A stretch of 64,000 nt of DNA, from the NCBI RefSeq assembly GCF_963664915.1, contig NZ_OY761810.1, forward strand, positions 1,316,661 to 1,380,660, given 5' to 3'. The position numbers and the translations under genes were made by a program. Source of the stretch: an uncultured Caproiciproducens sp. (lineage in GTDB: Bacteria > Bacillota > Clostridia > Oscillospirales > Acutalibacteraceae). Numbering within the stretch: the stretch's first letter is position 1; each line of letters opens with the position of its first letter. Below the pieces are notes generated by a model that was not told the origin of the DNA, did not search any database, and saw only the letters and a program-made list of their open reading frames with translations. Below, one piece after another: positions 1 through 64,000 of the stretch.

Positions 1-376
1 TGACATAGACTTTTTTGCTCAGCTGACGTTTGCCATTGGTGAAATGCATATTTCCCACATTGACTTCCTTTATGGGTACGCCGCCTTCCAGCAAGGTACG
101 CACAGCCGCCGGCGTTCTGCAAATAATGAAGATCTTTTGGCTTGGAGCTGCTTTACCAATGATATCAATGGTTTTTTGCAGAGTGAAGAAACGGATACCC
201 GCATTGGAAGATTCAGCAGTCATTGCCATTAGCTGCTGCTGTATTTCATCGTGCGCCACTTCGTCATCTGCGACCAAAAGCAGATTTGCACCGAGGGTCA
301 TAGTCCATGTGACTCCCACTTGGCCGTGTACCAAGCGGTTGTCAATTCTCGTCAATAGTATATTTGGATTGCCCAC
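1..376 (-). CDS. PTS EIIB, mannose/sorbose/GalNAc family (partial)
   Basis: This is the amino-terminal ~125 residues of a mannose-family phosphotransferase EIIB. Residues 10-19 read RIDNRLVHGQ, and His17 is the residue that accepts phosphate from EIIA and passes it to the incoming sugar. It is a cytoplasmic protein that docks on membrane EIIC/EIID partners. Family members are about 160 residues, so the last part of this gene and the rest of its operon lie beyond the left edge. I chose GTG at 376 as the start because GAGGGGTGA lies a few bases upstream and no ATG fits. A GntR gene diverges from it and is the likely regulator. The sugar is unknown; N-acetylgalactosamine-type systems are closest by eye. 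Confidence 0.88.
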   Translation of the reverse strand, partial: MGNPNILLTRIDNRLVHGQVGVTWTMTLGANLLLVADDEVAHDEIQQQLMAMTAESSNAGIRFFTLQKTIDIIGKAAPSQKIFIICRTPAAVRTLLEGGVPIKEVNVGNMHFTNGKRQLSKKVYV

Positions 377-448
377 TTAAAAATCACCCCTCATTCAATT
401 GTTTCGGATTTGTTAGATAAGTTTTAACACATCATGAATAGAAATACA

Positions 449-478
449 ATCATAATGGCTGTTTTTCAACCAGTTCAA
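449..478 (-). promoter_or_regulatory. sigma-A type promoter for the EIIB gene
   Basis: On the minus strand a TTGAAC -35 hexamer (473-478) and a TATGAT -10 hexamer (449-454) are 18 bp apart. They lie about 75 bp upstream of the EIIB start, inside the divergent EIIB/GntR intergenic region where the regulator would be expected to act. Confidence 0.5.
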
Positions 479-608
479 AAACAGGTCTCAATTTTAATTC
501 GATACCACTAGTACAATAGGTTCTTTTATGATAGAATAATAGCAGGGATTTTGTCTAATTTAACGATAGCCTTTTGAAAGCCCAAAAGATGGGAAAGGAG
601 TACATATC

Positions 609-1322
609 ATGTCAAATCTGCCACTGTATCAGGAACTGCATGATCACATTCTGCAATACATCAACAGCCATGAATATCCCGAAAACGGATTGCTTCCATC
701 GGAGCGTGACATGTGCCAGATGTATAAAGTCAGCCGGTCTACCATCCGGCAGGCGCTTGCTTTGTTGGAAGAGGAACACCTGATCTATACCATACATGGG
801 ATCGGTACATTTGTTAAACCAAAGATGTTCGAGCAAAGTCTTTCTCAGTTTTACACATTTACCGACGATCTAAAGAATAAGAATATATCCTTTCACAGTC
901 ATGTGATGAGCTGTGAACTGGTAACTCCCGGCCGCGGTCTTGCCCTGAAGCTTGGCGCTGAACGGAAAGAATCCTACCACAGGCTGGTGCGTCTTTGCTC
1001 CGCCCGTGACTATCCGCTGGTAATCGAAACCACCTACCTGCCTAAAAACCGTTTTGTGCATATTGATACGGAGACAGTGGAGAGGCTGTCACTCTATGAT
1101 TTCCTTAAAGCAAAGTACGGACTAAAAGTTGACCACGCGACTGAAACCTTTATCCCTATTTTGCCGGACTCCACACAGTGCGAGCTTTTGAAAATTTCTC
1201 CCAGAATTCCCTGTATTCTGTTGGAGCGTTTTAGCTACGAAGGGGACTGCCTGGTGGAGTACACTTCTTCCGTGGTGAGAGGCGACAAATATGTTTTCAA
1301 AATAGAGCTGAACAATCATTGA
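609..1322 (+). CDS. GntR/HutC-family transcriptional regulator
   Basis: This 237-residue protein has a GntR winged helix-turn-helix at about residues 6-72; the recognition region reads SERDMCQMYKVSRSTIRQAL. A UTRA effector-binding domain follows at about residues 90-230. Family members bind short palindromes and release DNA on binding a sugar phosphate. The gene diverges from the mannose-family PTS EIIB gene, so it most likely represses or controls that uptake operon and itself. GGGAAAGGAG precedes the ATG. Length and domain order are normal for the family. The effector cannot be named from sequence. Confidence 0.9.
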   Translation: MSNLPLYQELHDHILQYINSHEYPENGLLPSERDMCQMYKVSRSTIRQALALLEEEHLIYTIHGIGTFVKPKMFEQSLSQFYTFTDDLKNKNISFHSHVMSCELVTPGRGLALKLGAERKESYHRLVRLCSARDYPLVIETTYLPKNRFVHIDTETVERLSLYDFLKAKYGLKVDHATETFIPILPDSTQCELLKISPRIPCILLERFSYEGDCLVEYTSSVVRGDKYVFKIELNNH

Positions 1323-1449
1323 CGGATCATTCTGGAGGCGGGTGGGTCCCGCTGGTTTTACCGCGCTTTGATTGGTCCAGGCGCCGGACTGTGGGATGTC
1401 TGCAGAAAGCATGTTATTTTATTAAAACTTTCTAATTCAATAAAATAGC

Positions 1450-1478
1450 TTGACATTCATCGTAAAATTACATATAAT
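1450..1478 (+). promoter_or_regulatory. consensus sigma-A promoter upstream of tRNA-Pro
   Basis: TTGACA (1450-1455) and TATAAT (1473-1478) are both perfect hexamers with a 17-bp spacer. They lie about 100 bp upstream of the tRNA-Pro gene, which is the expected strength for a stable-RNA promoter. Confidence 0.8.
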
Positions 1479-1578
1479 AATAAGGCTGTCCGATGACGCG
1501 GGCACAAGTTAATCGCCCATTATAGTTAAAGCAATTAGCCGCACGGCATTGGAACGTCGCCGTGCATACCGTCAACAA

Positions 1579-1655
1579 CGAGGTGTAACTCAGCTTGGTA
1601 GAGTGCTTGGTTTGGGACCAAGATGCCGCAGGTTCGAACCCTGTCACCTCGACCA
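1579..1655 (+). tRNA. tRNA-Pro (TGG)
   Basis: The acceptor stem CGAGGTG pairs with CACCTCG, the anticodon loop TTTGGGA gives TGG, the T-arm contains GGTTCGAACC, and the CCA end is encoded at 1653-1655. Confidence 0.95.
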
Positions 1656-1675
1656 TCTTTATTTTGTCTTATATC

Positions 1676-1704
1676 TTGACAAATAAACTATAAAATGATA
1701 TATT
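1676..1704 (+). promoter_or_regulatory. sigma-A promoter upstream of tRNA-Thr
   Basis: TTGACA (1676-1681) and TATATT (1699-1704) are separated by 17 bp and end about 20 bp before tRNA-Thr. This suggests the tRNA has its own promoter rather than depending on read-through from tRNA-Pro. Confidence 0.7.
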
Positions 1705-1722
1705 ATTCGAGTGTTAAAAAAT

Positions 1723-1798
1723 GCTGGCGTAGCTCAGTTGGTAGAGCAGCTGATTTGTAATCAGCAGGTCGTAGGTTCAAGTCCTATTGCCAGCTCCA
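1723..1798 (+). tRNA. tRNA-Thr (TGT)
   Basis: The acceptor stem GCTGGCG pairs with TGCCAGC using one G-U pair. The anticodon stem GCTGA/TCAGC encloses TTTGTAA, giving anticodon TGT. The CCA end is encoded. Confidence 0.95.
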
Positions 1799-1860
1799 TT
1801 TATTAATAAGCGCAAATTTAGGATATAAATGTTTAAATTGTGCATTATTATATAGTACAT

Positions 1861-1945
1861 GGGAGAGTTCCCGAGTGGCCAAAGGGGGCAGACTGTAAAT
1901 CTGTTGCTTATAGCTTCGATGGTCCGAATCCATCCTCTCCCACCA
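1861..1945 (+). tRNA. tRNA-Tyr (GTA)
   Basis: This is an 85-nt class II tRNA with a long variable arm. The acceptor stem GGGAGAG pairs with CTCTCCC, the loop CTGTAAA gives anticodon GTA, and the CCA end is encoded. Confidence 0.93.
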
Positions 1946-1958
1946 AATTAGATAGATT

Positions 1959-1990
1959 AGGAGAAAGAGAATTGCTCTTTCTCCTGTTTG
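1959..1990 (+). terminator. terminator after the tRNA cluster
   Basis: An 11-bp perfect stem, AGGAGAAAGAG/CTCTTTCTCCT, encloses a 5-nt loop and is followed by a short T-rich stretch. It closes the tRNA-Tyr transcript. Confidence 0.7.
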
Positions 1991-2367
1991 TCGAATAATT
2001 ATATATTTATTTAATTACCTAGCTCTTTCGAGAACCTGTCCAATGCGGTGATGCGTTCAAGACAGAAGTATCATTGTTTGTTGGTTAGGTCATCGCCGTC
2101 AATCAGCCACGATTGATTTCCGCATGCAGTATATCGCAAATGCGCCTGTGCGGGCTATGCGGTTTCTTGTGTTACACTATGATTTCAGCAATCGGTGTGA
2201 ACGATTGTTTTGAAATATTTGTCCATGTGCGCTAACCTCGCGCAGTGGCCGAGAACAGTCACATTAAGCCTTGCTTTTACGAAGCGCTCATGCCCTTTAC
2301 GAGGCTGAGCGCTTTTTTGCGCCTAACTTCAGATAATAGTGGCTATTTCACAAAGTTTACTGTTTGC
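1991..2367. other. intergenic stretch without a convincing gene
   Basis: No open frame here has a ribosome site or a recognisable protein. The only clear structure is a terminator-like hairpin at 2282-2318. It may be decayed mobile DNA at the edge of the accessory block, but I cannot identify its origin. Confidence 0.5.
2282..2318 (+). terminator. isolated rho-independent terminator
   Basis: The arms AAGCGCTCA and TGAGCGCTT flank a 15-nt loop and are followed by a run of T. No plus-strand gene lies directly upstream, so this may be the surviving 3' end of a lost transcript. Confidence 0.55.
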
Positions 2368-2658
2368 TCATTTAGCGAAGATACCTCGCAAATAATATTT
2401 TGTCTCTTTAGCAACATAATCAGATTTGTAATACTGTAGGCCGACATAATTTATAGTTGGTTTATTTCCCTTTGAGCCTTCGGTGTAAACGTGCATTTTA
2501 TAGCTATCTACCATTACAAATGTTCCATTAGGCTTTATCAACTTGGCTTCTTTTGTCAACGTGATCTGATTGTAAATTGTCATGCCCATCAAGAGCAAGG
2601 CAACGGAGCCAATAGTATACAAAAGTATCTTTATTATAATCTTCTTTATTCTTCTCAT
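2368..2658 (-). pseudogene. 5' fragment of an alpha/beta-hydrolase gene
   Basis: From ATG at 2658 the frame encodes a basic start, one membrane anchor at about residues 5-26, and then residues (IKPNGTFVMVDSYKMHVYTE) that match the entry strands of membrane-anchored alpha/beta-hydrolases. The family normally continues for about 300 residues through the nucleophile elbow and a His-Asp dyad. Here the frame leaves the family pattern after KPTI and stops at ~97 residues, so no catalytic residue is present. A GGAG ribosome site is still recognisable. The fragment overlaps, in another frame, the tail of the DUF5412-like gene, which points to a deletion joining the two. Confidence 0.6.
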
Positions 2659-3139
2659 ATGACGCTCCAAAAGATGTCGCTTCATTAGACCACGTTGATG
2701 TAGACCAATCTCTACGATAATCATAACGACGATTTATATTGACGGAAATACCGTTTATGTTGACATTCTCTTCGTCAAGCCATGTAACGTCGATCCAGTT
2801 TCCAAGAGTAATACCGTTGATTGGTTTCTCTTTGATACTGTTGCTGCTTATTTTTTGCCAAAAGATTGTTTTTGAATCTTCGGTATAGCCTTTTCCTTTA
2901 GCCCACATGCCCACTGTGCCCATAATATAAGCAATATCGCTATCTTCTGTGGTTTTATAAATGTAGACTCCGACTGAGTGTTTTTTGTCAGGAGATTCTA
3001 TGGATCTTGATAAGAATACATATTTGAAAGGGCTGATATCAATCATATAATAGGTGTTGTAAATGTATTTCCAAATAGAAAATACACCCGCAAGCAAAAC
3101 AATGGAGGCAAAAATTATTATGACCTTTTTGTTTTTCAT
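2528..3139 (-). CDS. DUF5412-like membrane-anchored protein with a read-through tail
   Basis: The 203-residue product starts with a single membrane anchor (residues ~5-24). A ~115-residue exported region follows, with the ESPDKKHSVGVYIY and WIDVTWLDEENVNINGI patterns seen in DUF5412 proteins. The function of this family is unknown. Family resemblance ends near residue 140. The last ~60 residues are encoded by the upstream region and start of the overlapping alpha/beta-hydrolase fragment in a different frame, so they look like read-through after loss of the natural stop. It lies in a minus-strand block of unrelated accessory genes. The family assignment is by eye. Confidence 0.6.
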   Translation of the reverse strand: MKNKKVIIIFASIVLLAGVFSIWKYIYNTYYMIDISPFKYVFLSRSIESPDKKHSVGVYIYKTTEDSDIAYIMGTVGMWAKGKGYTEDSKTIFWQKISSNSIKEKPINGITLGNWIDVTWLDEENVNINGISVNINRRYDYRRDWSTSTWSNEATSFGASYEKNKEDYNKDTFVYYWLRCLALDGHDNLQSDHVDKRSQVDKA

Positions 3140-3282
3140 GTTTCGCCATCACTCCTGTTATTATAAATAATTAGATTATGCCCCCACTGAACGTCATAAA
3201 CAAACTGGGAAGCTCGTTTTTCCCTCTGCGTTGCCAAGTGTGCTCACAATGGGAATTCAATAAGTGGGCGGCAGTCAATGAA

Positions 3283-4551
3283 TTATACGATAATTTGCAA
3301 TTCGTGAACAATACCGTCTAGAAAGAGAGAAACCTTATTTCGGTCTGACTGTGTTCCATACAGATTGACACTTAACGTTGCCTCATCATCAAAAGTTGAA
3401 ACAGCTAATTGAAAATATGGGGCATATTTGATAGAACCGGTCATATAGGCTTCAGCAATTTTGGATCTTCCGAAAGTAAGGCGTGATTTTTCAAGTACCC
3501 CAATGTTGGTAAAAGCAATCGGTGCATTGGAAAAGCTTTTATCAACAATTTTTTTTGCCATTTTGTATGGTAATATATCAAAAACCTTTTCCAACAAAGT
3601 AATGCTTTTCAAACAAGAAGTGCTTGATTTTTCTCTGTTCATAGCTTGCTTTACTTTGTCAAGCGTCTGATCGAACGCTGCGCCGATCTCCTGCCCAATA
3701 TTGCAAGAAAGATTTGTACATAAGTTGCAGATGCCTTCCGCTTTGTGGCTAACGAGGTATTTCCTTAAATCCACTGTGCATGGTATGGTGACGGCATAAC
3801 CAAATTTTTTATAAAGGCTACGGATATAAGCCGAAAGGAAAAGATCATTTACGGTAGCGTTATGCTTTTTCACATATGTTTTGAGTTGGCAAAACATATC
3901 GTGCGGAATCTTCCTTTGCTCGATAAAAGGGTTTTTCAGGTCTCCAATAAGTTCAAATGCAGCGGGATCATGAATGGACATGTTGTTTTTGCTTGATATA
4001 ACTTTCAATTTGTCGTACATGGAAAAAGCTTTAAACACCTGACATATTCTGCGGCTGCCAGACGTCTGTGCGCAATAATCAGGGTTTTCTTCAAGATTTG
4101 AGTAAATGTCGCTCAATAAGTACAAATAATCTTTGAAACCTGCGGCGTCGCATAACATGTGATTCATCAAGACAACCAAAGTGTCATTATCTCCGTTGCG
4201 AATTACCTGTAATTTTACCTGAGGGCCAACGAAAGCGTCTATTTCTGTACAGATAAAATCATTGACCCTTTTATCCGTTTCATCAGTTTCTGAACAGGTG
4301 ACTATTTCTTTTGCGGTATAACTGCCGTCCTTCCATAAAGGACGGCTTTCTGACTCGGTGAATCTGCATGCGATCAGTGGAAAGACGTCGGCGGAAAGAT
4401 TAACGGCTGTTTTCAATTGTTCCACATCGATTTTTCCTGAAAACTCTGCAGCAAAATGCAACATATGGTCATTGATCTTTTTTACCTTAAAAAGATACTG
4501 CAAAATATCCCAGGCTTCAGCTTGAAAACTGATATTGCGCTTATCTACCAT
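3283..4551 (-). CDS. condensation/alcohol-acetyltransferase-like protein
   Basis: This 422-residue protein has the fold signature of the chloramphenicol-acetyltransferase/NRPS-condensation superfamily. The catalytic HxxxD motif is visible as HMLCDAAG at about residues 131-138, and the carboxyl-terminal region carries the family-type TFDDEATLSVNLYG strand. Enzymes of this kind transfer acyl groups from thioesters to alcohols or amines. It is a free-standing single domain without carrier or adenylation partners nearby, so an alcohol O-acyltransferase or phthiocerol-type role is more likely than peptide synthesis. GAGAAGG precedes the ATG. The substrate is unknown. Confidence 0.7.
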   Translation of the reverse strand: MVDKRNISFQAEAWDILQYLFKVKKINDHMLHFAAEFSGKIDVEQLKTAVNLSADVFPLIACRFTESESRPLWKDGSYTAKEIVTCSETDETDKRVNDFICTEIDAFVGPQVKLQVIRNGDNDTLVVLMNHMLCDAAGFKDYLYLLSDIYSNLEENPDYCAQTSGSRRICQVFKAFSMYDKLKVISSKNNMSIHDPAAFELIGDLKNPFIEQRKIPHDMFCQLKTYVKKHNATVNDLFLSAYIRSLYKKFGYAVTIPCTVDLRKYLVSHKAEGICNLCTNLSCNIGQEIGAAFDQTLDKVKQAMNREKSSTSCLKSITLLEKVFDILPYKMAKKIVDKSFSNAPIAFTNIGVLEKSRLTFGRSKIAEAYMTGSIKYAPYFQLAVSTFDDEATLSVNLYGTQSDRNKVSLFLDGIVHELQIIV

Positions 4552-4589
4552 TCATCTATACCTTCTCAACAATCCAATTTTATAAATGA

Positions 4590-4805
4590 TTAGATCTGAC
4601 GGATGTGCGTGGCGACGGCGGTAACCGGTTTGTCCTTCAGCTTTTTTACTTCGTCGTAAATGTTGCAAATACCGAGGCCGGTGTCAATCAGAAGACTGCA
4701 CTTAGACCCATTCAGAAGATAGCAGTGAGTTTCTTCCCAATGCCGATATTCGCTAATAATGTATGTATCTGCGTCTATGCTGTCTTTTGTAAACCAATCG
4801 CTCAT
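4590..4805 (-). pseudogene. 5' fragment of an MBL-fold metallohydrolase gene
   Basis: A good ribosome site (GAAGGGC) and ATG open a frame of 71 residues that matches the start of metallo-beta-lactamase-fold hydrolases, including the SLLIDTGLGI strand. The frame stops right after VTAVATHI, exactly where the zinc-binding HxHxDH motif should begin. The product therefore lacks every metal ligand and ~150-200 residues of the domain. The break joins a sequence (ATCTAATCATTTATAA on the minus strand) that recurs at other gene boundaries in this block. Confidence 0.75.
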
Positions 4806-4919
4806 ATGGTTAGCCCTTCTAAATATTTATAATTCTGTTGTATTAATAATCAGACTCAATTTTCTTTGCAGAGTGTAACCAAAGGAACGCTGATCATCTT
4901 ACCGAGCTTCCATGGTTGC

Positions 4920-5513
4920 TCATTTTGTACATTCGTTTATAAAGCTGGTAATAGATTCTTCAGCACGCTTTGACTGCTGAATATTGAAATGTTTAGAGTA
5001 GGAATCTATAAAACCATGTTCAGCATCAAATTCAATGATATGTAAATGTTGTTTATCTCTAAGTTGGGAAATCAATGCATGCACATCGAAAGTATATTCC
5101 TTTGCAAATAGTAACAGCGTTGGACAGGTAGGGTTTAAATCAGTATAGTCCCTTATACGTGAGCCATAGCAAGCCACAATCCCACTACACAATGGATTTT
5201 CACAGCATCTCCATGCAATAGTTGCGCCTACACTAAAACCGATAATAAATACATTATCATATTTATCTTTTAGTTGAGTGACAAAGTTGCTAATTATTTT
5301 ATACACTTCAAACCCGACGTTCTTCGTAAAAAAATCATAAGCTTCTAAGGACTCTTCATATGAAAACGGGGGCCTATCAATCATGTTGGGACAAAAAACA
5401 TCGTAACCGGCTTTCCGAAATTTTTGACATTGCTCTTTTACGAATTGATTAACTCCATATATTTCATGAAGTGCAATAATTACCTGGTTGCTGTTTCCCG
5501 ATTTTCTATCCAA
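4920..5513 (-). CDS. dienelactone hydrolase family protein
   Basis: This alpha/beta-hydrolase matches the dienelactone hydrolase family: the first strand reads VIIALHEIYGVNQF, the nucleophile elbow is GFSVGA with serine where classical enzymes have cysteine, and the acid and His positions appear in KEYTFDV and AEHGF. It would hydrolyse a small ester or lactone in the cytoplasm. I prefer TTG at 5513, which has AGGTGAGG about 8 nt upstream and gives 197 residues of normal family length; GTG at 5579 keeps the frame but has no ribosome site. The ~300 bases beyond it toward 5840 show no other gene. Confidence 0.78.
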   Translation of the reverse strand: MDRKSGNSNQVIIALHEIYGVNQFVKEQCQKFRKAGYDVFCPNMIDRPPFSYEESLEAYDFFTKNVGFEVYKIISNFVTQLKDKYDNVFIIGFSVGATIAWRCCENPLCSGIVACYGSRIRDYTDLNPTCPTLLLFAKEYTFDVHALISQLRDKQHLHIIEFDAEHGFIDSYSKHFNIQQSKRAEESITSFINECTK

Positions 5514-5839
5514 TACTTTTACCTCACCTAAATATAAAAATAATTTTCTTGTAAACTTCTTTGAGTTTTGGCAAGTCACTGATGACAGCTAATCGTAATT
5601 CCATTATCGCATTGACCTCTCGCGATTTTATTCTGGTTTCTTATTATTTTCCAACTCCTTTCTTCTGCTATTGAACATTATCAAATATTTTGTTTGCTAA
5701 CAAAGGATTATTAGTAAACTATCTCAAACGATATATTTGTAAGATTAAAAGGCTTGTACTTAACCTATATGCTATTTTCAATCGTTTCTAGCATGGAATG
5801 AATATTGCATTGTTTACCCTGAATCTCCAAGATTTTCTT

Positions 5840-6097
5840 TTAGTCTAGCATCGAAATTTTTTTTGCATGGGACAGCTTTTTCAAGGCTCCTTCACGTTTT
5901 AAAGCCTCGCTTTTTGTCTCAAAGCTCTCTTCATAAACAAGCTCGACAGGCAGGCGTGAACGAGTATATTTCGCACCCCTGCCACTGTTGTGCACAGCAG
6001 TGCGGCGGAAGAGGTCGGTTGTGTAGCCGCAGTAAATTGTACCATCAGCGCACCGCAGCATATATGCATAATGTTTGGGGGCTTTCACAATTTTCAT
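5840..6097 (-). CDS. GIY-YIG nuclease superfamily protein (UPF0213/YhbQ type)
   Basis: The ~85-residue core contains the GIY-YIG elements as HYAYMLRCADGTIYCGYTTD, followed by FRRTAVHN and the conserved E of SEALKREGALKK. Short stand-alone members such as YhbQ/YazA are nucleases thought to act on branched or damaged DNA. I placed the start at ATG 6097, which follows an AAGAG sequence and matches the usual family length. An in-frame ATG at 6181 would add 28 residues with no family match. Confidence 0.82.
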   Translation of the reverse strand: MKIVKAPKHYAYMLRCADGTIYCGYTTDLFRRTAVHNSGRGAKYTRSRLPVELVYEESFETKSEALKREGALKKLSHAKKISMLD

Positions 6098-6214
6098 AGT
6101 AAATCTCTTTTTCATAAGTATCTGTACGCCAGGTAGATTTGCCTTTGCTGGCATTCTTTTGTAACTGCGTATTGTGTTCATGATCCAAAGTTTAAATTGT
6201 GTAAAAAGTTGTCA

Positions 6215-6628
6215 TTAAAGAGTTTTTGTAAAGTAATGACGTTTTCCTGTAACAGGATATTCTTCTAATACAAACACTTCCTTGTATCCGTACTTTTTAT
6301 AAAACGTAGGCGCCTGAAAACTAAAGGTATCCAAAAATGCATACTTACACCCTCGCTCTTTAGCCGTTTCTTCTGCCTGTTTTAAAATTTGACTGCCAAT
6401 ATTCTGTCCTCGTAGTTCTTCGCTTACCCACAAAAATTTTACAGACAGCCAATAACCGTGTGTGTCGCCTATCAGCCCCGCAACTTTTTTGCCTGTTTCA
6501 TCTTGAAGATATATACCCAAATCCTTTGGATGTTTATCTTCAATTCTTTCTAGATTATATTCCAACAAACCCTCAAAAATAATTTTCTTATCTTTTTCAT
6601 TAATCTTATCAGTTATTTCGAAATTCAT
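6215..6628 (-). CDS. GNAT-family N-acetyltransferase
   Basis: The 137-residue protein is a single GNAT domain. The acetyl-CoA-binding motif A is visible as VSEELRGQNIGSQILKQAEE (about residues 72-91), with the QAPTFYKKYGY helix-strand pair near the carboxyl end. It would transfer an acetyl group to an amine of unknown identity. TAGGAGAG precedes the ATG. It sits in the minus-strand accessory block between the GIY-YIG and zinc-ribbon genes, with no sign of a shared pathway. Confidence 0.85.
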   Translation of the reverse strand: MNFEITDKINEKDKKIIFEGLLEYNLERIEDKHPKDLGIYLQDETGKKVAGLIGDTHGYWLSVKFLWVSEELRGQNIGSQILKQAEETAKERGCKYAFLDTFSFQAPTFYKKYGYKEVFVLEEYPVTGKRHYFTKTL

Positions 6629-6684
6629 TATTTTTACTCTCCTAGTTTGTTTATACGTCTTCCCGTTTTGCTCATAATGATTAA

Positions 6685-6909
6685 CTAAAATCGTGTTATC
6701 GGATTTTTATAATCAAAAATCACAAGTCCACAATTTTTACAGATATACCCTTGAAAATCATTAGAAGAAAAAGTTTTTCTTGCTATCATAACATCTTCAG
6801 GGTCTTTTGAGTTTAAGGAAAATTTATGCCTTTGTTTGTTAAATGCAATGAGGTTTCCTGTTTGCAAATATCCTGATTGCATTTCATTATTGCAGTTGGG
6901 ACAGTTCAT
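6685..6909 (-). CDS. small zinc-ribbon protein (DUF6487-like)
   Basis: The ~74-residue protein carries two CxxC knuckles, CPNC near the start and CKNC near residue 57, with NEMQSGYL after the first pair. This arrangement is typical of a small family of clostridial zinc ribbons of unknown role. The second of two adjacent ATG codons (6909) is better spaced from the GGAGGG ribosome site. The sequence upstream of this gene shares a repeat with the sequence upstream of the DUF5412-like gene. Confidence 0.7.
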   Translation of the reverse strand: MNCPNCNNEMQSGYLQTGNLIAFNKQRHKFSLNSKDPEDVMIARKTFSSNDFQGYICKNCGLVIFDYKNPITRF

Positions 6910-7013
6910 CATATCCCTCCAATCATTATATAAATCACTAGATTGTGTTCCCCATGAATATCATAAACATTGTGCTCACATAAGGAACAGTCCGCTCGCA
7001 CTAATTTATAATT

Positions 7014-8204
7014 TTATGTTTCTGAAATGCTTTCAATCTCTTCTAATGTATAATCTGACATTTTGGTATTTAACCGACCAAGTGATGCTAAAAGTTCATA
7101 GCATCCCGTGATATCAGCCAATTCTTTAATATCAACATTTGGCCCGATCACTTCTACATAATGATATTGGTCCAGGACTTTTTCCGGCACATCGGTTACA
7201 TCAATCGTGGTTATGCCAAGTGATATTTTACCAACTACGTGCACAGGATATCCCGCCAGCCACATATATGCACCGACGGGCGTATCGTCTTTTTCGCTCA
7301 ATGATCGTAAATAGCCGTCCTTATATCCGATATGTGCCAATGCAATCCGCATATCACGCTTGGCTGTATACGAACCGCCATAGCCAATGGTCTGTCCTTT
7401 TTTCACTATCTTTATCTGGGATATTTTCGCATAGATTTCAATTGCGCCTTTCGCAGACGGGTCAATCGGATGTGCTCTATTAGGGGCGCCGCCAACCAAG
7501 CCAATTCCGATTCGCACCATATCAAAGTTAAAAGTAGTGTTGTCCAATAAAATTGTACTGTCAGTGCAGGCAAATGAGACAGGATGCTTCGGAAGTTTCT
7601 TCAAATATTGCCGCAAAACAGCTAGCTGTTCATAACAATGGGCTGAATCATCGCCCTTGATGTCATAAAAATGGCTCATATAGAACTCTACGTCAAAATT
7701 TGAAACAAATTCGCTGAAGTGTTGGCTTAATTGCACAACTTCGTCGTCTAGCAGACCAATGCGGTTCATGTGTGTATCTAAATGGATCACCGCATTGTTT
7801 TTGCCGTGAACTTTGCAGTACTTATTCCAGCGCGCAATTTGCTCCAAGCAATTTAAGCAAGGCGTTATGCGGCAGCGCACGAAATACGCTTCCTCTCCAT
7901 CCAGTAGTCCGGCCATCGCATAAATTTTCGCATCCCGATAGGGGAGAAATTTTCTTAGCTGAATTCCTTCACAAAGCTCTTCGATAAAAAAATGTCTGCA
8001 TCCTACTTCATACAGTGCCGGAGCTATCAATTCCATTTTTGCTCCGTGGACATTTGCCTTTAAAACAGCCGCGCAAATCGTATTCGTTTTGCTAACTTTT
8101 TGTTGAAACAGCTGATAATTATGGACCACGGCCTCTATATCAACGATTCGAACAACAGGGAATGGTCCGAACGCGTTCATCGGTATTTCTCGAAATGATC
8201 CCAA
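7014..8204 (-). CDS. alanine racemase family protein
   Basis: The 396-residue protein has the alanine racemase layout: an amino-terminal PLP barrel with AVLKANVHGAK (Lys49 is the expected PLP lysine), HMNRIGLL, and a beta domain containing the IGYKDGY catalytic-tyrosine region. The PLP motif differs from the usual KANAYGHG, as does IGYGGSY. It could therefore be a racemase for another amino acid, such as the serine or broad-specificity enzymes, rather than the cell-wall Alr. TTG at 8204 is preferred as start because AGGTGAG lies 5 nt upstream. An E2-like gene lies 68 bp upstream in the same direction. Confidence 0.75.
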   Translation of the reverse strand: MGSFREIPMNAFGPFPVVRIVDIEAVVHNYQLFQQKVSKTNTICAAVLKANVHGAKMELIAPALYEVGCRHFFIEELCEGIQLRKFLPYRDAKIYAMAGLLDGEEAYFVRCRITPCLNCLEQIARWNKYCKVHGKNNAVIHLDTHMNRIGLLDDEVVQLSQHFSEFVSNFDVEFYMSHFYDIKGDDSAHCYEQLAVLRQYLKKLPKHPVSFACTDSTILLDNTTFNFDMVRIGIGLVGGAPNRAHPIDPSAKGAIEIYAKISQIKIVKKGQTIGYGGSYTAKRDMRIALAHIGYKDGYLRSLSEKDDTPVGAYMWLAGYPVHVVGKISLGITTIDVTDVPEKVLDQYHYVEVIGPNVDIKELADITGCYELLASLGRLNTKMSDYTLEEIESISET

Positions 8205-8272
8205 GTTGACTCACCTGCACTTTCTCATTTTTATAATTTATATGGTTAGGACAAACTGGACCAATGTAGTCT

Positions 8273-9148
8273 TTACTCAACATCGCCGATAACTTCCTGT
8301 GGGGAAACATCCAAAGTGGATGGATTGGCTAGATAGGCGCGGAATAATTTTAGCCCAGAGGCAAAATAAAAGCCATCGCAAATGCGTTCATCCGTGACAA
8401 AGGTATAATCGATGTATTTCTTTTTCACGACATTGCCCAGCTCACCAATCTGATTTTCGGACCTTTTGGCCCCAAAAGCTAGGAATACAGGTACATTGCC
8501 AAAATTGTACAAATGATGATAAATGGGCGGAATACCCAACGATCCCATGGATGTAATGAACATGGAGCCGTGAAAAGGACTAACATTAATTAAGGCTATA
8601 GGAAGCAGGCCAAAGTAATCTAACATTTTTAGAAACCAGACTGCGGTCTTCTTGAGCAGTCCGGGTATGTAATTCAAAATCCTAGCTGCCCCGTCAAAGT
8701 CATTTTCATCTTCACCAAAGGCTTTTGTTATGGCATCTGTGAAGCGCTTATAAACATCTTCTGCGGTGTCGGATTGTTCAAATACTACTTTGATCACAGT
8801 ATCGGTTTCATCTGCACGGAGTTTTTTCTTAGCAACCATATTGATAATAATCTTCTGTCTGGCGTAAATCTTCTGACCGGAAATAAAACGATTGATGCCT
8901 GGTCTTTGGGATATCATCCGGACATAAGCTGTGAGAATGACGTGCAGGATTCCAAAGCCTTCTAGGCCGCTTTTGCGCTTTTTTTGGACATATAGATCCA
9001 CTTCAGTTGTCTCGAATTTATCGATCAAATAGTTCTGCGCATCGCTACGTGAGACCATAATATAGGGTGAAACCGTATTATATGGATCCAGAGAGCGAAT
9101 TTTTCTGCCATCTTTTCTATCGCCGAAACGCCGTATTGCTTTAGCCAT
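8273..9148 (-). CDS. stand-alone 2-oxoacid dehydrogenase E2-like acyltransferase domain
   Basis: About 291 residues match the catalytic domain of dihydrolipoyl acyltransferases and chloramphenicol acetyltransferase. There is no lipoyl domain, no E1/E3-binding domain and no neighbouring E1 or E3 gene. The family's HxxxDG active-site motif corresponds here to TDERICDGF, where Glu replaces the catalytic His while Asp-Gly is kept. A normal acyl transfer mechanism is therefore doubtful. ATG at 9148 has GGAG 9 nt upstream; an in-frame upstream ATG lacks a site. Its role is unknown, but it may be co-transcribed with the alanine racemase. Confidence 0.7.
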   Translation of the reverse strand: MAKAIRRFGDRKDGRKIRSLDPYNTVSPYIMVSRSDAQNYLIDKFETTEVDLYVQKKRKSGLEGFGILHVILTAYVRMISQRPGINRFISGQKIYARQKIIINMVAKKKLRADETDTVIKVVFEQSDTAEDVYKRFTDAITKAFGEDENDFDGAARILNYIPGLLKKTAVWFLKMLDYFGLLPIALINVSPFHGSMFITSMGSLGIPPIYHHLYNFGNVPVFLAFGAKRSENQIGELGNVVKKKYIDYTFVTDERICDGFYFASGLKLFRAYLANPSTLDVSPQEVIGDVE

Positions 9149-9549
9149 GTCAACACTCCACATTCATTAATATCTGTTTTTTTCCATTACCCATAAAATC
9201 AACTTATTGCAAAATATAACACGCAAGAAAAGGAAAGAGACATAATTTGCTATTACTGGTCTAATGCGAAGTTCAGAAGGCTATCTAAGCTTCGCATTCT
9301 AATATGAAGTGTGAAGCTCCAAAAGGAAGGAGAGAAGATTCATTGCATCCAAATAGATTATAAATTTAATATAATACTATAATATCATTATATCCTTATA
9401 ATGCAATAATTTAATCCCCATCACCACAAATTTCATTCTCCATATAATGAAAAAAGACAAAGCATCCTTCCGGTGACACTTTGTCTTGAAATCAATTTAC
9501 AGGCTATCGTACCAGTGCTCAAACTGTTGTATTGTCTGGAACAATTAAA
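9149..9549. other. intergenic region with inverted repeats
   Basis: No gene is visible. A 9-bp inverted repeat AATGCGAAG/CTTCGCATT lies at 9263-9271 and 9290-9298, and the terminator of the anti-sigma gene lies at 9449-9487. The rest is AT-rich sequence. Confidence 0.5.
9449..9487 (-). terminator. terminator of the sigma/anti-sigma operon
   Basis: On the minus strand the arms AAGACAAAG/CTTTGTCTT enclose a GC-rich loop and are followed by six T. It lies about 60 bp after the stop of the membrane protein gene. Confidence 0.8.
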
Positions 9550-10491
9550 TTACGATTTATATTTTGCTATCATTTTTTTATAATCATCGATAAAATACTT
9601 ATCCTGCCTTAATTTCATTTTGTCCTCATAGTAGTAAAATTCCGATCTAGAGGATTGGCCTTTATCCCACATAACATCAATGGTTTTATCGTTCAAAAGA
9701 CTTATCCAATCACTGTGAAATACATATTGCTGATCTAGAGTCACTTCTATTTGCGGGGCAAAAGAGTAACATATTCCATACTTTCCATCCCTCTTGATAG
9801 GAGCAAACGCATAGTTGCCGGTTTCGCTGCTGCTGCTTTCACTTTTTATGTCGTATTCATATAGATTCAGAATATACTGTCGGTTTTGCTGAAGAATACA
9901 AGAGGGGTCTTCAGCGGATAGTCCATTCTCAACCTTGATGACATCTCCCGCTTTGAACTCTTTCTTTGTGTAGTACAGTGCATCGATCCGTATTTCGTAA
10001 ACAATCCCATTTAAGTATGGATAGATTAGTATCTTGGACTTTGATTTACCATCATTAGCGCCCTGCTTATAATCTTTTATATAACTATTTATCACGGTTG
10101 CCTTGCATATGAGGTCACTGTGTGAAATAACGTATTTTTCAGAAAATGCAGCAATATCCATTGATACGGCGTTGCCTTTGGGTAAATTCATAAGGTTTGG
10201 CGAACTGGAAAACCGCAATGAATCCAGTGAAACCGGAGAGGGATCAAAAGGGATTGTGTTATGACGAATTTGAAACGCATAAACAGATACGGAAGCCACC
10301 AATAGGATGGCAAAGCCTGCAATCGCGTAACGAGAAATGATTTTGTGCGAAGGATTCACACGACGGATATCGACTTGAGGCTCGGGTCTGATTCTTAGCT
10401 GGGATTCAATTTTACTCCATACATCAGGTGTATTTTGGTCTGCCTGTTTTATCAGTATCTCTTTTATTTCCCGTTTGCTTTTTCTAATCAT
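9550..10491 (-). CDS. membrane protein, probable anti-sigma partner of the ECF factor
   Basis: The 313-residue protein has a ~60-residue cytoplasmic start, one membrane segment at about residues 65-82 (AIAGFAILLVASVSVYAFQI) and an exported domain of ~230 residues with no family I recognise. The ATG at 10491 lies 6 nt after AGGAGGT and overlaps the stop of the sigma gene by 8 bp, implying coupled translation. This gene order and topology are typical of membrane regulators that hold an ECF sigma factor. No zinc anti-sigma HxxxCxxC motif is present, so it would be a divergent class. Confidence 0.65.
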   Translation of the reverse strand: MIRKSKREIKEILIKQADQNTPDVWSKIESQLRIRPEPQVDIRRVNPSHKIISRYAIAGFAILLVASVSVYAFQIRHNTIPFDPSPVSLDSLRFSSSPNLMNLPKGNAVSMDIAAFSEKYVISHSDLICKATVINSYIKDYKQGANDGKSKSKILIYPYLNGIVYEIRIDALYYTKKEFKAGDVIKVENGLSAEDPSCILQQNRQYILNLYEYDIKSESSSSETGNYAFAPIKRDGKYGICYSFAPQIEVTLDQQYVFHSDWISLLNDKTIDVMWDKGQSSRSEFYYYEDKMKLRQDKYFIDDYKKMIAKYKS

Positions 10492-11011
10492 AATCATACC
10501 TCCTAAGTTTATTGATTGCTTTCCGGTATATCCATGCAACCGTTCCAAGAGGTTTTTGAAAGATTTTGCTCAAATCCTTAAAAGAAATATCTCCTAATAC
10601 ATGCATTGTAACGATTTGCAGCTCCACTGGATTGAGATGGCTGCATGCGTTTTCTAACGGGATCTTATTGCAAATTTGGGATTCCAAGCTGGATTGAATT
10701 TCTTCTTCCGGTTCTTCCATCTCATCGATGGCAACAATGTGGTTTTCCTTTCTCAGTGCATCGATTGCTGTGTTGCGTGCAATCGCCATAATCCAAGGCT
10801 TATGCTTACCCCCAAAATGATAGGTTTCGGCCTTATCCCAAAGTTTGATAAAAACATCCGAAGTGACATCCTCTGCATCTTGCTGGTGTCCCATAATGCA
10901 AAACACTAATGAAAATACAATTTTGACGTATTCATCATAAATTGTTTTTAGGCCATCCTTGCTGCCGTGAAGAATTAGTTCGATATTATCCTCGAATTGT
11001 ATGTCTGTCAT
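10484..11011 (-). CDS. ECF-type RNA polymerase sigma factor
   Basis: The 175-residue protein contains sigma region 2 (about residues 22-88; DVFIKLWDKAETY and WIMAIARNTAIDALRK) and region 4 (about residues 120-170; SFKDLSKIFQKPLGTVAWIY). It lacks regions 1 and 3, as extracytoplasmic-function factors do. It would direct RNA polymerase to a small stress or envelope regulon, held in check by the membrane protein encoded downstream and overlapping it by 8 bp. AGGTGAG precedes the ATG. The stimulus is unknown. Confidence 0.9.
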   Translation of the reverse strand: MTDIQFEDNIELILHGSKDGLKTIYDEYVKIVFSLVFCIMGHQQDAEDVTSDVFIKLWDKAETYHFGGKHKPWIMAIARNTAIDALRKENHIVAIDEMEEPEEEIQSSLESQICNKIPLENACSHLNPVELQIVTMHVLGDISFKDLSKIFQKPLGTVAWIYRKAINKLRRYDYD

Positions 11012-11133
11012 ATCTTTCGTCTCACCTCTCTATATCATATACGTATGAGGGGGTCTGTTTTTATGGGTGTTTTAAGTATTTTTTCATTAATTCTATTAGA
11101 TCTTAATAGGAATGAACTTACAAAAGACTCCTT

Positions 11134-11370
11134 GAAGCTAAGCCTGACTAAACAATATTCAATTCTACCCTCCATGTCAAGAGCTGGGACACCTTTGGAC
11201 AATGCCTGCGCTGAAAACTTTTTTGAAATTATTAAAACTGGGTGTGTCTATCGACAGAAAATCCAAACCATTGAACAAGCCGGAAAATTTATTGATGATC
11301 ATGTCTGTTTTTATAATAATGAACGTATTCAGCATAAAACAAAGCTGGCATCGTATCAAAAACGATGCCA
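11134..11370 (+). pseudogene. IS3-family transposase remnant (OrfB 3' end)
   Basis: About 75 residues match the carboxyl-terminal part of the IS3-family DDE integrase: SMSRAGTPLDNACAENFFEI, which includes the last catalytic Glu, and FIDDHVCFYNNERIQHKT. The first two catalytic Asp regions, OrfA and both ends of the element are missing, so it is a decayed fragment. It lies between the ECF operon and the sugar regulon and marks the boundary of the accessory block. Confidence 0.8.
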
Positions 11371-11433
11371 GCCTGCGTATTTCTATGAAATTCTACGATG
11401 TGCTTTTCTGTTACCTGTCTATTTCTCATGGAG

Positions 11434-11465
11434 CGGTTCACAGTTTATGACTGAACCGTTTTTTG
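11434..11465 (+). terminator. rho-independent terminator after the IS3 fragment
   Basis: The arms CGGTTCA and TGAACCG flank an 11-nt loop and are followed by six T. It is oriented with the transposase remnant. Confidence 0.65.
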
Positions 11466-11492
11466 TTGTGTTTTGAGGAGGCGCCAAATAAA

Positions 11493-12176
11493 TCAGTCCA
11501 GACGCTTAGTCAGTTCCTTGGGAATTGTTGCGGTATCTTGTCCGTAGAATTTAAACACGTCAACTGCCTGCTGAATTTGTGCCTCGCTCATCTGCTTGGT
11601 CGGACCGACAGCAGCGGCGGCAAGGTAGCACTTTGCTGCCTCTTCTGTATAAACAGCGGCGTAGAGCGCTTGCTTGAGGTCCTTACCAATGGTCATGACG
11701 CCGTGGTGCGCAAGGATAACAGCAAGGCTGTCACCGATGTATTTCACGGTGTCAATCCCCATGTCGACCGAGCCTGCCGCGGAGAACGGGGTAATCGGCA
11801 CATTGCCGCCCGCTGCATTTGCCAATGTAGTCAAATTGACACGGAAGGTGTCTTTTTCAATCAGACCAACTGCGGTGGCGTAAGGCTGGTGCGTGTGGAT
11901 GACTGCATTGATATCGGGGCGGTGCTTGAAAATATACAGTACTGCTTCGGTGTCGGAAGAGGGTTTTCTGGTTCCCTCAATGATTTTGCCGTCAATGTCC
12001 ATAACCAGTACATCATCGGGTTCCATATCTTCATAAATCATACCTGAGGGCGTGACAAGAATTTCGCCAGTAGGCATTCTCATGGAAAGATTGCCGCCTG
12101 AAAGTGCGATCAGCTGATAACGGTCGAGTTTAACACCGGCTATAATGATTTGCTTTTTTTCTTCTAAAAACATCAT
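11493..12176 (-). CDS. class II aldolase (L-fuculose/L-ribulose-phosphate type)
   Basis: The 227-residue enzyme belongs to the zinc-dependent class II aldolase/AraD family. SGGNLSMR and VTPSGM form the phosphate and substrate pocket, and the zinc histidines are in HTHQPY and AHHGVM. It would cleave a keto- or aldose phosphate to DHAP or a related triose plus an aldehyde. It is the last gene of a minus-strand operon with the two transketolase subunits and belongs to the SorC/PTS regulon. AGGAGGT precedes the ATG. A second aldolase of the same family is encoded at 20587. The substrate is not readable from sequence. Confidence 0.85.
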   Translation of the reverse strand: MMFLEEKKQIIIAGVKLDRYQLIALSGGNLSMRMPTGEILVTPSGMIYEDMEPDDVLVMDIDGKIIEGTRKPSSDTEAVLYIFKHRPDINAVIHTHQPYATAVGLIEKDTFRVNLTTLANAAGGNVPITPFSAAGSVDMGIDTVKYIGDSLAVILAHHGVMTIGKDLKQALYAAVYTEEAAKCYLAAAAVGPTKQMSEAQIQQAVDVFKFYGQDTATIPKELTKRLD

Positions 12177-12256
12177 ACTTTACCTCCTGAGTAATTTTGA
12201 AATGGGATCTTTGTTTATGCAGCCCCGAAACTGTGCTTTAGGAGAGACAGTCACGA

Positions 12257-13243
12257 TTAGACCTCAAGAAAATCAACAAAACGAACTTCTTCCAAATCGT
12301 GCTCTTTGATGTCCAGATTCTTACCGGTCAGGTTTTCGACGGCAGATACCAGATGCATTGCGTCAATGCCGTACTTCTTCATGAGGTACATCTTGGACGC
12401 GCCGTGGGGATAGCTGGTCAGGCCGATTTTGATCAGCCGTTTGTTTAGGCCGTTCTCGGCAATCACATCCGCGACCGCAGAACCCAAACCGCCGATGCTC
12501 ATGTGATTCTCGATTGTGACAACGCCGTACTTGGACTTCGAAATTGCCTCGACGATAGTCGGATCGGTGAAAGGCTTAAGTGTGGAAACATGCATGTGCT
12601 GGATGGACATGCCCTTATCCTTCAGAACTGCAGTCGCACGCATGGCTTCCTCGGTGCAGATGGAGGAGGACAGCACGACGACATCGGTACCTTCGGACAG
12701 AACACGCGCACGGTTGAACTGCATAGGCTCATTTGCAGGAAACAGGCGCGGAACATCTTTGCGGAGCATACGGATGTAAACGGGGCCGTTATAGTTGTAC
12801 GCCAAGTCCAAAACGCCCTCAATTTCCGTAGCGTCACCAATATCAAAGATTGCAATGTTCGGAACGGAGCGCAAAACCGCAACGTCGTTGACCGACTGAT
12901 GGGTAACACCGCCCGGGGTAGTGATGCCGGGAACGAAGCCGACAAATACGACCGGCAGATTTGGATAAGCAACGCTCATCTCAAGCTGGTCGAGAATACG
13001 GCGGTATAGGAAGACCGCAAAGGTGTGCAGGAAAGGGCGATAGCCCTCACGTGCCATACCTGCAGCCCAAGAACACATATTCTGCTCTGCAATACCCATG
13101 GTCAGGTAACGGTCAGGATAGGTTGTTCTAAATTTTTTGACTTCGCAGGAGGAACCGAGGTCGGCGGACATAACGTAAACTTCGGGATGCTCTGCCGCGA
13201 AGCGAATCATATTTTTCTCGTGGGTATTTACTTCGATTTTCAT
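12257..13243 (-). CDS. transketolase, carboxyl-terminal subunit
   Basis: The 328-residue protein contains the pyrimidine-binding half of transketolase (SADLGSS; catalytic Glu in MGIAEQNM) and the carboxyl-terminal transketolase domain (SYPHGASKMYLMKKYGID). Together with the subunit encoded just upstream it would form one thiamine-diphosphate active site that moves two-carbon units between sugar phosphates. Split transketolases dedicated to a single pathway, such as AptA/AptB of apulose-4-phosphate breakdown, have this size. The two subunit genes are 16 bp apart and must be co-expressed. Confidence 0.88.
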   Translation of the reverse strand: MKIEVNTHEKNMIRFAAEHPEVYVMSADLGSSCEVKKFRTTYPDRYLTMGIAEQNMCSWAAGMAREGYRPFLHTFAVFLYRRILDQLEMSVAYPNLPVVFVGFVPGITTPGGVTHQSVNDVAVLRSVPNIAIFDIGDATEIEGVLDLAYNYNGPVYIRMLRKDVPRLFPANEPMQFNRARVLSEGTDVVVLSSSICTEEAMRATAVLKDKGMSIQHMHVSTLKPFTDPTIVEAISKSKYGVVTIENHMSIGGLGSAVADVIAENGLNKRLIKIGLTSYPHGASKMYLMKKYGIDAMHLVSAVENLTGKNLDIKEHDLEEVRFVDFLEV

Positions 13244-13259
13244 TCAGAATCCCTCTTTC

Positions 13260-14165
13260 TTACATTTTATCGTAAACTGCCTGAAACGCTTCGCGCTCGC
13301 TTGCGCCAATACGGACAAAGTGGAGCATTGGCCAACGTTTTTCAAGCGGTGGAACACCGGTGGTACCGCGAGTCCTGCAAATCACAACAAGGGGCTTTCC
13401 CTCATGCTGGGTTTTTGCCGCCGAAACCAGTTCCTCGATTGAGTGACCGTTGCAGGTGACGCATTTTGCGCCGAAAGCTTCAAAACGCTCACTCATCGGT
13501 TCTTCAGTCATCTGATCTTCAACCGCACCCTCGACCTGCTGGCCGTTCGCATCAATAACGATAATGAAATTATCAAGCTTGTAGTAGCCCGCAGCCTGTA
13601 TACATTCCCAAAGCTGACCTTCCTGCAGCTCGCCGTCGCCGAGCATGCAGTACACCTTACCGGTTTCGCCCTTGATCTTGCGGGAATGCGCGGTACCTGC
13701 GGCGATTGAAATGGTCTGCCCCAGGGAGCCTGCGGTATTTTCAAATCCGGGAGAATGTTCAGCCCCGATCATCTCCATATTCCAGCCATCAACATTAAAC
13801 TTATCCATACAATCTGGACTGATACGGCCGGTAGCCGCGAGAGCACAGTAGATAACAGATGCATAGTGACAGCAGGAAACAAAGAAACGATCCTTGTCGG
13901 GCGCGGGCGCACCGTTATAGGAAGAACCTCTCTGATAGTCCATGTTGTCGGGACCGGGAACTCCCGGGAACGGGATCGGTTCCCAGTTGCCAACAGAGGG
14001 ACCGAGATTCATGATTTTTGTGTACAGGCTGGCGACAATTTCGGCAGAGGAACAGGCCTGCCCCAGATAACACCCCCCTGTCTTCAGCGCAATCCCAAGA
14101 ATTTGTTTGCGGATGCTGGTAGCGACGCTCTGAATTTCTTCGGTGGAATAATTTTTTTCCGGCAT
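13260..14165 (-). CDS. transketolase, amino-terminal subunit
   Basis: This is the thiamine-diphosphate-binding half of a split transketolase, ~301 residues. The GDGELQEGQLWE...LDNFIIVIDANG stretch is the GDG-NDN cofactor motif, and AEHSPGF carries a substrate-site His. ATG at 14165 is preferred, with AAAGGAG upstream; an in-frame ATG 15 codons earlier overlaps that ribosome site. It is the first gene of the minus-strand operon and diverges from the zinc dehydrogenase gene across an operator region. The protein is inactive without the downstream subunit. Confidence 0.88.
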   Translation of the reverse strand: MPEKNYSTEEIQSVATSIRKQILGIALKTGGCYLGQACSSAEIVASLYTKIMNLGPSVGNWEPIPFPGVPGPDNMDYQRGSSYNGAPAPDKDRFFVSCCHYASVIYCALAATGRISPDCMDKFNVDGWNMEMIGAEHSPGFENTAGSLGQTISIAAGTAHSRKIKGETGKVYCMLGDGELQEGQLWECIQAAGYYKLDNFIIVIDANGQQVEGAVEDQMTEEPMSERFEAFGAKCVTCNGHSIEELVSAAKTQHEGKPLVVICRTRGTTGVPPLEKRWPMLHFVRIGASEREAFQAVYDKM

Positions 14166-14324
14166 AATAAATAATGCTCCTTTCATAATGGTTGTCTGCG
14201 AGGCAGACAAGCTTACGCAATAATGGAGGTAAAGCCAATCTCGATATGAATATTATTTCACAATATTGAACATATGTCAACAAAGGAAGACAGTCGAATT
14301 CGTACAAATCGAGAAAAGATTATC

Positions 14325-14339
14325 TGTACAAATTGTACA
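14325..14339. promoter_or_regulatory. palindromic operator candidate in the divergent control region
   Basis: TGTACAA-A-TTGTACA is a perfect 15-bp palindrome. Related half-sites (CGTACAAATCG, CTATACAAA) lie on either side at about 14301-14355. It sits between the transketolase and dehydrogenase genes, 27 bp before the -35 of the plus-strand promoter. It is a likely site for the SorC regulator or another repressor. Confidence 0.6.
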
Positions 14340-14365
14340 AATCGGCAATCTATACAAAAAAACAA

Positions 14366-14394
14366 TTGACTTGTTCGTTATTTTGCAATACAAT
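14366..14394 (+). promoter_or_regulatory. promoter for the zinc dehydrogenase gene
   Basis: TTGACT (14366-14371) and TACAAT (14389-14394) have a 17-bp spacer, with the ATG about 85 bp downstream. The 5' leader in between holds GAACATAATTT and GAACAAGAGTTC, which resemble the GTTCA/TGAAC half-sites in front of sorC. Confidence 0.7.
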
Positions 14395-14478
14395 GATGCC
14401 AAAGAAGCGGGGCAATCAAAAAGTTCCGTGAACATAATTTCTTAATTACGAACAAGAGTTCATTGGAGGCATCGATTT

Positions 14479-15525
14479 ATGAAAGCAGTTTTAAAAACCA
14501 AGAATGGTTATGACAACATGGAGTATACCGATATTCCCGAACCAAAGGCAGAACGCGATCTCGTCAAGATCAAGGTGGCTTATTCAGGCATTTGCGGAAC
14601 TGACCTGCATGCATTTAAAGGAACGTATCCGAGCACAAAGCCGCCTGTCGTACTGGGACATGAGTTTTCAGGCATCGTCACCGAAATCGGCCCCGATGTC
14701 ACTAAGGTGAAGGTTGGCGACCGGGTCACGAGCGAGACTACGTTTACGACCTGCGGTACCTGCCCTTACTGCAACAGCCGTGATTACAATCTTTGCGGCA
14801 GCCGTCAGGGTCTTGGCACTCAGATCAACGGCTCGATGGCAGAATATCTTGTCAGCCGGGAGGAAAGCGTTCACATCCTGCCTGCAAAAGTAAGTTTGCT
14901 CAGTGCAGCACTGATAGAGCCGCTCGCCTGCGGCGTACATGCAAGTATTGAAAAAGGCGATGTGCAGCCGGGGGAAATCATTGTTGTATTCGGCGCCGGT
15001 GCGATCGGTTTGCTGCTCGCACAAGTTGCAAAGGCCCGCGGTGCAACGGTCATCCTTGCGGGGCTGACCAATGACGCGGAGCGTTTTAACATTGCACATA
15101 CTTTCGGAGTTGACCGAACGGTCGACCAAATGACCGAGAATCTGAAGGCAATTGTCATGGAGATGACCAATGGTATCGGCGCACACAAATGTTTTGAGTG
15201 TTCGGGCGCTGTTCCGGCTGCAAATACAGCGTTAGACATTGTCCGCCGCAAAGGCAAGGTTATTCAGATGGGTGTATTCCCGCAGGCAAAAGAGAGTATC
15301 GCAACCGACCTGATTCTGCACAAAGAAATAGAATACATCGGTTCGCGCAGCCAGAAGCCCAGTTCCTGGAAAAAGTCGATTGAACTGCTTGCAGCGGGCA
15401 CGGTCGTTCCCGAGAAGATTGTCACAACGATTGTTTCTTTGGAAGACTGGCGCGAAGGTTTTGAGAAAATGATTCGCGGCGAGGGTGCAAAGGGTGTCAT
15501 CTGCTGTGACGATACGCTGCAATAA
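14479..15525 (+). CDS. zinc-dependent polyol-phosphate/alcohol dehydrogenase
   Basis: The 348-residue medium-chain dehydrogenase has catalytic zinc ligands in GICGTD (Cys38) and GHEF. Structural-zinc cysteines are in TCGTCPYC and the following NLC, and the Rossmann motif reads VFGAGAIGLLLAQ. It resembles sorbitol and galactitol-1-phosphate dehydrogenases. In this PTS regulon it most plausibly oxidises the phosphorylated polyol made by the EII complex to a ketose phosphate using NAD. It has its own promoter and a leader with possible SorC sites. The exact substrate is unknown. Confidence 0.85.
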   Translation: MKAVLKTKNGYDNMEYTDIPEPKAERDLVKIKVAYSGICGTDLHAFKGTYPSTKPPVVLGHEFSGIVTEIGPDVTKVKVGDRVTSETTFTTCGTCPYCNSRDYNLCGSRQGLGTQINGSMAEYLVSREESVHILPAKVSLLSAALIEPLACGVHASIEKGDVQPGEIIVVFGAGAIGLLLAQVAKARGATVILAGLTNDAERFNIAHTFGVDRTVDQMTENLKAIVMEMTNGIGAHKCFECSGAVPAANTALDIVRRKGKVIQMGVFPQAKESIATDLILHKEIEYIGSRSQKPSSWKKSIELLAAGTVVPEKIVTTIVSLEDWREGFEKMIRGEGAKGVICCDDTLQ

Positions 15526-15535
15526 TCAAGGCAAC

Positions 15536-15561
15536 AAAAAAGCGGAGGCTTTCGCCTCCGC
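15536..15561 (-). terminator. terminator between sorC and the dehydrogenase gene
   Basis: GCGGAGGC/GCCTCCGC form an 8-bp stem with a 4-nt loop. The six T follow on the minus strand, so it mainly ends sorC; the hairpin also lies 10-35 bp after the stop of the convergent dehydrogenase gene. Confidence 0.85.
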
Positions 15562-15581
15562 AATCATTCAGAAATAAGCTG

Positions 15582-16562
15582 TTAAGGATTTTCCGATGTT
15601 AAATAATCGGCTTTTGCTCCGGCAAGTTCAAGCATCCGGTACGCAAGCGTCTCATCGATGACAAGCATATTTAGGTATTTGCCGTGTATCGCTCCAAGTA
15701 CAGCCTCCGCTTTCATGGCGGATGCGCTAATGCCAATCGACCATTGCGCATGCTGCATTGCACTGAGCGGTGCAGTGATCGTGTAGCGGCCGGGAATATT
15801 CAACTCGTTGCCATCCTTGTCGAACATGCGGGCAAGCAGATGACCAACCCCGCCGCGGCTCAAAAGTTCCATGCGCTGTTTATCATTATAATAACCCGCC
15901 TTTTCAAGGGTGGATTCGGGATCCTGCAGCGACCCGATGCCGGTCACGATCACGTCGGTAGTCAGCGCCCTCTTAAGGGTTGTCTCAATCTGAGGTTCGG
16001 CAATCAAATAAGAATAGACCAGTTCGCTGTCTACATAGACGGGTGCATAAATATTCGAGTAGGTGCCGTCAAGCTTTTTAGATATCTCGAGCGCCAGTTC
16101 CAGCCCGTCGAAATGCGGATTGCCCGTACCAAGGCAGCCGGCCATTTGCACCACGTTCAGATTGTAATAGTTTGTAGGCTTCATTGCATCGCATAGATAC
16201 TGTAACGGCTTCCCCCATGAAATACCAAGCGTCTGGTTGTTTTCGAGAACGGTGTTTAGAAAATTGGCGGCAGCTTCAGCAGAACGGTGCAGTGCCTTAT
16301 CATAATCGTATGTGCCTGCAATGACAATTGCATCACGCAGCCCAAAGGTCGTTCGAATCGCATAGGACAGTTGCGGATTCTTTAGAATCGGGCTGTGCAC
16401 GACGATTTCAACCACACCGGTCTCCTTGGCTTCATTGAGCAAACGAGAAATCGTTGGGCGGGACATATTCGTCATTTTACTGATTCTCTGTTGGCTCAGT
16501 CCTTGCTGATAGTACAGTTCAGCAATGTATACCAGAAGATCAATGCGTGCATCCATGAGCAT
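15582..16562 (-). CDS. SorC/DeoR-type sugar-binding transcriptional regulator
   Basis: The ~326-residue protein has a sigma-4-like helix-turn-helix (about residues 18-48; YQQGLSQQRISKMTNMSR) and a large SorC sugar-phosphate-binding domain (about residues 60-320; ISWGKPLQ and VVQMAGCLG). Regulators of this family sense phosphorylated sugars. It lies between the divergent dehydrogenase/transketolase genes and the PTS operon and probably controls all three transcripts. ATG at 16562 is preferred, with AGAAGGGG upstream. A perfect-arm palindrome lies 18 bp upstream of the start, consistent with autoregulation. Confidence 0.9.
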   Translation of the reverse strand: MLMDARIDLLVYIAELYYQQGLSQQRISKMTNMSRPTISRLLNEAKETGVVEIVVHSPILKNPQLSYAIRTTFGLRDAIVIAGTYDYDKALHRSAEAAANFLNTVLENNQTLGISWGKPLQYLCDAMKPTNYYNLNVVQMAGCLGTGNPHFDGLELALEISKKLDGTYSNIYAPVYVDSELVYSYLIAEPQIETTLKRALTTDVIVTGIGSLQDPESTLEKAGYYNDKQRMELLSRGGVGHLLARMFDKDGNELNIPGRYTITAPLSAMQHAQWSIGISASAMKAEAVLGAIHGKYLNMLVIDETLAYRMLELAGAKADYLTSENP

Positions 16563-16579
16563 GATACCCCTTCTCTTTA

Positions 16580-16595
16580 TTGAACAGATGTTCAA
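16580..16595. promoter_or_regulatory. SorC operator candidate between sorC and the PTS operon
   Basis: TTGAACAGATGTTCAA has 6-bp perfect arms around 4 nt. Further TGAAC and GTTCA half-sites occur at 16599-16635. The position, just upstream of sorC and ~190 bp before the HPr gene, fits control of both transcripts. Confidence 0.55.
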
Positions 16596-16785
16596 GTCGT
16601 GAACATAATTATATCACGTTTGGTGCATGTGTTCAAATAAAACTTTGAATAATAGTCAGATTGCGCAAAACCTCTTATTTACTAAAAACAGTGATTAATA
16701 AATTCTTATAAATGGTATGATATTTACAGATACTGCTAATAGCATCGATAATAAAAAAATTAATGAATCATAGGAGAGAATCAAT

Positions 16786-17046
16786 ATGTTTACTCGTCAA
16801 TTTATCATCAAAAACAGAACCGGATTACACGCACGTCCTGCGGGGCAGCTCGCGACACTCTGCAAAAGCATCCCCGACGATATCCGTATCATTGCCGGCA
16901 AGGATTCTATCAATCCCAAAGGCATCCTCGCCATTCTGACCGCAGGCTTAAAGATGGGCACAGCCATTACAATTGAGGTCGAAGGCGCCACCGAACAGGA
17001 ATCCGGCAAAAAGATCATCACATTTCTGGACGGACTGACTGAGTAA
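16786..17046 (+). CDS. HPr-like phosphocarrier without the regulatory serine
   Basis: The 86-residue protein is full-length HPr. RTGLHARPAG places the catalytic histidine at residue 15. It would carry phosphate from EI to EIIA. Position 46, the serine that HPr kinase phosphorylates in Firmicutes, is glycine (NPKGILAIL), so this HPr should escape HPr-kinase control and could not serve as a CcpA co-repressor. It is the first gene of a PTS operon that also encodes its own EI, suggesting a dedicated carrier. GGAGAG precedes the ATG. Confidence 0.92.
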   Translation: MFTRQFIIKNRTGLHARPAGQLATLCKSIPDDIRIIAGKDSINPKGILAILTAGLKMGTAITIEVEGATEQESGKKIITFLDGLTE

Positions 17047-17064
17047 TCGGAAGGAGAAAGAACA

Positions 17065-17523
17065 ATGGAATTAGCAACCTATCGTGAGTTAATACTATGT
17101 GATGTTGACGCAAAGGACTGTGCAGATGCAATCCGTCAGGTCGGTGCAAAATTTTTGGCAGCTGGATTTGTAAAGGACACTTATATTGATGCTGTTGTGG
17201 CCCGCGAGGACATATTCCCCACCGGTCTGCAGCTTGAAAATATTGCAGTCGCAATGCCGCATACCGATTCCCAGCACGTTAACCGCCCCGGTGTCTGTAT
17301 CGCACAGCTGAAGCATCCTGTTACGTTTGGGCACATGGGCGACCCCGACCTTAAAGTCGAGGCTGAACTGCTCTTTATGATGGCGATTAAGGATCCGGAC
17401 GAGCAGGTGGAGACGTTAAAAAAAGTACTGAGCGTTTTCCAACATCCGGACATCGTTGCTGCCTTTCGCGATGCAAAGAATGAAGAGGAGCTCTTTGTAT
17501 CAGCGCAGAAATATATTGGATAA
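17065..17523 (+). CDS. PTS EIIA, fructose/galactitol type
   Basis: The 152-residue protein is a PTS EIIA type 2 domain. VAMPHTD contains the phosphorylated His66, followed by the LLFMMAIKDPDEQVETLKKV strand-helix typical of GatA/FruA-type domains. It receives phosphate from HPr and passes it to the EIIB encoded next. The genes for HPr, EIIA, EIIB and EIIC follow one another at short spacing on the plus strand. Length matches free-standing GatA-like proteins. Confidence 0.9.
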   Translation: MELATYRELILCDVDAKDCADAIRQVGAKFLAAGFVKDTYIDAVVAREDIFPTGLQLENIAVAMPHTDSQHVNRPGVCIAQLKHPVTFGHMGDPDLKVEAELLFMMAIKDPDEQVETLKKVLSVFQHPDIVAAFRDAKNEEELFVSAQKYIG

Positions 17524-17561
17524 GGTCTCAAGATCAAAATTTAAAATGGGAGGAATTCATC

Positions 17562-17861
17562 ATGAAATCATGCAAGATTCTGTGCATCTGCGGTTCAGGC
17601 ACGGTCAGTTCCGCAATGGTCGCGGGCAAAATTAAGGAACAGCTCAAGGAAAAAGGCTGGGATGTTCACGCAGTTGAAGCCAGTCCGAGCAGCGCGGGTT
17701 CTGTAATCCCCGGCGGCAACTTTGATTTAATGGCATGTGTCAGTCCCGTATACGAAGATTTCGGCATTCCAAAGGTTAAAGCTGTCGGTATGCTGACTGG
17801 CATGTCCGAGGGCAAGGTTCTGGCAGATATACTTGCAATTCTGGAAGAAAAGTACAAGTAA
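17562..17861 (+). CDS. PTS EIIB, galactitol type
   Basis: The 99-residue protein has the phospho-cysteine loop CGSGTVSSAM with Cys10 as the likely phosphorylation site. Two further cysteines precede it (KSCKILCIC). It passes phosphate from EIIA to the sugar or polyol bound by EIIC. GGGAGGAATTC precedes the ATG. Size and order match GatB in GatA-GatB-GatC systems. Confidence 0.9.
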   Translation: MKSCKILCICGSGTVSSAMVAGKIKEQLKEKGWDVHAVEASPSSAGSVIPGGNFDLMACVSPVYEDFGIPKVKAVGMLTGMSEGKVLADILAILEEKYK

Positions 17862-17956
17862 AACAAGGCTTCTATTGTCGTCAGATACCGGATCGTTTTG
17901 AGCGATCCGCATATAAAAAACAGAAACATAGAAATGAAAAGGGGGAACTAACGATT

Positions 17957-19360
17957 ATGGCAAGTTTCTTTCAAGGTTTGAGTGACATCATTTCCACGCT
18001 CGGCGCGGCGGTATTTGTACCGATCATGCTGTTCATTATCGCGAAGTTCATGGGCATCTCCAGTAAGAAGGCGTTCAACTCCGCGCTGCTTTGCGCAGTT
18101 GGTTTAACCGGCTTTAATCTCGTTATCAACAGTTACAGTGGTATTATTGCTCCTGTGGTCAATAAGATGGTCACCAACGCAGGTGTCAACCTTCCTGTTC
18201 TGGACACCGGCTGGCAGTCAACTTCTGTCATCGCGTATTCCACACAGGTAGGCCTGATCTTCATCGGCGTTGCAATCGTGGTACAGATCGTCCTCTTCTT
18301 TGCGAAGTGGACAGACGTATTCATGGCTTCCGATCTGTGGAACAACTATTCCTTCATGGTGTGGGGATCCATGTTGTTCGCACTGACCAAGAACATGTGG
18401 CTGGCATTGTCATTAATGGTTGTGCAGCTGTTGTACATCCTGCTGTTTTCTGAAATGTGTGCAAAGAGATGGTCTACATATTATGAGTATGAAAATTGCT
18501 GTATGACCGCTCCTCATCACCTTGAATCCCTGCCGTTCGCATTGCTGATGAATGTTCTCCTCGGCAAGCTAGGCTTTGACAAAATCAAGCTCAACGCACA
18601 GACTCTGCAAAAGAAACTCGGCATCCTCGGCGAGCCTATGTTTATCGGTCTTGTTATCGGTGCTCTGATTGGCGTTATCGGCAACTTCAACGCACTGAAC
18701 ACACTGGCTGCATGGGGCACCATTTCCTCCGCAGCGGTTTCCACCGCAGCGATCATGGCAGTGTTTCCAAAGGTTGCGGGGATCTTCGCGAATGCGTTCA
18801 CAACGCTGACCGATGCCTATAAAACCAAGGCAACCAAATCAGGAGAAGGTCGTGAGTGGTATCTGTCTGTAAACGATGCCTGCGGTTACGGCGAACCAAA
18901 CACACTGGTTACCGGTATCATCCTGATTCCGATTATGCTTGGCCTTGCATTCATTCTGCCGGGCAACACCATTTTACCGATGGCTGACCTGTGCGCACTG
19001 CCTTACATGGTTGAAATTTTTGTATGTGTTTCCAATGGAAACATTGCAAAGAGTGTCGTTAGCGGTGCAATTTGGTTCTCACTCGGCATGATTATCTGTT
19101 CTCAGCTGGCGCCGACCTTTACACAGGTCGCAGTCGACGCAGGTTTCAAAATGTCCCAGTCGGGTGTCTATATCACCAGTTTCGGTATTATGTGCCATCC
19201 GCTGATTGCCGGGCTGTTCTATGCCTTCTGGACTCAGAATCCAATCATTATCGGCGCCGTCGTCATTTTGTACTTTGTTCTTTACTTTGTTTTCAAGAAG
19301 AATCGTACTCAGTTTGTTAACTGGCTTGAAAAGAGTGCTGCAGAGTATCAGGCAGGTTAA
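17957..19360 (+). CDS. PTS EIIC, galactitol type
   Basis: This 467-residue integral membrane permease has about ten to twelve hydrophobic segments from residue ~15 (AAVFVPIMLFIIAKFMG) to ~450. It matches the GatC/SgcC family, including the NDACGYGEPNTLVTGIIL region expected near the substrate site. It imports the polyol or sugar, which is phosphorylated by EIIB. GGGGGAAC precedes the ATG. The GatC family covers galactitol, pentitols and related compounds, so the substrate cannot be assigned by eye. Confidence 0.88.
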   Translation: MASFFQGLSDIISTLGAAVFVPIMLFIIAKFMGISSKKAFNSALLCAVGLTGFNLVINSYSGIIAPVVNKMVTNAGVNLPVLDTGWQSTSVIAYSTQVGLIFIGVAIVVQIVLFFAKWTDVFMASDLWNNYSFMVWGSMLFALTKNMWLALSLMVVQLLYILLFSEMCAKRWSTYYEYENCCMTAPHHLESLPFALLMNVLLGKLGFDKIKLNAQTLQKKLGILGEPMFIGLVIGALIGVIGNFNALNTLAAWGTISSAAVSTAAIMAVFPKVAGIFANAFTTLTDAYKTKATKSGEGREWYLSVNDACGYGEPNTLVTGIILIPIMLGLAFILPGNTILPMADLCALPYMVEIFVCVSNGNIAKSVVSGAIWFSLGMIICSQLAPTFTQVAVDAGFKMSQSGVYITSFGIMCHPLIAGLFYAFWTQNPIIIGAVVILYFVLYFVFKKNRTQFVNWLEKSAAEYQAG

Positions 19361-19479
19361 ATTCACAGCAACTTAATAGTCTGACGACAAATGAATATAA
19401 ATTCGGCCATTGCCGCTGCAGTCGGCAGTGGCTGAAGACTATTCAGCACCATTTTGAAAAGGAAGTGTGCGGGAATTCT

Positions 19480-20568
19480 ATGAAAAACATTACAAGAAAT
19501 CCACAGAAGATTGTAGTCATCGGCGATGTCTTTGTGTCGCCTGACACCATGGAGGAAGCGCTCCGCGGCAGTAAGATTGTCTGCGGCGAGATCACGAAAC
19601 TGTACTGGGGCAATGCCGACAAACAGGACTTTACCGCACGTCAGCTGAAGGTCGAACGGAACGGACCCGACGCGGTTGCTTGTGCGGACGGACTTGCGCA
19701 GGCGATTGAGGATGCAGAGATTGTACTGACTCATTTTAATCCTATCCCGCGCCATATGATTGAGAAGGCGAAAAATTTAAAGCTTATTTTAACCTGCCGC
19801 GGTGGTATGGAGCATATTGACGTCGCAGCAGCAAGTGAACGGAACATTCCGGTCATAAACGTTATCCGCAATGCGGAACCGGTTGCAGATTTTGCACTGG
19901 GACTCATGCTTGCCTTGACACGCAACATTGCTCTGTCCTATCAGCGTATGAAACAGGGCGAATGGATGAAGACTTTTTATAACTCCGAATTTTTAATGAC
20001 ACTCGGTAGCCATACGGTTGGACTTGCCGGACTGGGCAACGTGGGCATCGCGCTGGCGCGCCGCCTGAAAGCACTGGGAGTGCCCATGATCGCTTATGAC
20101 GCCTACACCTCTAAGGAACGCCTCAGTAAGGCGGGACTGAGCGACATTCGCATGACTTCTTCGCTTGAGGAACTGTTTGAGCAGGCGGATATCGTATCCC
20201 TGCACCTCCGGCTGACTCCTGAAACTGAGAAAATAATTGACAGGCGGTACTTCTCATTAATGAAAAAGACCGCTTACTTTATTAATACAGCTCGCGGCGG
20301 TCTGATTAATCAGACCGATCTTGTGAGCGCGCTTCAGAGCGGCGCAATCGCGGGCGCGGCACTCGACGTCTACGATAGTGAGCCGTTGGCGGCGGACAAT
20401 CCGCTGCTCTCCATGGAACAGGTCGTGCTGACTCCGCACATCGCGGGCACAACGGTGGACGCCATCCCAAAAGCGCCATTCATGCTGCTGCAAGAGGTTG
20501 ACCGTTGGCTGACGCAAGATGTCACCGACCGTATCGTCAATCTGAAGGATATTCAAATAAGTATTTAA
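19480..20568 (+). CDS. D-isomer-specific 2-hydroxyacid dehydrogenase
   Basis: The ~362-residue enzyme has the NAD-binding motif GLAGLGNVGIALARR (about residues 181-195), the catalytic Arg region NTARGG, the Glu region in DVYDSEP and the catalytic His in LTPHIAGTT. The family includes phosphoglycerate and glyoxylate reductases. In this operon it would reduce or oxidise an acid made from the imported compound. I prefer ATG at 19480; a GTG 15 nt earlier lies directly on the AAGGAA ribosome site. It sits between the EIIC and second aldolase genes. Confidence 0.85.
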   Translation: MKNITRNPQKIVVIGDVFVSPDTMEEALRGSKIVCGEITKLYWGNADKQDFTARQLKVERNGPDAVACADGLAQAIEDAEIVLTHFNPIPRHMIEKAKNLKLILTCRGGMEHIDVAAASERNIPVINVIRNAEPVADFALGLMLALTRNIALSYQRMKQGEWMKTFYNSEFLMTLGSHTVGLAGLGNVGIALARRLKALGVPMIAYDAYTSKERLSKAGLSDIRMTSSLEELFEQADIVSLHLRLTPETEKIIDRRYFSLMKKTAYFINTARGGLINQTDLVSALQSGAIAGAALDVYDSEPLAADNPLLSMEQVVLTPHIAGTTVDAIPKAPFMLLQEVDRWLTQDVTDRIVNLKDIQISI

Positions 20569-20586
20569 TAGAAGGAGTACACTGCA

Positions 20587-21228
20587 ATGATTTTAAAAGA
20601 AGAACGTGAACTTGTTGTTGAATATGGCAAAAAGCTGATTGAAACCGGATTGACGGTCGGTACGTTTGGCAATATTAGTGTTTATAACCCTGAGAAGAAC
20701 CTCATGGCAATCAGTCCGAGCGGCATGGACTACTTTAAGACAAAGCCCGAGGATGTAGTCGTTCTTACTCCGGAAGGGGAAAAAGTCGACGGCAATGCAA
20801 AACCGTCGAGTGAGTTTGACCTGCACCGCATCTTTTATTTAAAGCGCCCGGGCATCAAAGCAGTCGTTCACGCGCATTCGCCGTTTGCAACGACGCTTGC
20901 CTGCATGCAGTGGAGTATTCCGCCGCTGCACTATATCGTCGGCTACTCAGGCAGCGAGGTACCCTGCATCCCGTATGTCCAGTTTGGTACGTACGAGTTG
21001 GCACAAACGGCGTTAGCGGGCATGGGCGATAACCATGCCGTCCTGCTCGGTAACCATGGATTGCTTGCCGCCGGCAGCGAGCTGTCCTTCACATTGGATA
21101 TTGCGCAGCAGGTCGAGTTTGCGGCGGAGTTGTACTACCGCTGCAAGGCAGTCGGCGAACCGAAGCTGCTGACAGACGAACAGATGTCAGTTGTCGTCGA
21201 AGCATTTGGAAGTTATCGGCAGAAATAA
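20587..21228 (+). CDS. class II aldolase (L-fuculose-phosphate type), second copy
   Basis: The 213-residue protein has TFGNISVY, AISPSGM and the zinc histidines in VHAHSPF and GNHGLL, the standard AraD/FucA layout. It differs clearly from the aldolase at 11493, so the two are paralogues with possibly different stereochemical preference rather than duplicates. It follows the hydroxyacid dehydrogenase gene by 18 bp in the PTS operon. GAAGGAG precedes the ATG. Confidence 0.87.
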   Translation: MILKEERELVVEYGKKLIETGLTVGTFGNISVYNPEKNLMAISPSGMDYFKTKPEDVVVLTPEGEKVDGNAKPSSEFDLHRIFYLKRPGIKAVVHAHSPFATTLACMQWSIPPLHYIVGYSGSEVPCIPYVQFGTYELAQTALAGMGDNHAVLLGNHGLLAAGSELSFTLDIAQQVEFAAELYYRCKAVGEPKLLTDEQMSVVVEAFGSYRQK

Positions 21229-21251
21229 CGAAACGCGAAAGAGGAGACGAT

Positions 21252-21647
21252 ATGGAAAAGTGTGTTTATTGCGGAAAAAATCTTCCCGAAAAGCCACTCA
21301 AAGCGAAGGTGCATACCCGTTCCTTCGATGTTTGCTGCGAGGATTGCAAGATTGCGGCTGAGAAATATGTCGGGCGTGACAAGCGTTTTAAGACAGCGTT
21401 GTACCTTGTGATTTTTCTGGGCGGCATCGGCTTCATTGTCAGCGCGATGTTCTGCAGCGGCAGGTACGCCATGCTCGCCGCCTATCTGGGGCAGACTGTC
21501 GCGGGACTTGCGCTTTTTTTCCTGCCTTATCCGGTCACTTCGTTTGAAACGTTCCACAATATGTCGATTAAAGGCGTAACCATGCTGTGCCGATTAATCG
21601 GCGCAGGGCTCGCGGTTTGGGGAATTGTTCTACTCATATTGCTGTAA
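21252..21647 (+). CDS. small membrane protein with amino-terminal zinc-ribbon-like motif
   Basis: I do not recognise the family. The first ~40 residues hold CVYC near the start and VCCEDC near residue 28, a spacing fit for a metal site. Three to four hydrophobic segments follow between residues ~48 and 131 (YLVIFLGGIGFIVSAMF; GLALFFLPYPV; AGLAVWGIVLLILL). It lies between the aldolase and EI genes in the same operon, 24 and 47 bp from its neighbours, and has its own GAGGAG ribosome site. It could be an accessory to the transporter or a membrane-linked sensor; neither can be shown here. Confidence 0.7.
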   Translation: MEKCVYCGKNLPEKPLKAKVHTRSFDVCCEDCKIAAEKYVGRDKRFKTALYLVIFLGGIGFIVSAMFCSGRYAMLAAYLGQTVAGLALFFLPYPVTSFETFHNMSIKGVTMLCRLIGAGLAVWGIVLLILL

Positions 21648-21693
21648 AATCTTTTTAATATACCATATTACAACTGTATAGGGAGAATTAGCA

Positions 21694-23406
21694 ATGTTAA
21701 AACTCAACGCACTCGGTGTATCAGAAGGACTTGCGAAAGCAAAAGCGATGGTCCTTCGCCAACCCGATCTTACCGTATGCAAGCAAACTATCAGCAATAT
21801 CACCGCGGAACAGGCACGCGTTACAGTGGCAGTTGACCGTGCAATGGAGCAGCTTGCGGCACTGCGCAAAGAGACGGCGGCAAAAATCGGTGAAGAAAAC
21901 GCTGAGATCTTCGATGCGCATCTGATGATACTGGAGGATCTCGATTTTGTCAGGGGCATGACAAACCTGATCGCGGACAAGCAGGTTGGCGCGGAATATG
22001 CGTGTGTTTTAAACCGCGAAACTTTTGAGACAAAGTTCCTCGCAATCGATGATGAATATATGCAGGCGCGCGCAGCGGATATAGGAGATATTTCCATGCG
22101 TATCCTTAGAATTCTCAAAGGGATTGAGGACAATCCATTCGACGCGATTACAGACCCGTGCATTATTGTGGCAAACGATCTGACCCCGTCTGAAACGGCG
22201 AAGATCGGTTCTAAGCCTGTGGTCGGCTTTGTCACTGAGATCGGCGGACGCACCAGCCACTCTGCAATCATGGCGCGCTCAATGGGGATTCCCGCGGTTG
22301 AGGGACTCGGCGAGCAGGCAGGAAGGATTATAGATGGCGAGATGCTGCAGATTGATGGCAGTATGGGTGAGGTGATTATCAATCCCGACGCCGCGGCCGA
22401 AGCGGAATTCGACCACAAAAAGAAGCTCTTTGACGAACAGCGCCATAAGCTGGCAATCTATCGTGACAAGGAAGGTACGACTTCAGACGGTCACCGAATC
22501 ATCATTGAGGGCAACATCGGCACGCCCAAGGATGCGGTACGCATTGCGGAAATGGGCGGTGATGGAATCGGTCTGTTTCGCAGTGAATTTCTGTTTATGG
22601 ATCGCAACGATTTGCCGACGGAGGAAGAACAGTTCGCTGCGTATAAAAAAGCAGCGGAGATTATGTCGGGCAAACCGGTTATCATCCGCACGCTTGATAT
22701 TGGCGGTGACAAGAACGTTCCCGCTCTGAAACTTGATCCCGAACAGAATCCATTTCTCGGCTACCGGGCAATCCGTATCTGTCTTGACCATGAAGAACTG
22801 TTTTTGCCACAACTGCGGGCACTGCTGCGTGCATCGGCGTTCGGCGACATCCGTATCATGTTCCCGATGATCTCCTCGGTCGAGGAGGTGCGTCAATCAA
22901 AGGCAGTGCTTAATACCGCTCGCAAACAGCTTGATGCGGAAAACATCGCATATAATAAGAACATCAAGGTCGGCATCATGATTGAGATTCCCGTTGCAGC
23001 AGTCTGCGCGGATATTCTGGCGAAGGAAGTCGACTTCTTCTCAATCGGTACGAACGACCTAATTCAGTATTCCTGCGCTGTTGACCGCATCAACGGCAAG
23101 GTTGCGTCATTGTACCATCCGCTCCATCCAGGCGTGCTGCGTCTCATCAAAATGACCGCAGACGCGGCGAATGAAAACGGAATCGAGTGCGGTGTATGCG
23201 GTGAAATGGCAGGCTCTTCCGGCATGGCATCCGTATTATGCGGGCTGGGAGTAACGAACCTATCCATGTCCGCTTCATCAATTCTCGCGGCGAAATCCGA
23301 TCTGGCACACCACACTTTCGTCGAATGTAAAATGCTCGCAGACAGTCTGCTCGGCTCGATCTGCGCGACCCATGGAGAGAAGATGTTCGCCGAAAAGCAG
23401 GAATGA
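21694..23406 (+). CDS. ptsI: PTS enzyme I (phosphoenolpyruvate-protein phosphotransferase)
   Basis: The 570-residue protein is a complete EI. The HPr-binding helical domain comes first; GGRTSHSAIMAR then places the phospho-histidine at residue 189; the PEP-binding barrel follows with FRSEFLFMDR, SIGTNDLIQY and the active-site cysteine in GVCGEMAG. It takes phosphate from PEP and passes it to HPr. It is the last gene of this sugar operon instead of lying beside a general ptsH, so it probably serves the HPr encoded at 16786. GGGAG precedes the ATG. Whether a general ptsI exists elsewhere is unknown. Confidence 0.93.
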   Translation: MLKLNALGVSEGLAKAKAMVLRQPDLTVCKQTISNITAEQARVTVAVDRAMEQLAALRKETAAKIGEENAEIFDAHLMILEDLDFVRGMTNLIADKQVGAEYACVLNRETFETKFLAIDDEYMQARAADIGDISMRILRILKGIEDNPFDAITDPCIIVANDLTPSETAKIGSKPVVGFVTEIGGRTSHSAIMARSMGIPAVEGLGEQAGRIIDGEMLQIDGSMGEVIINPDAAAEAEFDHKKKLFDEQRHKLAIYRDKEGTTSDGHRIIIEGNIGTPKDAVRIAEMGGDGIGLFRSEFLFMDRNDLPTEEEQFAAYKKAAEIMSGKPVIIRTLDIGGDKNVPALKLDPEQNPFLGYRAIRICLDHEELFLPQLRALLRASAFGDIRIMFPMISSVEEVRQSKAVLNTARKQLDAENIAYNKNIKVGIMIEIPVAAVCADILAKEVDFFSIGTNDLIQYSCAVDRINGKVASLYHPLHPGVLRLIKMTADAANENGIECGVCGEMAGSSGMASVLCGLGVTNLSMSASSILAAKSDLAHHTFVECKMLADSLLGSICATHGEKMFAEKQE

Positions 23407-23484
23407 CACAAGCCCGGATTATAAACTGGAATCTTCGCATAATGATATTCGGCTAATAGCGGTCTTTTGAAAATAACAAGCAGA

Positions 23485-24039
23485 TTATTTTGCGTATTTA
23501 CTCAGTGCCTTTTTGAAATCCCCTTTCACCAGCACGGCGACCTGCTCGGCGATTTCCTCCGGGTTTTCTTCCATGCCCGTACGCACCCAATCAAGACCCA
23601 TGGCAACAATGGCGAGGCTATAAAAATGCGCAATAAATTCTTTGTTTTTATTTTCGACATTCATGCCCTGCGCCTGTTCCTCTACAACGGGATAAATCAC
23701 ATGAAACAGTACGTTATACATAAAAGTTTCCAAATATTCGCGGCGGTTTGAGCGATAGGTGTTGACAACAAGGGCCTTGTTGTCGCGCAACCGCATGAGT
23801 ACGTGGCAATAACCCTGCTGCCATGTGTCAATATCCCGGTTGTTGGCCAGTGCCGTGGATGCTTCCTCAAGGAATATCCACTCAAGAAGATCATAAATAT
23901 CTTTAAAATGATAATAAAATGCCTGACGGGATAGGCTGCAGTCTTCAACGATGTCCTTTACGGTGATATGGTCAAGCGTTTTTTTCCCAAGCATTTTTTT
24001 GAGCGATTCCGCAAAGATTTCCTTGGCATTTTTCAGCAT
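23485..24039 (-). CDS. TetR-family regulator (DhaS-like)
   Basis: The ~184-residue protein has the TetR helix-turn-helix (residues ~12-48; ITVKDIVEDCSLSRQAFYYH) and a DhaS-type ligand domain. ATG at 24039 is chosen, with GAAGGAGAG upstream. It diverges from the oleate hydratase gene, and the 240-bp space contains TTGACAATG and TTGACAATC repeats that could be its sites. It probably controls the hydratase in response to fatty acids; this is inference from gene order. Confidence 0.85.
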   Translation of the reverse strand: MLKNAKEIFAESLKKMLGKKTLDHITVKDIVEDCSLSRQAFYYHFKDIYDLLEWIFLEEASTALANNRDIDTWQQGYCHVLMRLRDNKALVVNTYRSNRREYLETFMYNVLFHVIYPVVEEQAQGMNVENKNKEFIAHFYSLAIVAMGLDWVRTGMEENPEEIAEQVAVLVKGDFKKALSKYAK

Positions 24040-24277
24040 AAGATTCTCTCCTTCACTTTGAATCACTATATGAATTAATATTATTGTATCACCATTGCGT
24101 TTCCTTGACAATGCATGAAAAAAGTGCGTCATGTCTTTTGACAATCAAGGGTAAATGTCAATCTCTTTTACAGTTCAGCCCAAGTGTCAATTTTCATTTG
24201 AATATCTCTGATTTATACTATGTCTGTAATGAAGCCCACATGCTTCATCACAAAACATATAAAAGGAGATATCATAT

Positions 24278-26083
24278 ATGAATATTTATTCGACAATGTA
24301 TCGGCCAAGAAAGCCGGAGAATATCGAAAAGAGAAAAGCCTACATAGTAGGAAGCGGTTTGGCAGGATTGGCAACAGCGGCGTTTCTTGTGGATGACGCA
24401 GGCATGCCCGGTGAAAACATCACTATTTTGGAAAAGTACTCCGATGTAGGTGGCAGTATGGACGGAGTCCGCAATGAGTTTGGCTATCTGTGCCGCGGTG
24501 AGCGCGAGATGGAACCGTACATGGAATGCCTTTGGTATCTGTACAGCAAGATTCCGTCTCTTGAAAACGAAGGGCGCACGGTGCTTGACGATATTGTAGA
24601 ATTTAACCGTGACGAACCGATCCATTCCGAATGCAGAGCAATCCTCAATCGGGGCGAAATATACAACAAGATTCACGACTACAAGTTTTCTCCCAAAGAT
24701 ATGGCAGATATGCAGCGTTTTCTACATCTTCCGGAGTCCGCGCTTGAAGACAAGCCTATCTCGGATTTCTTCGGAGAGTCATTCTTTAAAAGCAGCATGT
24801 GGATTTGTTTCCACAGCTGTCTTGCTTTTAAAACATACCACAGCGCATTGGAGTGCAAACGCTATTTCCAACGTTTTGCGCTGGAGGACCGCCACGAATA
24901 CCTGGAAGGGATCATTCACACTAAGTACGGCGAGTATGACTCTATGATTCGTCCCCTTATGACGTGGCTCTGCAACAAGGGAGTTAAGACGGCCTATGCC
25001 TGTTCCGTGTATGACATCGAAATGGATAAGGCCTGCAATACGGCGAAAGCCATCAAGTTATATCAGAATGGCAAGGATACTGCCATTCAGATGGACGACA
25101 AAGACATGATATTTGTCACAAACGGCTCCATGACAACCAACAGCGCCTTTGGCGACAACAAAACCGTAGCGCCGACCAACCGCGACACCGCCGACCTTGG
25201 CGCTTTTACTCTCTGGCAGAACCTTGCGAAGAAAAATGAAAAGTTCGGTCATCCGGAAAAGTTTATAGGCCAAATCGAGAAGACGAAGTGGATCTCATTC
25301 ATGCCGACAATCAAGGGTTATCCCGAGCTTGTCCGTCGGATAGAGAAAATGTCCGGAAGCCCTGCCGGAACAGGCGGTGCAATTACCATCATGGACTCCA
25401 GCTGGGATATATCCTTTGAGCTGCACCACAATCCATTCTTTATAGATCAGGCGGCAGACGAGCAGGTGATGTGGGGATATGGCCTGTATGGTGAAAATGT
25501 TGGTGACTATATCAAAAAGCCAATGTGCGAATGCACCGGGGAAGAGATCATGACCGAGCTGCTTTATCATTTGAACATGCTTGACATCAAGGACGAGGTA
25601 CTGTCTCACGCCTATATCTCCACTTGCATGATGCCCTATATCACCAGCCAGTTTATGCCGCGCAAGGTCAGCGACCGCCCGAAAAATGTGCCGGACGGCT
25701 GCACAAATATCAGCTTTCTCGGCCAGTATGTCGAAGTTCCGGACGATGTGGTATTCACGGTGGAAATGTCCGTGCGTACCGGCATGGAAGGTGTTTATAA
25801 GCTTACTGGTCTGGAAAAGGATGTACTGGAGGTCTATCCCTCACGCTATGACATCCGCTATACCATTGAACGAATGAAGAAATTCGCTGGAATTCCAATC
25901 TATAACAAGATCACCATCGACGATCTGCCGGATATCAACATGATGGAAGTCGGTAAATTAAAGCAGACTGTTGTTGATCTTGTCAACTCCATTCCACCGT
26001 ATTATCACATGTACCTCGGACGCGACCAGACGGTGTCTTTGAAAGAGTCTGTGCTTCATCCACAGGCCCCGCAGAGCAAATAA
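24278..26083 (+). CDS. ohyA: oleate hydratase (FAD-dependent fatty acid hydratase)
   Basis: The 601-residue flavoprotein matches oleate hydratases along its length. A GSGLAGLATAAF nucleotide-binding motif lies at residues ~26-37, followed by the family's FNRDEPIH, SALECKRYF and PSRYDIRYTI regions. The enzyme adds water to the cis-9 double bond of unsaturated fatty acids, a detoxification step in gut bacteria. The catalytic loop reads RGEREM at residues 73-78, where characterised enzymes have RGGREM; the catalytic Glu77 is retained. AAGGAG precedes the ATG. A TetR gene diverges from it. Confidence 0.88.
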   Translation: MNIYSTMYRPRKPENIEKRKAYIVGSGLAGLATAAFLVDDAGMPGENITILEKYSDVGGSMDGVRNEFGYLCRGEREMEPYMECLWYLYSKIPSLENEGRTVLDDIVEFNRDEPIHSECRAILNRGEIYNKIHDYKFSPKDMADMQRFLHLPESALEDKPISDFFGESFFKSSMWICFHSCLAFKTYHSALECKRYFQRFALEDRHEYLEGIIHTKYGEYDSMIRPLMTWLCNKGVKTAYACSVYDIEMDKACNTAKAIKLYQNGKDTAIQMDDKDMIFVTNGSMTTNSAFGDNKTVAPTNRDTADLGAFTLWQNLAKKNEKFGHPEKFIGQIEKTKWISFMPTIKGYPELVRRIEKMSGSPAGTGGAITIMDSSWDISFELHHNPFFIDQAADEQVMWGYGLYGENVGDYIKKPMCECTGEEIMTELLYHLNMLDIKDEVLSHAYISTCMMPYITSQFMPRKVSDRPKNVPDGCTNISFLGQYVEVPDDVVFTVEMSVRTGMEGVYKLTGLEKDVLEVYPSRYDIRYTIERMKKFAGIPIYNKITIDDLPDINMMEVGKLKQTVVDLVNSIPPYYHMYLGRDQTVSLKESVLHPQAPQSK

Positions 26084-26218
26084 ATAACGGGGTGAACACC
26101 GCATACTTGACTTTATTGCGTCCGTACATCTTGGCAGATCACGTATGGTAAATCAATCATGGTCGTTTAACCAGCATGTCCCACACAACCTTTGAGAAGA
26201 GAAGTACAAGCACAAAAA

Positions 26219-26905
26219 TCATGACCGGCCGGATGAATCGATCCAGTGTCCGGCAATGGAGCAAACCGCCGCGGGGGCCGCTACGGCGTATTGAATCTTT
26301 CCCGCTGCAACAAAAGTGACGAGCGCGGCCACGTTGGATGCCAGATTCACTACTTTTGTATTGCCGCAGGCTGTTTTATAATCAAATCCTAGAAAAGCAG
26401 TAAAAGCAATTATCAGAAAAGTGCCGGTGCCCGGCCCGAAAAAACCATCGTACATGCCGAGTACCAGCCCGATGATTGCTGAAAGAATCATTGCGCGTCT
26501 TGCGGGCACAGTGCCAAAGGTGTTGATATCCGAACTGCCTTTTTTTTTGGAAAATAAAATAGCAAAAGCGGCGAAAGGAAGAAGCACAAGCATTGTAACG
26601 CGAAGAAAATGGTCGTCAAGTATCAGTGTGAGCCTTGCACCGGCATAGGAGCCCACAAGCGCAAAACCTGCGGAAGTCAGTGCAACGCGCATATTGAAGC
26701 TGCCATCTTTTAAGAATCTGCCGGCTGAGAACATTGTTCCGATACAGGATGAAAATTTGTTGGAGCCAATGGCAAAATGGGATGTCATCCCTGTGAGATA
26801 GTAAGCGGGAAGTGATATCAATCCGCCGCCGCCTGCGACTGCGTCCACAAAGCTTGCCAGAAATATAAGGGGACACGCGATGAGTATTTGCTGATAAACT
26901 GTCAT
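26219..26905 (-). CDS. TauE/SafE (YfcA-type) membrane transporter, carboxyl end damaged
   Basis: The 228-residue frame has about seven membrane segments and the TauE/SafE landmarks SFVDAVAGGGGLISLPAY and GMYDGFFGPGTGTFL. The family exports sulfite, sulfonates or other small anions and usually has ~250 residues. The frame goes off-pattern after AGHWI. The expected ending (FIRPVM, VLVLLFSKVVWDMLVK) is still encoded downstream to 26157, but in other frames, so a deletion of about 25-35 nt and a single-base loss have truncated it. It may be a recent pseudogene. AAGGAG precedes the ATG. Confidence 0.75.
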   Translation of the reverse strand: MTVYQQILIACPLIFLASFVDAVAGGGGLISLPAYYLTGMTSHFAIGSNKFSSCIGTMFSAGRFLKDGSFNMRVALTSAGFALVGSYAGARLTLILDDHFLRVTMLVLLPFAAFAILFSKKKGSSDINTFGTVPARRAMILSAIIGLVLGMYDGFFGPGTGTFLIIAFTAFLGFDYKTACGNTKVVNLASNVAALVTFVAAGKIQYAVAAPAAVCSIAGHWIDSSGRS

Positions 26906-27339
26906 GAATAAAATTCTCCTTGCGATTGATCATATAAAATATAAGTTGCAAATAATATGGATTAATGTTTCCTGATTTGTAAAAATGTATGGTAAATTTC
27001 TGCGGTCTGCAATTGATTAATGAGTTTGCGAAAAATCTTTGGAAAAAGGAGAATTGTTTTCCCTTATGGGTTCAAGCGGCTGCGGAAGTGCGATACAATC
27101 ATGTACTGCACATTTTTTTAATAGGAATACAAAGATGTTACAGCAATTGTACTGCGGGCCGGTTCTGTTGAACTGGCCCTTATTTATTGTTGCACTCGTA
27201 GGGATAAAGTGTTCCAACTCACCTTCCCTCAAAACGGGGCGTTGCTTGAGGATAACTTTACTATCAGAAAATAAAATCACACGCGTTCAGATAACTCGCC
27301 TGCCACCGTTATCATAAAGGCGATGTTCCGATATTGAAT
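26906..27339. other. intergenic region with possible ABC-ATPase remnant and a hairpin
   Basis: No intact gene is visible. Plus-strand frame 27039-27090 encodes EKGELFSLMGSSGCGS, which resembles the Walker A region of ABC ATPases with the Lys-Thr/Ser lost, and may be a remnant. A 9-bp stem GGGCCGGTT/AACTGGCCC at 27156-27179 is followed by T-rich sequence and looks like a plus-strand terminator. Confidence 0.4.
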
Positions 27340-28197
27340 TTATGTTTGATTCATTATTTCTCTTTTAATTTGAAAGTAGTTGCTGATAGCATTTAGTTCT
27401 CCCCCTATCAGTATTACTAAGGTACTGATATACAGCCAACTGATTAGAACGATCATCCCCCCCAGACTTCCATAAACTTTTTCATAGCTCCCAAAATTAT
27501 TCACGTAAAGAGAAAACAACAAGGAGGTAGTAATGCAGCCAATCGTTGCAAAAATCGCACCGACCCTAATGTTTCTGAACTTCAGCTCTTTATTAGGCAC
27601 ATACTTATAGATTAAAGAAAATGTGATAAACATTAAGATAGATGGGATGCAATATCTCAATATCGACCACACAATATCGAATAATTTCATAGCGCCTACC
27701 AAATCAAAAACATAAATTCCTATTATTTTTCCGAAGACCATCATAACCAATGTGCTCATTATCATGATAATAACTCCGAGTGTTGAAATAAAACACACGA
27801 AACCGAGTTTCATAAACTTGCGATTCTCTTCTATATCATAGGCTCTATTTAAGCCCTTCATAATGGCAAATATTGCTTTTGAAGTTGCCCAAAGACTTCC
27901 TGCCATTCCTAAAGATAATAAAGTATTGCTTTTGTTGTTTAAAGTTTGTACAATGATATTCTCAACTAAATCGCCGATTTTATCTGGTATGAATTTATTA
28001 AAGCTTGTTATTAACAGATCACTGGAGAGATTGGTAAAACTTAACAAATTAATCAGAAAGATTAAAAAAGGAAAAAATGCAAATATCAAATAATATGTTA
28101 TTTGTGCACTCATTCCAGTTATATCGTCATCTTTATACCTGAATATTAGTTGTTTAATATATTGATACAGAGTAGAATATTTTAACTTCTTAAGCAT
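27340..28197 (-). CDS. YihY/BrkB-family inner membrane protein
   Basis: The 285-residue protein has six membrane segments and the YihY landmarks DDITGMSAQITYYLIFAFFP near the start, AFDIEE-like tract NRAYDIEENRKF, and GGMIVLISWLYISTLVILIG near the end. The family was once called ribonuclease BN but is now regarded as membrane proteins of unclear role. AAGAGGCG precedes the ATG. It stands alone between intergenic regions and ends shortly before the damaged TauE gene region. Confidence 0.85.
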   Translation of the reverse strand: MLKKLKYSTLYQYIKQLIFRYKDDDITGMSAQITYYLIFAFFPFLIFLINLLSFTNLSSDLLITSFNKFIPDKIGDLVENIIVQTLNNKSNTLLSLGMAGSLWATSKAIFAIMKGLNRAYDIEENRKFMKLGFVCFISTLGVIIMIMSTLVMMVFGKIIGIYVFDLVGAMKLFDIVWSILRYCIPSILMFITFSLIYKYVPNKELKFRNIRVGAIFATIGCITTSLLFSLYVNNFGSYEKVYGSLGGMIVLISWLYISTLVILIGGELNAISNYFQIKREIMNQT

Positions 28198-28453
28198 GAT
28201 TTCGCCTCTTTATTTTACAGCATTAAAAATATTAGTATGATACATTTCTTCCTAAGAATTCATACGCTTAACCCGAGTTAAAAACACAACGTTGCGGGTG
28301 AACATAAATTTTTTTTGCTTGATTTTTAATTACTGTTCATTTATTTATCATAAATATAAAGTATAATTACCATTAATATACAATAATGTTTGATTTTAAG
28401 GACTTTGTGAAATTCGCATCAGATATTTAAACATTTAAGGAGGTTTCATTGTA

Positions 28454-29857
28454 ATGAAAAAGATGTTGGCTTGGGTCATGTCATTGAGTGTACTGCTGTT
28501 GATAATCCCTGTATCAGTCAGTGCGGTATCCAGTGATACACAGGTGATTAACAAACACGGATCATACACTTACATGGGCGCATACTCAGACTGGGAGGAT
28601 GATCATTGGGATTCTGACAACTTCACGGATGTAACCGGAGAAGATGTGGACTGTTCTGACACATTGATCATTAAAGGGGGAAAGTTAGGGGATGTAGAGG
28701 TCAGCAATGATGCTGATCTGTCAATTTATGGCGGTACCATGGATGACGTGTCCTGTAACGGAAGCATTAGTATGAGTGGCGGTACAGCAAATTCCCTGCA
28801 GTCTGATGAGGATATTGACATCAGCGGCGGCAAAGTTGAAGGAGGTGTGGAAGCTGAGGATTGGCTTACGTTGATCGGAAGATTGTCGGTGGGCGGTTTG
28901 ATGGATGCGGAAACGATTGCTGTAAAGCCCGGCAGCACAGTGACGGCAAGCGGCAGAATTGATGCCGATACGCTGAACGTCGAGAACGACACACAGCTTG
29001 TCGCAGCGTCAACACTGAATATCGGAACGATCACCGGACCGGGAACTCTGACTTTCAATGCCGGTGACCTTACGGTTGTTTCGCATGTTTCGGATAATCC
29101 TGTTTTCAATATCAGCGGTACGCCGAAAGTCGGAATGACGATCTTTAAAGCAAAGCCTGATGCCGTATCCGTCCATGATGCTATCGTTTTTGGGTACAGC
29201 CTCGCTAAAACAAGCAGCGGCGGTTACGATTATTTCACTTTAACTTCTCCGACCGGCAGCGGCGTCACATTGGACACCTCTTCGATCAGTATGAACAGCG
29301 GCGGGTATGCCACGGTAAAAGCAACTGTAACGCCCAGCCCTTCGGAACTCGCTGTCGGTACTCAATTGCGCTGGAAACTCATTGATTCCTCCGCGCGGTT
29401 TTCAATCGCACCGGACACAAGCAACAACACCTGTAAGATATATTTATCCGGTTCCGCGGGAACATCAGCCAGCACGGCGACACTGGCGGTTTATTTGGTT
29501 GACAGCAGCGGTGATATCCTGTCAGCTTATAAATCCGGTATCTGTTCCGTCATTTCTTCCGGCATCATAGGATCCGTCCCTTCAACAGGGGTGGTGAATA
29601 CGGGAATAACCCTTGATACGGCTTCTGTCAATATCAAGAGGGGGAATTCCTATTTTGTTTTGGCCGTTACAGATGCAAAAACTCCGCCGGTACAGATGTC
29701 TTACAACTCTGCCATTGCCGTTGTCGGCAAAGCTGCCGCTTACAGCAAAAACGGAAAAACAGGGTGGCTTTATCCGGTAAAAGCGGTTTCCACAGGCAGC
29801 GTTACAATTAATATCGGCGGACAAAAGATGATTGCGAGTGTGACAAGCGGAGGTTAA
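28454..29857 (+). CDS. secreted beta-solenoid-like protein
   Basis: The 467-residue protein starts with a signal peptide (residues 1-25, ending SVSA). Residues ~50-190 form short repeats of the type GGKLGDVEVSNDADLSIYGG, a pattern expected for a right-handed beta-helix. After this come a region with a polar beta-sandwich look (residues ~260-360) and a terminal domain (~380-467) ending in GSVTINIGGQKM. No catalytic motif is visible and I know no named family. It is monocistronic, with AAGGAGG before the ATG and a terminator after the stop. It may be a surface or adhesion protein. Confidence 0.65.
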   Translation: MKKMLAWVMSLSVLLLIIPVSVSAVSSDTQVINKHGSYTYMGAYSDWEDDHWDSDNFTDVTGEDVDCSDTLIIKGGKLGDVEVSNDADLSIYGGTMDDVSCNGSISMSGGTANSLQSDEDIDISGGKVEGGVEAEDWLTLIGRLSVGGLMDAETIAVKPGSTVTASGRIDADTLNVENDTQLVAASTLNIGTITGPGTLTFNAGDLTVVSHVSDNPVFNISGTPKVGMTIFKAKPDAVSVHDAIVFGYSLAKTSSGGYDYFTLTSPTGSGVTLDTSSISMNSGGYATVKATVTPSPSELAVGTQLRWKLIDSSARFSIAPDTSNNTCKIYLSGSAGTSASTATLAVYLVDSSGDILSAYKSGICSVISSGIIGSVPSTGVVNTGITLDTASVNIKRGNSYFVLAVTDAKTPPVQMSYNSAIAVVGKAAAYSKNGKTGWLYPVKAVSTGSVTINIGGQKMIASVTSGG

Positions 29858-29893
29858 TACTGATTACCGGAAACCGCAGGACCAGCATTTTTA

Positions 29894-29935
29894 AAGGCAG
29901 GGGCGGATGATTCATCTGCCCCTGCCTTCGTTATA
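29894..29935 (+). terminator. terminator after the beta-solenoid gene
   Basis: The stem AAGGCAGGGGC pairs with GCCCCTGCCTT, with internal extension GGAT/ATCT, and T-rich sequence follows. It also separates the convergent kinase gene. Confidence 0.8.
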
Positions 29936-29938
29936 TTT

Positions 29939-30535
29939 CTATATCCCCGATGATTCTTCCAAAATAGCCACAGTCTCTTTTAAGGCGGCTGTAAATTCCT
30001 CTTCAGAAGAATTTTTAAAGATAAGCAAATCATCCTTAATATTGGGATCATCCAAAGATTCAGGGATCTGAAAGTTGCACCCCGCAATATATTCATCCCA
30101 ATGTGACAGTTTCCAGGTATCGCGATCGGAATTTCTCGCAATCATCCTTTGCCGGCAAACTTCTATGGAAGTTTGCACCCATACGACGACCAGCGATGCG
30201 TCTTTTTCTTTTAGTTTTGTTTTCAGATTATTAATATAGTTCAAATCGCGGATTTCTCTTGTGAACGGCGCGTTTATTAACACAATATCATCATAGTTCA
30301 AGGCTTCCAAAGAAAGGTCGATGATCGTTTCGTACTCATAGTCACGGATGTTTTTGTTAAAAAAATCAGAGCTCCGGTTATAGTTTTCCCCCGCAGCCGT
30401 AAAAATCTGCTTTGACAGCGGGATCAGCGTATCCTTGTCTAGGTAAACAACATGTTTCAATGCTTTTGCAAGCTGTTTTGAGACATAGGTTTTCCCGCAT
30501 GCAGGTGGGGATGTGACCAAAATCAGTTTTTTCAT
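29939..30535 (-). CDS. P-loop kinase-like protein (AAA_33 type)
   Basis: The 198-residue protein opens with a Walker A loop, SPPACGKTYVS, at residues ~9-19. It has a Walker-B-like strand in IVLINAPF and the arginine-rich lid CRQRMIARNSDRD. Such small ATPases phosphorylate small molecules or nucleotides, for example gluconate-kinase-like or tRNA-modification kinases. The substrate is unknown. It is followed on the same strand by nothing and preceded by the aldo/keto reductase gene 20 bp away, so the two may be co-transcribed. Confidence 0.75.
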   Translation of the reverse strand: MKKLILVTSPPACGKTYVSKQLAKALKHVVYLDKDTLIPLSKQIFTAAGENYNRSSDFFNKNIRDYEYETIIDLSLEALNYDDIVLINAPFTREIRDLNYINNLKTKLKEKDASLVVVWVQTSIEVCRQRMIARNSDRDTWKLSHWDEYIAGCNFQIPESLDDPNIKDDLLIFKNSSEEEFTAALKETVAILEESSGI

Positions 30536-30554
30536 AATACTCCGTTTCTGTCAA

Positions 30555-31577
30555 TCACGCCGTGTGGCTGGCGTAAAACTTGTTGTATTCCCCCAGCATG
30601 TATTTCAGCAGATTCGGCGTATCCAGTCCGTAGGGGCAATGGTCTTTGCAGTGATCGCAGTGGATACAATTGTTGATACGTTCCATCTTTTCCTTGAATT
30701 CGTCGGTCAGAAAACCCTGATAAGGAGATCTTGTCAGCAAAAGGGAAATTCGCGCAGCCGTTTCGATTGGAATTTCAGCTGGGCAGGGCTGGCAGTATCC
30801 GCAGCCGCGGCAGAATGTTCCGGCAAGCTCGGTGCGGTCCCGGCTGATAATTTTCTGCATCTCCCCGTCTAGAGCAGGAGGACTCTTTTCAAAGGCAAGA
30901 AACTCTTCCAGTTCGCTTTCCCGCTGGATACCCCAGATTGGCAGTACGTTTTTAAACTGTCTTAAAAAGGCAAACGTACTGGCCGCGTTGGTAATAAGTC
31001 CTCCCGACATGGCTTTCATGGCGATAAGGCCAACGTCATTCTCTTCGCATAGCTTAACCAATTCAAGGTCTTCGTCCGATGACAGGGAACTGAGCGGGAA
31101 CTGAATGGTGTCAAATCGTTTGCTGCGGGCCGCTTCCATAGCCACATTCAGGCGATGGTTTGTTATTCCCATAAATCTGATATAGCCTTTTGCTTTCGCT
31201 TCCAAAAGTCCCTGATAAAGCCCGTCAGGATCGTCATAATCCGGAATAGCAGACGGATTGTGCAGCTGATAAATATCAATGATATCGGTTTTTAAATTGC
31301 GAAGGCTTGTTTCCAAATCGTGAAACAGGGACTTTTTATCTTTTGCAACTGTCTTGGTTGCAATATAAATATGATTTCTCACACCTGACAGCGCATTTCC
31401 GATTTTCTCTTCACTGTCGCTGTAAGCTCTTGCCGTGTCAAAAAAATTGATGCCGCCGTCGTATGCTTTTTGTAACAGCAGAGCAGCGTCATTCATGCCG
31501 ATCCGCTGAATGGGCAATGCACCAAAACCGCTTCTGGCTGCTGTAATGTTTGTTCGGCCAAGTCGTAAAGTTTCCAT
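30555..31577 (-). CDS. aldo/keto reductase with two 4Fe-4S motifs
   Basis: The ~340-residue protein joins an aldo/keto reductase barrel (residues ~1-260) to a ferredoxin-like tail. The barrel has the catalytic Asp-Tyr region in INFFDTARAYSDSEEKIG. The tail carries CRGCGYCQPCP and CIHCDHCKDHCP. This architecture is common in anaerobic clostridia, where the clusters are thought to feed electrons to the reductase. ATG at 31577 is chosen because AAAGG lies 7 nt upstream. The substrate is not known. Confidence 0.87.
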   Translation of the reverse strand: METLRLGRTNITAARSGFGALPIQRIGMNDAALLLQKAYDGGINFFDTARAYSDSEEKIGNALSGVRNHIYIATKTVAKDKKSLFHDLETSLRNLKTDIIDIYQLHNPSAIPDYDDPDGLYQGLLEAKAKGYIRFMGITNHRLNVAMEAARSKRFDTIQFPLSSLSSDEDLELVKLCEENDVGLIAMKAMSGGLITNAASTFAFLRQFKNVLPIWGIQRESELEEFLAFEKSPPALDGEMQKIISRDRTELAGTFCRGCGYCQPCPAEIPIETAARISLLLTRSPYQGFLTDEFKEKMERINNCIHCDHCKDHCPYGLDTPNLLKYMLGEYNKFYASHTA

Positions 31578-31679
31578 TTCAAACATCCTTTCCTGTCTTG
31601 TGGGAGCGTGACTCATTCCTTGATATTAGCACCTCGCCGCGGCATTGTCCAGAACGAATCATGCGTTTAGTACCCGGCC

Positions 31680-32552
31680 TTACTGATTGTCATACATCCA
31701 TGATTTACCGTAATCGGCGGTGGCGTACTGAATCTGCGTATCAATCCCGGTGTTATTGTTGGTCAGCGTGACCGGAAGAATGCCGTTCGCACCGTTAAAA
31801 ACAGGAGACATGGCCGTGGGATACGCAGCGGAAGTCTTTAATTTTTCCGGTAATTCAACGGAGCATTTTACCCAGGTTTTCCCCTTGTCTTGCGTGCGGT
31901 AAACGACGGGGTTTGTGTCACTGTCATAACGGAACGACAGGAATCCTATATTTTGATCGGCAAAGCCCGCCCCTGTTACGACATGGGCATAAATCTCATT
32001 TGTGTTGCCGACCTCAGACCAGGTATTCCCCCCGTCCGACGTTTGAAAAATGCGGTTCTTCTGATGTCCTGACGCCACGTCGCTCAGTGTGACAAGCCAA
32101 CCGTCATTTTTTGAAGTAAATCCGATGAATTTTGTTTCGGCATGATCTGTTCCGGCGTCCGCTACCCAGCTGCTGTTCCATGTTTTGCCCTTATCGCCGC
32201 TGGTCAGAACCTTCACGGCATTCTCCGCATCGATGCCGCCATATGCAACAGTCGTAACTTCGTCGGATATGTAGACCGCCTTATCTGTGAAGAACGAAGT
32301 CGGGTCACTCGCGCCGGGGTCGAGCGGCACTACACCCAATGACTTGCCTTTGCCGTATTTTATGATGAATTTGCCGTCTTCCACAGCATATGAATTACCC
32401 GCTTGCAGAAGAGCAATGTTGTCAATTGTTTTTTGTGTACTTGGATTGTTTGCCTTAGCCTCAACAAACACTCCTATTATTCCGATTACAATGAAAACAG
32501 CAATCACGCCGCCAAGACCCCTCGGCTTTTTGACCATATTAAAATTATTCAC
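31680..32552 (-). CDS. membrane-anchored BNR-repeat (sialidase-like propeller) protein
   Basis: The ~290-residue protein starts with a signal anchor at residues ~12-30 (GGVIAVFIVIGIIGVFVEA). Four Asp-box repeats follow, TSGDKGKTW, TSDGGNTW, TQDKGKTW and TADYGKSW, spaced about 60 residues apart as in beta-propellers. Asp boxes are structural, so this does not show sialidase activity, and no catalytic Arg triad is evident. The GTG at 32552 is preferred, with GGAGG 10 nt upstream. It is probably an exported binding or stability protein. Confidence 0.7.
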   Translation of the reverse strand: MNNFNMVKKPRGLGGVIAVFIVIGIIGVFVEAKANNPSTQKTIDNIALLQAGNSYAVEDGKFIIKYGKGKSLGVVPLDPGASDPTSFFTDKAVYISDEVTTVAYGGIDAENAVKVLTSGDKGKTWNSSWVADAGTDHAETKFIGFTSKNDGWLVTLSDVASGHQKNRIFQTSDGGNTWSEVGNTNEIYAHVVTGAGFADQNIGFLSFRYDSDTNPVVYRTQDKGKTWVKCSVELPEKLKTSAAYPTAMSPVFNGANGILPVTLTNNNTGIDTQIQYATADYGKSWMYDNQ

Positions 32553-32657
32553 CGTACTTGAACCTCCTTCGCAATGTGAATTGATCAGCATACGCACAGC
32601 CGTAACATCCATGTAAATTCTAACTGTGAAGAATGAGATTGTCAATACCCGTGTTCT

Positions 32658-33554
32658 TTATGGAGATAGGTGCATTTTTCGATACTGTGTCGGAGAGCAG
32701 TTCATATATTTCCTGAAATTTTCCGCATAATAGCTCGCGTTGGAAAAGCCGGTTTTTTCAGAAATTTCAGTGATATTGTAAGCGCCGCTTAACAAAAGCG
32801 GAATGCTTTTTTGGATTCGGTATTTCAAAAGGTATTCAAAAGGAGTTTGGCGCATAGTTTTTTTAAAGAAATGACAATACTTGCTCTTGCTGATATTGCA
32901 GGCTAAAGCGAGGTTTTCTAGAGTGAGTTTTTCCTGAAAATGACTGTGAATATAGTTTAGGGCCTGTTTCAGATAAAGAATATCTTTGGAGCCTGCCATG
33001 CTTTTTTCCAAAACCGCGCTTTGCAATTCCCGGTACAGACATGTCCAAAGATCGCAAAGCCTGCTTTTGATCTGAAGTTCGCAGCATATGTTTTTTTCTG
33101 TATTAATTCGGTTTATTTCCAGTATCATCCCAATCATCCGGTTTTGTAAAACACATTCCGGGCTCAGATAATAGGAAGAACAGTTTTGAGATTGAACCAC
33201 AGGTTCCACATAGGTCTTTTCGATGGTGCTGTTTTCGTGGCCGAAGATTAATACGGGATTAAATGTAATCACAAGATAGGAACAATCCTGACCCTCATAC
33301 GATTTAGCAGTATGAAGGACGTTCGAATTGACAAACATTCCGCAGCCCTTTGTCAGACGATAAACGGAATCATTTGCCTGATATTCCATCGCGCCTTCCA
33401 AAACAACGGTGAATTCCAAATCAGGGTGCCAGTGGACTTCAAAACTTGCGTGTTCGTATTCGGAAAGTACTTCGTGGCTGAGGAAAAACGGAAAGCCATA
33501 GTCCCCATGCGGAGATTCCTCGGAGAGGTTCTTACGGAGTATTAACTTTTTCAT
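32658..33554 (-). CDS. AraC-family transcriptional regulator
   Basis: The ~298-residue protein has a cupin sensor domain at residues ~20-120 (HWHPDLEFTVVLEG, typical of AraC cupins). The carboxyl-terminal pair of helix-turn-helices lies at ~200-297 (LENLALACNISKSKYCHFFK and ITEISEKTGFSNASYYAENF). It would activate carbohydrate genes in response to a bound sugar. ATG at 33554 follows GAGGG. Its targets may include the divergent gene at 33702, whose function is unknown. Confidence 0.88.
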   Translation of the reverse strand: MKKLILRKNLSEESPHGDYGFPFFLSHEVLSEYEHASFEVHWHPDLEFTVVLEGAMEYQANDSVYRLTKGCGMFVNSNVLHTAKSYEGQDCSYLVITFNPVLIFGHENSTIEKTYVEPVVQSQNCSSYYLSPECVLQNRMIGMILEINRINTEKNICCELQIKSRLCDLWTCLYRELQSAVLEKSMAGSKDILYLKQALNYIHSHFQEKLTLENLALACNISKSKYCHFFKKTMRQTPFEYLLKYRIQKSIPLLLSGAYNITEISEKTGFSNASYYAENFRKYMNCSPTQYRKMHLSP

Positions 33555-33701
33555 TGTGCTGCCCTCGATTTGCAAGATTGTTATGAAAATAGGCAAAATT
33601 TCTATAGATAAGTGCCTATATCAATATTATACTTGTTTTGAAAAGATCCTTCAAGGTGATTTTTTCTTTAGGCTGTGAAACGGGAAAAGGAGGATGGGCT
33701 C

Positions 33702-34301
33702 ATGAGCATGGCGGGATTGGTTTTTGATTCAAACTCCGGTTGGCATTACAGCAGACGTGCCGTAAGGGGACGCTCCATGTGCAATCTTCTTACTGATTCG
33801 ACATACGGCGGGTCAGCCGACGGTGCCCCGGAGCTTATGGCATTGCGTGTTCTTAATCCGGAATACCGAATTATCAAGGCCAAGGAACGCATGTATGAGA
33901 AATTTCCGGCAGGGGAAAAGCAATTAAGCGGTATGATGAAAAATTTCTTATCTGCCGCCAATGGAAGTTCCTCCTACAGTGTAAAAATCGATACAATTTT
34001 TGATCGGTTAAAAGAATCCGGAAATCCGGAAAACACGTATTTGGTTCCGGTGACACTGATTGCTTGTAAAATAGAGGACAATCAGGTTTATTGCAGCGTC
34101 GAAAGGCTTTTTTACGAGCACAATAACGGTATGCCGCCCAAACAGGCCTTACGCGGCTCTTTGTATTTTGAGCATACGGAACAAATCATACAAAAATTCA
34201 GGAATCTGGACTACCAACCGATCGGTGTAATTGGCAAGGGGGACTTTACCCGGCCGCTGAGCAAGGTTTTCGGGGAACAGTTCGGATTTGTTTTATCATA
34301 G
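33702..34301 (+). CDS. uncharacterised protein
   Basis: I do not recognise this 199-residue protein. It has no signal peptide and no membrane segment; the middle (TYLVPVTLIACKIEDNQVYC) looks like a beta-rich fold, and the end is LSKVFGEQFGFVLS. AAGGAGG lies 8 nt before the ATG at 33702, and a terminator follows, so it is expressed as a single gene. It diverges from the AraC regulator. It shares no pathway clue with its neighbours. Confidence 0.65.
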   Translation: MSMAGLVFDSNSGWHYSRRAVRGRSMCNLLTDSTYGGSADGAPELMALRVLNPEYRIIKAKERMYEKFPAGEKQLSGMMKNFLSAANGSSSYSVKIDTIFDRLKESGNPENTYLVPVTLIACKIEDNQVYCSVERLFYEHNNGMPPKQALRGSLYFEHTEQIIQKFRNLDYQPIGVIGKGDFTRPLSKVFGEQFGFVLS

Positions 34302-34331
34302 AATATTTTTTGCGCTTTTCTGTTTATTTTT

Positions 34332-34363
34332 ATACTCAGGCTATTTTAGCCTGAGTATTTTTA
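34332..34363 (+). terminator. strong rho-independent terminator
   Basis: ATACTCAGGCTA and TAGCCTGAGTAT form a 12-bp perfect stem with a 3-nt loop, followed by T-rich sequence. It ends the 33702 transcript. Confidence 0.88.
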
Positions 34364-34481
34364 TGCCCGATTTTGCCTTATAATTCTGATACGAATAATA
34401 ATTGAACCGATTCATCCGGGCGAAGCGAAACTTATACAATTTAAGTGTAAAAACCCGTATTGTCTTTGTGTACTTGCTTGA

Positions 34482-34510
34482 TTGACAGTGAAAGGGGTTA
34501 AGATTATAAT
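34482..34510 (+). promoter_or_regulatory. consensus promoter of the TetR-MMPL operon
   Basis: TTGACA (34482-34487) and TATAAT (34505-34510) are perfect hexamers with a 17-bp spacer, ~70 bp before the TetR start. A strong unregulated level would be expected without repression. Confidence 0.85.
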
Positions 34511-34519
34511 ACTAAATAT

Positions 34520-34532
34520 TGACTAAAAGTCA
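34520..34532. promoter_or_regulatory. palindromic operator candidate for the TetR regulator
   Basis: TGACTAAAAGTCA is a 13-bp palindrome that begins 9 bp after the -10, overlapping the transcription start and early leader. TetR repressors of MMPL exporters commonly bind TGAC...GTCA palindromes at this position, so autoregulation is likely. Confidence 0.65.
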
Positions 34533-34578
34533 TTTTGTTGTTATTTTACAATCATGAACCGGGAAGGATGCAAAAATC

Positions 34579-35172
34579 TTGATAAAAAAGAAGATTACAG
34601 AAAACAAAAAAATTAAAATGACAAAGCTGTACGACGCCGCGTATGAACTGTTTACATCCAACGGCGTCCACAATACGATCATAGACGACATTGTAAAAAA
34701 AGCGGGTGTGGCAAAGGGTACATTTTATTTGTACTGCAAAGACAAATATGATTTGGTCGACAAGATCATCTTAAAAAAAAGTGCCGCATTATTTGACAGC
34801 GCAATGAAGGCTGTGGCCGAAAAGCAAAAGACCGAAGGAATGGACTTTTTAGAGAGCGTCATTTTTTTTGTGGATTATTTGATTGAGTTTTTTAAAACAA
34901 ACAAGAAATTTCTTTCTCTCATTTATAAGAACCTTTCTTGGGACTTGTATGAAAAAGCGCTGACCTATGAAGAAATGGACGGGGCGAAGCGAATTTTTAT
35001 TGAGCATTTTATTACTGACGGGGGTGACAGCGAAATTGCCCGACAGCGGCTGTTCATTGTCGTTTCCATGGTTGGAGCCGTTTGCTACAATTCCATCGTA
35101 TTGGAAATACCGTACCCGATGGACAGCATTAAGAGCGAATTATATCAGTCAATCACGAAAATTCTGACCTGA
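34579..35172 (+). CDS. TetR/AcrR-family regulator
   Basis: The 197-residue protein has the TetR helix-turn-helix at residues ~14-58 (DIVKKAGVAKGTFYLYCKDK) and a variable ligand-binding domain. It is the first gene of an operon with an MMPL exporter and a coiled-coil exported protein, and so is the likely local repressor of that export system. The start is TTG at 34579, as the first in-frame ATG (14 codons on) has no ribosome site; the TTG follows an AAGGA that is 12 nt away, so the exact start is uncertain. Confidence 0.85.
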   Translation: MIKKKITENKKIKMTKLYDAAYELFTSNGVHNTIIDDIVKKAGVAKGTFYLYCKDKYDLVDKIILKKSAALFDSAMKAVAEKQKTEGMDFLESVIFFVDYLIEFFKTNKKFLSLIYKNLSWDLYEKALTYEEMDGAKRIFIEHFITDGGDSEIARQRLFIVVSMVGAVCYNSIVLEIPYPMDSIKSELYQSITKILT

Positions 35173-35258
35173 CGGCCGCACCGGGTAAAGAAGCAGATGG
35201 TTTTGGCGCAGGCGGAGCGGATTCCGGGACAAATACAATGTATAAGGGAGCGGCGGGA

Positions 35259-37406
35259 ATGAAATTACCTGGATCACACGCGGGTTCACATTCTATTGTG
35301 GACTTTATTATTAACAAACGAAAACGAATTGAAATCGTTTTTATCATCTTGGTTCTGGTCAGTCTTTTTTTCAATTCGTTCGTCAGCATCAATTATGACC
35401 TGACGAAATATCTGCCGGAAACCACAGCGTCAAAAAAAGGGATCAGCGTTATGAAACAGGAGTTTGGCTATCCCGGCACGGCGCGTGTGATGATAGACAA
35501 TGTTTCACTGTATCAGGCCAAGGTTTACAAAGATAAAATTGAAGCTGTGGACGGCGTGGATATGGTCATGTGGACCGACACGACAACAGACGTTTATCAG
35601 GCCGATCAGTTTATACAATATAAAGACATTGATGACTATTACAAAAACGGCTATTCCGTGATGGATATCACTTTTGACGGGAGCGATACCAGTTCGAAAA
35701 CCTCGCGGGCGATTGACCAAATCAAGCAGATTACCGGCGACAAGGGACACTTTATCGGGGCGGCCGTCCAAAACAAATCCCTAAGTGAGAACCTCAAAAT
35801 AGAAATGGCGAGGGCCACGGTGATCTGCGTCGCCATGATTATTCTTTTTCTTTGCCTAACTACCACGTCGTGGTTTGAACCCATCCTGTTCCTGCTGATT
35901 ATGGGAATCGCCATTATCATCAATCAGGGATCAAACATCTTTTTGGGCGAGGTTTCATTCCTGACATCCAGTGTTTCTTCCGTTCTTCAGCTGGCTGTCG
36001 CAATGGACTATTCCATTTTCCTAATTCATTCTTTTACAAGGGAACGGGAAAAAGGACTTGATTTGACAGAAGCGATCGCCAACGCTATACGGCATTCGGC
36101 AAAATCTATTTTAGCCTGTGGTGTGGCTACCTTTTTCGGTTTTATCGCTCTGGCGCTGATGAAGTTTTCCATCGGCTTCGACATGGGCATTGTTTTGGCA
36201 AAAGGAATTCTAATCAGCGTGCTGACCGTGCTGTTCCTGATGCCGTCCCTCATCATCCGCTGGTCCGGCCTGATTGAAAAGACCGCTCACCGGTCGTTTT
36301 TACCCCCCTTTGATAAGTTTTCCCGCGGCGTGTTTAAAAGCCGCTTCGCGGTTTTGGCCGTGGTACTAATTGTTGCCGCCCCGGCCTACATAGGAAAAGG
36401 GATGACAAATTTCGTCTATGGCAGTCAGGCTGTCGGTGCCGGAGAGGGCACAAAGGTGTATGAGGATGAACAGGCGATTGACGCGCAGTTTGGCCGCAGT
36501 AATATGCTGCTCGCCCTCGTGCCCAATACTTCCATAGCCAAGGAAAAAGAACTTTCGAAGGAGCTGGAAAATCTCAGTTACACGAAAAGCGTAACGTCGC
36601 TTGCCAATACTCTGCCGGAGGGTGTTCCGGAAAGCATTCTTCCCGAAAGTGTAACGGGTAAACTTCACACGGAAAAATATTCGAGGATGCTGATCTATAT
36701 TAAAACAAAGGATGAAAGCAGTGCTGCCTTTCAGTGTTCGGATCAAGTTCAGTCCATTGTTAAGAAATATTATCCGGATGATTCCTATGTGGTCGGCACC
36801 ACGCCGTTTACGCAGGATATTAAGAAAACAATAACAAGCGATTATGACTTCGTCGATATGCTTTCCCTGCTCAGCGTGGCCATTGTTGTCATGATCACCT
36901 TTCGATCCGTTCTCATTCCCATTTTGATTTTAATCCCGATTGAAGTGGCTATTTTCATCAATATGCTCTTCCCGTTTCTGGTGGGGGACCAGCTCATTTT
37001 TATGGGATATATTATTGTAAGCTGCATCCAGCTGGGAGCAACGGTGGACTACGCCATCCTGATGACGAACAACTATCTGGAAAGCAGGGAACACATGGAC
37101 AGCAGGGCCGCGACGATAGAAGCGGTTTCCATGACCACTCCGCCGCTGTTGACCTCCGCCACTATTCTTGCCGGCGTCGGCTACATCCTGTATTTTACCT
37201 CCTCTATCAGCGCGATTGCGGACATGGGGCATCTAATCGGCAGAGGCGCGCTGCTTAGCCTGTTTATGGTGATTTCTGCACTGCCGGCGCTGCTGTATTT
37301 CTTTGACAAACCAATCAACAAGCATATTAAGCGGATGCAGCGGCTGCATGAAAAAGCACGGAAAAAAATTTCCGCCCGCATAAATCGACACACACATGCT
37401 GCGTGA
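35259..37406 (+). CDS. MMPL/RND-family exporter
   Basis: The ~715-residue protein has two halves of an RND transporter, each with one membrane segment, an exported loop and a bundle of five segments. The conserved Asp-Tyr pairs lie in AVAMDYSIFL and GATVDYAILM. MMPL-type proteins export lipids or envelope precursors using proton flux. The ATG at 35259 is preferred over the one at 35238, since GGGAG lies upstream of it. A TetR regulator precedes and an exported coiled-coil protein follows, the usual arrangement in clostridia. Confidence 0.88.
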   Translation: MKLPGSHAGSHSIVDFIINKRKRIEIVFIILVLVSLFFNSFVSINYDLTKYLPETTASKKGISVMKQEFGYPGTARVMIDNVSLYQAKVYKDKIEAVDGVDMVMWTDTTTDVYQADQFIQYKDIDDYYKNGYSVMDITFDGSDTSSKTSRAIDQIKQITGDKGHFIGAAVQNKSLSENLKIEMARATVICVAMIILFLCLTTTSWFEPILFLLIMGIAIIINQGSNIFLGEVSFLTSSVSSVLQLAVAMDYSIFLIHSFTREREKGLDLTEAIANAIRHSAKSILACGVATFFGFIALALMKFSIGFDMGIVLAKGILISVLTVLFLMPSLIIRWSGLIEKTAHRSFLPPFDKFSRGVFKSRFAVLAVVLIVAAPAYIGKGMTNFVYGSQAVGAGEGTKVYEDEQAIDAQFGRSNMLLALVPNTSIAKEKELSKELENLSYTKSVTSLANTLPEGVPESILPESVTGKLHTEKYSRMLIYIKTKDESSAAFQCSDQVQSIVKKYYPDDSYVVGTTPFTQDIKKTITSDYDFVDMLSLLSVAIVVMITFRSVLIPILILIPIEVAIFINMLFPFLVGDQLIFMGYIIVSCIQLGATVDYAILMTNNYLESREHMDSRAATIEAVSMTTPPLLTSATILAGVGYILYFTSSISAIADMGHLIGRGALLSLFMVISALPALLYFFDKPINKHIKRMQRLHEKARKKISARINRHTHAA

Positions 37407-37440
37407 AGAGCAGCCGAAATAATCAAGGAGGAATATTCCA

Positions 37441-39558
37441 ATGAAAGCAGTATATAGAATTTTGGCGGGATTTCTTGCGGCAGCCGTTCTGGTTCCGTCG
37501 CTGTCAACCACCGCACGGGCCGCGGCGCCGTCCGTGTCAACGGATGAAGCGGTTTATGTCAATTTGGATTACTACGGCAAACCGGGAAATATTAATATAG
37601 TAAAAGGCTGCGACCTGAACGGAGTGGGCCAGTTTACGGATTATGGTTCCTATGAAAAGGTAACCAATATGACAAATGAGGCAAAACCGTCGGTGTCGGG
37701 CGATTCCGTAAACTGGGATCTGCCCCAAAGCACCGGCCGATTCTACTATGAATGTACGCCGAAAGACGGCGCGGTCACACTGCCGTGGAATTTTGACGTT
37801 TCCTACAAGCTGAACGGGGTTCCGACAGACGCGAAAAAACTGGCCGGTGCCTCGGGACTGGTCGAAATCGATATTAAAGAAACACCGAATAAAAGTGCCT
37901 CGGAATATTATAGGAACAATCTGCTGCTGCAGGTGGCGACTGTTGTAAAAATGAAAGACACCCTGAGTGTGGAAGCTCCCGGCGCGCAGGTACAGTCCAT
38001 GGGTGATTACAAAGCGGTATTGTTTGCGGGTCTTCCGGGAGAAGAAAAGACGGATACAATCCGTATCGGTACAAATAGCTTTGAATCTGTCGGGGTTGTG
38101 ATGATGATGGTCCCCGGAACCCTGGAACAGCTGCAGGACATTAAAGACCTTAAAGAAGATAAAGACACCATCAAGGGTTCGATGGATGCCATCAGCCAGA
38201 GCACCAATGAAATCCTGGAAACGCTGGAAAGTATGTCCGGCGGCTTAAAACAAACGCAGTCCGGCCTTTCTTCGCTGGACAGTGCGCGCGGAACAATCAG
38301 TTCGTCAAAGGGAAACGTATATCATGACGCGGACAAGGCACTTGCGGATTTGTCTGCCATGACCGCGCAGACATCGGCCTTGATTCCCCACCTTCAAAAG
38401 GGGCAGCAGCTGGTTCAGGATGTAAATGCCAATGTAAATTCCATGGTGCAGACAATCTCGGTTGCAAGCTCATATTTAGGTTCCCTGTCCGGCTCAATCG
38501 GACAGGTGCGCAGTGATGTGGAGGATCTGTGCGATGTTTTGGATGATGCGGATGACGCGTCCGACAAGCGGGCGAGTCTGACAACTGATTTAAATACCCA
38601 GATAGGGACGGCGCAGACCATCACGAAAAAGCTTGCAGCGTTAATTCTGGAAATGGATAACGGTTCCGCAGCATTGGAGACGAATATGAAGGCACTTCAG
38701 AGTTCTGCTGGGGCAGTAGCAACTGCCCACCCGACAGATGCTTCCACTCAGAATTTAATAAAGAGTCTGCAGTCCGTAGGAGCCAGCCTGCAAACCGTTC
38801 AGAAATCCTCCGCCACGCTGGAAACGGCACTCAAAGGCGTGCTGAACCAGTCGGGCTCATTCTTTAATACAGGAACAGAAACCGTCAATGTGCTGGACTC
38901 CTATTTGGACGTGCTGGATGAGGGAACGGACACTGCCGATGACTTGCTGAAGCACGCGAATATTGTCGGCAGAAATTTAAAAGATCTTCTTAGCATTTCC
39001 CAAAGTATCATCAACAATATTACGGCCTTGAACAGTACCGTGAACCAATATAAGGACGACACGGTCGGCGCCCTGAAGGACACGGAAAATCTGGTGGGCA
39101 GTCTGGCCAGTGCACTCACCAGTTCGCAGGCATTTCTGACCTCTCTGGAGACCGTTGCGAAAACCAGCGGGAACAAACTGGACAGCGGCACCCGGCAAAC
39201 CTTAAACGGCCTGATTTCGGTGCTGCAAAAGAGCCTAAGCCAGATTGATAAGACATCCACCGTCAAAAATGCAAATAATACGATTAAAAATGCGGTCGAC
39301 AAAGAGCTTGACAAGTTTGAAAATGAAAATAATCTTCTGAATTTAGACGCCATGGCGAAACCCATCTCGTTTACTTCTTTAAAAAACGCTTCCCCGTCCA
39401 GTATTCAGATCGTTTTGCGCACCGAGGAAATCAGCAAGGACAGTGACAGTAAAAATCAGAAAGATCTGGAGAATGCGGAGAACAATTCCAGTGTTCTGGA
39501 CAGAATACGCAGTGTGTTCATCAAACTCTGGAACGCCATAGCATCCGTATTTTCATAA
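37441..39558 (+). CDS. exported coiled-coil protein of the MMPL operon
   Basis: The 705-residue protein starts with a signal peptide (residues 1-27, ending ARA). It has a beta-rich part to residue ~230, then long heptad-like stretches rich in Ser, Thr, Ala, Leu and Gln from ~240 to 640, and an amphipathic end. It has no transmembrane segments beyond the signal. Proteins of this type follow MMPL exporters in many clostridia and may form a periplasm-like scaffold or partner; no activity is known to me. AAGGAGG precedes the ATG, 35 bp after the exporter stop. Confidence 0.7.
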   Translation: MKAVYRILAGFLAAAVLVPSLSTTARAAAPSVSTDEAVYVNLDYYGKPGNINIVKGCDLNGVGQFTDYGSYEKVTNMTNEAKPSVSGDSVNWDLPQSTGRFYYECTPKDGAVTLPWNFDVSYKLNGVPTDAKKLAGASGLVEIDIKETPNKSASEYYRNNLLLQVATVVKMKDTLSVEAPGAQVQSMGDYKAVLFAGLPGEEKTDTIRIGTNSFESVGVVMMMVPGTLEQLQDIKDLKEDKDTIKGSMDAISQSTNEILETLESMSGGLKQTQSGLSSLDSARGTISSSKGNVYHDADKALADLSAMTAQTSALIPHLQKGQQLVQDVNANVNSMVQTISVASSYLGSLSGSIGQVRSDVEDLCDVLDDADDASDKRASLTTDLNTQIGTAQTITKKLAALILEMDNGSAALETNMKALQSSAGAVATAHPTDASTQNLIKSLQSVGASLQTVQKSSATLETALKGVLNQSGSFFNTGTETVNVLDSYLDVLDEGTDTADDLLKHANIVGRNLKDLLSISQSIINNITALNSTVNQYKDDTVGALKDTENLVGSLASALTSSQAFLTSLETVAKTSGNKLDSGTRQTLNGLISVLQKSLSQIDKTSTVKNANNTIKNAVDKELDKFENENNLLNLDAMAKPISFTSLKNASPSSIQIVLRTEEISKDSDSKNQKDLENAENNSSVLDRIRSVFIKLWNAIASVFS

Positions 39559-39688
39559 AATTTTCTTACAATCCTTTTAAATTTTGAGATTTTCCAATAT
39601 TTATCATTTTTTTTCACAAAAATATCACATAGTAGTGTTATAATAAGACTCAATAAGACTCAAGATTTATTTGGAAGGAAATAAAAAT

Positions 39689-41236
39689 ATGAATTTTGTA
39701 AAGCATAGACGTATCAATTCGATCACTGCGGGCTTACTGGCTGCGGTAATTTTGGCACTGCCTCTTGCCGGGTGCGGTCAAACGGCCGCCATTCGTGAAG
39801 CATCCTCACAGACGGAGTCTTCATTGGTACAAAACAGCAGTGCTGCTTCCCAAATAAATTTACCGGAAAGCAAAACGGAGTCATCACAGCAGAGTTCCCC
39901 AAGTGCAGGCTCTGAAACCGCCTCAAAAACGGAGGCCGCTTCTTCGGCTGCGAAGAATCTGAAAAAGGCAGAGGTGATGCCGCAGACCTCAGCAAAGGCG
40001 CAGGCATCCGGCCAAACACTGAAAAAGATATCCGCCGACGCGACGGCCGACAACGGCAAGCAGTTCAGCATATCCAAAAGTTTGGCAACCGCCGTTAAAC
40101 CTGCTTATACGTATGTCGATCAGCGGGACGGATACAACTTTCTGTCCGATCTTGTCAGCCGCGCCGTGTATAAGCAGATTTTTCAAAGTGCATACAAAGT
40201 ATCCGCGACACCTAATTCCGACGGTTACTATCCAACGCAAAAAATTATTGTTTCCGGTACACAGCTTTCCGAAGCACAGCTGCGCGTGATTTTGATTGCG
40301 TTTCTTAACGACAATCCCCAAATTTTCTGGTTTGCGAACGCGTATTCTTATGCGTATTCCAATGACAGCACCTATATTCAGCTTTATGCCGTCACATCGC
40401 AGGCCCAGTGCACTGCCATGATTCAGAAGCTGAATCAAAAGGTGAGCACGGCAATCAGTGCGATGCCTGCGGGACTGAGCGAACTTGACCGCGAATTATA
40501 TCTTTTTCATTATATAGCGCAAAATTGTACCTATAATAATGCAGCCGTAACCAACACCAGCATATGGCAGGCGTTTTCTGCCTATGGCATGCTGGTCGAC
40601 GGGACAGCGGTCTGCGAGGGCTATGCCAGAGCCATGCAGCTTCTTTCCAGCTATTCCGGTTTGCAGTGTATGCTGTTAAGCGGGCAAAGCAGCGGAGAAA
40701 ATCATATGTGGAATGTGATAAAGATCGACGGCGAATGGTATCATCTTGATACTACCTGGGGTGACAGCGATACTGAAGTTTACAATTACTTCAATCTGAC
40801 CGATGCGGTCATTGCCCAGACTCGCACGATTTTCCCGAGTGCTTCCACTCTTACCGATGACCAGATAGACGGAACGACAGACGGCACGGCCGCCGAATGC
40901 AATCTGACGGTTCCAAGCTGTATGTCTACCGCGGCCAACTATTTTAAAGCAAAAGGATTCAAAGTGAGCAGCAACTCGGATAACAGTACCGTTATGGCAG
41001 CCTTTGCGTCGGCGATTCAATCGAAAAGCACATCCGTTTCCTTTTATGTGGACGAAAGCGCGGACTTTGACACGGTGCTGACGGGCATGACTACCTCAAC
41101 GCCATATCAGATTCTGACCTGCATCAGTGCGGTGAACAGCAAGCAGGGCACCGGGAGTAAAATTGATCTGAACAATCTGAAATATCTGAGTGACAAGGCT
41201 GACCGAGGCATTACCGTTTTCCTCAGTTATAAATAA
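39689..41236 (+). CDS. lipoprotein with transglutaminase-like protease domain
   Basis: The ~515-residue protein has a lipobox, LPLAGCGQ, with the lipidated Cys near residue 30, and then a Ser/Ala-rich linker to ~130. The transglutaminase core has a visible catalytic triad: Cys309 in VDGTAVCEGYA, His339 in ENHMWNV, and Asp354 in HLDTTWGD. Such domains act as cysteine peptidases or cross-linkers at the cell surface. ATG at 39689 follows GGAAGGA. A paralogue without a lipobox is encoded immediately downstream. Confidence 0.85.
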   Translation: MNFVKHRRINSITAGLLAAVILALPLAGCGQTAAIREASSQTESSLVQNSSAASQINLPESKTESSQQSSPSAGSETASKTEAASSAAKNLKKAEVMPQTSAKAQASGQTLKKISADATADNGKQFSISKSLATAVKPAYTYVDQRDGYNFLSDLVSRAVYKQIFQSAYKVSATPNSDGYYPTQKIIVSGTQLSEAQLRVILIAFLNDNPQIFWFANAYSYAYSNDSTYIQLYAVTSQAQCTAMIQKLNQKVSTAISAMPAGLSELDRELYLFHYIAQNCTYNNAAVTNTSIWQAFSAYGMLVDGTAVCEGYARAMQLLSSYSGLQCMLLSGQSSGENHMWNVIKIDGEWYHLDTTWGDSDTEVYNYFNLTDAVIAQTRTIFPSASTLTDDQIDGTTDGTAAECNLTVPSCMSTAANYFKAKGFKVSSNSDNSTVMAAFASAIQSKSTSVSFYVDESADFDTVLTGMTTSTPYQILTCISAVNSKQGTGSKIDLNNLKYLSDKADRGITVFLSYK

Positions 41237-41253
41237 ATATAAATAAAATTCAA

Positions 41254-41284
41254 GGCCCGCAAGGCAAACTTGCGGGCCCTTTTA
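41254..41284 (+). terminator. terminator between the two transglutaminase genes
   Basis: GGCCCGCAAG and CTTGCGGGCC form a 10-bp perfect stem with a 5-nt loop, followed by CTTTT. The downstream paralogue has its own promoter. Confidence 0.88.
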
Positions 41285-41289
41285 ATCGA

Positions 41290-41318
41290 TTGATGTTTAA
41301 TTTGCGACGTGGTATAAT
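41290..41318 (+). promoter_or_regulatory. promoter of the second transglutaminase gene
   Basis: TTGATG (41290-41295) and TATAAT (41313-41318) have a 17-bp spacer, 36 bp before the ATG. Confidence 0.7.
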
Positions 41319-41353
41319 AAGCATACGATTTTAACCAGCTTGGGGAGGAATTC

Positions 41354-42745
41354 ATGAAGAAGTTTTTAACTGCCATCATGATGCTTTTTTTGGCCGGATT
41401 GGTCTGTATACTCGTTTATTTGGCGCTGTATCATGACAGCCTTGGACTTCAATGGAATAATCCGTTCACAAGCCTTCTGCAGGGGACTTCGGCCTTTTCA
41501 GCTCCTCAGGAGTCTGGCGGGAGCACAAAACAGGAAGTTGTATCCGAAACAGAGGAAAACGGGAATAACGGTGCCTCTATATCAAAAGCCGTCGCACCCG
41601 CATCAAAATTTTATCCGCTGTTTCATCAGACCGAGGGGCTTGACTGCCTGACGGACAGCGCAAGCCGCACGCTCTATCAGGGTATGCTTAAAACAGTATA
41701 TGCCATTGCACCGGACGCCGACAAGGATGGATATTATCCCGCCGACACGGCCACCGTTAAAAAAGAAAAGCTCTCCGAAAAACAAATCCGTGCGGCTGTG
41801 CTTGCGTTTCGAAGCGATAATCCGCAGCTGTTCTGGGTTGTTAACCGGTATTCCTATACCTATGACGGCAAAGATACCGCAGTGAGACTGTATGGATACC
41901 TTCCGCCAGCCCAGTGCAACGCACTCATTAAAAAAATGAATGCGTCCGTCAGCTCGATTGTCGGCGGCATACCGGCGGGACTGAGCGAACTCGACCGTGA
42001 AATTAATCTTTTTCAGGCAATCGCAAAAATGTGTACGTACGACGCCGCCGCCGTTACCGACTTGAAGCGCTGGGCGTCCCACGCTGCAAACGGTGCACTT
42101 GTCGACGGCACGGCGGTTTGCGAAGGCTATGCCAGAGCAATGCAGCTGCTGTCTGCTTACTGCGGTCTTGACTGCCGAACAGTCAACGGCGAGGGAAACG
42201 GCGCGGCACATATGTGGAATGTGATTCGGATTGACGGGTTGTGGTATCATCTTGACCCCACATGGGGCGATGGCGAACCATTGAATTATGAGTACTTTAA
42301 TGTAACAGACAGCATCATTCGCACGGATCACAGCATCAGCGGGAATATTCTTCTTGTAAAAGGGGAAAAAATAAAGGACGAAGATGGCGTATCCGCAGAT
42401 TACAATCTGCCTTTGCTGGCCTGTAACTCCATGAAGGCGAATTATTTCCGGGTGAAGGGAATCCCTGTGAGCGGATTTAACAGCGCAAACAATAAAAAAG
42501 CCGCCGATGCAATTGCTGCGGCGGCAAAATCCAAAAGTCCGGCGGTCGAGTTTTATATTGACGCGAGTTTAAACTATGATGAAACGGTCGCGCAGATGGT
42601 GGGTGCTCCGCGATATCAACTCCTGACTTATATACGGGCAGCAAATAAGGCGGCTGTCGCAGGGCATAAGATTAATGAAGACAAAATTCAATATGTACTT
42701 GCAAAAAAAAGCCGGGGCATGACCGTGATTTTAAATTATCAATAA
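41354..42745 (+). CDS. membrane-anchored transglutaminase-like protein
   Basis: The 463-residue protein is a paralogue of the preceding lipoprotein. It has a signal anchor (residues ~3-27, AIMMLFLAGLVCILVYLAL) in place of a lipobox and a shorter linker. The triad is Cys256 in VDGTAVCEGYA, His286 in AAHMWNV and Asp301 in HLDPTWGD. The shared regions before and after the core (AVLAFRSDNPQLFWVVNRYSY; KSRGMTVILNYQ) are aligned with the first copy, indicating tandem duplication followed by divergence of the anchor. GGGGAGG precedes the ATG. Confidence 0.85.
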   Translation: MKKFLTAIMMLFLAGLVCILVYLALYHDSLGLQWNNPFTSLLQGTSAFSAPQESGGSTKQEVVSETEENGNNGASISKAVAPASKFYPLFHQTEGLDCLTDSASRTLYQGMLKTVYAIAPDADKDGYYPADTATVKKEKLSEKQIRAAVLAFRSDNPQLFWVVNRYSYTYDGKDTAVRLYGYLPPAQCNALIKKMNASVSSIVGGIPAGLSELDREINLFQAIAKMCTYDAAAVTDLKRWASHAANGALVDGTAVCEGYARAMQLLSAYCGLDCRTVNGEGNGAAHMWNVIRIDGLWYHLDPTWGDGEPLNYEYFNVTDSIIRTDHSISGNILLVKGEKIKDEDGVSADYNLPLLACNSMKANYFRVKGIPVSGFNSANNKKAADAIAAAAKSKSPAVEFYIDASLNYDETVAQMVGAPRYQLLTYIRAANKAAVAGHKINEDKIQYVLAKKSRGMTVILNYQ

Positions 42746-42781
42746 AAGTGTGGTGCTCACGCACAGCGGAGGAATATACTG

Positions 42782-43600
42782 ATGGATTTATTTTGTGCCG
42801 GAAAATATCGTTTTCCTATTGGCGAAAAGGCTTATGTTATGGGAATACTGAACATTACGCCGGATACCTTTTCCGACAGCGGTCGTTTCCTTACGCCGGA
42901 AAAGGCGGTGCGCCGAGCGTTCGAGATGCAGGATCAGGGCGCAGATATGATTGATGTCGGGGTGCAGTCCGCACGCGCGGGAAACACCCAGCTATCTCCC
43001 GCGGAGGAACTCGAAAAGCTTTTGCCGGTGCTGATGCAGCTGCGCGGCCGGCTTGCCATTCCGCTCTCTGTGGATACGTTTTATCCGCAGGCGGCGGCGG
43101 AAGCGCTGAAATATGGCGTGTCAATCCTCAATGACGTCAATGGTTTTGATGATCCTGAAATGATAGCGGTGGCGGCCCGCTCCGACTGCGGCTGTATTGT
43201 CATGCATCATCGCGAAACAGATGGGAATATTGTTGCGGATGTAAATCAATATTTTATGGAAAAAATGGATATCCTATGTAATGCAGGAATCAAGAAAGAA
43301 CGTATTTGCCTTGATCCCGGCATCGGATTCGGCAAAACGCAGGAACAAAATCTACAGCTTCTGGGGAATGCAGGCAAACTTCGCATCAGTGGCTGCGCTT
43401 TACTTATTGCAGCCTCGCGCAAGCGGGTGATCGGAGCCGAATGCGGTAATCCGCCCTATGAACAGCGCCTTGCCGGAACCGTGGCGGCCCACAGCATTGC
43501 CGTGGCGGACGGTGCGGATATTGTTCGCGCCCATGATGTTGCGGAGGCGGTGCAGTCCGCAAAAATCGCATTCGCAATCAGAAGAAACCGCATTGAATGA
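42782..43600 (+). CDS. folP: dihydropteroate synthase family protein
   Basis: The 272-residue barrel has the first signature MGILNITPDTFSDSG and then DVGVQSARAG, LNDVNGFDD, CLDPGIGFGKT and ASRKRVIG. Dihydropteroate synthase joins 4-aminobenzoate to the pterin for folate synthesis. Several usual residues differ: the common GGESTRPG loop reads GVQSARAG, and the LMHM region reads VMHHRE. Either a divergent folate enzyme or a pterin-binding relative is possible. No other folate gene is adjacent. GGAGG precedes the ATG. It directly precedes the rRNA operon leader. Confidence 0.75.
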   Translation: MDLFCAGKYRFPIGEKAYVMGILNITPDTFSDSGRFLTPEKAVRRAFEMQDQGADMIDVGVQSARAGNTQLSPAEELEKLLPVLMQLRGRLAIPLSVDTFYPQAAAEALKYGVSILNDVNGFDDPEMIAVAARSDCGCIVMHHRETDGNIVADVNQYFMEKMDILCNAGIKKERICLDPGIGFGKTQEQNLQLLGNAGKLRISGCALLIAASRKRVIGAECGNPPYEQRLAGTVAAHSIAVADGADIVRAHDVAEAVQSAKIAFAIRRNRIE

Positions 43601-43675
43601 AACTGTATTCGGCACGGCTGAAAGCACCGCAAACAGGCCTTTTTGAAAAAAGTTTAAAAAACTTTGCAAAAAGGG

Positions 43676-43704
43676 TTGACTTACGGTAATGTATTTGGTA
43701 TTAT
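43676..43704 (+). promoter_or_regulatory. rRNA operon promoter
   Basis: TTGACT (43676-43681) and TATTAT (43699-43704) have a 17-bp spacer, ~285 bp before the 16S. It is the best promoter in the leader and follows an A-rich upstream stretch that could act as an UP element. Confidence 0.75.
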
Positions 43705-43792
43705 ACATAAGCGCCTTACGAAAGACGCAAACGACAAAAGGAAGCGGATGCGGCGGAAACGCAGAGCGGATGCGGAGTTTAGTCAAACAGGA

Positions 43793-43811
43793 CCTTGAAA
43801 ATTAAACAACG
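43793..43811 (+). other. 5' arm of the 16S rRNA processing stem
   Basis: CCTTGAAAATTAAACAACG pairs with CGTTGTTTAATTTTGAAGG at 45628-45646 with 18 of 19 positions matched. The two arms flank the 16S gene and would form the stalk cut by RNase III. Confidence 0.75.
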
Positions 43812-43986
43812 AAGAAGAATTAAAATAACCCGTAATTTATTTGAGAGTTTAAATGTACTTTCGGACAAAGAGAGTTGGCACTCTTCAAAAAAGCCAACAA
43901 AATACACGTTAGTGTATCGTATTTTAGAGCTATTCAAAGACTCTGAAAAATCGGTATAAACACTCTTCGGAGTGATTATATACAAT

Positions 43987-45557
<1,571 letters not shown>

Positions 45558-45627
45558 TGGAGAACTGACCAGCTGAAAATGCCGGTCTAACATCCAAGGT
45601 CGGAGTTACGGAAGAAATAATTCGAAT

Positions 45628-45646
45628 CGTTGTTTAATTTTGAAGG
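45628..45646 (+). other. 3' arm of the 16S rRNA processing stem
   Basis: This sequence pairs with 43793-43811 and together with it would bring the 16S ends close for RNase III cleavage. The remainder of 45557-45831 is spacer with no gene. Confidence 0.75.
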
Positions 45647-45831
45647 CCCCGGACCGAGTCCGGTGTCATGCCGCGCACAGAGCGGATCTGAAAAGGTCGG
45701 CAAAGTGCACGCGTAACACCATAAACAGGTTAAGAGCTTTCTAAAAATAGTGGAATACGAGAGAAGAACAACTCAAATGAGTATCCGCAAGTAAATAGTT
45801 CATGATGCGTAAGCATTATGGATTCAAACAT

Positions 45832-45907
45832 GGGGGTTTAGCTCAGCTGGGAGAGCGCCTGCTTTGCAAGCAGGAGGTCAACGGTTCGATCCCGTTAATC
45901 TCCACCA
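45832..45907 (+). tRNA. tRNA-Ala (TGC)
   Basis: The anticodon stem CCTGC/GCAGG encloses TTTGCAA, giving TGC. The acceptor stem GGGGGTT pairs with AATCTCC using two G-U pairs, and the CCA end is encoded. It lies in the 16S-23S spacer. Confidence 0.96.
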
Positions 45908-46051
45908 GCGGACAGAGTCCGCGGTCAATTCACGGGTAAGATTGGATGGAAACATCAAATTGAAGCACGCGAAAACGACCGTTGATTAAGTTTGCGCCAA
46001 TGTGGCTATATGGGCACAAGGATAACCGGATAGCCTCTAGCCAGTGAATAT

Positions 46052-46128
<77 letters not shown>

Positions 46129-46389
46129 CGGACACAGTCCGTTTATGCCGCGCGAAAAGATTGATGAAACATTCAGTTTGACGCCCGCGTAACGGAGGAA
46201 TGTCATCAAAACAGGTGAGGCGGGACAGTCGAAAGACACTTCCGAAGAATCTGGAAATACATACGGTATGTTGGAATTGTTATAATAAAAGCATATTGTA
46301 TGTCAAATGACGCACAAAGGAAAAGTTCGCGTGCATTTAAGTTGCAGTAACATGCAGATTAATCCGTGACGAAGCCGACTGCGTCGGTG

Positions 46390-46410
46390 TACATTGAAAA
46401 CTGAATAAAG
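46390..46410 (+). other. 5' arm of the 23S rRNA processing stem
   Basis: This 21-nt stretch (TACATTGAAAACTGAATAAA plus G) pairs with 49380-49400 with 20 of 21 positions matched, flanking the 23S gene. The rest of 46129-46498 is spacer with no other feature. Confidence 0.75.
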
Positions 46411-46498
46411 AAGAAGCAGATAAAGCGAGAAAAATAACTTGTTATTTTAAATGATAAAATCTACAATTTTTAAAGAAGAACCAAGAAAGACACACATG

Positions 46499-49337
<2,839 letters not shown>

Positions 49338-49379
49338 AAGTTTTTCTTGGTACACCCTCTTTCCCGCTCTGTTTCTTTA

Positions 49380-49400
49380 CTTTATTCAGTTTTCAGTGTA
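49380..49400 (+). other. 3' arm of the 23S rRNA processing stem
   Basis: This sequence pairs with 46390-46410. Together they form the RNase III stalk of the 23S precursor. Confidence 0.75.
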
Positions 49401-49457
49401 CAAAAATGAAGAGCAAATGGACGTAAGTCCGAAGCGTGCAGGCTCAACCTGCCATAT

Positions 49458-49533
49458 GCACCATTAGCTCAGTTGGTAGAGCACCTGACTCTTAATCAGG
49501 GTGTCCGGAGTTCGAGTCTCCGATGGTGCACCA
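49458..49533 (+). tRNA. tRNA-Lys (CTT)
   Basis: The acceptor stem GCACCAT pairs with ATGGTGC, the loop CTCTTAA gives anticodon CTT, and the CCA end is encoded. It lies between the 23S and 5S genes. Confidence 0.95.
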
Positions 49534-49593
49534 TGATAAGTCAGAATAGAGGCCAGCAGCCTCTGACCTCTTCGTCTGACGATGTGTAGTTAT

Positions 49594-49668
49594 GGCCCGT
49601 TGGTCAAGCGGTTAAGACACCGGCCTCTCACGCCGATAACGGGAGTTCGATTCTCCCACGGGTCACCA
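49594..49668 (+). tRNA. tRNA-Glu (CTC)
   Basis: The acceptor stem GGCCCGT pairs with ACGGGTC using one G-U pair. The anticodon loop CTCTCAC gives CTC, and the CCA end is encoded. Its 3' end, TCCCACGGGTCACCA, recurs twice downstream as part of a tandem repeat. Confidence 0.94.
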
Positions 49669-49972
49669 ATTTTAATTGCATATACTAAGTTTTTGTTTAC
49701 ACATAACCGGAGAATCGAACTCCGTACTGCCTAGGAGACCAATGGCAAATATTTACTGTGATTGCCTAAGGGAATCGCCGAAGGCGAATGCCGACTGCAA
49801 AGTCCTCCCACGGGTCACCAATTTTAATTGCATATACTAAGTTTTTGTTTACACATAACCGGAGAATCGAACTCCGTACTGCACAGGAGACCAATGGCAA
49901 AGATTTACTGTGATTGCCTAAGGGAATCGCCGAAGGCGAATGCCGACTGCAAAGTCCTCCCACGGGTCACCA
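49669..49972. repeat. two tandem 152-bp repeats derived in part from tRNA-Glu
   Basis: Two copies, 49669-49820 and 49821-49972, are nearly identical; I see differences only at GCCTAGG/GCACAGG and AAATATT/AAAGATT. Each ends with the 3' end of tRNA-Glu (TCCCACGGGTCACCA). Each also holds CCGGAGAATCGAACTCCG, which is the reverse complement of a tRNA T-arm. No gene with a ribosome site fits. The repeat separates tRNA-Glu from the 5S gene. Confidence 0.9.
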
Positions 49973-50053
49973 AATATTGCGGTTATCTTTTTATGTTCAC
50001 GTGCATATATTGACAAATAAATAACCTATTTACACAGTGATGTGATAAATACA

Positions 50054-50169
<116 letters not shown>

Positions 50170-50177
50170 ATAAATAT

Positions 50178-50253
50178 TCCTCAATAGCTCAGCCGGTAGA
50201 GCATGCGGCTGTTAACCGCAGGGTCGTTGGTTCGAGTCCAACTTGGGGAGCCA
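50178..50253 (+). tRNA. tRNA-Asn (GTT)
   Basis: The acceptor stem TCCTCAA pairs with TTGGGGA, the loop CTGTTAA gives anticodon GTT, and the CCA end is encoded. It closes the rRNA operon. Confidence 0.95.
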
Positions 50254-50257
50254 AGCA

Positions 50258-50286
50258 AAGATCGTCTTTTAGACGGTCTTTTTTTA
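50258..50286 (+). terminator. terminator of the rRNA operon
   Basis: AGATCGTCT and AGACGGTCT form a stem with a small loop and are followed by seven T. Confidence 0.85.
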
Positions 50287-50321
50287 TTATATCCCAGATT
50301 ACCACCTGAGCTTTGTAAAAC

Positions 50322-50350
50322 TTGACAGACATGCTTTCGTTACCTATAAT
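50322..50350 (+). promoter_or_regulatory. consensus promoter of the 50435 HAD gene
   Basis: TTGACA (50322-50327) and TATAAT (50345-50350) are perfect hexamers with a 17-bp spacer, ~85 bp before the start codon. Confidence 0.82.
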
Positions 50351-50434
50351 AATGTTAGAAAAAACAATAAGACTGCGAAGACGCAATGATATGCAATTTA
50401 GTAATCAATATACATTTAGAAAGGTATTGTGCCA

Positions 50435-51052
50435 ATGAAATATACTCACGTCGTTTTTGATGTTGACGGAACCATGCTTGACAGTGAAGATGCTGTGCTT
50501 TTATCACTGCAAAAAACACTTTTAACCGTTCAGCAAAAAATGTACCCTTTAGAAGAACTTCGCTTTACGCTTGGGATACCGGGGATTGATGCTTTGACGC
50601 AGATGAAAGTAGACCATATTGAGGACGCTTTTCGCCTATGGGGAGATACGGAACTGGAATATTCTTATGCCATGAAGTTATTCGATGGCATTACTTCTAC
50701 GCTTTTACAGCTAGAAGAAGATGGGATTTCACTTGGTATTATTACTTCACGGACAAGAGAGGAATTTGATGATACTTTTTCACCTCTTGGACTGAACCAT
50801 TATTTTGAATATATCATTTGTGCTGAGGATTCTGCTGAACACAAACCAAATCCGGGGCCAATGCTGAAGTATTTGGAATTATCCGAAGCGCATGGAAAAG
50901 ATGTGCTTTACATAGGTGATTCGGTTTATGATTGCAATTGCGCAAAAGGGGCAGGGGTGGACTTTGCACTTGCCTTGTGGGGATGCCGCGCTCCGGAAGG
51001 AATTTCTCCGGACTATGCTTTGGGCAAACCGCAGGAGATTCTGTCTTTATAA
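50435..51052 (+). CDS. HAD-superfamily hydrolase (PGP/GPH type)
   Basis: The ~205-residue protein has HAD motif I VFDVDGTMLD, motif II TSRTRE, motif III with the Lys of EHKPNPGPM, and motif IV YIGDSVYDC. It has an alpha-helical cap between motifs I and II. Such enzymes dephosphorylate phosphoglycolate or other small phosphoesters. ATG at 50435 is chosen since AAAGG lies 10 nt upstream; the GTG 6 nt earlier is too close to that site. A strong promoter precedes it. Confidence 0.88.
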   Translation: MKYTHVVFDVDGTMLDSEDAVLLSLQKTLLTVQQKMYPLEELRFTLGIPGIDALTQMKVDHIEDAFRLWGDTELEYSYAMKLFDGITSTLLQLEEDGISLGIITSRTREEFDDTFSPLGLNHYFEYIICAEDSAEHKPNPGPMLKYLELSEAHGKDVLYIGDSVYDCNCAKGAGVDFALALWGCRAPEGISPDYALGKPQEILSL

Positions 51053-51159
51053 ATTGTGGACCTGTTTTGCCTTCAGATTTTAAGCTAAAATTCTTGATAT
51101 GGTTGATATTATCAGACTTATGCTTTATATTTTTAAGAAAAGAATGTTGAGGTGCGGTT

Positions 51160-51849
51160 ATGATCGGAATAATAGGGGCTATGACGGTTGAAATTGAAAA
51201 TTTAATTGCGGTAATGTCGGATAAGATCATGCAGACAATAAGCGGAGTAGTCTATTATACAGGGAAAATAGAAAATATTGATTGTGTTGTTGCGAAATGC
51301 GGAGTGGGAAAAGTAGCGGCAGCGATTTGCGCGCAGACGATGATTTTGAAATATCAGCCAAGTGCGGTTATTAATGTCGGCGTAGCCGGCGGAATCGGTG
51401 ACAATGTCCATATCGGCGATATTGTTGTTTCAAGCGGGTTGGTGCAGCACGACATGGACACCACTGCAATCGGGGACGAAAGAGGCCTGATCAGCGGACT
51501 GAATATCATTACCATTCCGGCAAGTGAAAAATTGGTTGATCTCGTTGTGTCCACCGCAAGAAGAATTTATGGCGAAGGCGTACATGTTGGAATTATTGCA
51601 ACGGGTGACCAGTTTATCAGCGACGGAGACAAGCTGAAAAACATTGCTGGGGAGTTTAAAGCATCTGCGTGCGAAATGGAGGGCGGAAGCATTGCCCAGG
51701 TTTGCTATATCAATCATATTGATTTTGTAGTGATCCGCGCTATTTCGGACAATGCAAATGAAGCCGCAAATATTGATTTTGCAGCTTTTGCTATTTCTTC
51801 CGCACATAAGACCGCAGAGCTTATCACAGAAATACTGCCCAGTATCTAA
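51160..51849 (+). CDS. mtnN: 5'-methylthioadenosine/S-adenosylhomocysteine nucleosidase
   Basis: The 229-residue enzyme matches MTA/SAH nucleosidase: GAMTVEIE near the start, GVAGGI, and the substrate-site Glu in ACEMEGGS and the catalytic Asp in RAISDNA. It removes adenine from MTA and SAH in the methionine and methylation cycles. Length is normal. GAGGTGCGG precedes the ATG. The cyclase-family gene follows by 15 bp and may share the transcript. Confidence 0.92.
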   Translation: MIGIIGAMTVEIENLIAVMSDKIMQTISGVVYYTGKIENIDCVVAKCGVGKVAAAICAQTMILKYQPSAVINVGVAGGIGDNVHIGDIVVSSGLVQHDMDTTAIGDERGLISGLNIITIPASEKLVDLVVSTARRIYGEGVHVGIIATGDQFISDGDKLKNIAGEFKASACEMEGGSIAQVCYINHIDFVVIRAISDNANEAANIDFAAFAISSAHKTAELITEILPSI

Positions 51850-51864
51850 AAAGGGGTGTAAGGC

Positions 51865-52446
51865 ATGAAGATGATCGACGTGTCACGCGAACTTTTTTCC
51901 GCTCCGGTTTATCCGGGCGATCCGGAGCCTTACCGCGACCTAGTGCGCCGGATGGAATTGGGTGACGTCTGTAATCTTTCAGGCTTTTACACGGGATGCC
52001 ACAGCGCAACTCACATTGACGCGCCGCGCCATTTTATAGAGGATGGCATGACAGTCGATCAAATTGACCCGATGCGCCTGATGGGCATGTGCACCGTCGT
52101 GAAGGCAAAAGGGGTCATCACCGGCTCCGATATAGACAACATTGTGCCGTCCGCTCAAAAAATGATTCTTTTCAAGGGCGCGGGAGAGGCTTTTCTATCC
52201 CAAAGCGGCGCTTTTGCGCTGACGTCTGCAGGAGTTGTTCTGGTTGGCACAGATGCTCTGAGTATCGAAACTGAGGAAGACGATACCTTTCCCGCACACA
52301 TAGAATTGCTGGGAGCGGATGTACTGATTCTGGAAGGGCTTGATCTTGCCGGTGCCGACCCGGGTGATTACAGGCTGATTGCCCTGCCGCTCCTGTTGGG
52401 GGGAGCCGAGGCTTCTCCGGTACGCGCTGTTTTAATTCAGGATTAA
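51865..52446 (+). CDS. cyclase family protein (kynurenine formamidase-like)
   Basis: The 193-residue protein has the metal-binding motif HSATHIDAPRHF, the HxGTHxDxPxH signature of the cyclase/KynB family with Ala for the Gly. The end contains ILEGLDL and ALPLLLGGAEASPVRAV, also typical. Family members hydrolyse N-formylkynurenine or isatin-like compounds. The rest of a tryptophan degradation pathway is absent here, so the substrate is open. AAGGGGTG precedes the ATG. It converges with lexA. Confidence 0.82.
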   Translation: MKMIDVSRELFSAPVYPGDPEPYRDLVRRMELGDVCNLSGFYTGCHSATHIDAPRHFIEDGMTVDQIDPMRLMGMCTVVKAKGVITGSDIDNIVPSAQKMILFKGAGEAFLSQSGAFALTSAGVVLVGTDALSIETEEDDTFPAHIELLGADVLILEGLDLAGADPGDYRLIALPLLLGGAEASPVRAVLIQD

Positions 52447-52469
52447 AAAAAGAAAGCAGGGGCGGAAAT

Positions 52470-53051
52470 TTAATAATAACGAAATACGGCTACCACTTTG
52501 CCTAAAATCAATACGTCTTTCGTATAGATTGGCTGATAATCCGGGTTTTCCGGCTGAAGGCGCACCCTGTCTTTCTCACGAAACAGACGTTTTACCGTCG
52601 CTTCATCCTCAATCAGTGCAACCACAATCTCTCCGTCAAGGGCGGTCGGCGTTCTCAATGCGACGACAATATCACCGTTCAGAATGCCCGCATCCTTCAT
52701 ACTTTCACCGCGCACATTCAGCGCAAAGTATTCCTCATCGCTGTGATGTGCAGGGGAGAATGGAACATATCCCTCTATTTCCTCCACAGCCAAAATCGGC
52801 TGCCCGGCGGCGACTCTTCCGATGATCGGTACCTGTATGGTGCTTTGCTCGCCCATAAGATGAATTGCGCGGTTCAATCCCGCATCACGGCTGATATAAC
52901 CGGTTCGCTCCAGTGTTTTTAGATGTGCATGTACACTGGAGGTTGACTTCAGGCCGGTTGCGCTGCAGATTTCGCGCACAGTCGGCGGAAGTCCGTTTTC
53001 AGCTCTGCTTTTTAAATAATCATATACTTTTTGCTGGCTTTTGGTTAACAT
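52470..53051 (-). CDS. lexA: LexA repressor
   Basis: The 193-residue protein has the LexA winged helix-turn-helix at residues ~1-65 and a S24 self-cleaving domain. The Ala-Gly cleavage site is in GRVAAGQP, the catalytic serine is Ser117 in RGESMKDAG, and the catalytic lysine is Lys154 in EATVKRL. It represses DNA-damage genes and is cut when RecA is activated. GGAGGG precedes the ATG. A LexA-box-like palindrome overlaps its -35, which indicates autoregulation. Confidence 0.95.
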   Translation of the reverse strand: MLTKSQQKVYDYLKSRAENGLPPTVREICSATGLKSTSSVHAHLKTLERTGYISRDAGLNRAIHLMGEQSTIQVPIIGRVAAGQPILAVEEIEGYVPFSPAHHSDEEYFALNVRGESMKDAGILNGDIVVALRTPTALDGEIVVALIEDEATVKRLFREKDRVRLQPENPDYQPIYTKDVLILGKVVAVFRYY

Positions 53052-53075
53052 ATCCGCAGCCCTCCCATGTATTTA

Positions 53076-53126
53076 ACTGATATCAGTATTATAACACATT
53101 CTTCTGAAAAATCAAACAAATGTTTG
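53076..53126 (-). promoter_or_regulatory. lexA promoter with operator palindromes
   Basis: On the minus strand TTGATT (53110-53115) and TATAAT (53088-53093) form a promoter with a 16-bp spacer. The palindrome CAAACAAATGTTTG (53113-53126) resembles the Firmicutes LexA box CGAACatatGTTCG and overlaps the -35. A second perfect palindrome, ACTGATATCAGT (53076-53087), adjoins the -10 on the downstream side. Confidence 0.7.
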
Positions 53127-53197
53127 GAGAATTAAAAATTCATAAGATATTCATAGCTATGTAACAACTGATTTGCGCCACGCGATATAATAGAATC

Positions 53198-53308
53198 GTA
53201 GTCAAGGATATGGAGCCGCACCATTACTTGATACATGTTCTACCCTCCTCAATATACCCCTCAAGCTAATGAAAAAGGACCTAATCATGTTGGATTGGGT
53301 CTTTTTTC
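53198..53308 (+). ncRNA. candidate C-rich small RNA with terminator
   Basis: A TATAAT -10 (53186-53191) lacks a good -35. About 110 nt follow and end in a terminator (53272-53308) whose arms are GGACCTAATC and GGATTGGGTC with a run of T. No start codon with a ribosome site is inside. A stem TCAAG/CTTGA is followed by unpaired ACCCTCC and ACCCCTC, which can pair with ribosome sites as RsaE/RoxS-type regulators do. This is a prediction. Confidence 0.5.
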
Positions 53309-53388
53309 TTTTTTTATTTTATCATAAAATCGTATCTGCCGAATATAACGTCCATTTTATGGTCAAAATATATTCGGAGGTGGCACGA

Positions 53389-54120
53389 ATGAGTAATTTA
53401 CATCTTTTAAACAACAAATCGAGAAAAAATAACTCCAAAGGATTTTATATTGCGCTCGGCGTGTGCTTAATTGCAATTGGTGTTGCGGCGTGGACTACCT
53501 ATGACAGCGTGGTCAATTATGCTTCTCCCGATGAGGGAGCGACAAGCAGTGCACAGGCGCAGCATACGAATGAAACGGTCAGCGGAATAAAAGTATTTGG
53601 AGGCGAAGGGACTTCTTCTGCGGCAGTGTCTTCCAAACCCGAGTCTGCGCGGGAGGAGCCGTCCAAGGCACCGTCCGCGGCACCGTCTTCTGCGGCGCCC
53701 GCAAAACAGACAGTGGCCAGCGTTCTGACCTTTACCAGTCCGGTTGACAAGACGGTCACACAGAAATTCAGCGGAGAGAACCCGGTCTTTTCGAATACGA
53801 TGAAGGATTGGCGTGTTCATCAGGGCACGGATTTCAGTGCAAAGCTGGGTGCTACCGTAAAAGCGGTTGCCAATGGTACGGTCAAGAATGTTTATACGGA
53901 TGATCTCTACGGCACTGCGGCTGTGATTATGCACGGTGATGTGGAAACCTATTACTGCGGCTTAAACGCGGTTACCGTCAAAAAGGGAGCAACAGTCAAG
54001 CAGGGTCAGCAGATTGGCACGGTAGGAACTGTTCCGTGTGAAAGCGTTGACGCATCTCATCTGCATTTGTCAATGAAAAAGAGCGGAAAATATATCGATC
54101 CGCTTTCTATTATTAAATAA
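53389..54120 (+). CDS. M23-family peptidase, membrane-anchored (SpoIIQ-like)
   Basis: The ~243-residue protein has one membrane anchor at residues ~19-40, a Ser/Ala/Pro linker and an M23/LytM domain from ~115. The zinc ligands are retained in HQGTDFSA (His and Asp) and SHLHLSM (HxH). SpoIIQ of the sporulation engulfment channel has this size and layout; clostridial SpoIIQ keeps active-site residues, unlike that of Bacillus. A cell-wall hydrolase is the alternative. GGAGGTGG precedes the ATG at 53389. It stands alone with a terminator. Confidence 0.75.
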   Translation: MSNLHLLNNKSRKNNSKGFYIALGVCLIAIGVAAWTTYDSVVNYASPDEGATSSAQAQHTNETVSGIKVFGGEGTSSAAVSSKPESAREEPSKAPSAAPSSAAPAKQTVASVLTFTSPVDKTVTQKFSGENPVFSNTMKDWRVHQGTDFSAKLGATVKAVANGTVKNVYTDDLYGTAAVIMHGDVETYYCGLNAVTVKKGATVKQGQQIGTVGTVPCESVDASHLHLSMKKSGKYIDPLSIIK

Positions 54121-54156
54121 CATGCCCCCGAAATTGTAAACGATTAGGGGCGGGTA

Positions 54157-54193
54157 AAGGCTGTAGGGCGATTGAGTCCTGCGGCCTTTTTTT
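54157..54193 (+). terminator. terminator after the M23 peptidase gene
   Basis: AAGGCTGTAGG and CCTGCGGCCTT form an imperfect stem and are followed by seven T. Confidence 0.8.
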
Positions 54194-54213
54194 ATTGATG
54201 TCAACTTTGTTAT

Positions 54214-54242
54214 TTGCACAAGCGGATATTTTATGCTATAAT
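54214..54242 (+). promoter_or_regulatory. promoter upstream of the KdpD-like gene
   Basis: TTGCAC (54214-54219) and TATAAT (54237-54242) have a 17-bp spacer, about 150 bp before the TTG start of the next gene. Confidence 0.6.
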
Positions 54243-54394
54243 TTGATCAAAAGTAATAGATCCTACAAAAAATGTCGAATTTTTATTTAACACTTTGTTA
54301 ATGATTTATACACTATCTGTTACCATAACAATTATCAAATCAAACTATACTAATTGTGGTTGGAAAATACATGATTCGGAAGGGAGGCACAGTA

Positions 54395-54832
54395 TTGAAA
54401 AACAGGAATACAACCCTGGTTTGCGTTACGGGTCAGCGAGACTGCGACAGACTGATTCGGGCCGGTAAAAAGATTGCCGAAGAGGATTCCACTTCTTTAC
54501 AGGTGCTTTGCGTACAGCCAACCTCTGCGGGATTTGAAACCAGCTGTGAAGAGCTCGAGTATCTGCGTCAAACGGCTCGTGACGCGAAGGCGGAAATGAC
54601 CGTTTACTTTAATGATGAAGCGGCATTGATCGCTGTGGGGTTTGTAAAACAAATCGGTGCAATCCATATTGTAACAGGAATGGCGGAAGCACCGGTTAAC
54701 GGATTTGTAGAAATGATTCATAAGCTTTTGCCCAAGATCCCGATCTCCATGGTGGCAAAAGAAGGAACGATTTATAATATTTGTCCATCAGGCAAAAAAC
54801 AGCAGACTGTTCAACTGGCGATTCAGAATTAG
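54395..54832 (+). CDS. universal-stress/KdpD-type cytosolic domain protein
   Basis: The 145-residue protein matches the universal-stress-like domain found in KdpD sensor kinases (LVCVTGQRDCDRLIRAGKKI at the start, KIPISMVAKEG near the end). There is no kinase or membrane part. In KdpD this domain binds nucleotides or second messengers; the free-standing form is of unknown role. The start is TTG at 54395 because GGGAGG lies 7 nt upstream and no ATG fits. A perfect terminator follows. Confidence 0.72.
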   Translation: MKNRNTTLVCVTGQRDCDRLIRAGKKIAEEDSTSLQVLCVQPTSAGFETSCEELEYLRQTARDAKAEMTVYFNDEAALIAVGFVKQIGAIHIVTGMAEAPVNGFVEMIHKLLPKIPISMVAKEGTIYNICPSGKKQQTVQLAIQN

Positions 54833-54841
54833 TACATAGGC

Positions 54842-54877
54842 CGGATACCGGGGCTTTCGTTCCGGTATCCGCTTTTT
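54842..54877 (+). terminator. strong rho-independent terminator
   Basis: CGGATACCGG and CCGGTATCCG form a 10-bp perfect stem with a 10-nt loop, followed by CTTTTTT. Confidence 0.9.
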
Positions 54878-54999
54878 TGCACATACATGGGGTGCTGCGG
54901 GCGCGAAAGAGCGCCCCGAGCTATAAAATACTTGCAAATCATTATAAAAATGTTTATTATAATAAATACATTTGTTATTTTAAATTAAAGGGTGATTGT

Positions 55000-55674
55000 T
55001 TGTATAAAGCATGTATTTTTGATTTGGACGGAACTCTGGCGAATACGCTCGCTTCCATCGCGAATTTTGCGAATACCACATTGAAACAATGCGGATATCA
55101 GCCGATAGAGGTGGAAAGATACAGGTATCTTGTTGGAAATGGGACGGACAGGCTGATGCACGCTATAATGGATACTGTTTGCGGCGCACACGGATACACA
55201 GAAGCTGATATTCGGAAGATGAGATTGACTTATGACAACTTGTATGAAAGCAACCCGACTCATATGGTTACCAATTACAGCGGCATGCACGAAACACTCG
55301 CAAAGCTGAAACAAACAGGGATTAAGATGGCTGTGCTGTCGAATAAACCGCACAACTGCACCACCGCGATTATTGATGCGCTGTTTGGGACGGAAACCTT
55401 CGATCTTTGCTACGGACAAAGGGAGCAGGTAGCGCGCAAACCATCCCCGGAAGGGGCCCTTCTGATTGCGGACGAGCTTGCTGTGGAACCGAAGTATATT
55501 CTTTATATCGGTGATACAAACACGGATATGAAAACCGGCGAAGCTGCGGGTATGGATACGGCAGGCGTGCTTTGGGGATTTCGAACCGAAAGCGAACTAA
55601 GAGAAAACAACGCAAAGTATATTATTGAAAGGCCTGAACAAATTTATGAGATTGTTGCTTGCAGCAAGAGGTGA
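55000..55674 (+). CDS. HAD-superfamily hydrolase (phosphoglycolate phosphatase-like)
   Basis: The 224-residue protein has motif I IFDLDGTLAN, motif II in LSNKPHN, the Lys of ARKPSPEG and motif IV YIGDTNTDM, with a four-helix cap as in phosphoglycolate phosphatase. It would clear 2-phosphoglycolate or a similar ester. TTG at 55000 is chosen since AAGGGTGA lies 5-6 nt upstream and gives the family's usual beginning. The next gene starts 3 bp after its stop, with its ribosome site inside this gene, so translation is probably coupled. Confidence 0.87.
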   Translation: MYKACIFDLDGTLANTLASIANFANTTLKQCGYQPIEVERYRYLVGNGTDRLMHAIMDTVCGAHGYTEADIRKMRLTYDNLYESNPTHMVTNYSGMHETLAKLKQTGIKMAVLSNKPHNCTTAIIDALFGTETFDLCYGQREQVARKPSPEGALLIADELAVEPKYILYIGDTNTDMKTGEAAGMDTAGVLWGFRTESELRENNAKYIIERPEQIYEIVACSKR

Positions 55675-55677
55675 TCA

Positions 55678-56508
55678 ATGAAGTGGCTTTCAAATCTTCT
55701 TAAAACCGACCACCGGCTTGGCTTTCGGGTGGTCAAAACGGGGATCGCCGTCACCCTCTGCATCGTCGTCTCGACTATCTTAAAATTGGATCAGCCGTTT
55801 TTTGCAGTGATCGCCACCGTAATGACAATGGGAAAATCCATTGACGCTTCCATCAAAATGGGGAAAAACAAGCTGATCGGCGTGCTGATAGGCGCGGCGG
55901 TCGGCTACGGCTTTGTCATGGTATCACCGGCAAATGCGGGGCTTTGCGGAGTGGGAATCATTGTCACGCTGTATCTTTGCCATTTATTCAAACTTTACGG
56001 TGCCGCCACACTGTCCAGCTTTGTGTTTGCCGCCATGATGTTTCAGATTGGCACTGTCCTCACCTGTATCACAGACAGCATTATCGGCATCGTCATCGCA
56101 ATATTGGTAAATTTAGTAATCATGCCGCCCAACTATGCGGACGAAATTAAAAAATCCTTTACCCAGCTTTGCGGTCAAATCGAACAGTCTATGGAAAATG
56201 CCGCCTCGTTTTGGCAGATTGACACGTTTGCGGTGGAAACCGCAATTCAAAAGCTGAGCTATAATGTCAACATGTATATTGCGCAGGCAAAATTTCTGCG
56301 CTGGAATGACGATGAGGTTTTCAGGATATCCTGTAAAATTTCCACTTATAAGATGATTCTGGATGAACTCAAGGCGCTGGAAGTGATGGAATTGACGGAA
56401 GATTCCGCGGAACCCGGTACCGAGATTGATATTGTTTATCACTACCATATGGACAGGATGAGAAAGCTTTATGAGCATGCGCAGCAGGATACAGAAAAGG
56501 CAGAATAA
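55678..56508 (+). CDS. aromatic acid exporter family membrane protein (FUSC/ArAE type)
   Basis: The 276-residue protein has about six hydrophobic segments in the first 160 residues (GIAVTLCIVVSTILKL, LIGVLIGAAVGYGF, IIGIVIAILVNLVIMPPN) and a helical cytoplasmic tail. This matches DUF939/ArAE_1 proteins, half-size relatives of the FUSC/AaeB exporters. Family members are annotated as aromatic acid exporters, but few have been tested. AGAGGTGA precedes the ATG. It follows the phosphatase gene by 3 bp in one operon. Confidence 0.82.
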   Translation: MKWLSNLLKTDHRLGFRVVKTGIAVTLCIVVSTILKLDQPFFAVIATVMTMGKSIDASIKMGKNKLIGVLIGAAVGYGFVMVSPANAGLCGVGIIVTLYLCHLFKLYGAATLSSFVFAAMMFQIGTVLTCITDSIIGIVIAILVNLVIMPPNYADEIKKSFTQLCGQIEQSMENAASFWQIDTFAVETAIQKLSYNVNMYIAQAKFLRWNDDEVFRISCKISTYKMILDELKALEVMELTEDSAEPGTEIDIVYHYHMDRMRKLYEHAQQDTEKAE

Positions 56509-56510
56509 AA

Positions 56511-56537
56511 AATGACCTTCAAAAGGTCATTTTTTTT
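56511..56537. terminator. bidirectional terminator
   Basis: AATGACCTT and AAGGTCATT form a stem around a small loop. A run of A precedes it and eight T follow, so it can end the exporter gene and the convergent PBP gene. Confidence 0.85.
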
Positions 56538-56539
56538 AT

Positions 56540-57925
56540 CTATTTCATTGTTTTGGCGGCGGCAGTCATAAGAGCGGAGGCAATCTGGCCGGCGGAACTC
56601 ATGCCGCTTTTTGTATTTTCAACAACAACTGCGAAGGCAAGCGGTGTGTTTTCATTGGAGGAAAATCCCACCATCCAGCCGTTCGGATTTTTTCCGCCGC
56701 CCACTTCGGCCGTACCTGTTTTGGCACAGACGGCCAGACCTGGAAACATTTTGTCGCCATAATAACTTGAAACGTTATAACGCATATACTGTTTCAATTT
56801 TTCAGCGGTGGAAGCCTTTAACAGCTGGGTTTCCATTTTTGTGTGCCCGCTCTGCGTGGTCAAGCCGAACGGGGTGGTAATGCTGCTGATCAGATATGGT
56901 TTAACCGGTATTCCGTCGTTGGCAATCGCACCCATCATCAGCATCATGTGAAAAGGATTGGTAAGGTCGGTGTACTGGCCGACTCCCGACCAGCCCAGCT
57001 CATTATCTGCGGCTCCGTCAACCTTGTATACGCTTTTGCTGGTTGAAATTCCGTCCAGATCAAAGCTGCGGTTAAAGCCGAGTGAATTTGCAGCAGCCGT
57101 CATTTTCTCCTTCCCGAGCTCAATTGCAATCTGCGCAAATGCTACATTGGACGATTTTGCCAGCGCATTTTTAAAACTCAGGGTTCCATAGGAGGCTACA
57201 TCGGTAATTTTATTTCCGTTAATGGTGATGCTTCCGTTGCAGTCCCAAGTACGGCTGTCCAGATTGGCAATGTTCTCAATTGCACCGACCGAAGTGACCA
57301 GCTTGAAAATAGAGCCGGGGGTGTAGGAGGAAGAAAGCACATGGTCAAGATATACGCCGTTATATTTTCCCGTTTTGTCGGTATCCAAATCCTTCGGAGG
57401 ATTGGAAGGGTCAAAGTTCGGCGAACTCACCGAACAGAGCATTTCGCCGGTTTTATAATTGTAAATGGCGACCGCTCCGCTGCTGCTGCCGAGCCTTTGA
57501 AGCGCGAGCTTGCACAGTGTGCTGTCTAGCGTCAGTTTAATGTCGCTGCCCCCGCTTTTTCCGGTGGGGGTGGCAAGGCCGGTCACGATATTATATCCCG
57601 AAAGTTCGGAACGGTAGCTGTATTGGATGCCGGTCGAAATATATCCTTTGCTGTCGCCTACAACATGGAGCATCGCGCGGCGTACGGTTTCATCACTGTT
57701 GTACACCCGCTTGCCGTTTTCACTTTTGGCAAGGACGACATTGTTTCGGTCAAGTATTTTTCCGCTGTTGGAAAGCTGGCTTCCGCTTGTCAGATGTTTG
57801 TTGAACGGCTGTATGGCCCAGCTGCCTCCGTCGACGGCGATTCCGTACAAAAACACGCCAAGACCGAAAAGGAAGCCCAATCCCAGTATATAAAGAATAA
57901 GAGATCGTGCGCCTGTCGTTTTCAT
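56540..57925 (-). CDS. class B penicillin-binding protein (transpeptidase)
   Basis: The 461-residue protein has an amino-terminal membrane anchor (residues ~8-30), a short pedestal and a transpeptidase domain. The active-site serine is Ser205 in TPGSIFKLV, the second motif is Ser258-Ser-Asn in AKSSNVAF, and the third is Lys402-Thr-Gly in AKTGTAEVG. It cross-links peptidoglycan and is the partner of the SEDS glycosyltransferase encoded just upstream; the genes overlap by 1 nt (TGATG). The short pedestal sets it apart from FtsI/SpoVD-type proteins. GGAGGAAAAGCTG precedes the ATG. Confidence 0.92.
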   Translation of the reverse strand: MKTTGARSLILYILGLGFLFGLGVFLYGIAVDGGSWAIQPFNKHLTSGSQLSNSGKILDRNNVVLAKSENGKRVYNSDETVRRAMLHVVGDSKGYISTGIQYSYRSELSGYNIVTGLATPTGKSGGSDIKLTLDSTLCKLALQRLGSSSGAVAIYNYKTGEMLCSVSSPNFDPSNPPKDLDTDKTGKYNGVYLDHVLSSSYTPGSIFKLVTSVGAIENIANLDSRTWDCNGSITINGNKITDVASYGTLSFKNALAKSSNVAFAQIAIELGKEKMTAAANSLGFNRSFDLDGISTSKSVYKVDGAADNELGWSGVGQYTDLTNPFHMMLMMGAIANDGIPVKPYLISSITTPFGLTTQSGHTKMETQLLKASTAEKLKQYMRYNVSSYYGDKMFPGLAVCAKTGTAEVGGGKNPNGWMVGFSSNENTPLAFAVVVENTKSGMSSAGQIASALMTAAAKTMK

Positions 57926-59604
57926 CAGCTTTTCCTCCTTGCCGCATAGGTGCGTTCGTCGCTTGCTTTTATAAAAGCAAGGAGACCCCAAACGGCAACC
58001 ATGCTGGAGCCGCCAAGGCTTATAAACGGAAGGGTAACGCCTGTCATGGGCAGTACATCTGTCGCACCAAAGACGTTCAGGCAGGTCTGGAACAGAATCA
58101 TGCCGCCCGCAGCGCAGGAGGATATGGAGTAAAAGGTAGAACGGCTGCGCGTGACATCCGAACGGGCATAAAACATCAAAAACGCAAGGGTCAGCACGAT
58201 GACAATTGCCAGAAGGATTCCGAGTTCTTCACAGATCATGCCGAACATCAGGTCGCTGGTAGAAGCAAAAACTTTTTTCAGCCACCCGTTCCCAATGCCG
58301 AGTCCGAAAAGTCCGCCGCTTGCGGAATAGCTTAGTACGCGGGTTTGCTGGTACCCGCCGGATTCATTGACATGTTCCCAAACGTGCCTCCATGCTTCAA
58401 AACGCTGTGCGACGTAGGTTTTGAATTTCAAAATCATAAAAGCACCGAACACTGCCACCGCACAAATCAGCACAATGGTACGAACACTGCCGGAACGCAT
58501 AAAAGCAATAATTAAAAAGGTAATAAAAAAGATGCAGGCGGTGCCGAAGTCGCGCATGACAAACAGCGCGCCCATGCACACAGCCGAAAATCCGATAAAG
58601 CCGGTCAGGTTCTTTGCAGTCTGCAGCCTGTCCAGCGTAGATGCACCGACAAATACAAAGGCGATTTTAATGAATTCCGAAGGCTGCACGCTGATCGGGC
58701 CCAAACTGATCCAGTTGCGCGCGCCGTTGTGTTCGCGGGCGAGCAGAAGGTTGGCGGCAAAAAGCAGAACTGCTAAGATTCCGATCGCCAAACGCCAGCG
58801 CATAACCCTGTCCAAATCGCTGAGGAACCAGATCATCAAACAGAATAAAACAACACCGCCGGCGAGTGCTCCCAGCTGTATATAGGTGTTTTCCACACCC
58901 GTGCCCGAAATGAGAAGAATACCGATTCCGCTCAGCAAAAACCCGATCGTTTCCAGCTCGAAGCTAACGTGGCCAAGCCCTTTCATGGAATACAGGTACA
59001 GCATCCATTCCATTGCGACGATGGCGCCAAAAGGCACAGCGGGCATGTAATTCAATTTGCCGCCGGCGAAGCACGCCTGAATGAACAGGAGCAGTTGGAT
59101 AAAGGTTACCGCGGTCAACAGTCCGCTCGGAGATGCCGCATGCCTGACGGCCCGCTTTGAGGCCTTGATTTGATCGGTGTCGCTGGTCCGCTTAAGCATC
59201 AGCGCGGTTGAACCCATGGCAATGGAATCACCGGGCAGTATCTGCATGCGGTCCTGCACTTTTGTGCCGTTGACAAAGGTGCCGGCTTTTGAGCCGGTGT
59301 CGGTGACGATCCAGCCGCTGTCCCGGCGCATCAGAACCGCATGGTCGCGGCTTGCGGTGGAGTCATTCAAAACAATATCGCAGCTCTTGCTGCGTCCGAT
59401 TGAATTTTCCCAGTACAGCACGGGTATTACATCATGCGTGACCATATTTTCCAAAATCACAACGGGATCTTCCCGTCTGCGTCCGCGTTTCAGCGACGAA
59501 AAACACTTGCAGATGACGATAATGGATATAAGCGGGACGATAATTCTAAAAATATACAGGACTAAGTCGATGATATTTTTGATAACGGGATTGTCCAGCG
59601 TCAA
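57925..59604 (-). CDS. FtsW/RodA/SpoVE (SEDS) protein fused to an FHA domain
   Basis: The ~559-residue protein has one membrane segment at about residues 10-31, an FHA domain at ~60-140 (SIGRSKSCDIVLND, SRDHAVL, GTFVNGTKV), then a SEDS glycosyltransferase bundle of about ten segments (RNWISLGPISVQPSEFIKIA; ATDVLPMTGVTLPFISLGGS). It polymerises glycan strands. FHA domains bind phospho-threonine, so control by a Ser/Thr kinase is likely. I prefer TTG at 59604, which has GGAAGGAGG 7-8 nt upstream; ATG at 59661 has no site. It overlaps the PBP gene by 1 nt. Confidence 0.9.
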   Translation of the reverse strand: MTLDNPVIKNIIDLVLYIFRIIVPLISIIVICKCFSSLKRGRRREDPVVILENMVTHDVIPVLYWENSIGRSKSCDIVLNDSTASRDHAVLMRRDSGWIVTDTGSKAGTFVNGTKVQDRMQILPGDSIAMGSTALMLKRTSDTDQIKASKRAVRHAASPSGLLTAVTFIQLLLFIQACFAGGKLNYMPAVPFGAIVAMEWMLYLYSMKGLGHVSFELETIGFLLSGIGILLISGTGVENTYIQLGALAGGVVLFCLMIWFLSDLDRVMRWRLAIGILAVLLFAANLLLAREHNGARNWISLGPISVQPSEFIKIAFVFVGASTLDRLQTAKNLTGFIGFSAVCMGALFVMRDFGTACIFFITFLIIAFMRSGSVRTIVLICAVAVFGAFMILKFKTYVAQRFEAWRHVWEHVNESGGYQQTRVLSYSASGGLFGLGIGNGWLKKVFASTSDLMFGMICEELGILLAIVIVLTLAFLMFYARSDVTRSRSTFYSISSCAAGGMILFQTCLNVFGATDVLPMTGVTLPFISLGGSSMVAVWGLLAFIKASDERTYAARRKS

Positions 59605-59707
59605 AAAAACGCCTCCTTCCGGGTATTTGGCAGAGAAGACCTCTGTTTTATCCAGATACATATAGTATTTACTATTTTATTATACAATTATTAACCTATA
59701 AAGTAAA

Positions 59708-59733
59708 CGGAGGGAACAAAATGGTTCCCTCCG
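59708..59733 (-). terminator. terminator after the pyridoxal kinase gene
   Basis: On the minus strand CGGAGGGAAC and GTTCCCTCCG form a 10-bp perfect stem with a short loop, with a short T-rich tail, 17-42 bp after the stop. Confidence 0.7.
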
Positions 59734-59749
59734 CCGTCACTTGTGCCTA

Positions 59750-60604
59750 TTATTCTGTTATTCCAAGCTCACGCATGAACTTTAAAAGGCCGGCTTCAAA
59801 GTTCACACCGAATCTTGCGTCGGTTCCGGCTTCCCTTGTACGCCGGATGCATCCGGCGGTGAAATCGGCCGCAAGCTGCATGGCGATATCCAGTTTCATT
59901 TCATTTAAAATTCCGGACAGAAGCGCACTCGCAAAAACATCCCCCGTACCGTAATAGCGCCCTTTGACTTTTTGTGAAAACGCGTAACTGACTTCGTCCG
60001 TATTGCGGCAGTATCCCGCCGCGCCCAGCAGGTCGGGACTGAACCACACTCCGGTTATAACAACCTGCTGCGGGCCAAGTTCGCTCAGGCGCCGCAGTAA
60101 ATTCTCAACATAATCACGGGTGTAGGGGCCTTCGTGGTACTTTTCACCCAGCAAATACGCCGCTTCTGTAAAGTTCGGCACAATCAGATCCGCTTTTTTG
60201 CACAGACTCACCATCCCGTCGGCCATCTGGGGAGTGACGGTCTGATAAAGCACGCCGCTGTCCGCCATGACGGGATCCACCATAATAAAAGTATCTTCCG
60301 TCTTAAAGGTATCAAACATCTCGGACACGATGGCGATTTGTTCATAAGAACCCAAAAATCCGCTGTAGAGCGCTTCAAAATGCAAATCGAGCTGTTTCCA
60401 CTGCTTTACAAAACCGGGCATGTCGTCCGTCAGGTCACGGTAAGTAAATCCGGTCAAGTCCCCGGTATGAGAGGACAGCACTGCGGTTGGAATCACGGAG
60501 ACCTCGATTCCTGCGGCGGAGAGGATAGGCAACGCAACGGTTAGGGAACATTTGCCGAATCCTGAAATATCGTGAATCGCTGCGATTCGTTTTAGTTTAT
60601 TCAT
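59750..60604 (-). CDS. pdxY: pyridoxal/pyridoxamine kinase (PfkB-like fold)
   Basis: The 284-residue protein matches pyridoxal kinase: HDISGFGKCSLTVALPILSA at the start, VDPVMADSG in the middle and the anion hole with catalytic Asp in GRYYGTGDVFASAL. It phosphorylates pyridoxal or pyridoxamine to supply PLP. Length is normal. GAGGTGATTG precedes the ATG. The neighbours give no further clue. A role in thiamine pyrimidine salvage is less likely since the signature is of the PdxY/PdxK type. Confidence 0.87.
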   Translation of the reverse strand: MNKLKRIAAIHDISGFGKCSLTVALPILSAAGIEVSVIPTAVLSSHTGDLTGFTYRDLTDDMPGFVKQWKQLDLHFEALYSGFLGSYEQIAIVSEMFDTFKTEDTFIMVDPVMADSGVLYQTVTPQMADGMVSLCKKADLIVPNFTEAAYLLGEKYHEGPYTRDYVENLLRRLSELGPQQVVITGVWFSPDLLGAAGYCRNTDEVSYAFSQKVKGRYYGTGDVFASALLSGILNEMKLDIAMQLAADFTAGCIRRTREAGTDARFGVNFEAGLLKFMRELGITE

Positions 60605-60739
60605 TCAATCACCTCACAAATATAGCTGTTTCAATTATAGCTGTTTCAATAAAGAGTATGGAAAACATAACTTTCATTATACGGTATATCATATGGAAAA
60701 TAAGGGCGAAAAATGTAAAGCCGAAAAAAACACAGTTTT

Positions 60740-61408
60740 TTATATTTTATTGGCAATCTCACCGGCATGTTTATAGATGCTTCTTGCGGGAACAAATCCG
60801 CGCACCATGGAAAGCGGGTAAATGGTGCTGTCTTTTCCAATGATTGTGCCGGGGTTCAAAACCGAATTGCAGCCGACTTCAACGCGGTCGCCCAGCATTG
60901 CGCCGATTTTTTTCAGTCCTGTTTCAATTTGCTCGCCGTCCGCGCTGATTATGACAAGTGTTTTGTCCGATTTTACGTTCGATGTAATGGATCCCGCACC
61001 CATATGCGATTTATAGCCAAGGATGGAATCGCCCACATAATTGAAGTGGGGCACTTGAACGCTGTCAAACAGAATCACATTTTTCAGCTCCGCCGAGTTG
61101 CCGACAACACATCCGGCGCCGACAAAGGCATTGCCGCGGATGAACGCGCACTGCCTGACTTCAGTGTTCGGCCCGATTATTGCCGGCCCGCTGATGTAAG
61201 CGGAATCAAATATTCTTGCCGATTTTGCAATCCATACATTGTCGCCGCGCTGTTCATATTCATCCGGTGAAAGTGTCGGCCCCAGCTTCAAAATGAAATC
61301 ACTGATCTTTGGCAGGGCTTCCCATGGGTAAATCAGTTTGTCGAGAAGCGGGGCGGCAGCGGTGTGCGTTAAATCATACAGATAGTGAATGGATATTTTG
61401 TCAGTCAT
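60740..61408 (-). CDS. left-handed beta-helix acyltransferase-like protein (GlmU-like)
   Basis: The ~222-residue protein consists of a short helical part and a left-handed parallel beta-helix (about residues 55-200) with hexapeptide turns such as AYISGPAIIGPNTEVRQCAF and HMGAGSITSNVK. It resembles the acyltransferase half of GlmU-type UDP-N-acetylglucosamine pyrophosphorylases but has no nucleotidyltransferase domain. It is probably an acetyltransferase for a sugar nucleotide or another amine. ATG at 61408 follows GAAGGAG 10 nt away. Confidence 0.78.
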   Translation of the reverse strand: MTDKISIHYLYDLTHTAAAPLLDKLIYPWEALPKISDFILKLGPTLSPDEYEQRGDNVWIAKSARIFDSAYISGPAIIGPNTEVRQCAFIRGNAFVGAGCVVGNSAELKNVILFDSVQVPHFNYVGDSILGYKSHMGAGSITSNVKSDKTLVIISADGEQIETGLKKIGAMLGDRVEVGCNSVLNPGTIIGKDSTIYPLSMVRGFVPARSIYKHAGEIANKI

Positions 61409-61486
61409 TATAAAATGCTCCTTCGTTTTCACTTTTCGTGTAAGTCCATTATATTTTCATTATACCATAAGGTCAATCATGCCGTG

Positions 61487-62578
61487 TCATTTTATCAGTT
61501 TTTTTATTTTTAGAAGATCGCCGGTAGAAAGGCTGCGGCCGCTTTTATCCGTGTGACTTTCGTCGCTGATTTTTGCCGCCTCCAGGTATGGTCCGCTGAG
61601 AACCGATTCATTTCCTGTGCCAGTAAGGGTAAAGTATGTATACAGAAGGCGGCAGTCGTAGTCTGTCACGGTACCGGAGCCGTCCAGATCTCCGGGAACC
61701 ACGGCGGTGTATGCGCTGATAGTTTTACCGTTCAGCGTGGTCAGTACAATCTGGCCCGTACCGATATTTCCGCTTTTGACTTCTTTTTTATCATTTGTAA
61801 ATACACGCAGTTTTTGACCAAGGCCATTCTCATCAAGCTCGTTTTGCAGGGACTCCATCGTTACAGGGCCGGTGAAATTATAATTTTCAATCGTGGACGG
61901 AAGGTCTTCGGGCATATCGGAAGATGGGGCGGATTCCGGCGGAACTTCGCTTGAAACAGTATCGGGAATACTGGAAGCCGGAGCACTGGAACTCGGTTCC
62001 GGATCTTGACGGCTGATATTGCCGTTATTATGTTCACTATCAAAGAGGTACAGCGAAGCGTAAGTGTTTTCATCAACCTCCGTGCCGGCGGCAGCCGTGA
62101 CAAGTAAGACTTTTCCATTTGCATCCGCGCTGAACTCCCGTGTGAAGTCACAGATGACGTCCGGAACATTGTTGATGATGCATTTGCCGGTGCTTAGATC
62201 AAGACGCCCGATTTCCGCACAGTTGGCAGTACTTGGGGACATTCCGGCAAGGTACAGATAATTTCCGCAAAGAGAAGCCGCTTCATATACAAATTTTATG
62301 GCGGTGGCCCCTCTGACGGAGCTGTAGTCCAAATTGCCGTTGCTGTCAAGAAGTGCAGCCAGCGTTGTCGTAGAGGAATTCGTGCTGATTAAAGCGAATC
62401 CGCTTGCCGGTCTGTGAAAAAACTGCTGTTTTTCCGAATAATACAGGTTTGGGTCAATCGTGCCAATATCGGGATAATTTTCAGCGTAACAAGACAGGGC
62501 TGCGAGCATTGGCATTAATACCGCAATGCACATGCATATAAAGCAAAGAATCAGACGTTTTGTGCGCTGATTTCTCAT
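61487..62578 (-). CDS. secreted protein with carboxyl-terminal dockerin domain
   Basis: The 363-residue protein has a signal peptide (about residues 10-31, ending CYA), a ~150-residue domain of unknown fold, a Ser/Pro-rich linker (~190-230), a second short domain and a type I dockerin at ~295-363. The first dockerin calcium loop is clear (GDLDGSGTVTDYD); the second (DKSGRSLSTGD) is degenerate. Dockerins bind cohesins of cellulosomes or related surface complexes. No cohesin or carbohydrate-active enzyme is nearby and the rest of the protein is not a recognised glycosidase. Confidence 0.75.
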   Translation of the reverse strand: MRNQRTKRLILCFICMCIAVLMPMLAALSCYAENYPDIGTIDPNLYYSEKQQFFHRPASGFALISTNSSTTTLAALLDSNGNLDYSSVRGATAIKFVYEAASLCGNYLYLAGMSPSTANCAEIGRLDLSTGKCIINNVPDVICDFTREFSADANGKVLLVTAAAGTEVDENTYASLYLFDSEHNNGNISRQDPEPSSSAPASSIPDTVSSEVPPESAPSSDMPEDLPSTIENYNFTGPVTMESLQNELDENGLGQKLRVFTNDKKEVKSGNIGTGQIVLTTLNGKTISAYTAVVPGDLDGSGTVTDYDCRLLYTYFTLTGTGNESVLSGPYLEAAKISDESHTDKSGRSLSTGDLLKIKKLIK

Positions 62579-62993
62579 TATTCTACACTCCTCGACATTA
62601 TAATTTCATACCAGCATTATACAAAATATATAGGAGAGAAAGACATAATGTGAAATTAATTCAAGTCAAGAAAATGTTTCAGAACAAAATAAAACAAGAA
62701 CCGGTATTACCGGTTCTTGTTTTTTGGGGAGGAGTTGTATTGAAAAGGTCGTGACAAATCCTTGCCACAGTCTTGTAATCAAATCAAATACGGTTTCATT
62801 TCTCTTTCCGTGATTTCATTATAATACCCGTATTTCATAGTGTCAATCATTTGACAATCGATTTGTCAACAATCTCTTTATTGTATAAAACGCAGTTTTT
62901 TGTTGGTGAAATTTAGTTATTATTGACGATAAATTTTCGTGAATTATCAGATGTTCCAACTTGCAGATTTTTTTGAACGACGATTACGGCCTA
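62579..62993. other. intergenic region with one terminator-like hairpin
   Basis: No gene is evident. The main structure is the hairpin at 62695-62725. The rest is AT-rich, with two TTGACA-like and TTGTCA-like sequences near 62852-62870 but no clear promoter pair. Confidence 0.5.
62695..62725. terminator. rho-independent terminator without an adjacent gene
   Basis: CAAGAACCGG and CCGGTTCTTG form a 10-bp perfect stem with a 5-nt loop, followed by six T on the plus strand and a T-rich run on the minus strand. A short unannotated RNA upstream cannot be excluded. Confidence 0.75.
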
Positions 62994-63625
62994 TTACTGA
63001 ATGCCTGGGATTGTCGGCAGAGAATCAAAACAGGGCTGCAAATCCTCATCTGTCGGGATATAGTCCGTCATTTTATTCTCCAGATATGCCGTGTAAGCGG
63101 CCATGTCAAAATAGCCTGTTCCGGTTAATCCGAACAGGATGGTTTTTGCTTCGCCGGTTTCCCTGCATTTGATGGCTTCATCAATGGCACAGCGGATTGC
63201 GTGTGCGCTTTCGGGTGCAGAGAGGATCGTTTCCAGTTTGGCAAACTGCACGGCGGCGTCAAATACTTTGGTTTGTTCCGCAGAACGGGCTTCGTCGATA
63301 TAGCCGTCATGATACAGCTTGGAAATGATCGGTGACATCCCGTGGTAACGCAGCCCGCCCGCGTGATTAGGAGAGGGAATGAAGCCGCTGCCCAGTGTGT
63401 ACATCTTTGCAAGGGGGGTTACTTTGCCGGTGTCGCAGAAATCGTAGGCGTAGCGGCCGCGGGTAAGAGAAGGACAGGAGGCGGGCTCCACATATCCGGA
63501 TATTTGCCGAGGAGTTCCATGACTTTTTTGGATTCAAGGCCGATGATCGACTGATGCAGAAGCACCTGATTCAGTACAGAGCCCAGAACATAGCGGCAGT
63601 TGGGGGTCGTCGTCGCTTTTTCAAG
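62994..63625 (-). pseudogene. trpB2-type tryptophan synthase beta-like pseudogene
   Basis: The first preserved part (63625-63510, encoding [20 protein letters not shown] and ending at GKYPDM) and the second part (from 63491, [18 protein letters not shown] to the stop at 62994, with HAGGLRYHGMSP) both match TrpB2-type PLP enzymes. The two parts are in different frames. Some 50-60 residues with the glycine-rich phosphate loop are missing between them, and the whole amino-terminal region including the PLP lysine is absent. The gene cannot make an active enzyme. Confidence 0.85.
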
Positions 63626-63737
63626 TATTCATTTTAAAACTTGAAAAATCCGCCTGTATTGTATTTATGCGGGTATAATGATAAAATGATGGAACTAATA
63701 AGAGTAAACAAATCAATTCGATTTTACGGGGGAGAAT

Positions 63738-64000
63738 ATGGAAATTAAAAAAAATGATGTTATAGATTTGGACATAACGGGTTATGCCGCGGAGGGAAAC
63801 GGCGTTGGCCGTTATAAAGATATTGCCGTGTTTGTGCCGCTCGCGGCTGCGGGGGACAAGCTCCGTGTAAAAATACTGAAAACGGCAAAGACCTATGCCT
63901 TTGGCCGGATCGATAAAATAGTAACCGCGTCAAAAGATCGGGTACCTCTTGACTGCGCCCAGTTTGCCCAGTGCGGGGGCTGCGTATACCGGCACATTAG
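63738..64000 (+). CDS. TRAM-domain 23S rRNA (uracil-5-)-methyltransferase, RlmD/RumA type (partial)
   Basis: The visible 87 residues contain a TRAM RNA-binding domain (residues ~1-60; EGNGVGRYKDIAVFVPLAAA and GDKLRVKILKTAKTYAFGRI) and the first cysteines of the iron-sulfur cluster (DCAQFAQCGGC). This is the start of an RlmD/RumA/TrmA-type SAM-dependent enzyme that makes 5-methyluridine in rRNA. The SAM domain lies beyond the right edge. ATG at 63738 follows GGGGGAG. Confidence 0.9.
   Translation, partial: MEIKKNDVIDLDITGYAAEGNGVGRYKDIAVFVPLAAAGDKLRVKILKTAKTYAFGRIDKIVTASKDRVPLDCAQFAQCGGCVYRHI

Follow-up and report, generated by a model that had tools for sequence, protein, structure and literature searches.

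This locus raises the question of why a single sugar transporter should be accompanied by an Enzyme I (EI) and an HPr of its own. HPr is the classic case of a single small protein linking sugar import with global catabolite control. The sequence-only reading of the window (the whole stretch of 64,000 nucleotides that was analyzed) had treated a dedicated chain as an exception to carriers that are normally shared. Gene calls at 11493-23406 were made with Pfam and NCBIfam profile models; the identities given are those in three orthologous cassettes (L183, L184, L185).

11493-12176, minus strand: class II aldolase/epimerase-like protein (Ald2; PF00596 Aldolase_II, 158.5 bits, above cut-off; 71-76% identity)
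12257-13243, minus strand: C-terminal half of a transketolase (PF02779/PF02780; 89-91% identity)
13260-14210, minus strand: N-terminal half of a transketolase, start probably at 14165 (PF00456)
14479-15525, plus strand: zinc-dependent polyol/threonine-type dehydrogenase (Zn-ADH; PF08240/PF00107; below the galactitol-1-P 5-dehydrogenase cut-off)
15582-16595, minus strand: SorC-type regulator carrying a sugar-binding domain, start probably at 16562 (Sugar-bind PF04198, 175.2 bits)
16589-16605, no strand: putative SorC operator TGTTCA-N5-TGAACA, an inverted repeat in the SorC-HPr gap
16786-17046, plus strand: HPr, His15 kept, residue 46 Gly and not Ser (PF00381)
17065-17523, plus strand: EIIA, fructose/galactitol type (EIIA_2; PF00359, 108.8 bits)
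17562-17861, plus strand: EIIB with CGSGTVSS loop (PF02302, 33 bits, above cut-off)
17957-19360, plus strand: EIIC, galactitol (GAT) family permease (PF03611, 217.4 bits against a cut-off of 24.2)
19465-20568, plus strand: 2-hydroxyacid dehydrogenase, PGDH-like (PF02826/PF00389)
20587-21228, plus strand: L-fuculose-phosphate aldolase-like (FucA-like) class II aldolase (NF005302, 285.9 bits, cut-off 264)
21252-21647, plus strand: small protein of 131 aa with Cys pairs and hydrophobic stretches (TRASH domain at cut-off; 60-63% identity)
21694-23406, plus strand: EI (PtsI; TIGR01417, 638.6 bits, cut-off 341.7)

All genes named by the sequence-only reading (EI, HPr, EIIA, EIIB and EIIC on one strand, the SorC regulator, the zinc dehydrogenase, two aldolases, the split transketolase and the 2-hydroxyacid dehydrogenase) were recovered in their places. 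The five PTS components lie together on the plus strand (16786-23406); the first aldolase, both transketolase halves and the SorC regulator are on the minus strand. The top PDB match of the N-terminal transketolase half is 6yak, the N-terminal component of a split-chain transketolase. EI is assigned as PtsI by its model score and by the motifs GGRTSHSAIMARS and GVCGEMAG, which align with the solved EIs 2hro and 2kx9 and which we take to hold the active His and Cys. In the alignment with 1ptf, the HPr keeps the His15 of a phosphocarrier (GLHARPA), and residue 46 is Gly both there and in the HMM column. The 131-aa gene had gone unmentioned in the earlier reading and is also present in the three orthologous cassettes.

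The genome contains six intact EI genes (five besides that of the cassette) and one broken EI, together with 20 HPr-fold genes (19 besides the cassette HPr). The proposed search for another ptsH/ptsI is thereby answered: the EI and HPr of the cassette are not the sole general ones. Nor did the dedicated HPr turn out to be an exception. Of the 15 transporter loci located in the genome, 14 carry their own HPr, and a private HPr is the rule here, at about one per transporter. Genomes of the genus contain up to 24 HPr matches, whereas none of the 390 other class genomes sampled exceeds seven. No published report of such an HPr expansion was found in the open-access library searched.

The cassette HPr lacks the Ser46 of HprK-regulated (CCR) HPrs. 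Its Gly46 removes the known site of HprK, of which the genome encodes one, and this fits the insulation from global PTS control that had been claimed. In related cassettes the residue is Asn (L183, L184, L185), Lys (L186) or Ser (the sisters L034 and L187). No exact match to the cre consensus was found in the cassette. The two one-mismatch matches (19021, 23171) are both located within coding sequence, and the whole window holds five such matches against 3.9 expected; there is thus no CcpA-site signal. The other part of the insulation claim, a separation of phosphate flow, was not supported, as the EI and HPr of E. coli can serve a Dorea EII (excerpt of PMC6952197). In Parageobacillus, S46A alone did not abolish catabolite repression (excerpt of PMC9631020), which counts against the reading preferred below.

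The loss of Ser46 extends beyond the cassette. In this genome, Ser46 is replaced in 13 of the 18 His15-bearing HPrs; two further HPr-fold proteins show the reverse, with the Ser46 region retained and His15 absent. Linkage was counted by assigning each EI to its nearest HPr; by distance alone, one HPr of genome G004 would also be classed as EI-linked. Counted over four genomes of the genus, position 46 is Lys or Arg in 46 of 51 HPrs that have no EI, and Ser in 21 of 28 EI-linked ones. Taken singly, three of these genomes show residue class and EI linkage going together; the window's own does not, and Fisher's test there is weak on its own (p 0.117 without the broken EI, 0.028 when it is counted). 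A looser EI threshold gave [[3,3],[2,9]] for the own genome, owing to one weak match at L033 (E 1.5e-8) that was later dropped. The cassette HPr itself groups with the Ser46, EI-linked HPrs (SH-aLRT 96, quick tree). In a class-wide sample of best-scoring HPrs, 40 of 41 rows have Ser46 and the remaining one has Arg; as the sample is biased to canonical HPr, it is of little help for the Lys/Arg46 class.

The same gene set was found elsewhere, apart from the EI. The 12 other genes keep their order in L183, L184 and L185, at 60-91% identity (EIIC: 81-86%), which excludes a chance assembly. These three genomes belong to a single genus in another family. No gene outside these 12 matches between the window and L183-L185. 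The inverted repeat of the putative operator, with 11-base spacing, recurs between SorC and HPr in all four cassettes, and L183 and L185 have a HAD-family gene between transketolase and aldolase that is absent from the window. The cassette has a GC content of 49.3% and its EI one of 51.9%; the remainder of the window, rRNA excluded, is at 44.3%. We infer from the sequences that the cassette was acquired horizontally, and likewise the direction of the transfer. G823, a fourth genome from the genus of L183-L185, has an EIIC match of only 27%, an observation that counts against the reading preferred below.

No EI was found in L183-L185 in the 6 kb past the 131-aa gene or in the 2-3 kb past the other end. 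Since the other 12 genes are kept there, the EI looks added in the window, apparently as a later addition to the 3' end of the cassette. The 'complete private PTS relay' is accurate for the window, which holds EI, HPr, EIIA, EIIB and EIIC; the orthologous cassettes have HPr-EIIA-EIIB-EIIC without a linked EI. The closest relatives of the cassette EI are those of Butyricicoccus (L017-L020, 70-71% identity). In a tree that also included the five other own EIs and 38 EIs from the eight genus-mates fetched, it joined the Butyricicoccus EIs with 100/100 support, apart from all the others. That EI and HPr of the cassette are ancestral partners was considered and is unsupported, the HPr grouping with Ser46, EI-linked HPrs and the EI with Butyricicoccus. 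GC is low at the Butyricicoccus locus L017 (33%, and 41% in its EI), which sets it apart from the window EI; this too counts against the preferred reading.

The earlier statement that the enzymes fit no named pathway exactly still holds. For the galactitol pathway all model cut-offs were missed (EIIC 247.5 against 542.2, EIIB 21.3 against 95, EIIA 91.9 against 139, dehydrogenase 146.5 against 550), and this candidate was rejected. The FucA-like aldolase matches the L-fuculose/ribulose phosphate aldolase model NF005302 but, with 184.6 bits, falls short of the cut-off of 300 for the ribulose-1-P aldolase model. In the D-apiose (split transketolase) pathway, the AptAB-like transketolase acts on apulose 4-phosphate. 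To our knowledge, a 2-hydroxyacid dehydrogenase with two aldolases fits no one textbook pathway. With the enteric galactitol (GAT) PTS the cassette has EIIA_2, IIB, EIIC-GAT and a nearby Zn dehydrogenase in common; it differs in having its own HPr and EI, the FucA-like aldolase and the split transketolase.

The locus is probably best understood as an acquired sugar or polyol PTS cassette whose own HPr cannot be switched off by HprK, in a genome where the PTS has been rearranged to roughly one HPr for each transporter. The SorC regulator would be released by the phosphorylated product, inducing both halves of the cassette. Phosphate would pass from PEP to EI, to His15 of HPr, to EIIA, to EIIB and finally to the substrate on EIIC. 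The product may then be oxidized by the dehydrogenase(s) and converted to C2/C3 units by FucA-like aldolase cleavage and/or the split transketolase, substrate and pathway being predicted. Since HprK would not phosphorylate Gly46, the chain could presumably neither be throttled by HPr(Ser-P) nor feed CcpA. The late EI would most likely supply a carrier-compatible EI in the new host, given a presumed EI-HPr preference.

The linkage could also reflect dosage instead of insulation, a possible but rather doubtful account. The EI and HPr of the cassette would then be interchangeable with the other copies, the many HPrs would be redundant, and linkage would only raise relay capacity on induction. The cross-system working of HPr and EI (excerpt of PMC6952197) points that way and counts against the preferred reading. 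All 12 Lys/Arg46 HPrs of the genome keep His15-Ala-Arg-Pro, and G002, G003 and G008 each contain one EI without its own HPr beside it, so that some EIs must work with unlinked HPrs. Plain dosage, however, predicts neither the 13 replacements of Ser46 among 18 HPrs nor a residue class that goes with EI linkage in three genomes out of four taken singly (not the own, p 0.117).

It is quite improbable that the cassette EI is the species' general EI, moved beside the cassette. Its Butyricicoccus relatives, at the identity given above, have no HPr in their fetched flanks and look like housekeeping enzymes; however, no gene of L017 or L020 except the EI matches the window, and there is a better candidate. 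This is the EI at 1811468-1813362, whose 12-row clade (97/93 support) has members in all eight genus-mates fetched and also holds the own EI of L037. It stands beside a Lys46 HPr, and no EII gene was found within 8 kb. A cassette decaying or silent after transfer can hardly be expected: the HAD-family gene of L183 and L185 is missing, but the remaining genes are open from end to end of their family models, and the motifs and putative operator are kept.

An extension of the preferred reading to the genus is offered tentatively, and it may well prove wrong. HPr would no longer be a shared currency, each transporter having its own. Lys/Arg46 carriers, themselves beyond the reach of HprK, would all draw on one general EI, and Ser46 carriers (Gly46 in the window) would each have their own EI. 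Catabolite signaling would rest with a single uvrC-linked Ser46 HPr and the His-less Ser46 proteins. If so, the transport and global sugar sensing that a single HPr couples in textbook bacteria have been taken apart. In a genus that has roughly one HPr for each transporter, the majority of them lacking the control serine in the best-read genomes, one can test directly whether import must be coupled to control, by what means 18 related carriers escape cross-talk, and what makes a PTS cassette portable between families.

Multiple copies are known elsewhere: E. coli K12 has five EI and six HPr copies, fused domains counted, and the survey behind these counts places multiple copies mostly in Proteobacteria (excerpt of PMC2405797). 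FPr, deoR-fruK-fruA-ptsH and EI/HPr paralogues or fused multiphosphoryl transfer proteins, as presented in that excerpt, likewise link a phosphocarrier to a transporter; here, the HPr genes are single and unfused, reach 24 matches in a genome of the genus and often lack Ser46. The Crh and HPr-S46A (ptsH1) state of bacilli (excerpt of PMC9631020) likewise parts His15 transport from Ser46 signaling, whereas the split in this genome is natural and genome-wide.

The 2-hydroxyacid dehydrogenase adjoins EIIC also in the sister cassettes L034, L047, L077, L095, L186 and L187. L034 lies in the same genome (1732961-1742983), and no split transketolase was found in its fetched stretch. Its proteins are 45% (HPr), 39% (EI), 26% (TM131-like), 32% (IIA), 39% (IIB), 50% (IIC), 45% (2-HADH), 46% (FucA) and 30% (ADH) identical to those of the window. 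It differs in its PRD-protein regulator, in an EI from another clade that lies inside the operon, and in an HPr that keeps Ser46.

All genes that the sequence-only reading had named in the sugar PTS cassette of the window (11493-23406) are present at their positions, as was shown by Pfam and NCBIfam profile matches:

16786-23406, + strand: single run of HPr, EIIA, EIIB, EIIC, 2-hydroxyacid dehydrogenase (2-HADH), FucA-like aldolase, a 131-aa small protein and EI
Upstream of this run, + strand: Zn dehydrogenase
Upstream of this run, - strand: SorC-type regulator, split transketolase halves and second class II aldolase

In the alignment, the phosphotransfer residue His15 of the cassette HPr is intact, as are the His and Cys motifs of the cassette EI. 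The cassette is real; the HPr pattern across the genome is wider and more surprising. The genome (3.126 Mb in one contig) contains 20 HPr-fold genes (PF00381 profile search), 18 with and two without His15, as well as six intact EI genes, two pieces of one broken EI (PF05524) and a single copy of HprK. Because of these further EI and HPr genes, the cassette copies are not the only ones, and it is ruled out that they form the sole general pair.

The PTS permease loci of the genome amount to 15 (eight PF02378, three PF03611, three PF03613 and one fructose-type EIIC), a count that covers these families alone and may be too low. The fructose-type EIIC at 1713705 has no Pfam match, and its TIGR01427 score falls just under the cut-off. 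An HPr gene lies within 8 kb of 14 of the 15 loci, on the same strand in 11 (the exception is 1833478), and 15 of the 18 His15-bearing HPrs have an EII gene within 8 kb (binomial 1e-14 against random placement, a rough figure from hand-entered counts). There is about one HPr per transporter in this genome. No report of such an expansion was found in the open-access literature searched. The three HPrs that stand apart from any EII are uvrC-linked (1912282), lone (1881295) and the partner of the EI at 1811734. For the HPr-EI pair at 1811468-1813362 (Lys46, GTG start), no EII gene was seen at a distance of up to 8 kb. The clade of its EI is represented in every one of the eight genus-mates fetched, and the pair is a candidate for the general ptsHI.

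Eleven genomes of the genus contain 20, 10, 12, 10, 24, 19, 5, 6, 3, 5 and 21 HPr matches, where some genomes are incomplete and weak partial His-less matches are included. In the class sample an HPr match was found in 333 of 391 genomes; with up to 13 candidates scored per genome, the maximum elsewhere is seven (G253), and G189 (19 candidates) thus has at least six. The 118 non-genus members of the family sample (120 genomes) have at most eight. In these samples, the HPr expansion belongs to this genus, and not to all its members.

Residue 46, the HprK phosphorylation site when it is a serine, is Ser in five of the His15-bearing HPrs, Lys in seven, Arg in five and Gly in one (the window HPr), i.e. 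the control serine is absent from 13 of the 18. Catabolite repression in bacilli involves phosphorylation of HPr and Crh at Ser46 by HprK; HPr-S46A relieves some B. subtilis genes, and in Parageobacillus it did not abolish repression on its own (PMC9631020). The earlier idea that the dedicated chain would be insulated from global PTS control gains support from Gly46.

The linkage to EI was compared in four genus genomes with 79 His15-bearing HPrs (own 18, G004 23, G005 18, G010 20). All 28 EI genes found there have an HPr at most 5 kb away; in 23 cases the distance to the HPr open frame is 130 bases or less. Residue 46 of the EI-linked HPrs is Ser in 21, Lys/Arg in six and Gly in one; that of the EI-less HPrs is Lys/Arg in 46 and Ser in five. 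Four of these five are uvrC neighbours, one per genome, and the fifth is an own-genome copy beside the broken EI. Fisher tests of residue class versus linkage gave p = 0.00016 (G004), 0.0012 (G010), 0.022 (G005) and 0.117 (own; 0.028 with the broken EI counted as linked), the four being non-independent because orthologues are common to these genomes. The linkage does not hold throughout the other genus-mates: G002, G003 and G008 each have one EI without its own adjacent HPr. At the locus 437790-438097 of the own genome (L030), which belongs to a mannose-type PTS operon, the Ser46 HPr is intact and the EI next to it is broken into two frames.

A profile of ten Lys/Arg46 HPrs strongly matched several dozen other class genomes, with one or two matches per genome among the matches listed. 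The best 29 loci read in genomes other than the own one carry Arg (16), Lys (10), Ser (two) or Thr (one) at residue 46, and 19 have an adjacent EI (flanks of about 1.5 kb). From this adjacency and residue 46, a Lys/Arg46 HPr with an EI looks like a usual ptsHI pair for the class, which underwent multiplication within this genus. A quick, weakly resolved HPr tree (column 46 removed, 124 rows, 84 columns) puts 62 of the 64 Lys/Arg46 rows into a single group together with two Ser and one Thr (SH-aLRT 95), and in it the window HPr clusters with five EI-linked Ser46 HPrs (SH-aLRT 96). Two differing HPr genes stand in tandem 3' of an EIIA_1 gene (L036 9705-10348; own genome 1594349-1594950); the first of them (Lys46, CNAKKIMEVMG) is separate from the main group of Lys/Arg46 HPrs, as also seen in G010 (L045).

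The two HPr-fold proteins without His15 (L039 9862-10113, own genome 2786979; L040 9863-10312, 1238301) keep the AKSIMG Ser46 region and appear Crh-like in logic. Weak partial matches resembling them occur in 10 of 11 genus genomes, the sequences read being the own two. In five of 41 HPr rows of the class sample (L113, L115, L125, L137 and L138), His15 is replaced by Arg, Gln, Asp, Glu or Ser and Ser46 is kept; these are probably Crh-like proteins within the class.

Matches to the window EIIC with an E-value of at most 1e-30 occur in nine of 394 genomes of the order, own included. The protein is 81-86% identical in three genomes of a single genus of another family (L183-L185); in a fourth member of this genus the match is only 27%. 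All four cassettes share the order Ald2, TktC, TktN, ADH, SorC, HPr, IIA, IIB, IIC, 2-HADH, FucA and 131-aa gene (60-91% identity over these twelve), with TGTTCA-N5-TGAACA in each SorC-HPr gap. An extra HAD-family gene is present in L183 and L185, the two with genes listed. Residue 46 of the relatives' HPr is Asn, and no EI was found in the stretches read, which extend 6 kb or more past the 131-aa gene and 2-3 kb past the opposite end. No common flanking genes were found, and the GC content of the cassette is 49.3% versus 44.3% in the remaining window outside rRNA. The simplest reading of these sequences is a transfer between families, direction left aside.

The closest relatives of the window EI are EIs of four Butyricicoccus MAGs (70-71%), which it joins with 100/100 support when 50 EIs are placed in one tree (six of the own genome, 38 of eight genus-mates and six named; the single EIs of G006 and G007 left out). 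Neither cassette genes (tblastn with cassette proteins) nor HPr (profile) were found in the fetched flanks of the Butyricicoccus EIs, which at one locus (L018) reach 2 kb downstream. With the HPr grouping among Ser46 HPrs, the cassette HPr and EI thus have different relatives. The EI apparently joined the cassette at its 3' end. It is likely co-transcribed with the 131-aa gene, since the gap is 46 bases with no terminator-like site listed.

Sister cassettes of the type at 1732961-1742983 in the own genome (L034), and locus L186, share an EIIC followed by 2-HADH, adjoined by a FucA-like aldolase wherever the stretch extends far enough. A cassette of this type in G688, from the same order and a different family, has an internal EI and a Ser46 HPr (L187). 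The window aldolase exceeds the L-fuculose-phosphate aldolase cut-off in a profile search, which tentatively suggests cleavage of a ketose 1-phosphate to dihydroxyacetone phosphate and an aldehyde. With the 2-HADH present, a sugar acid is another, equally tentative, possible substrate.

Next to the cassette lie the gene of a TetR/DhaS-like regulator (23485-24144) and an oleate hydratase gene (24278-26083). Further along the window, an rRNA operon (16S, 23S, 5S) occupies 43987-50250, with tRNAs in the 16S-23S spacer as well as around 5S.
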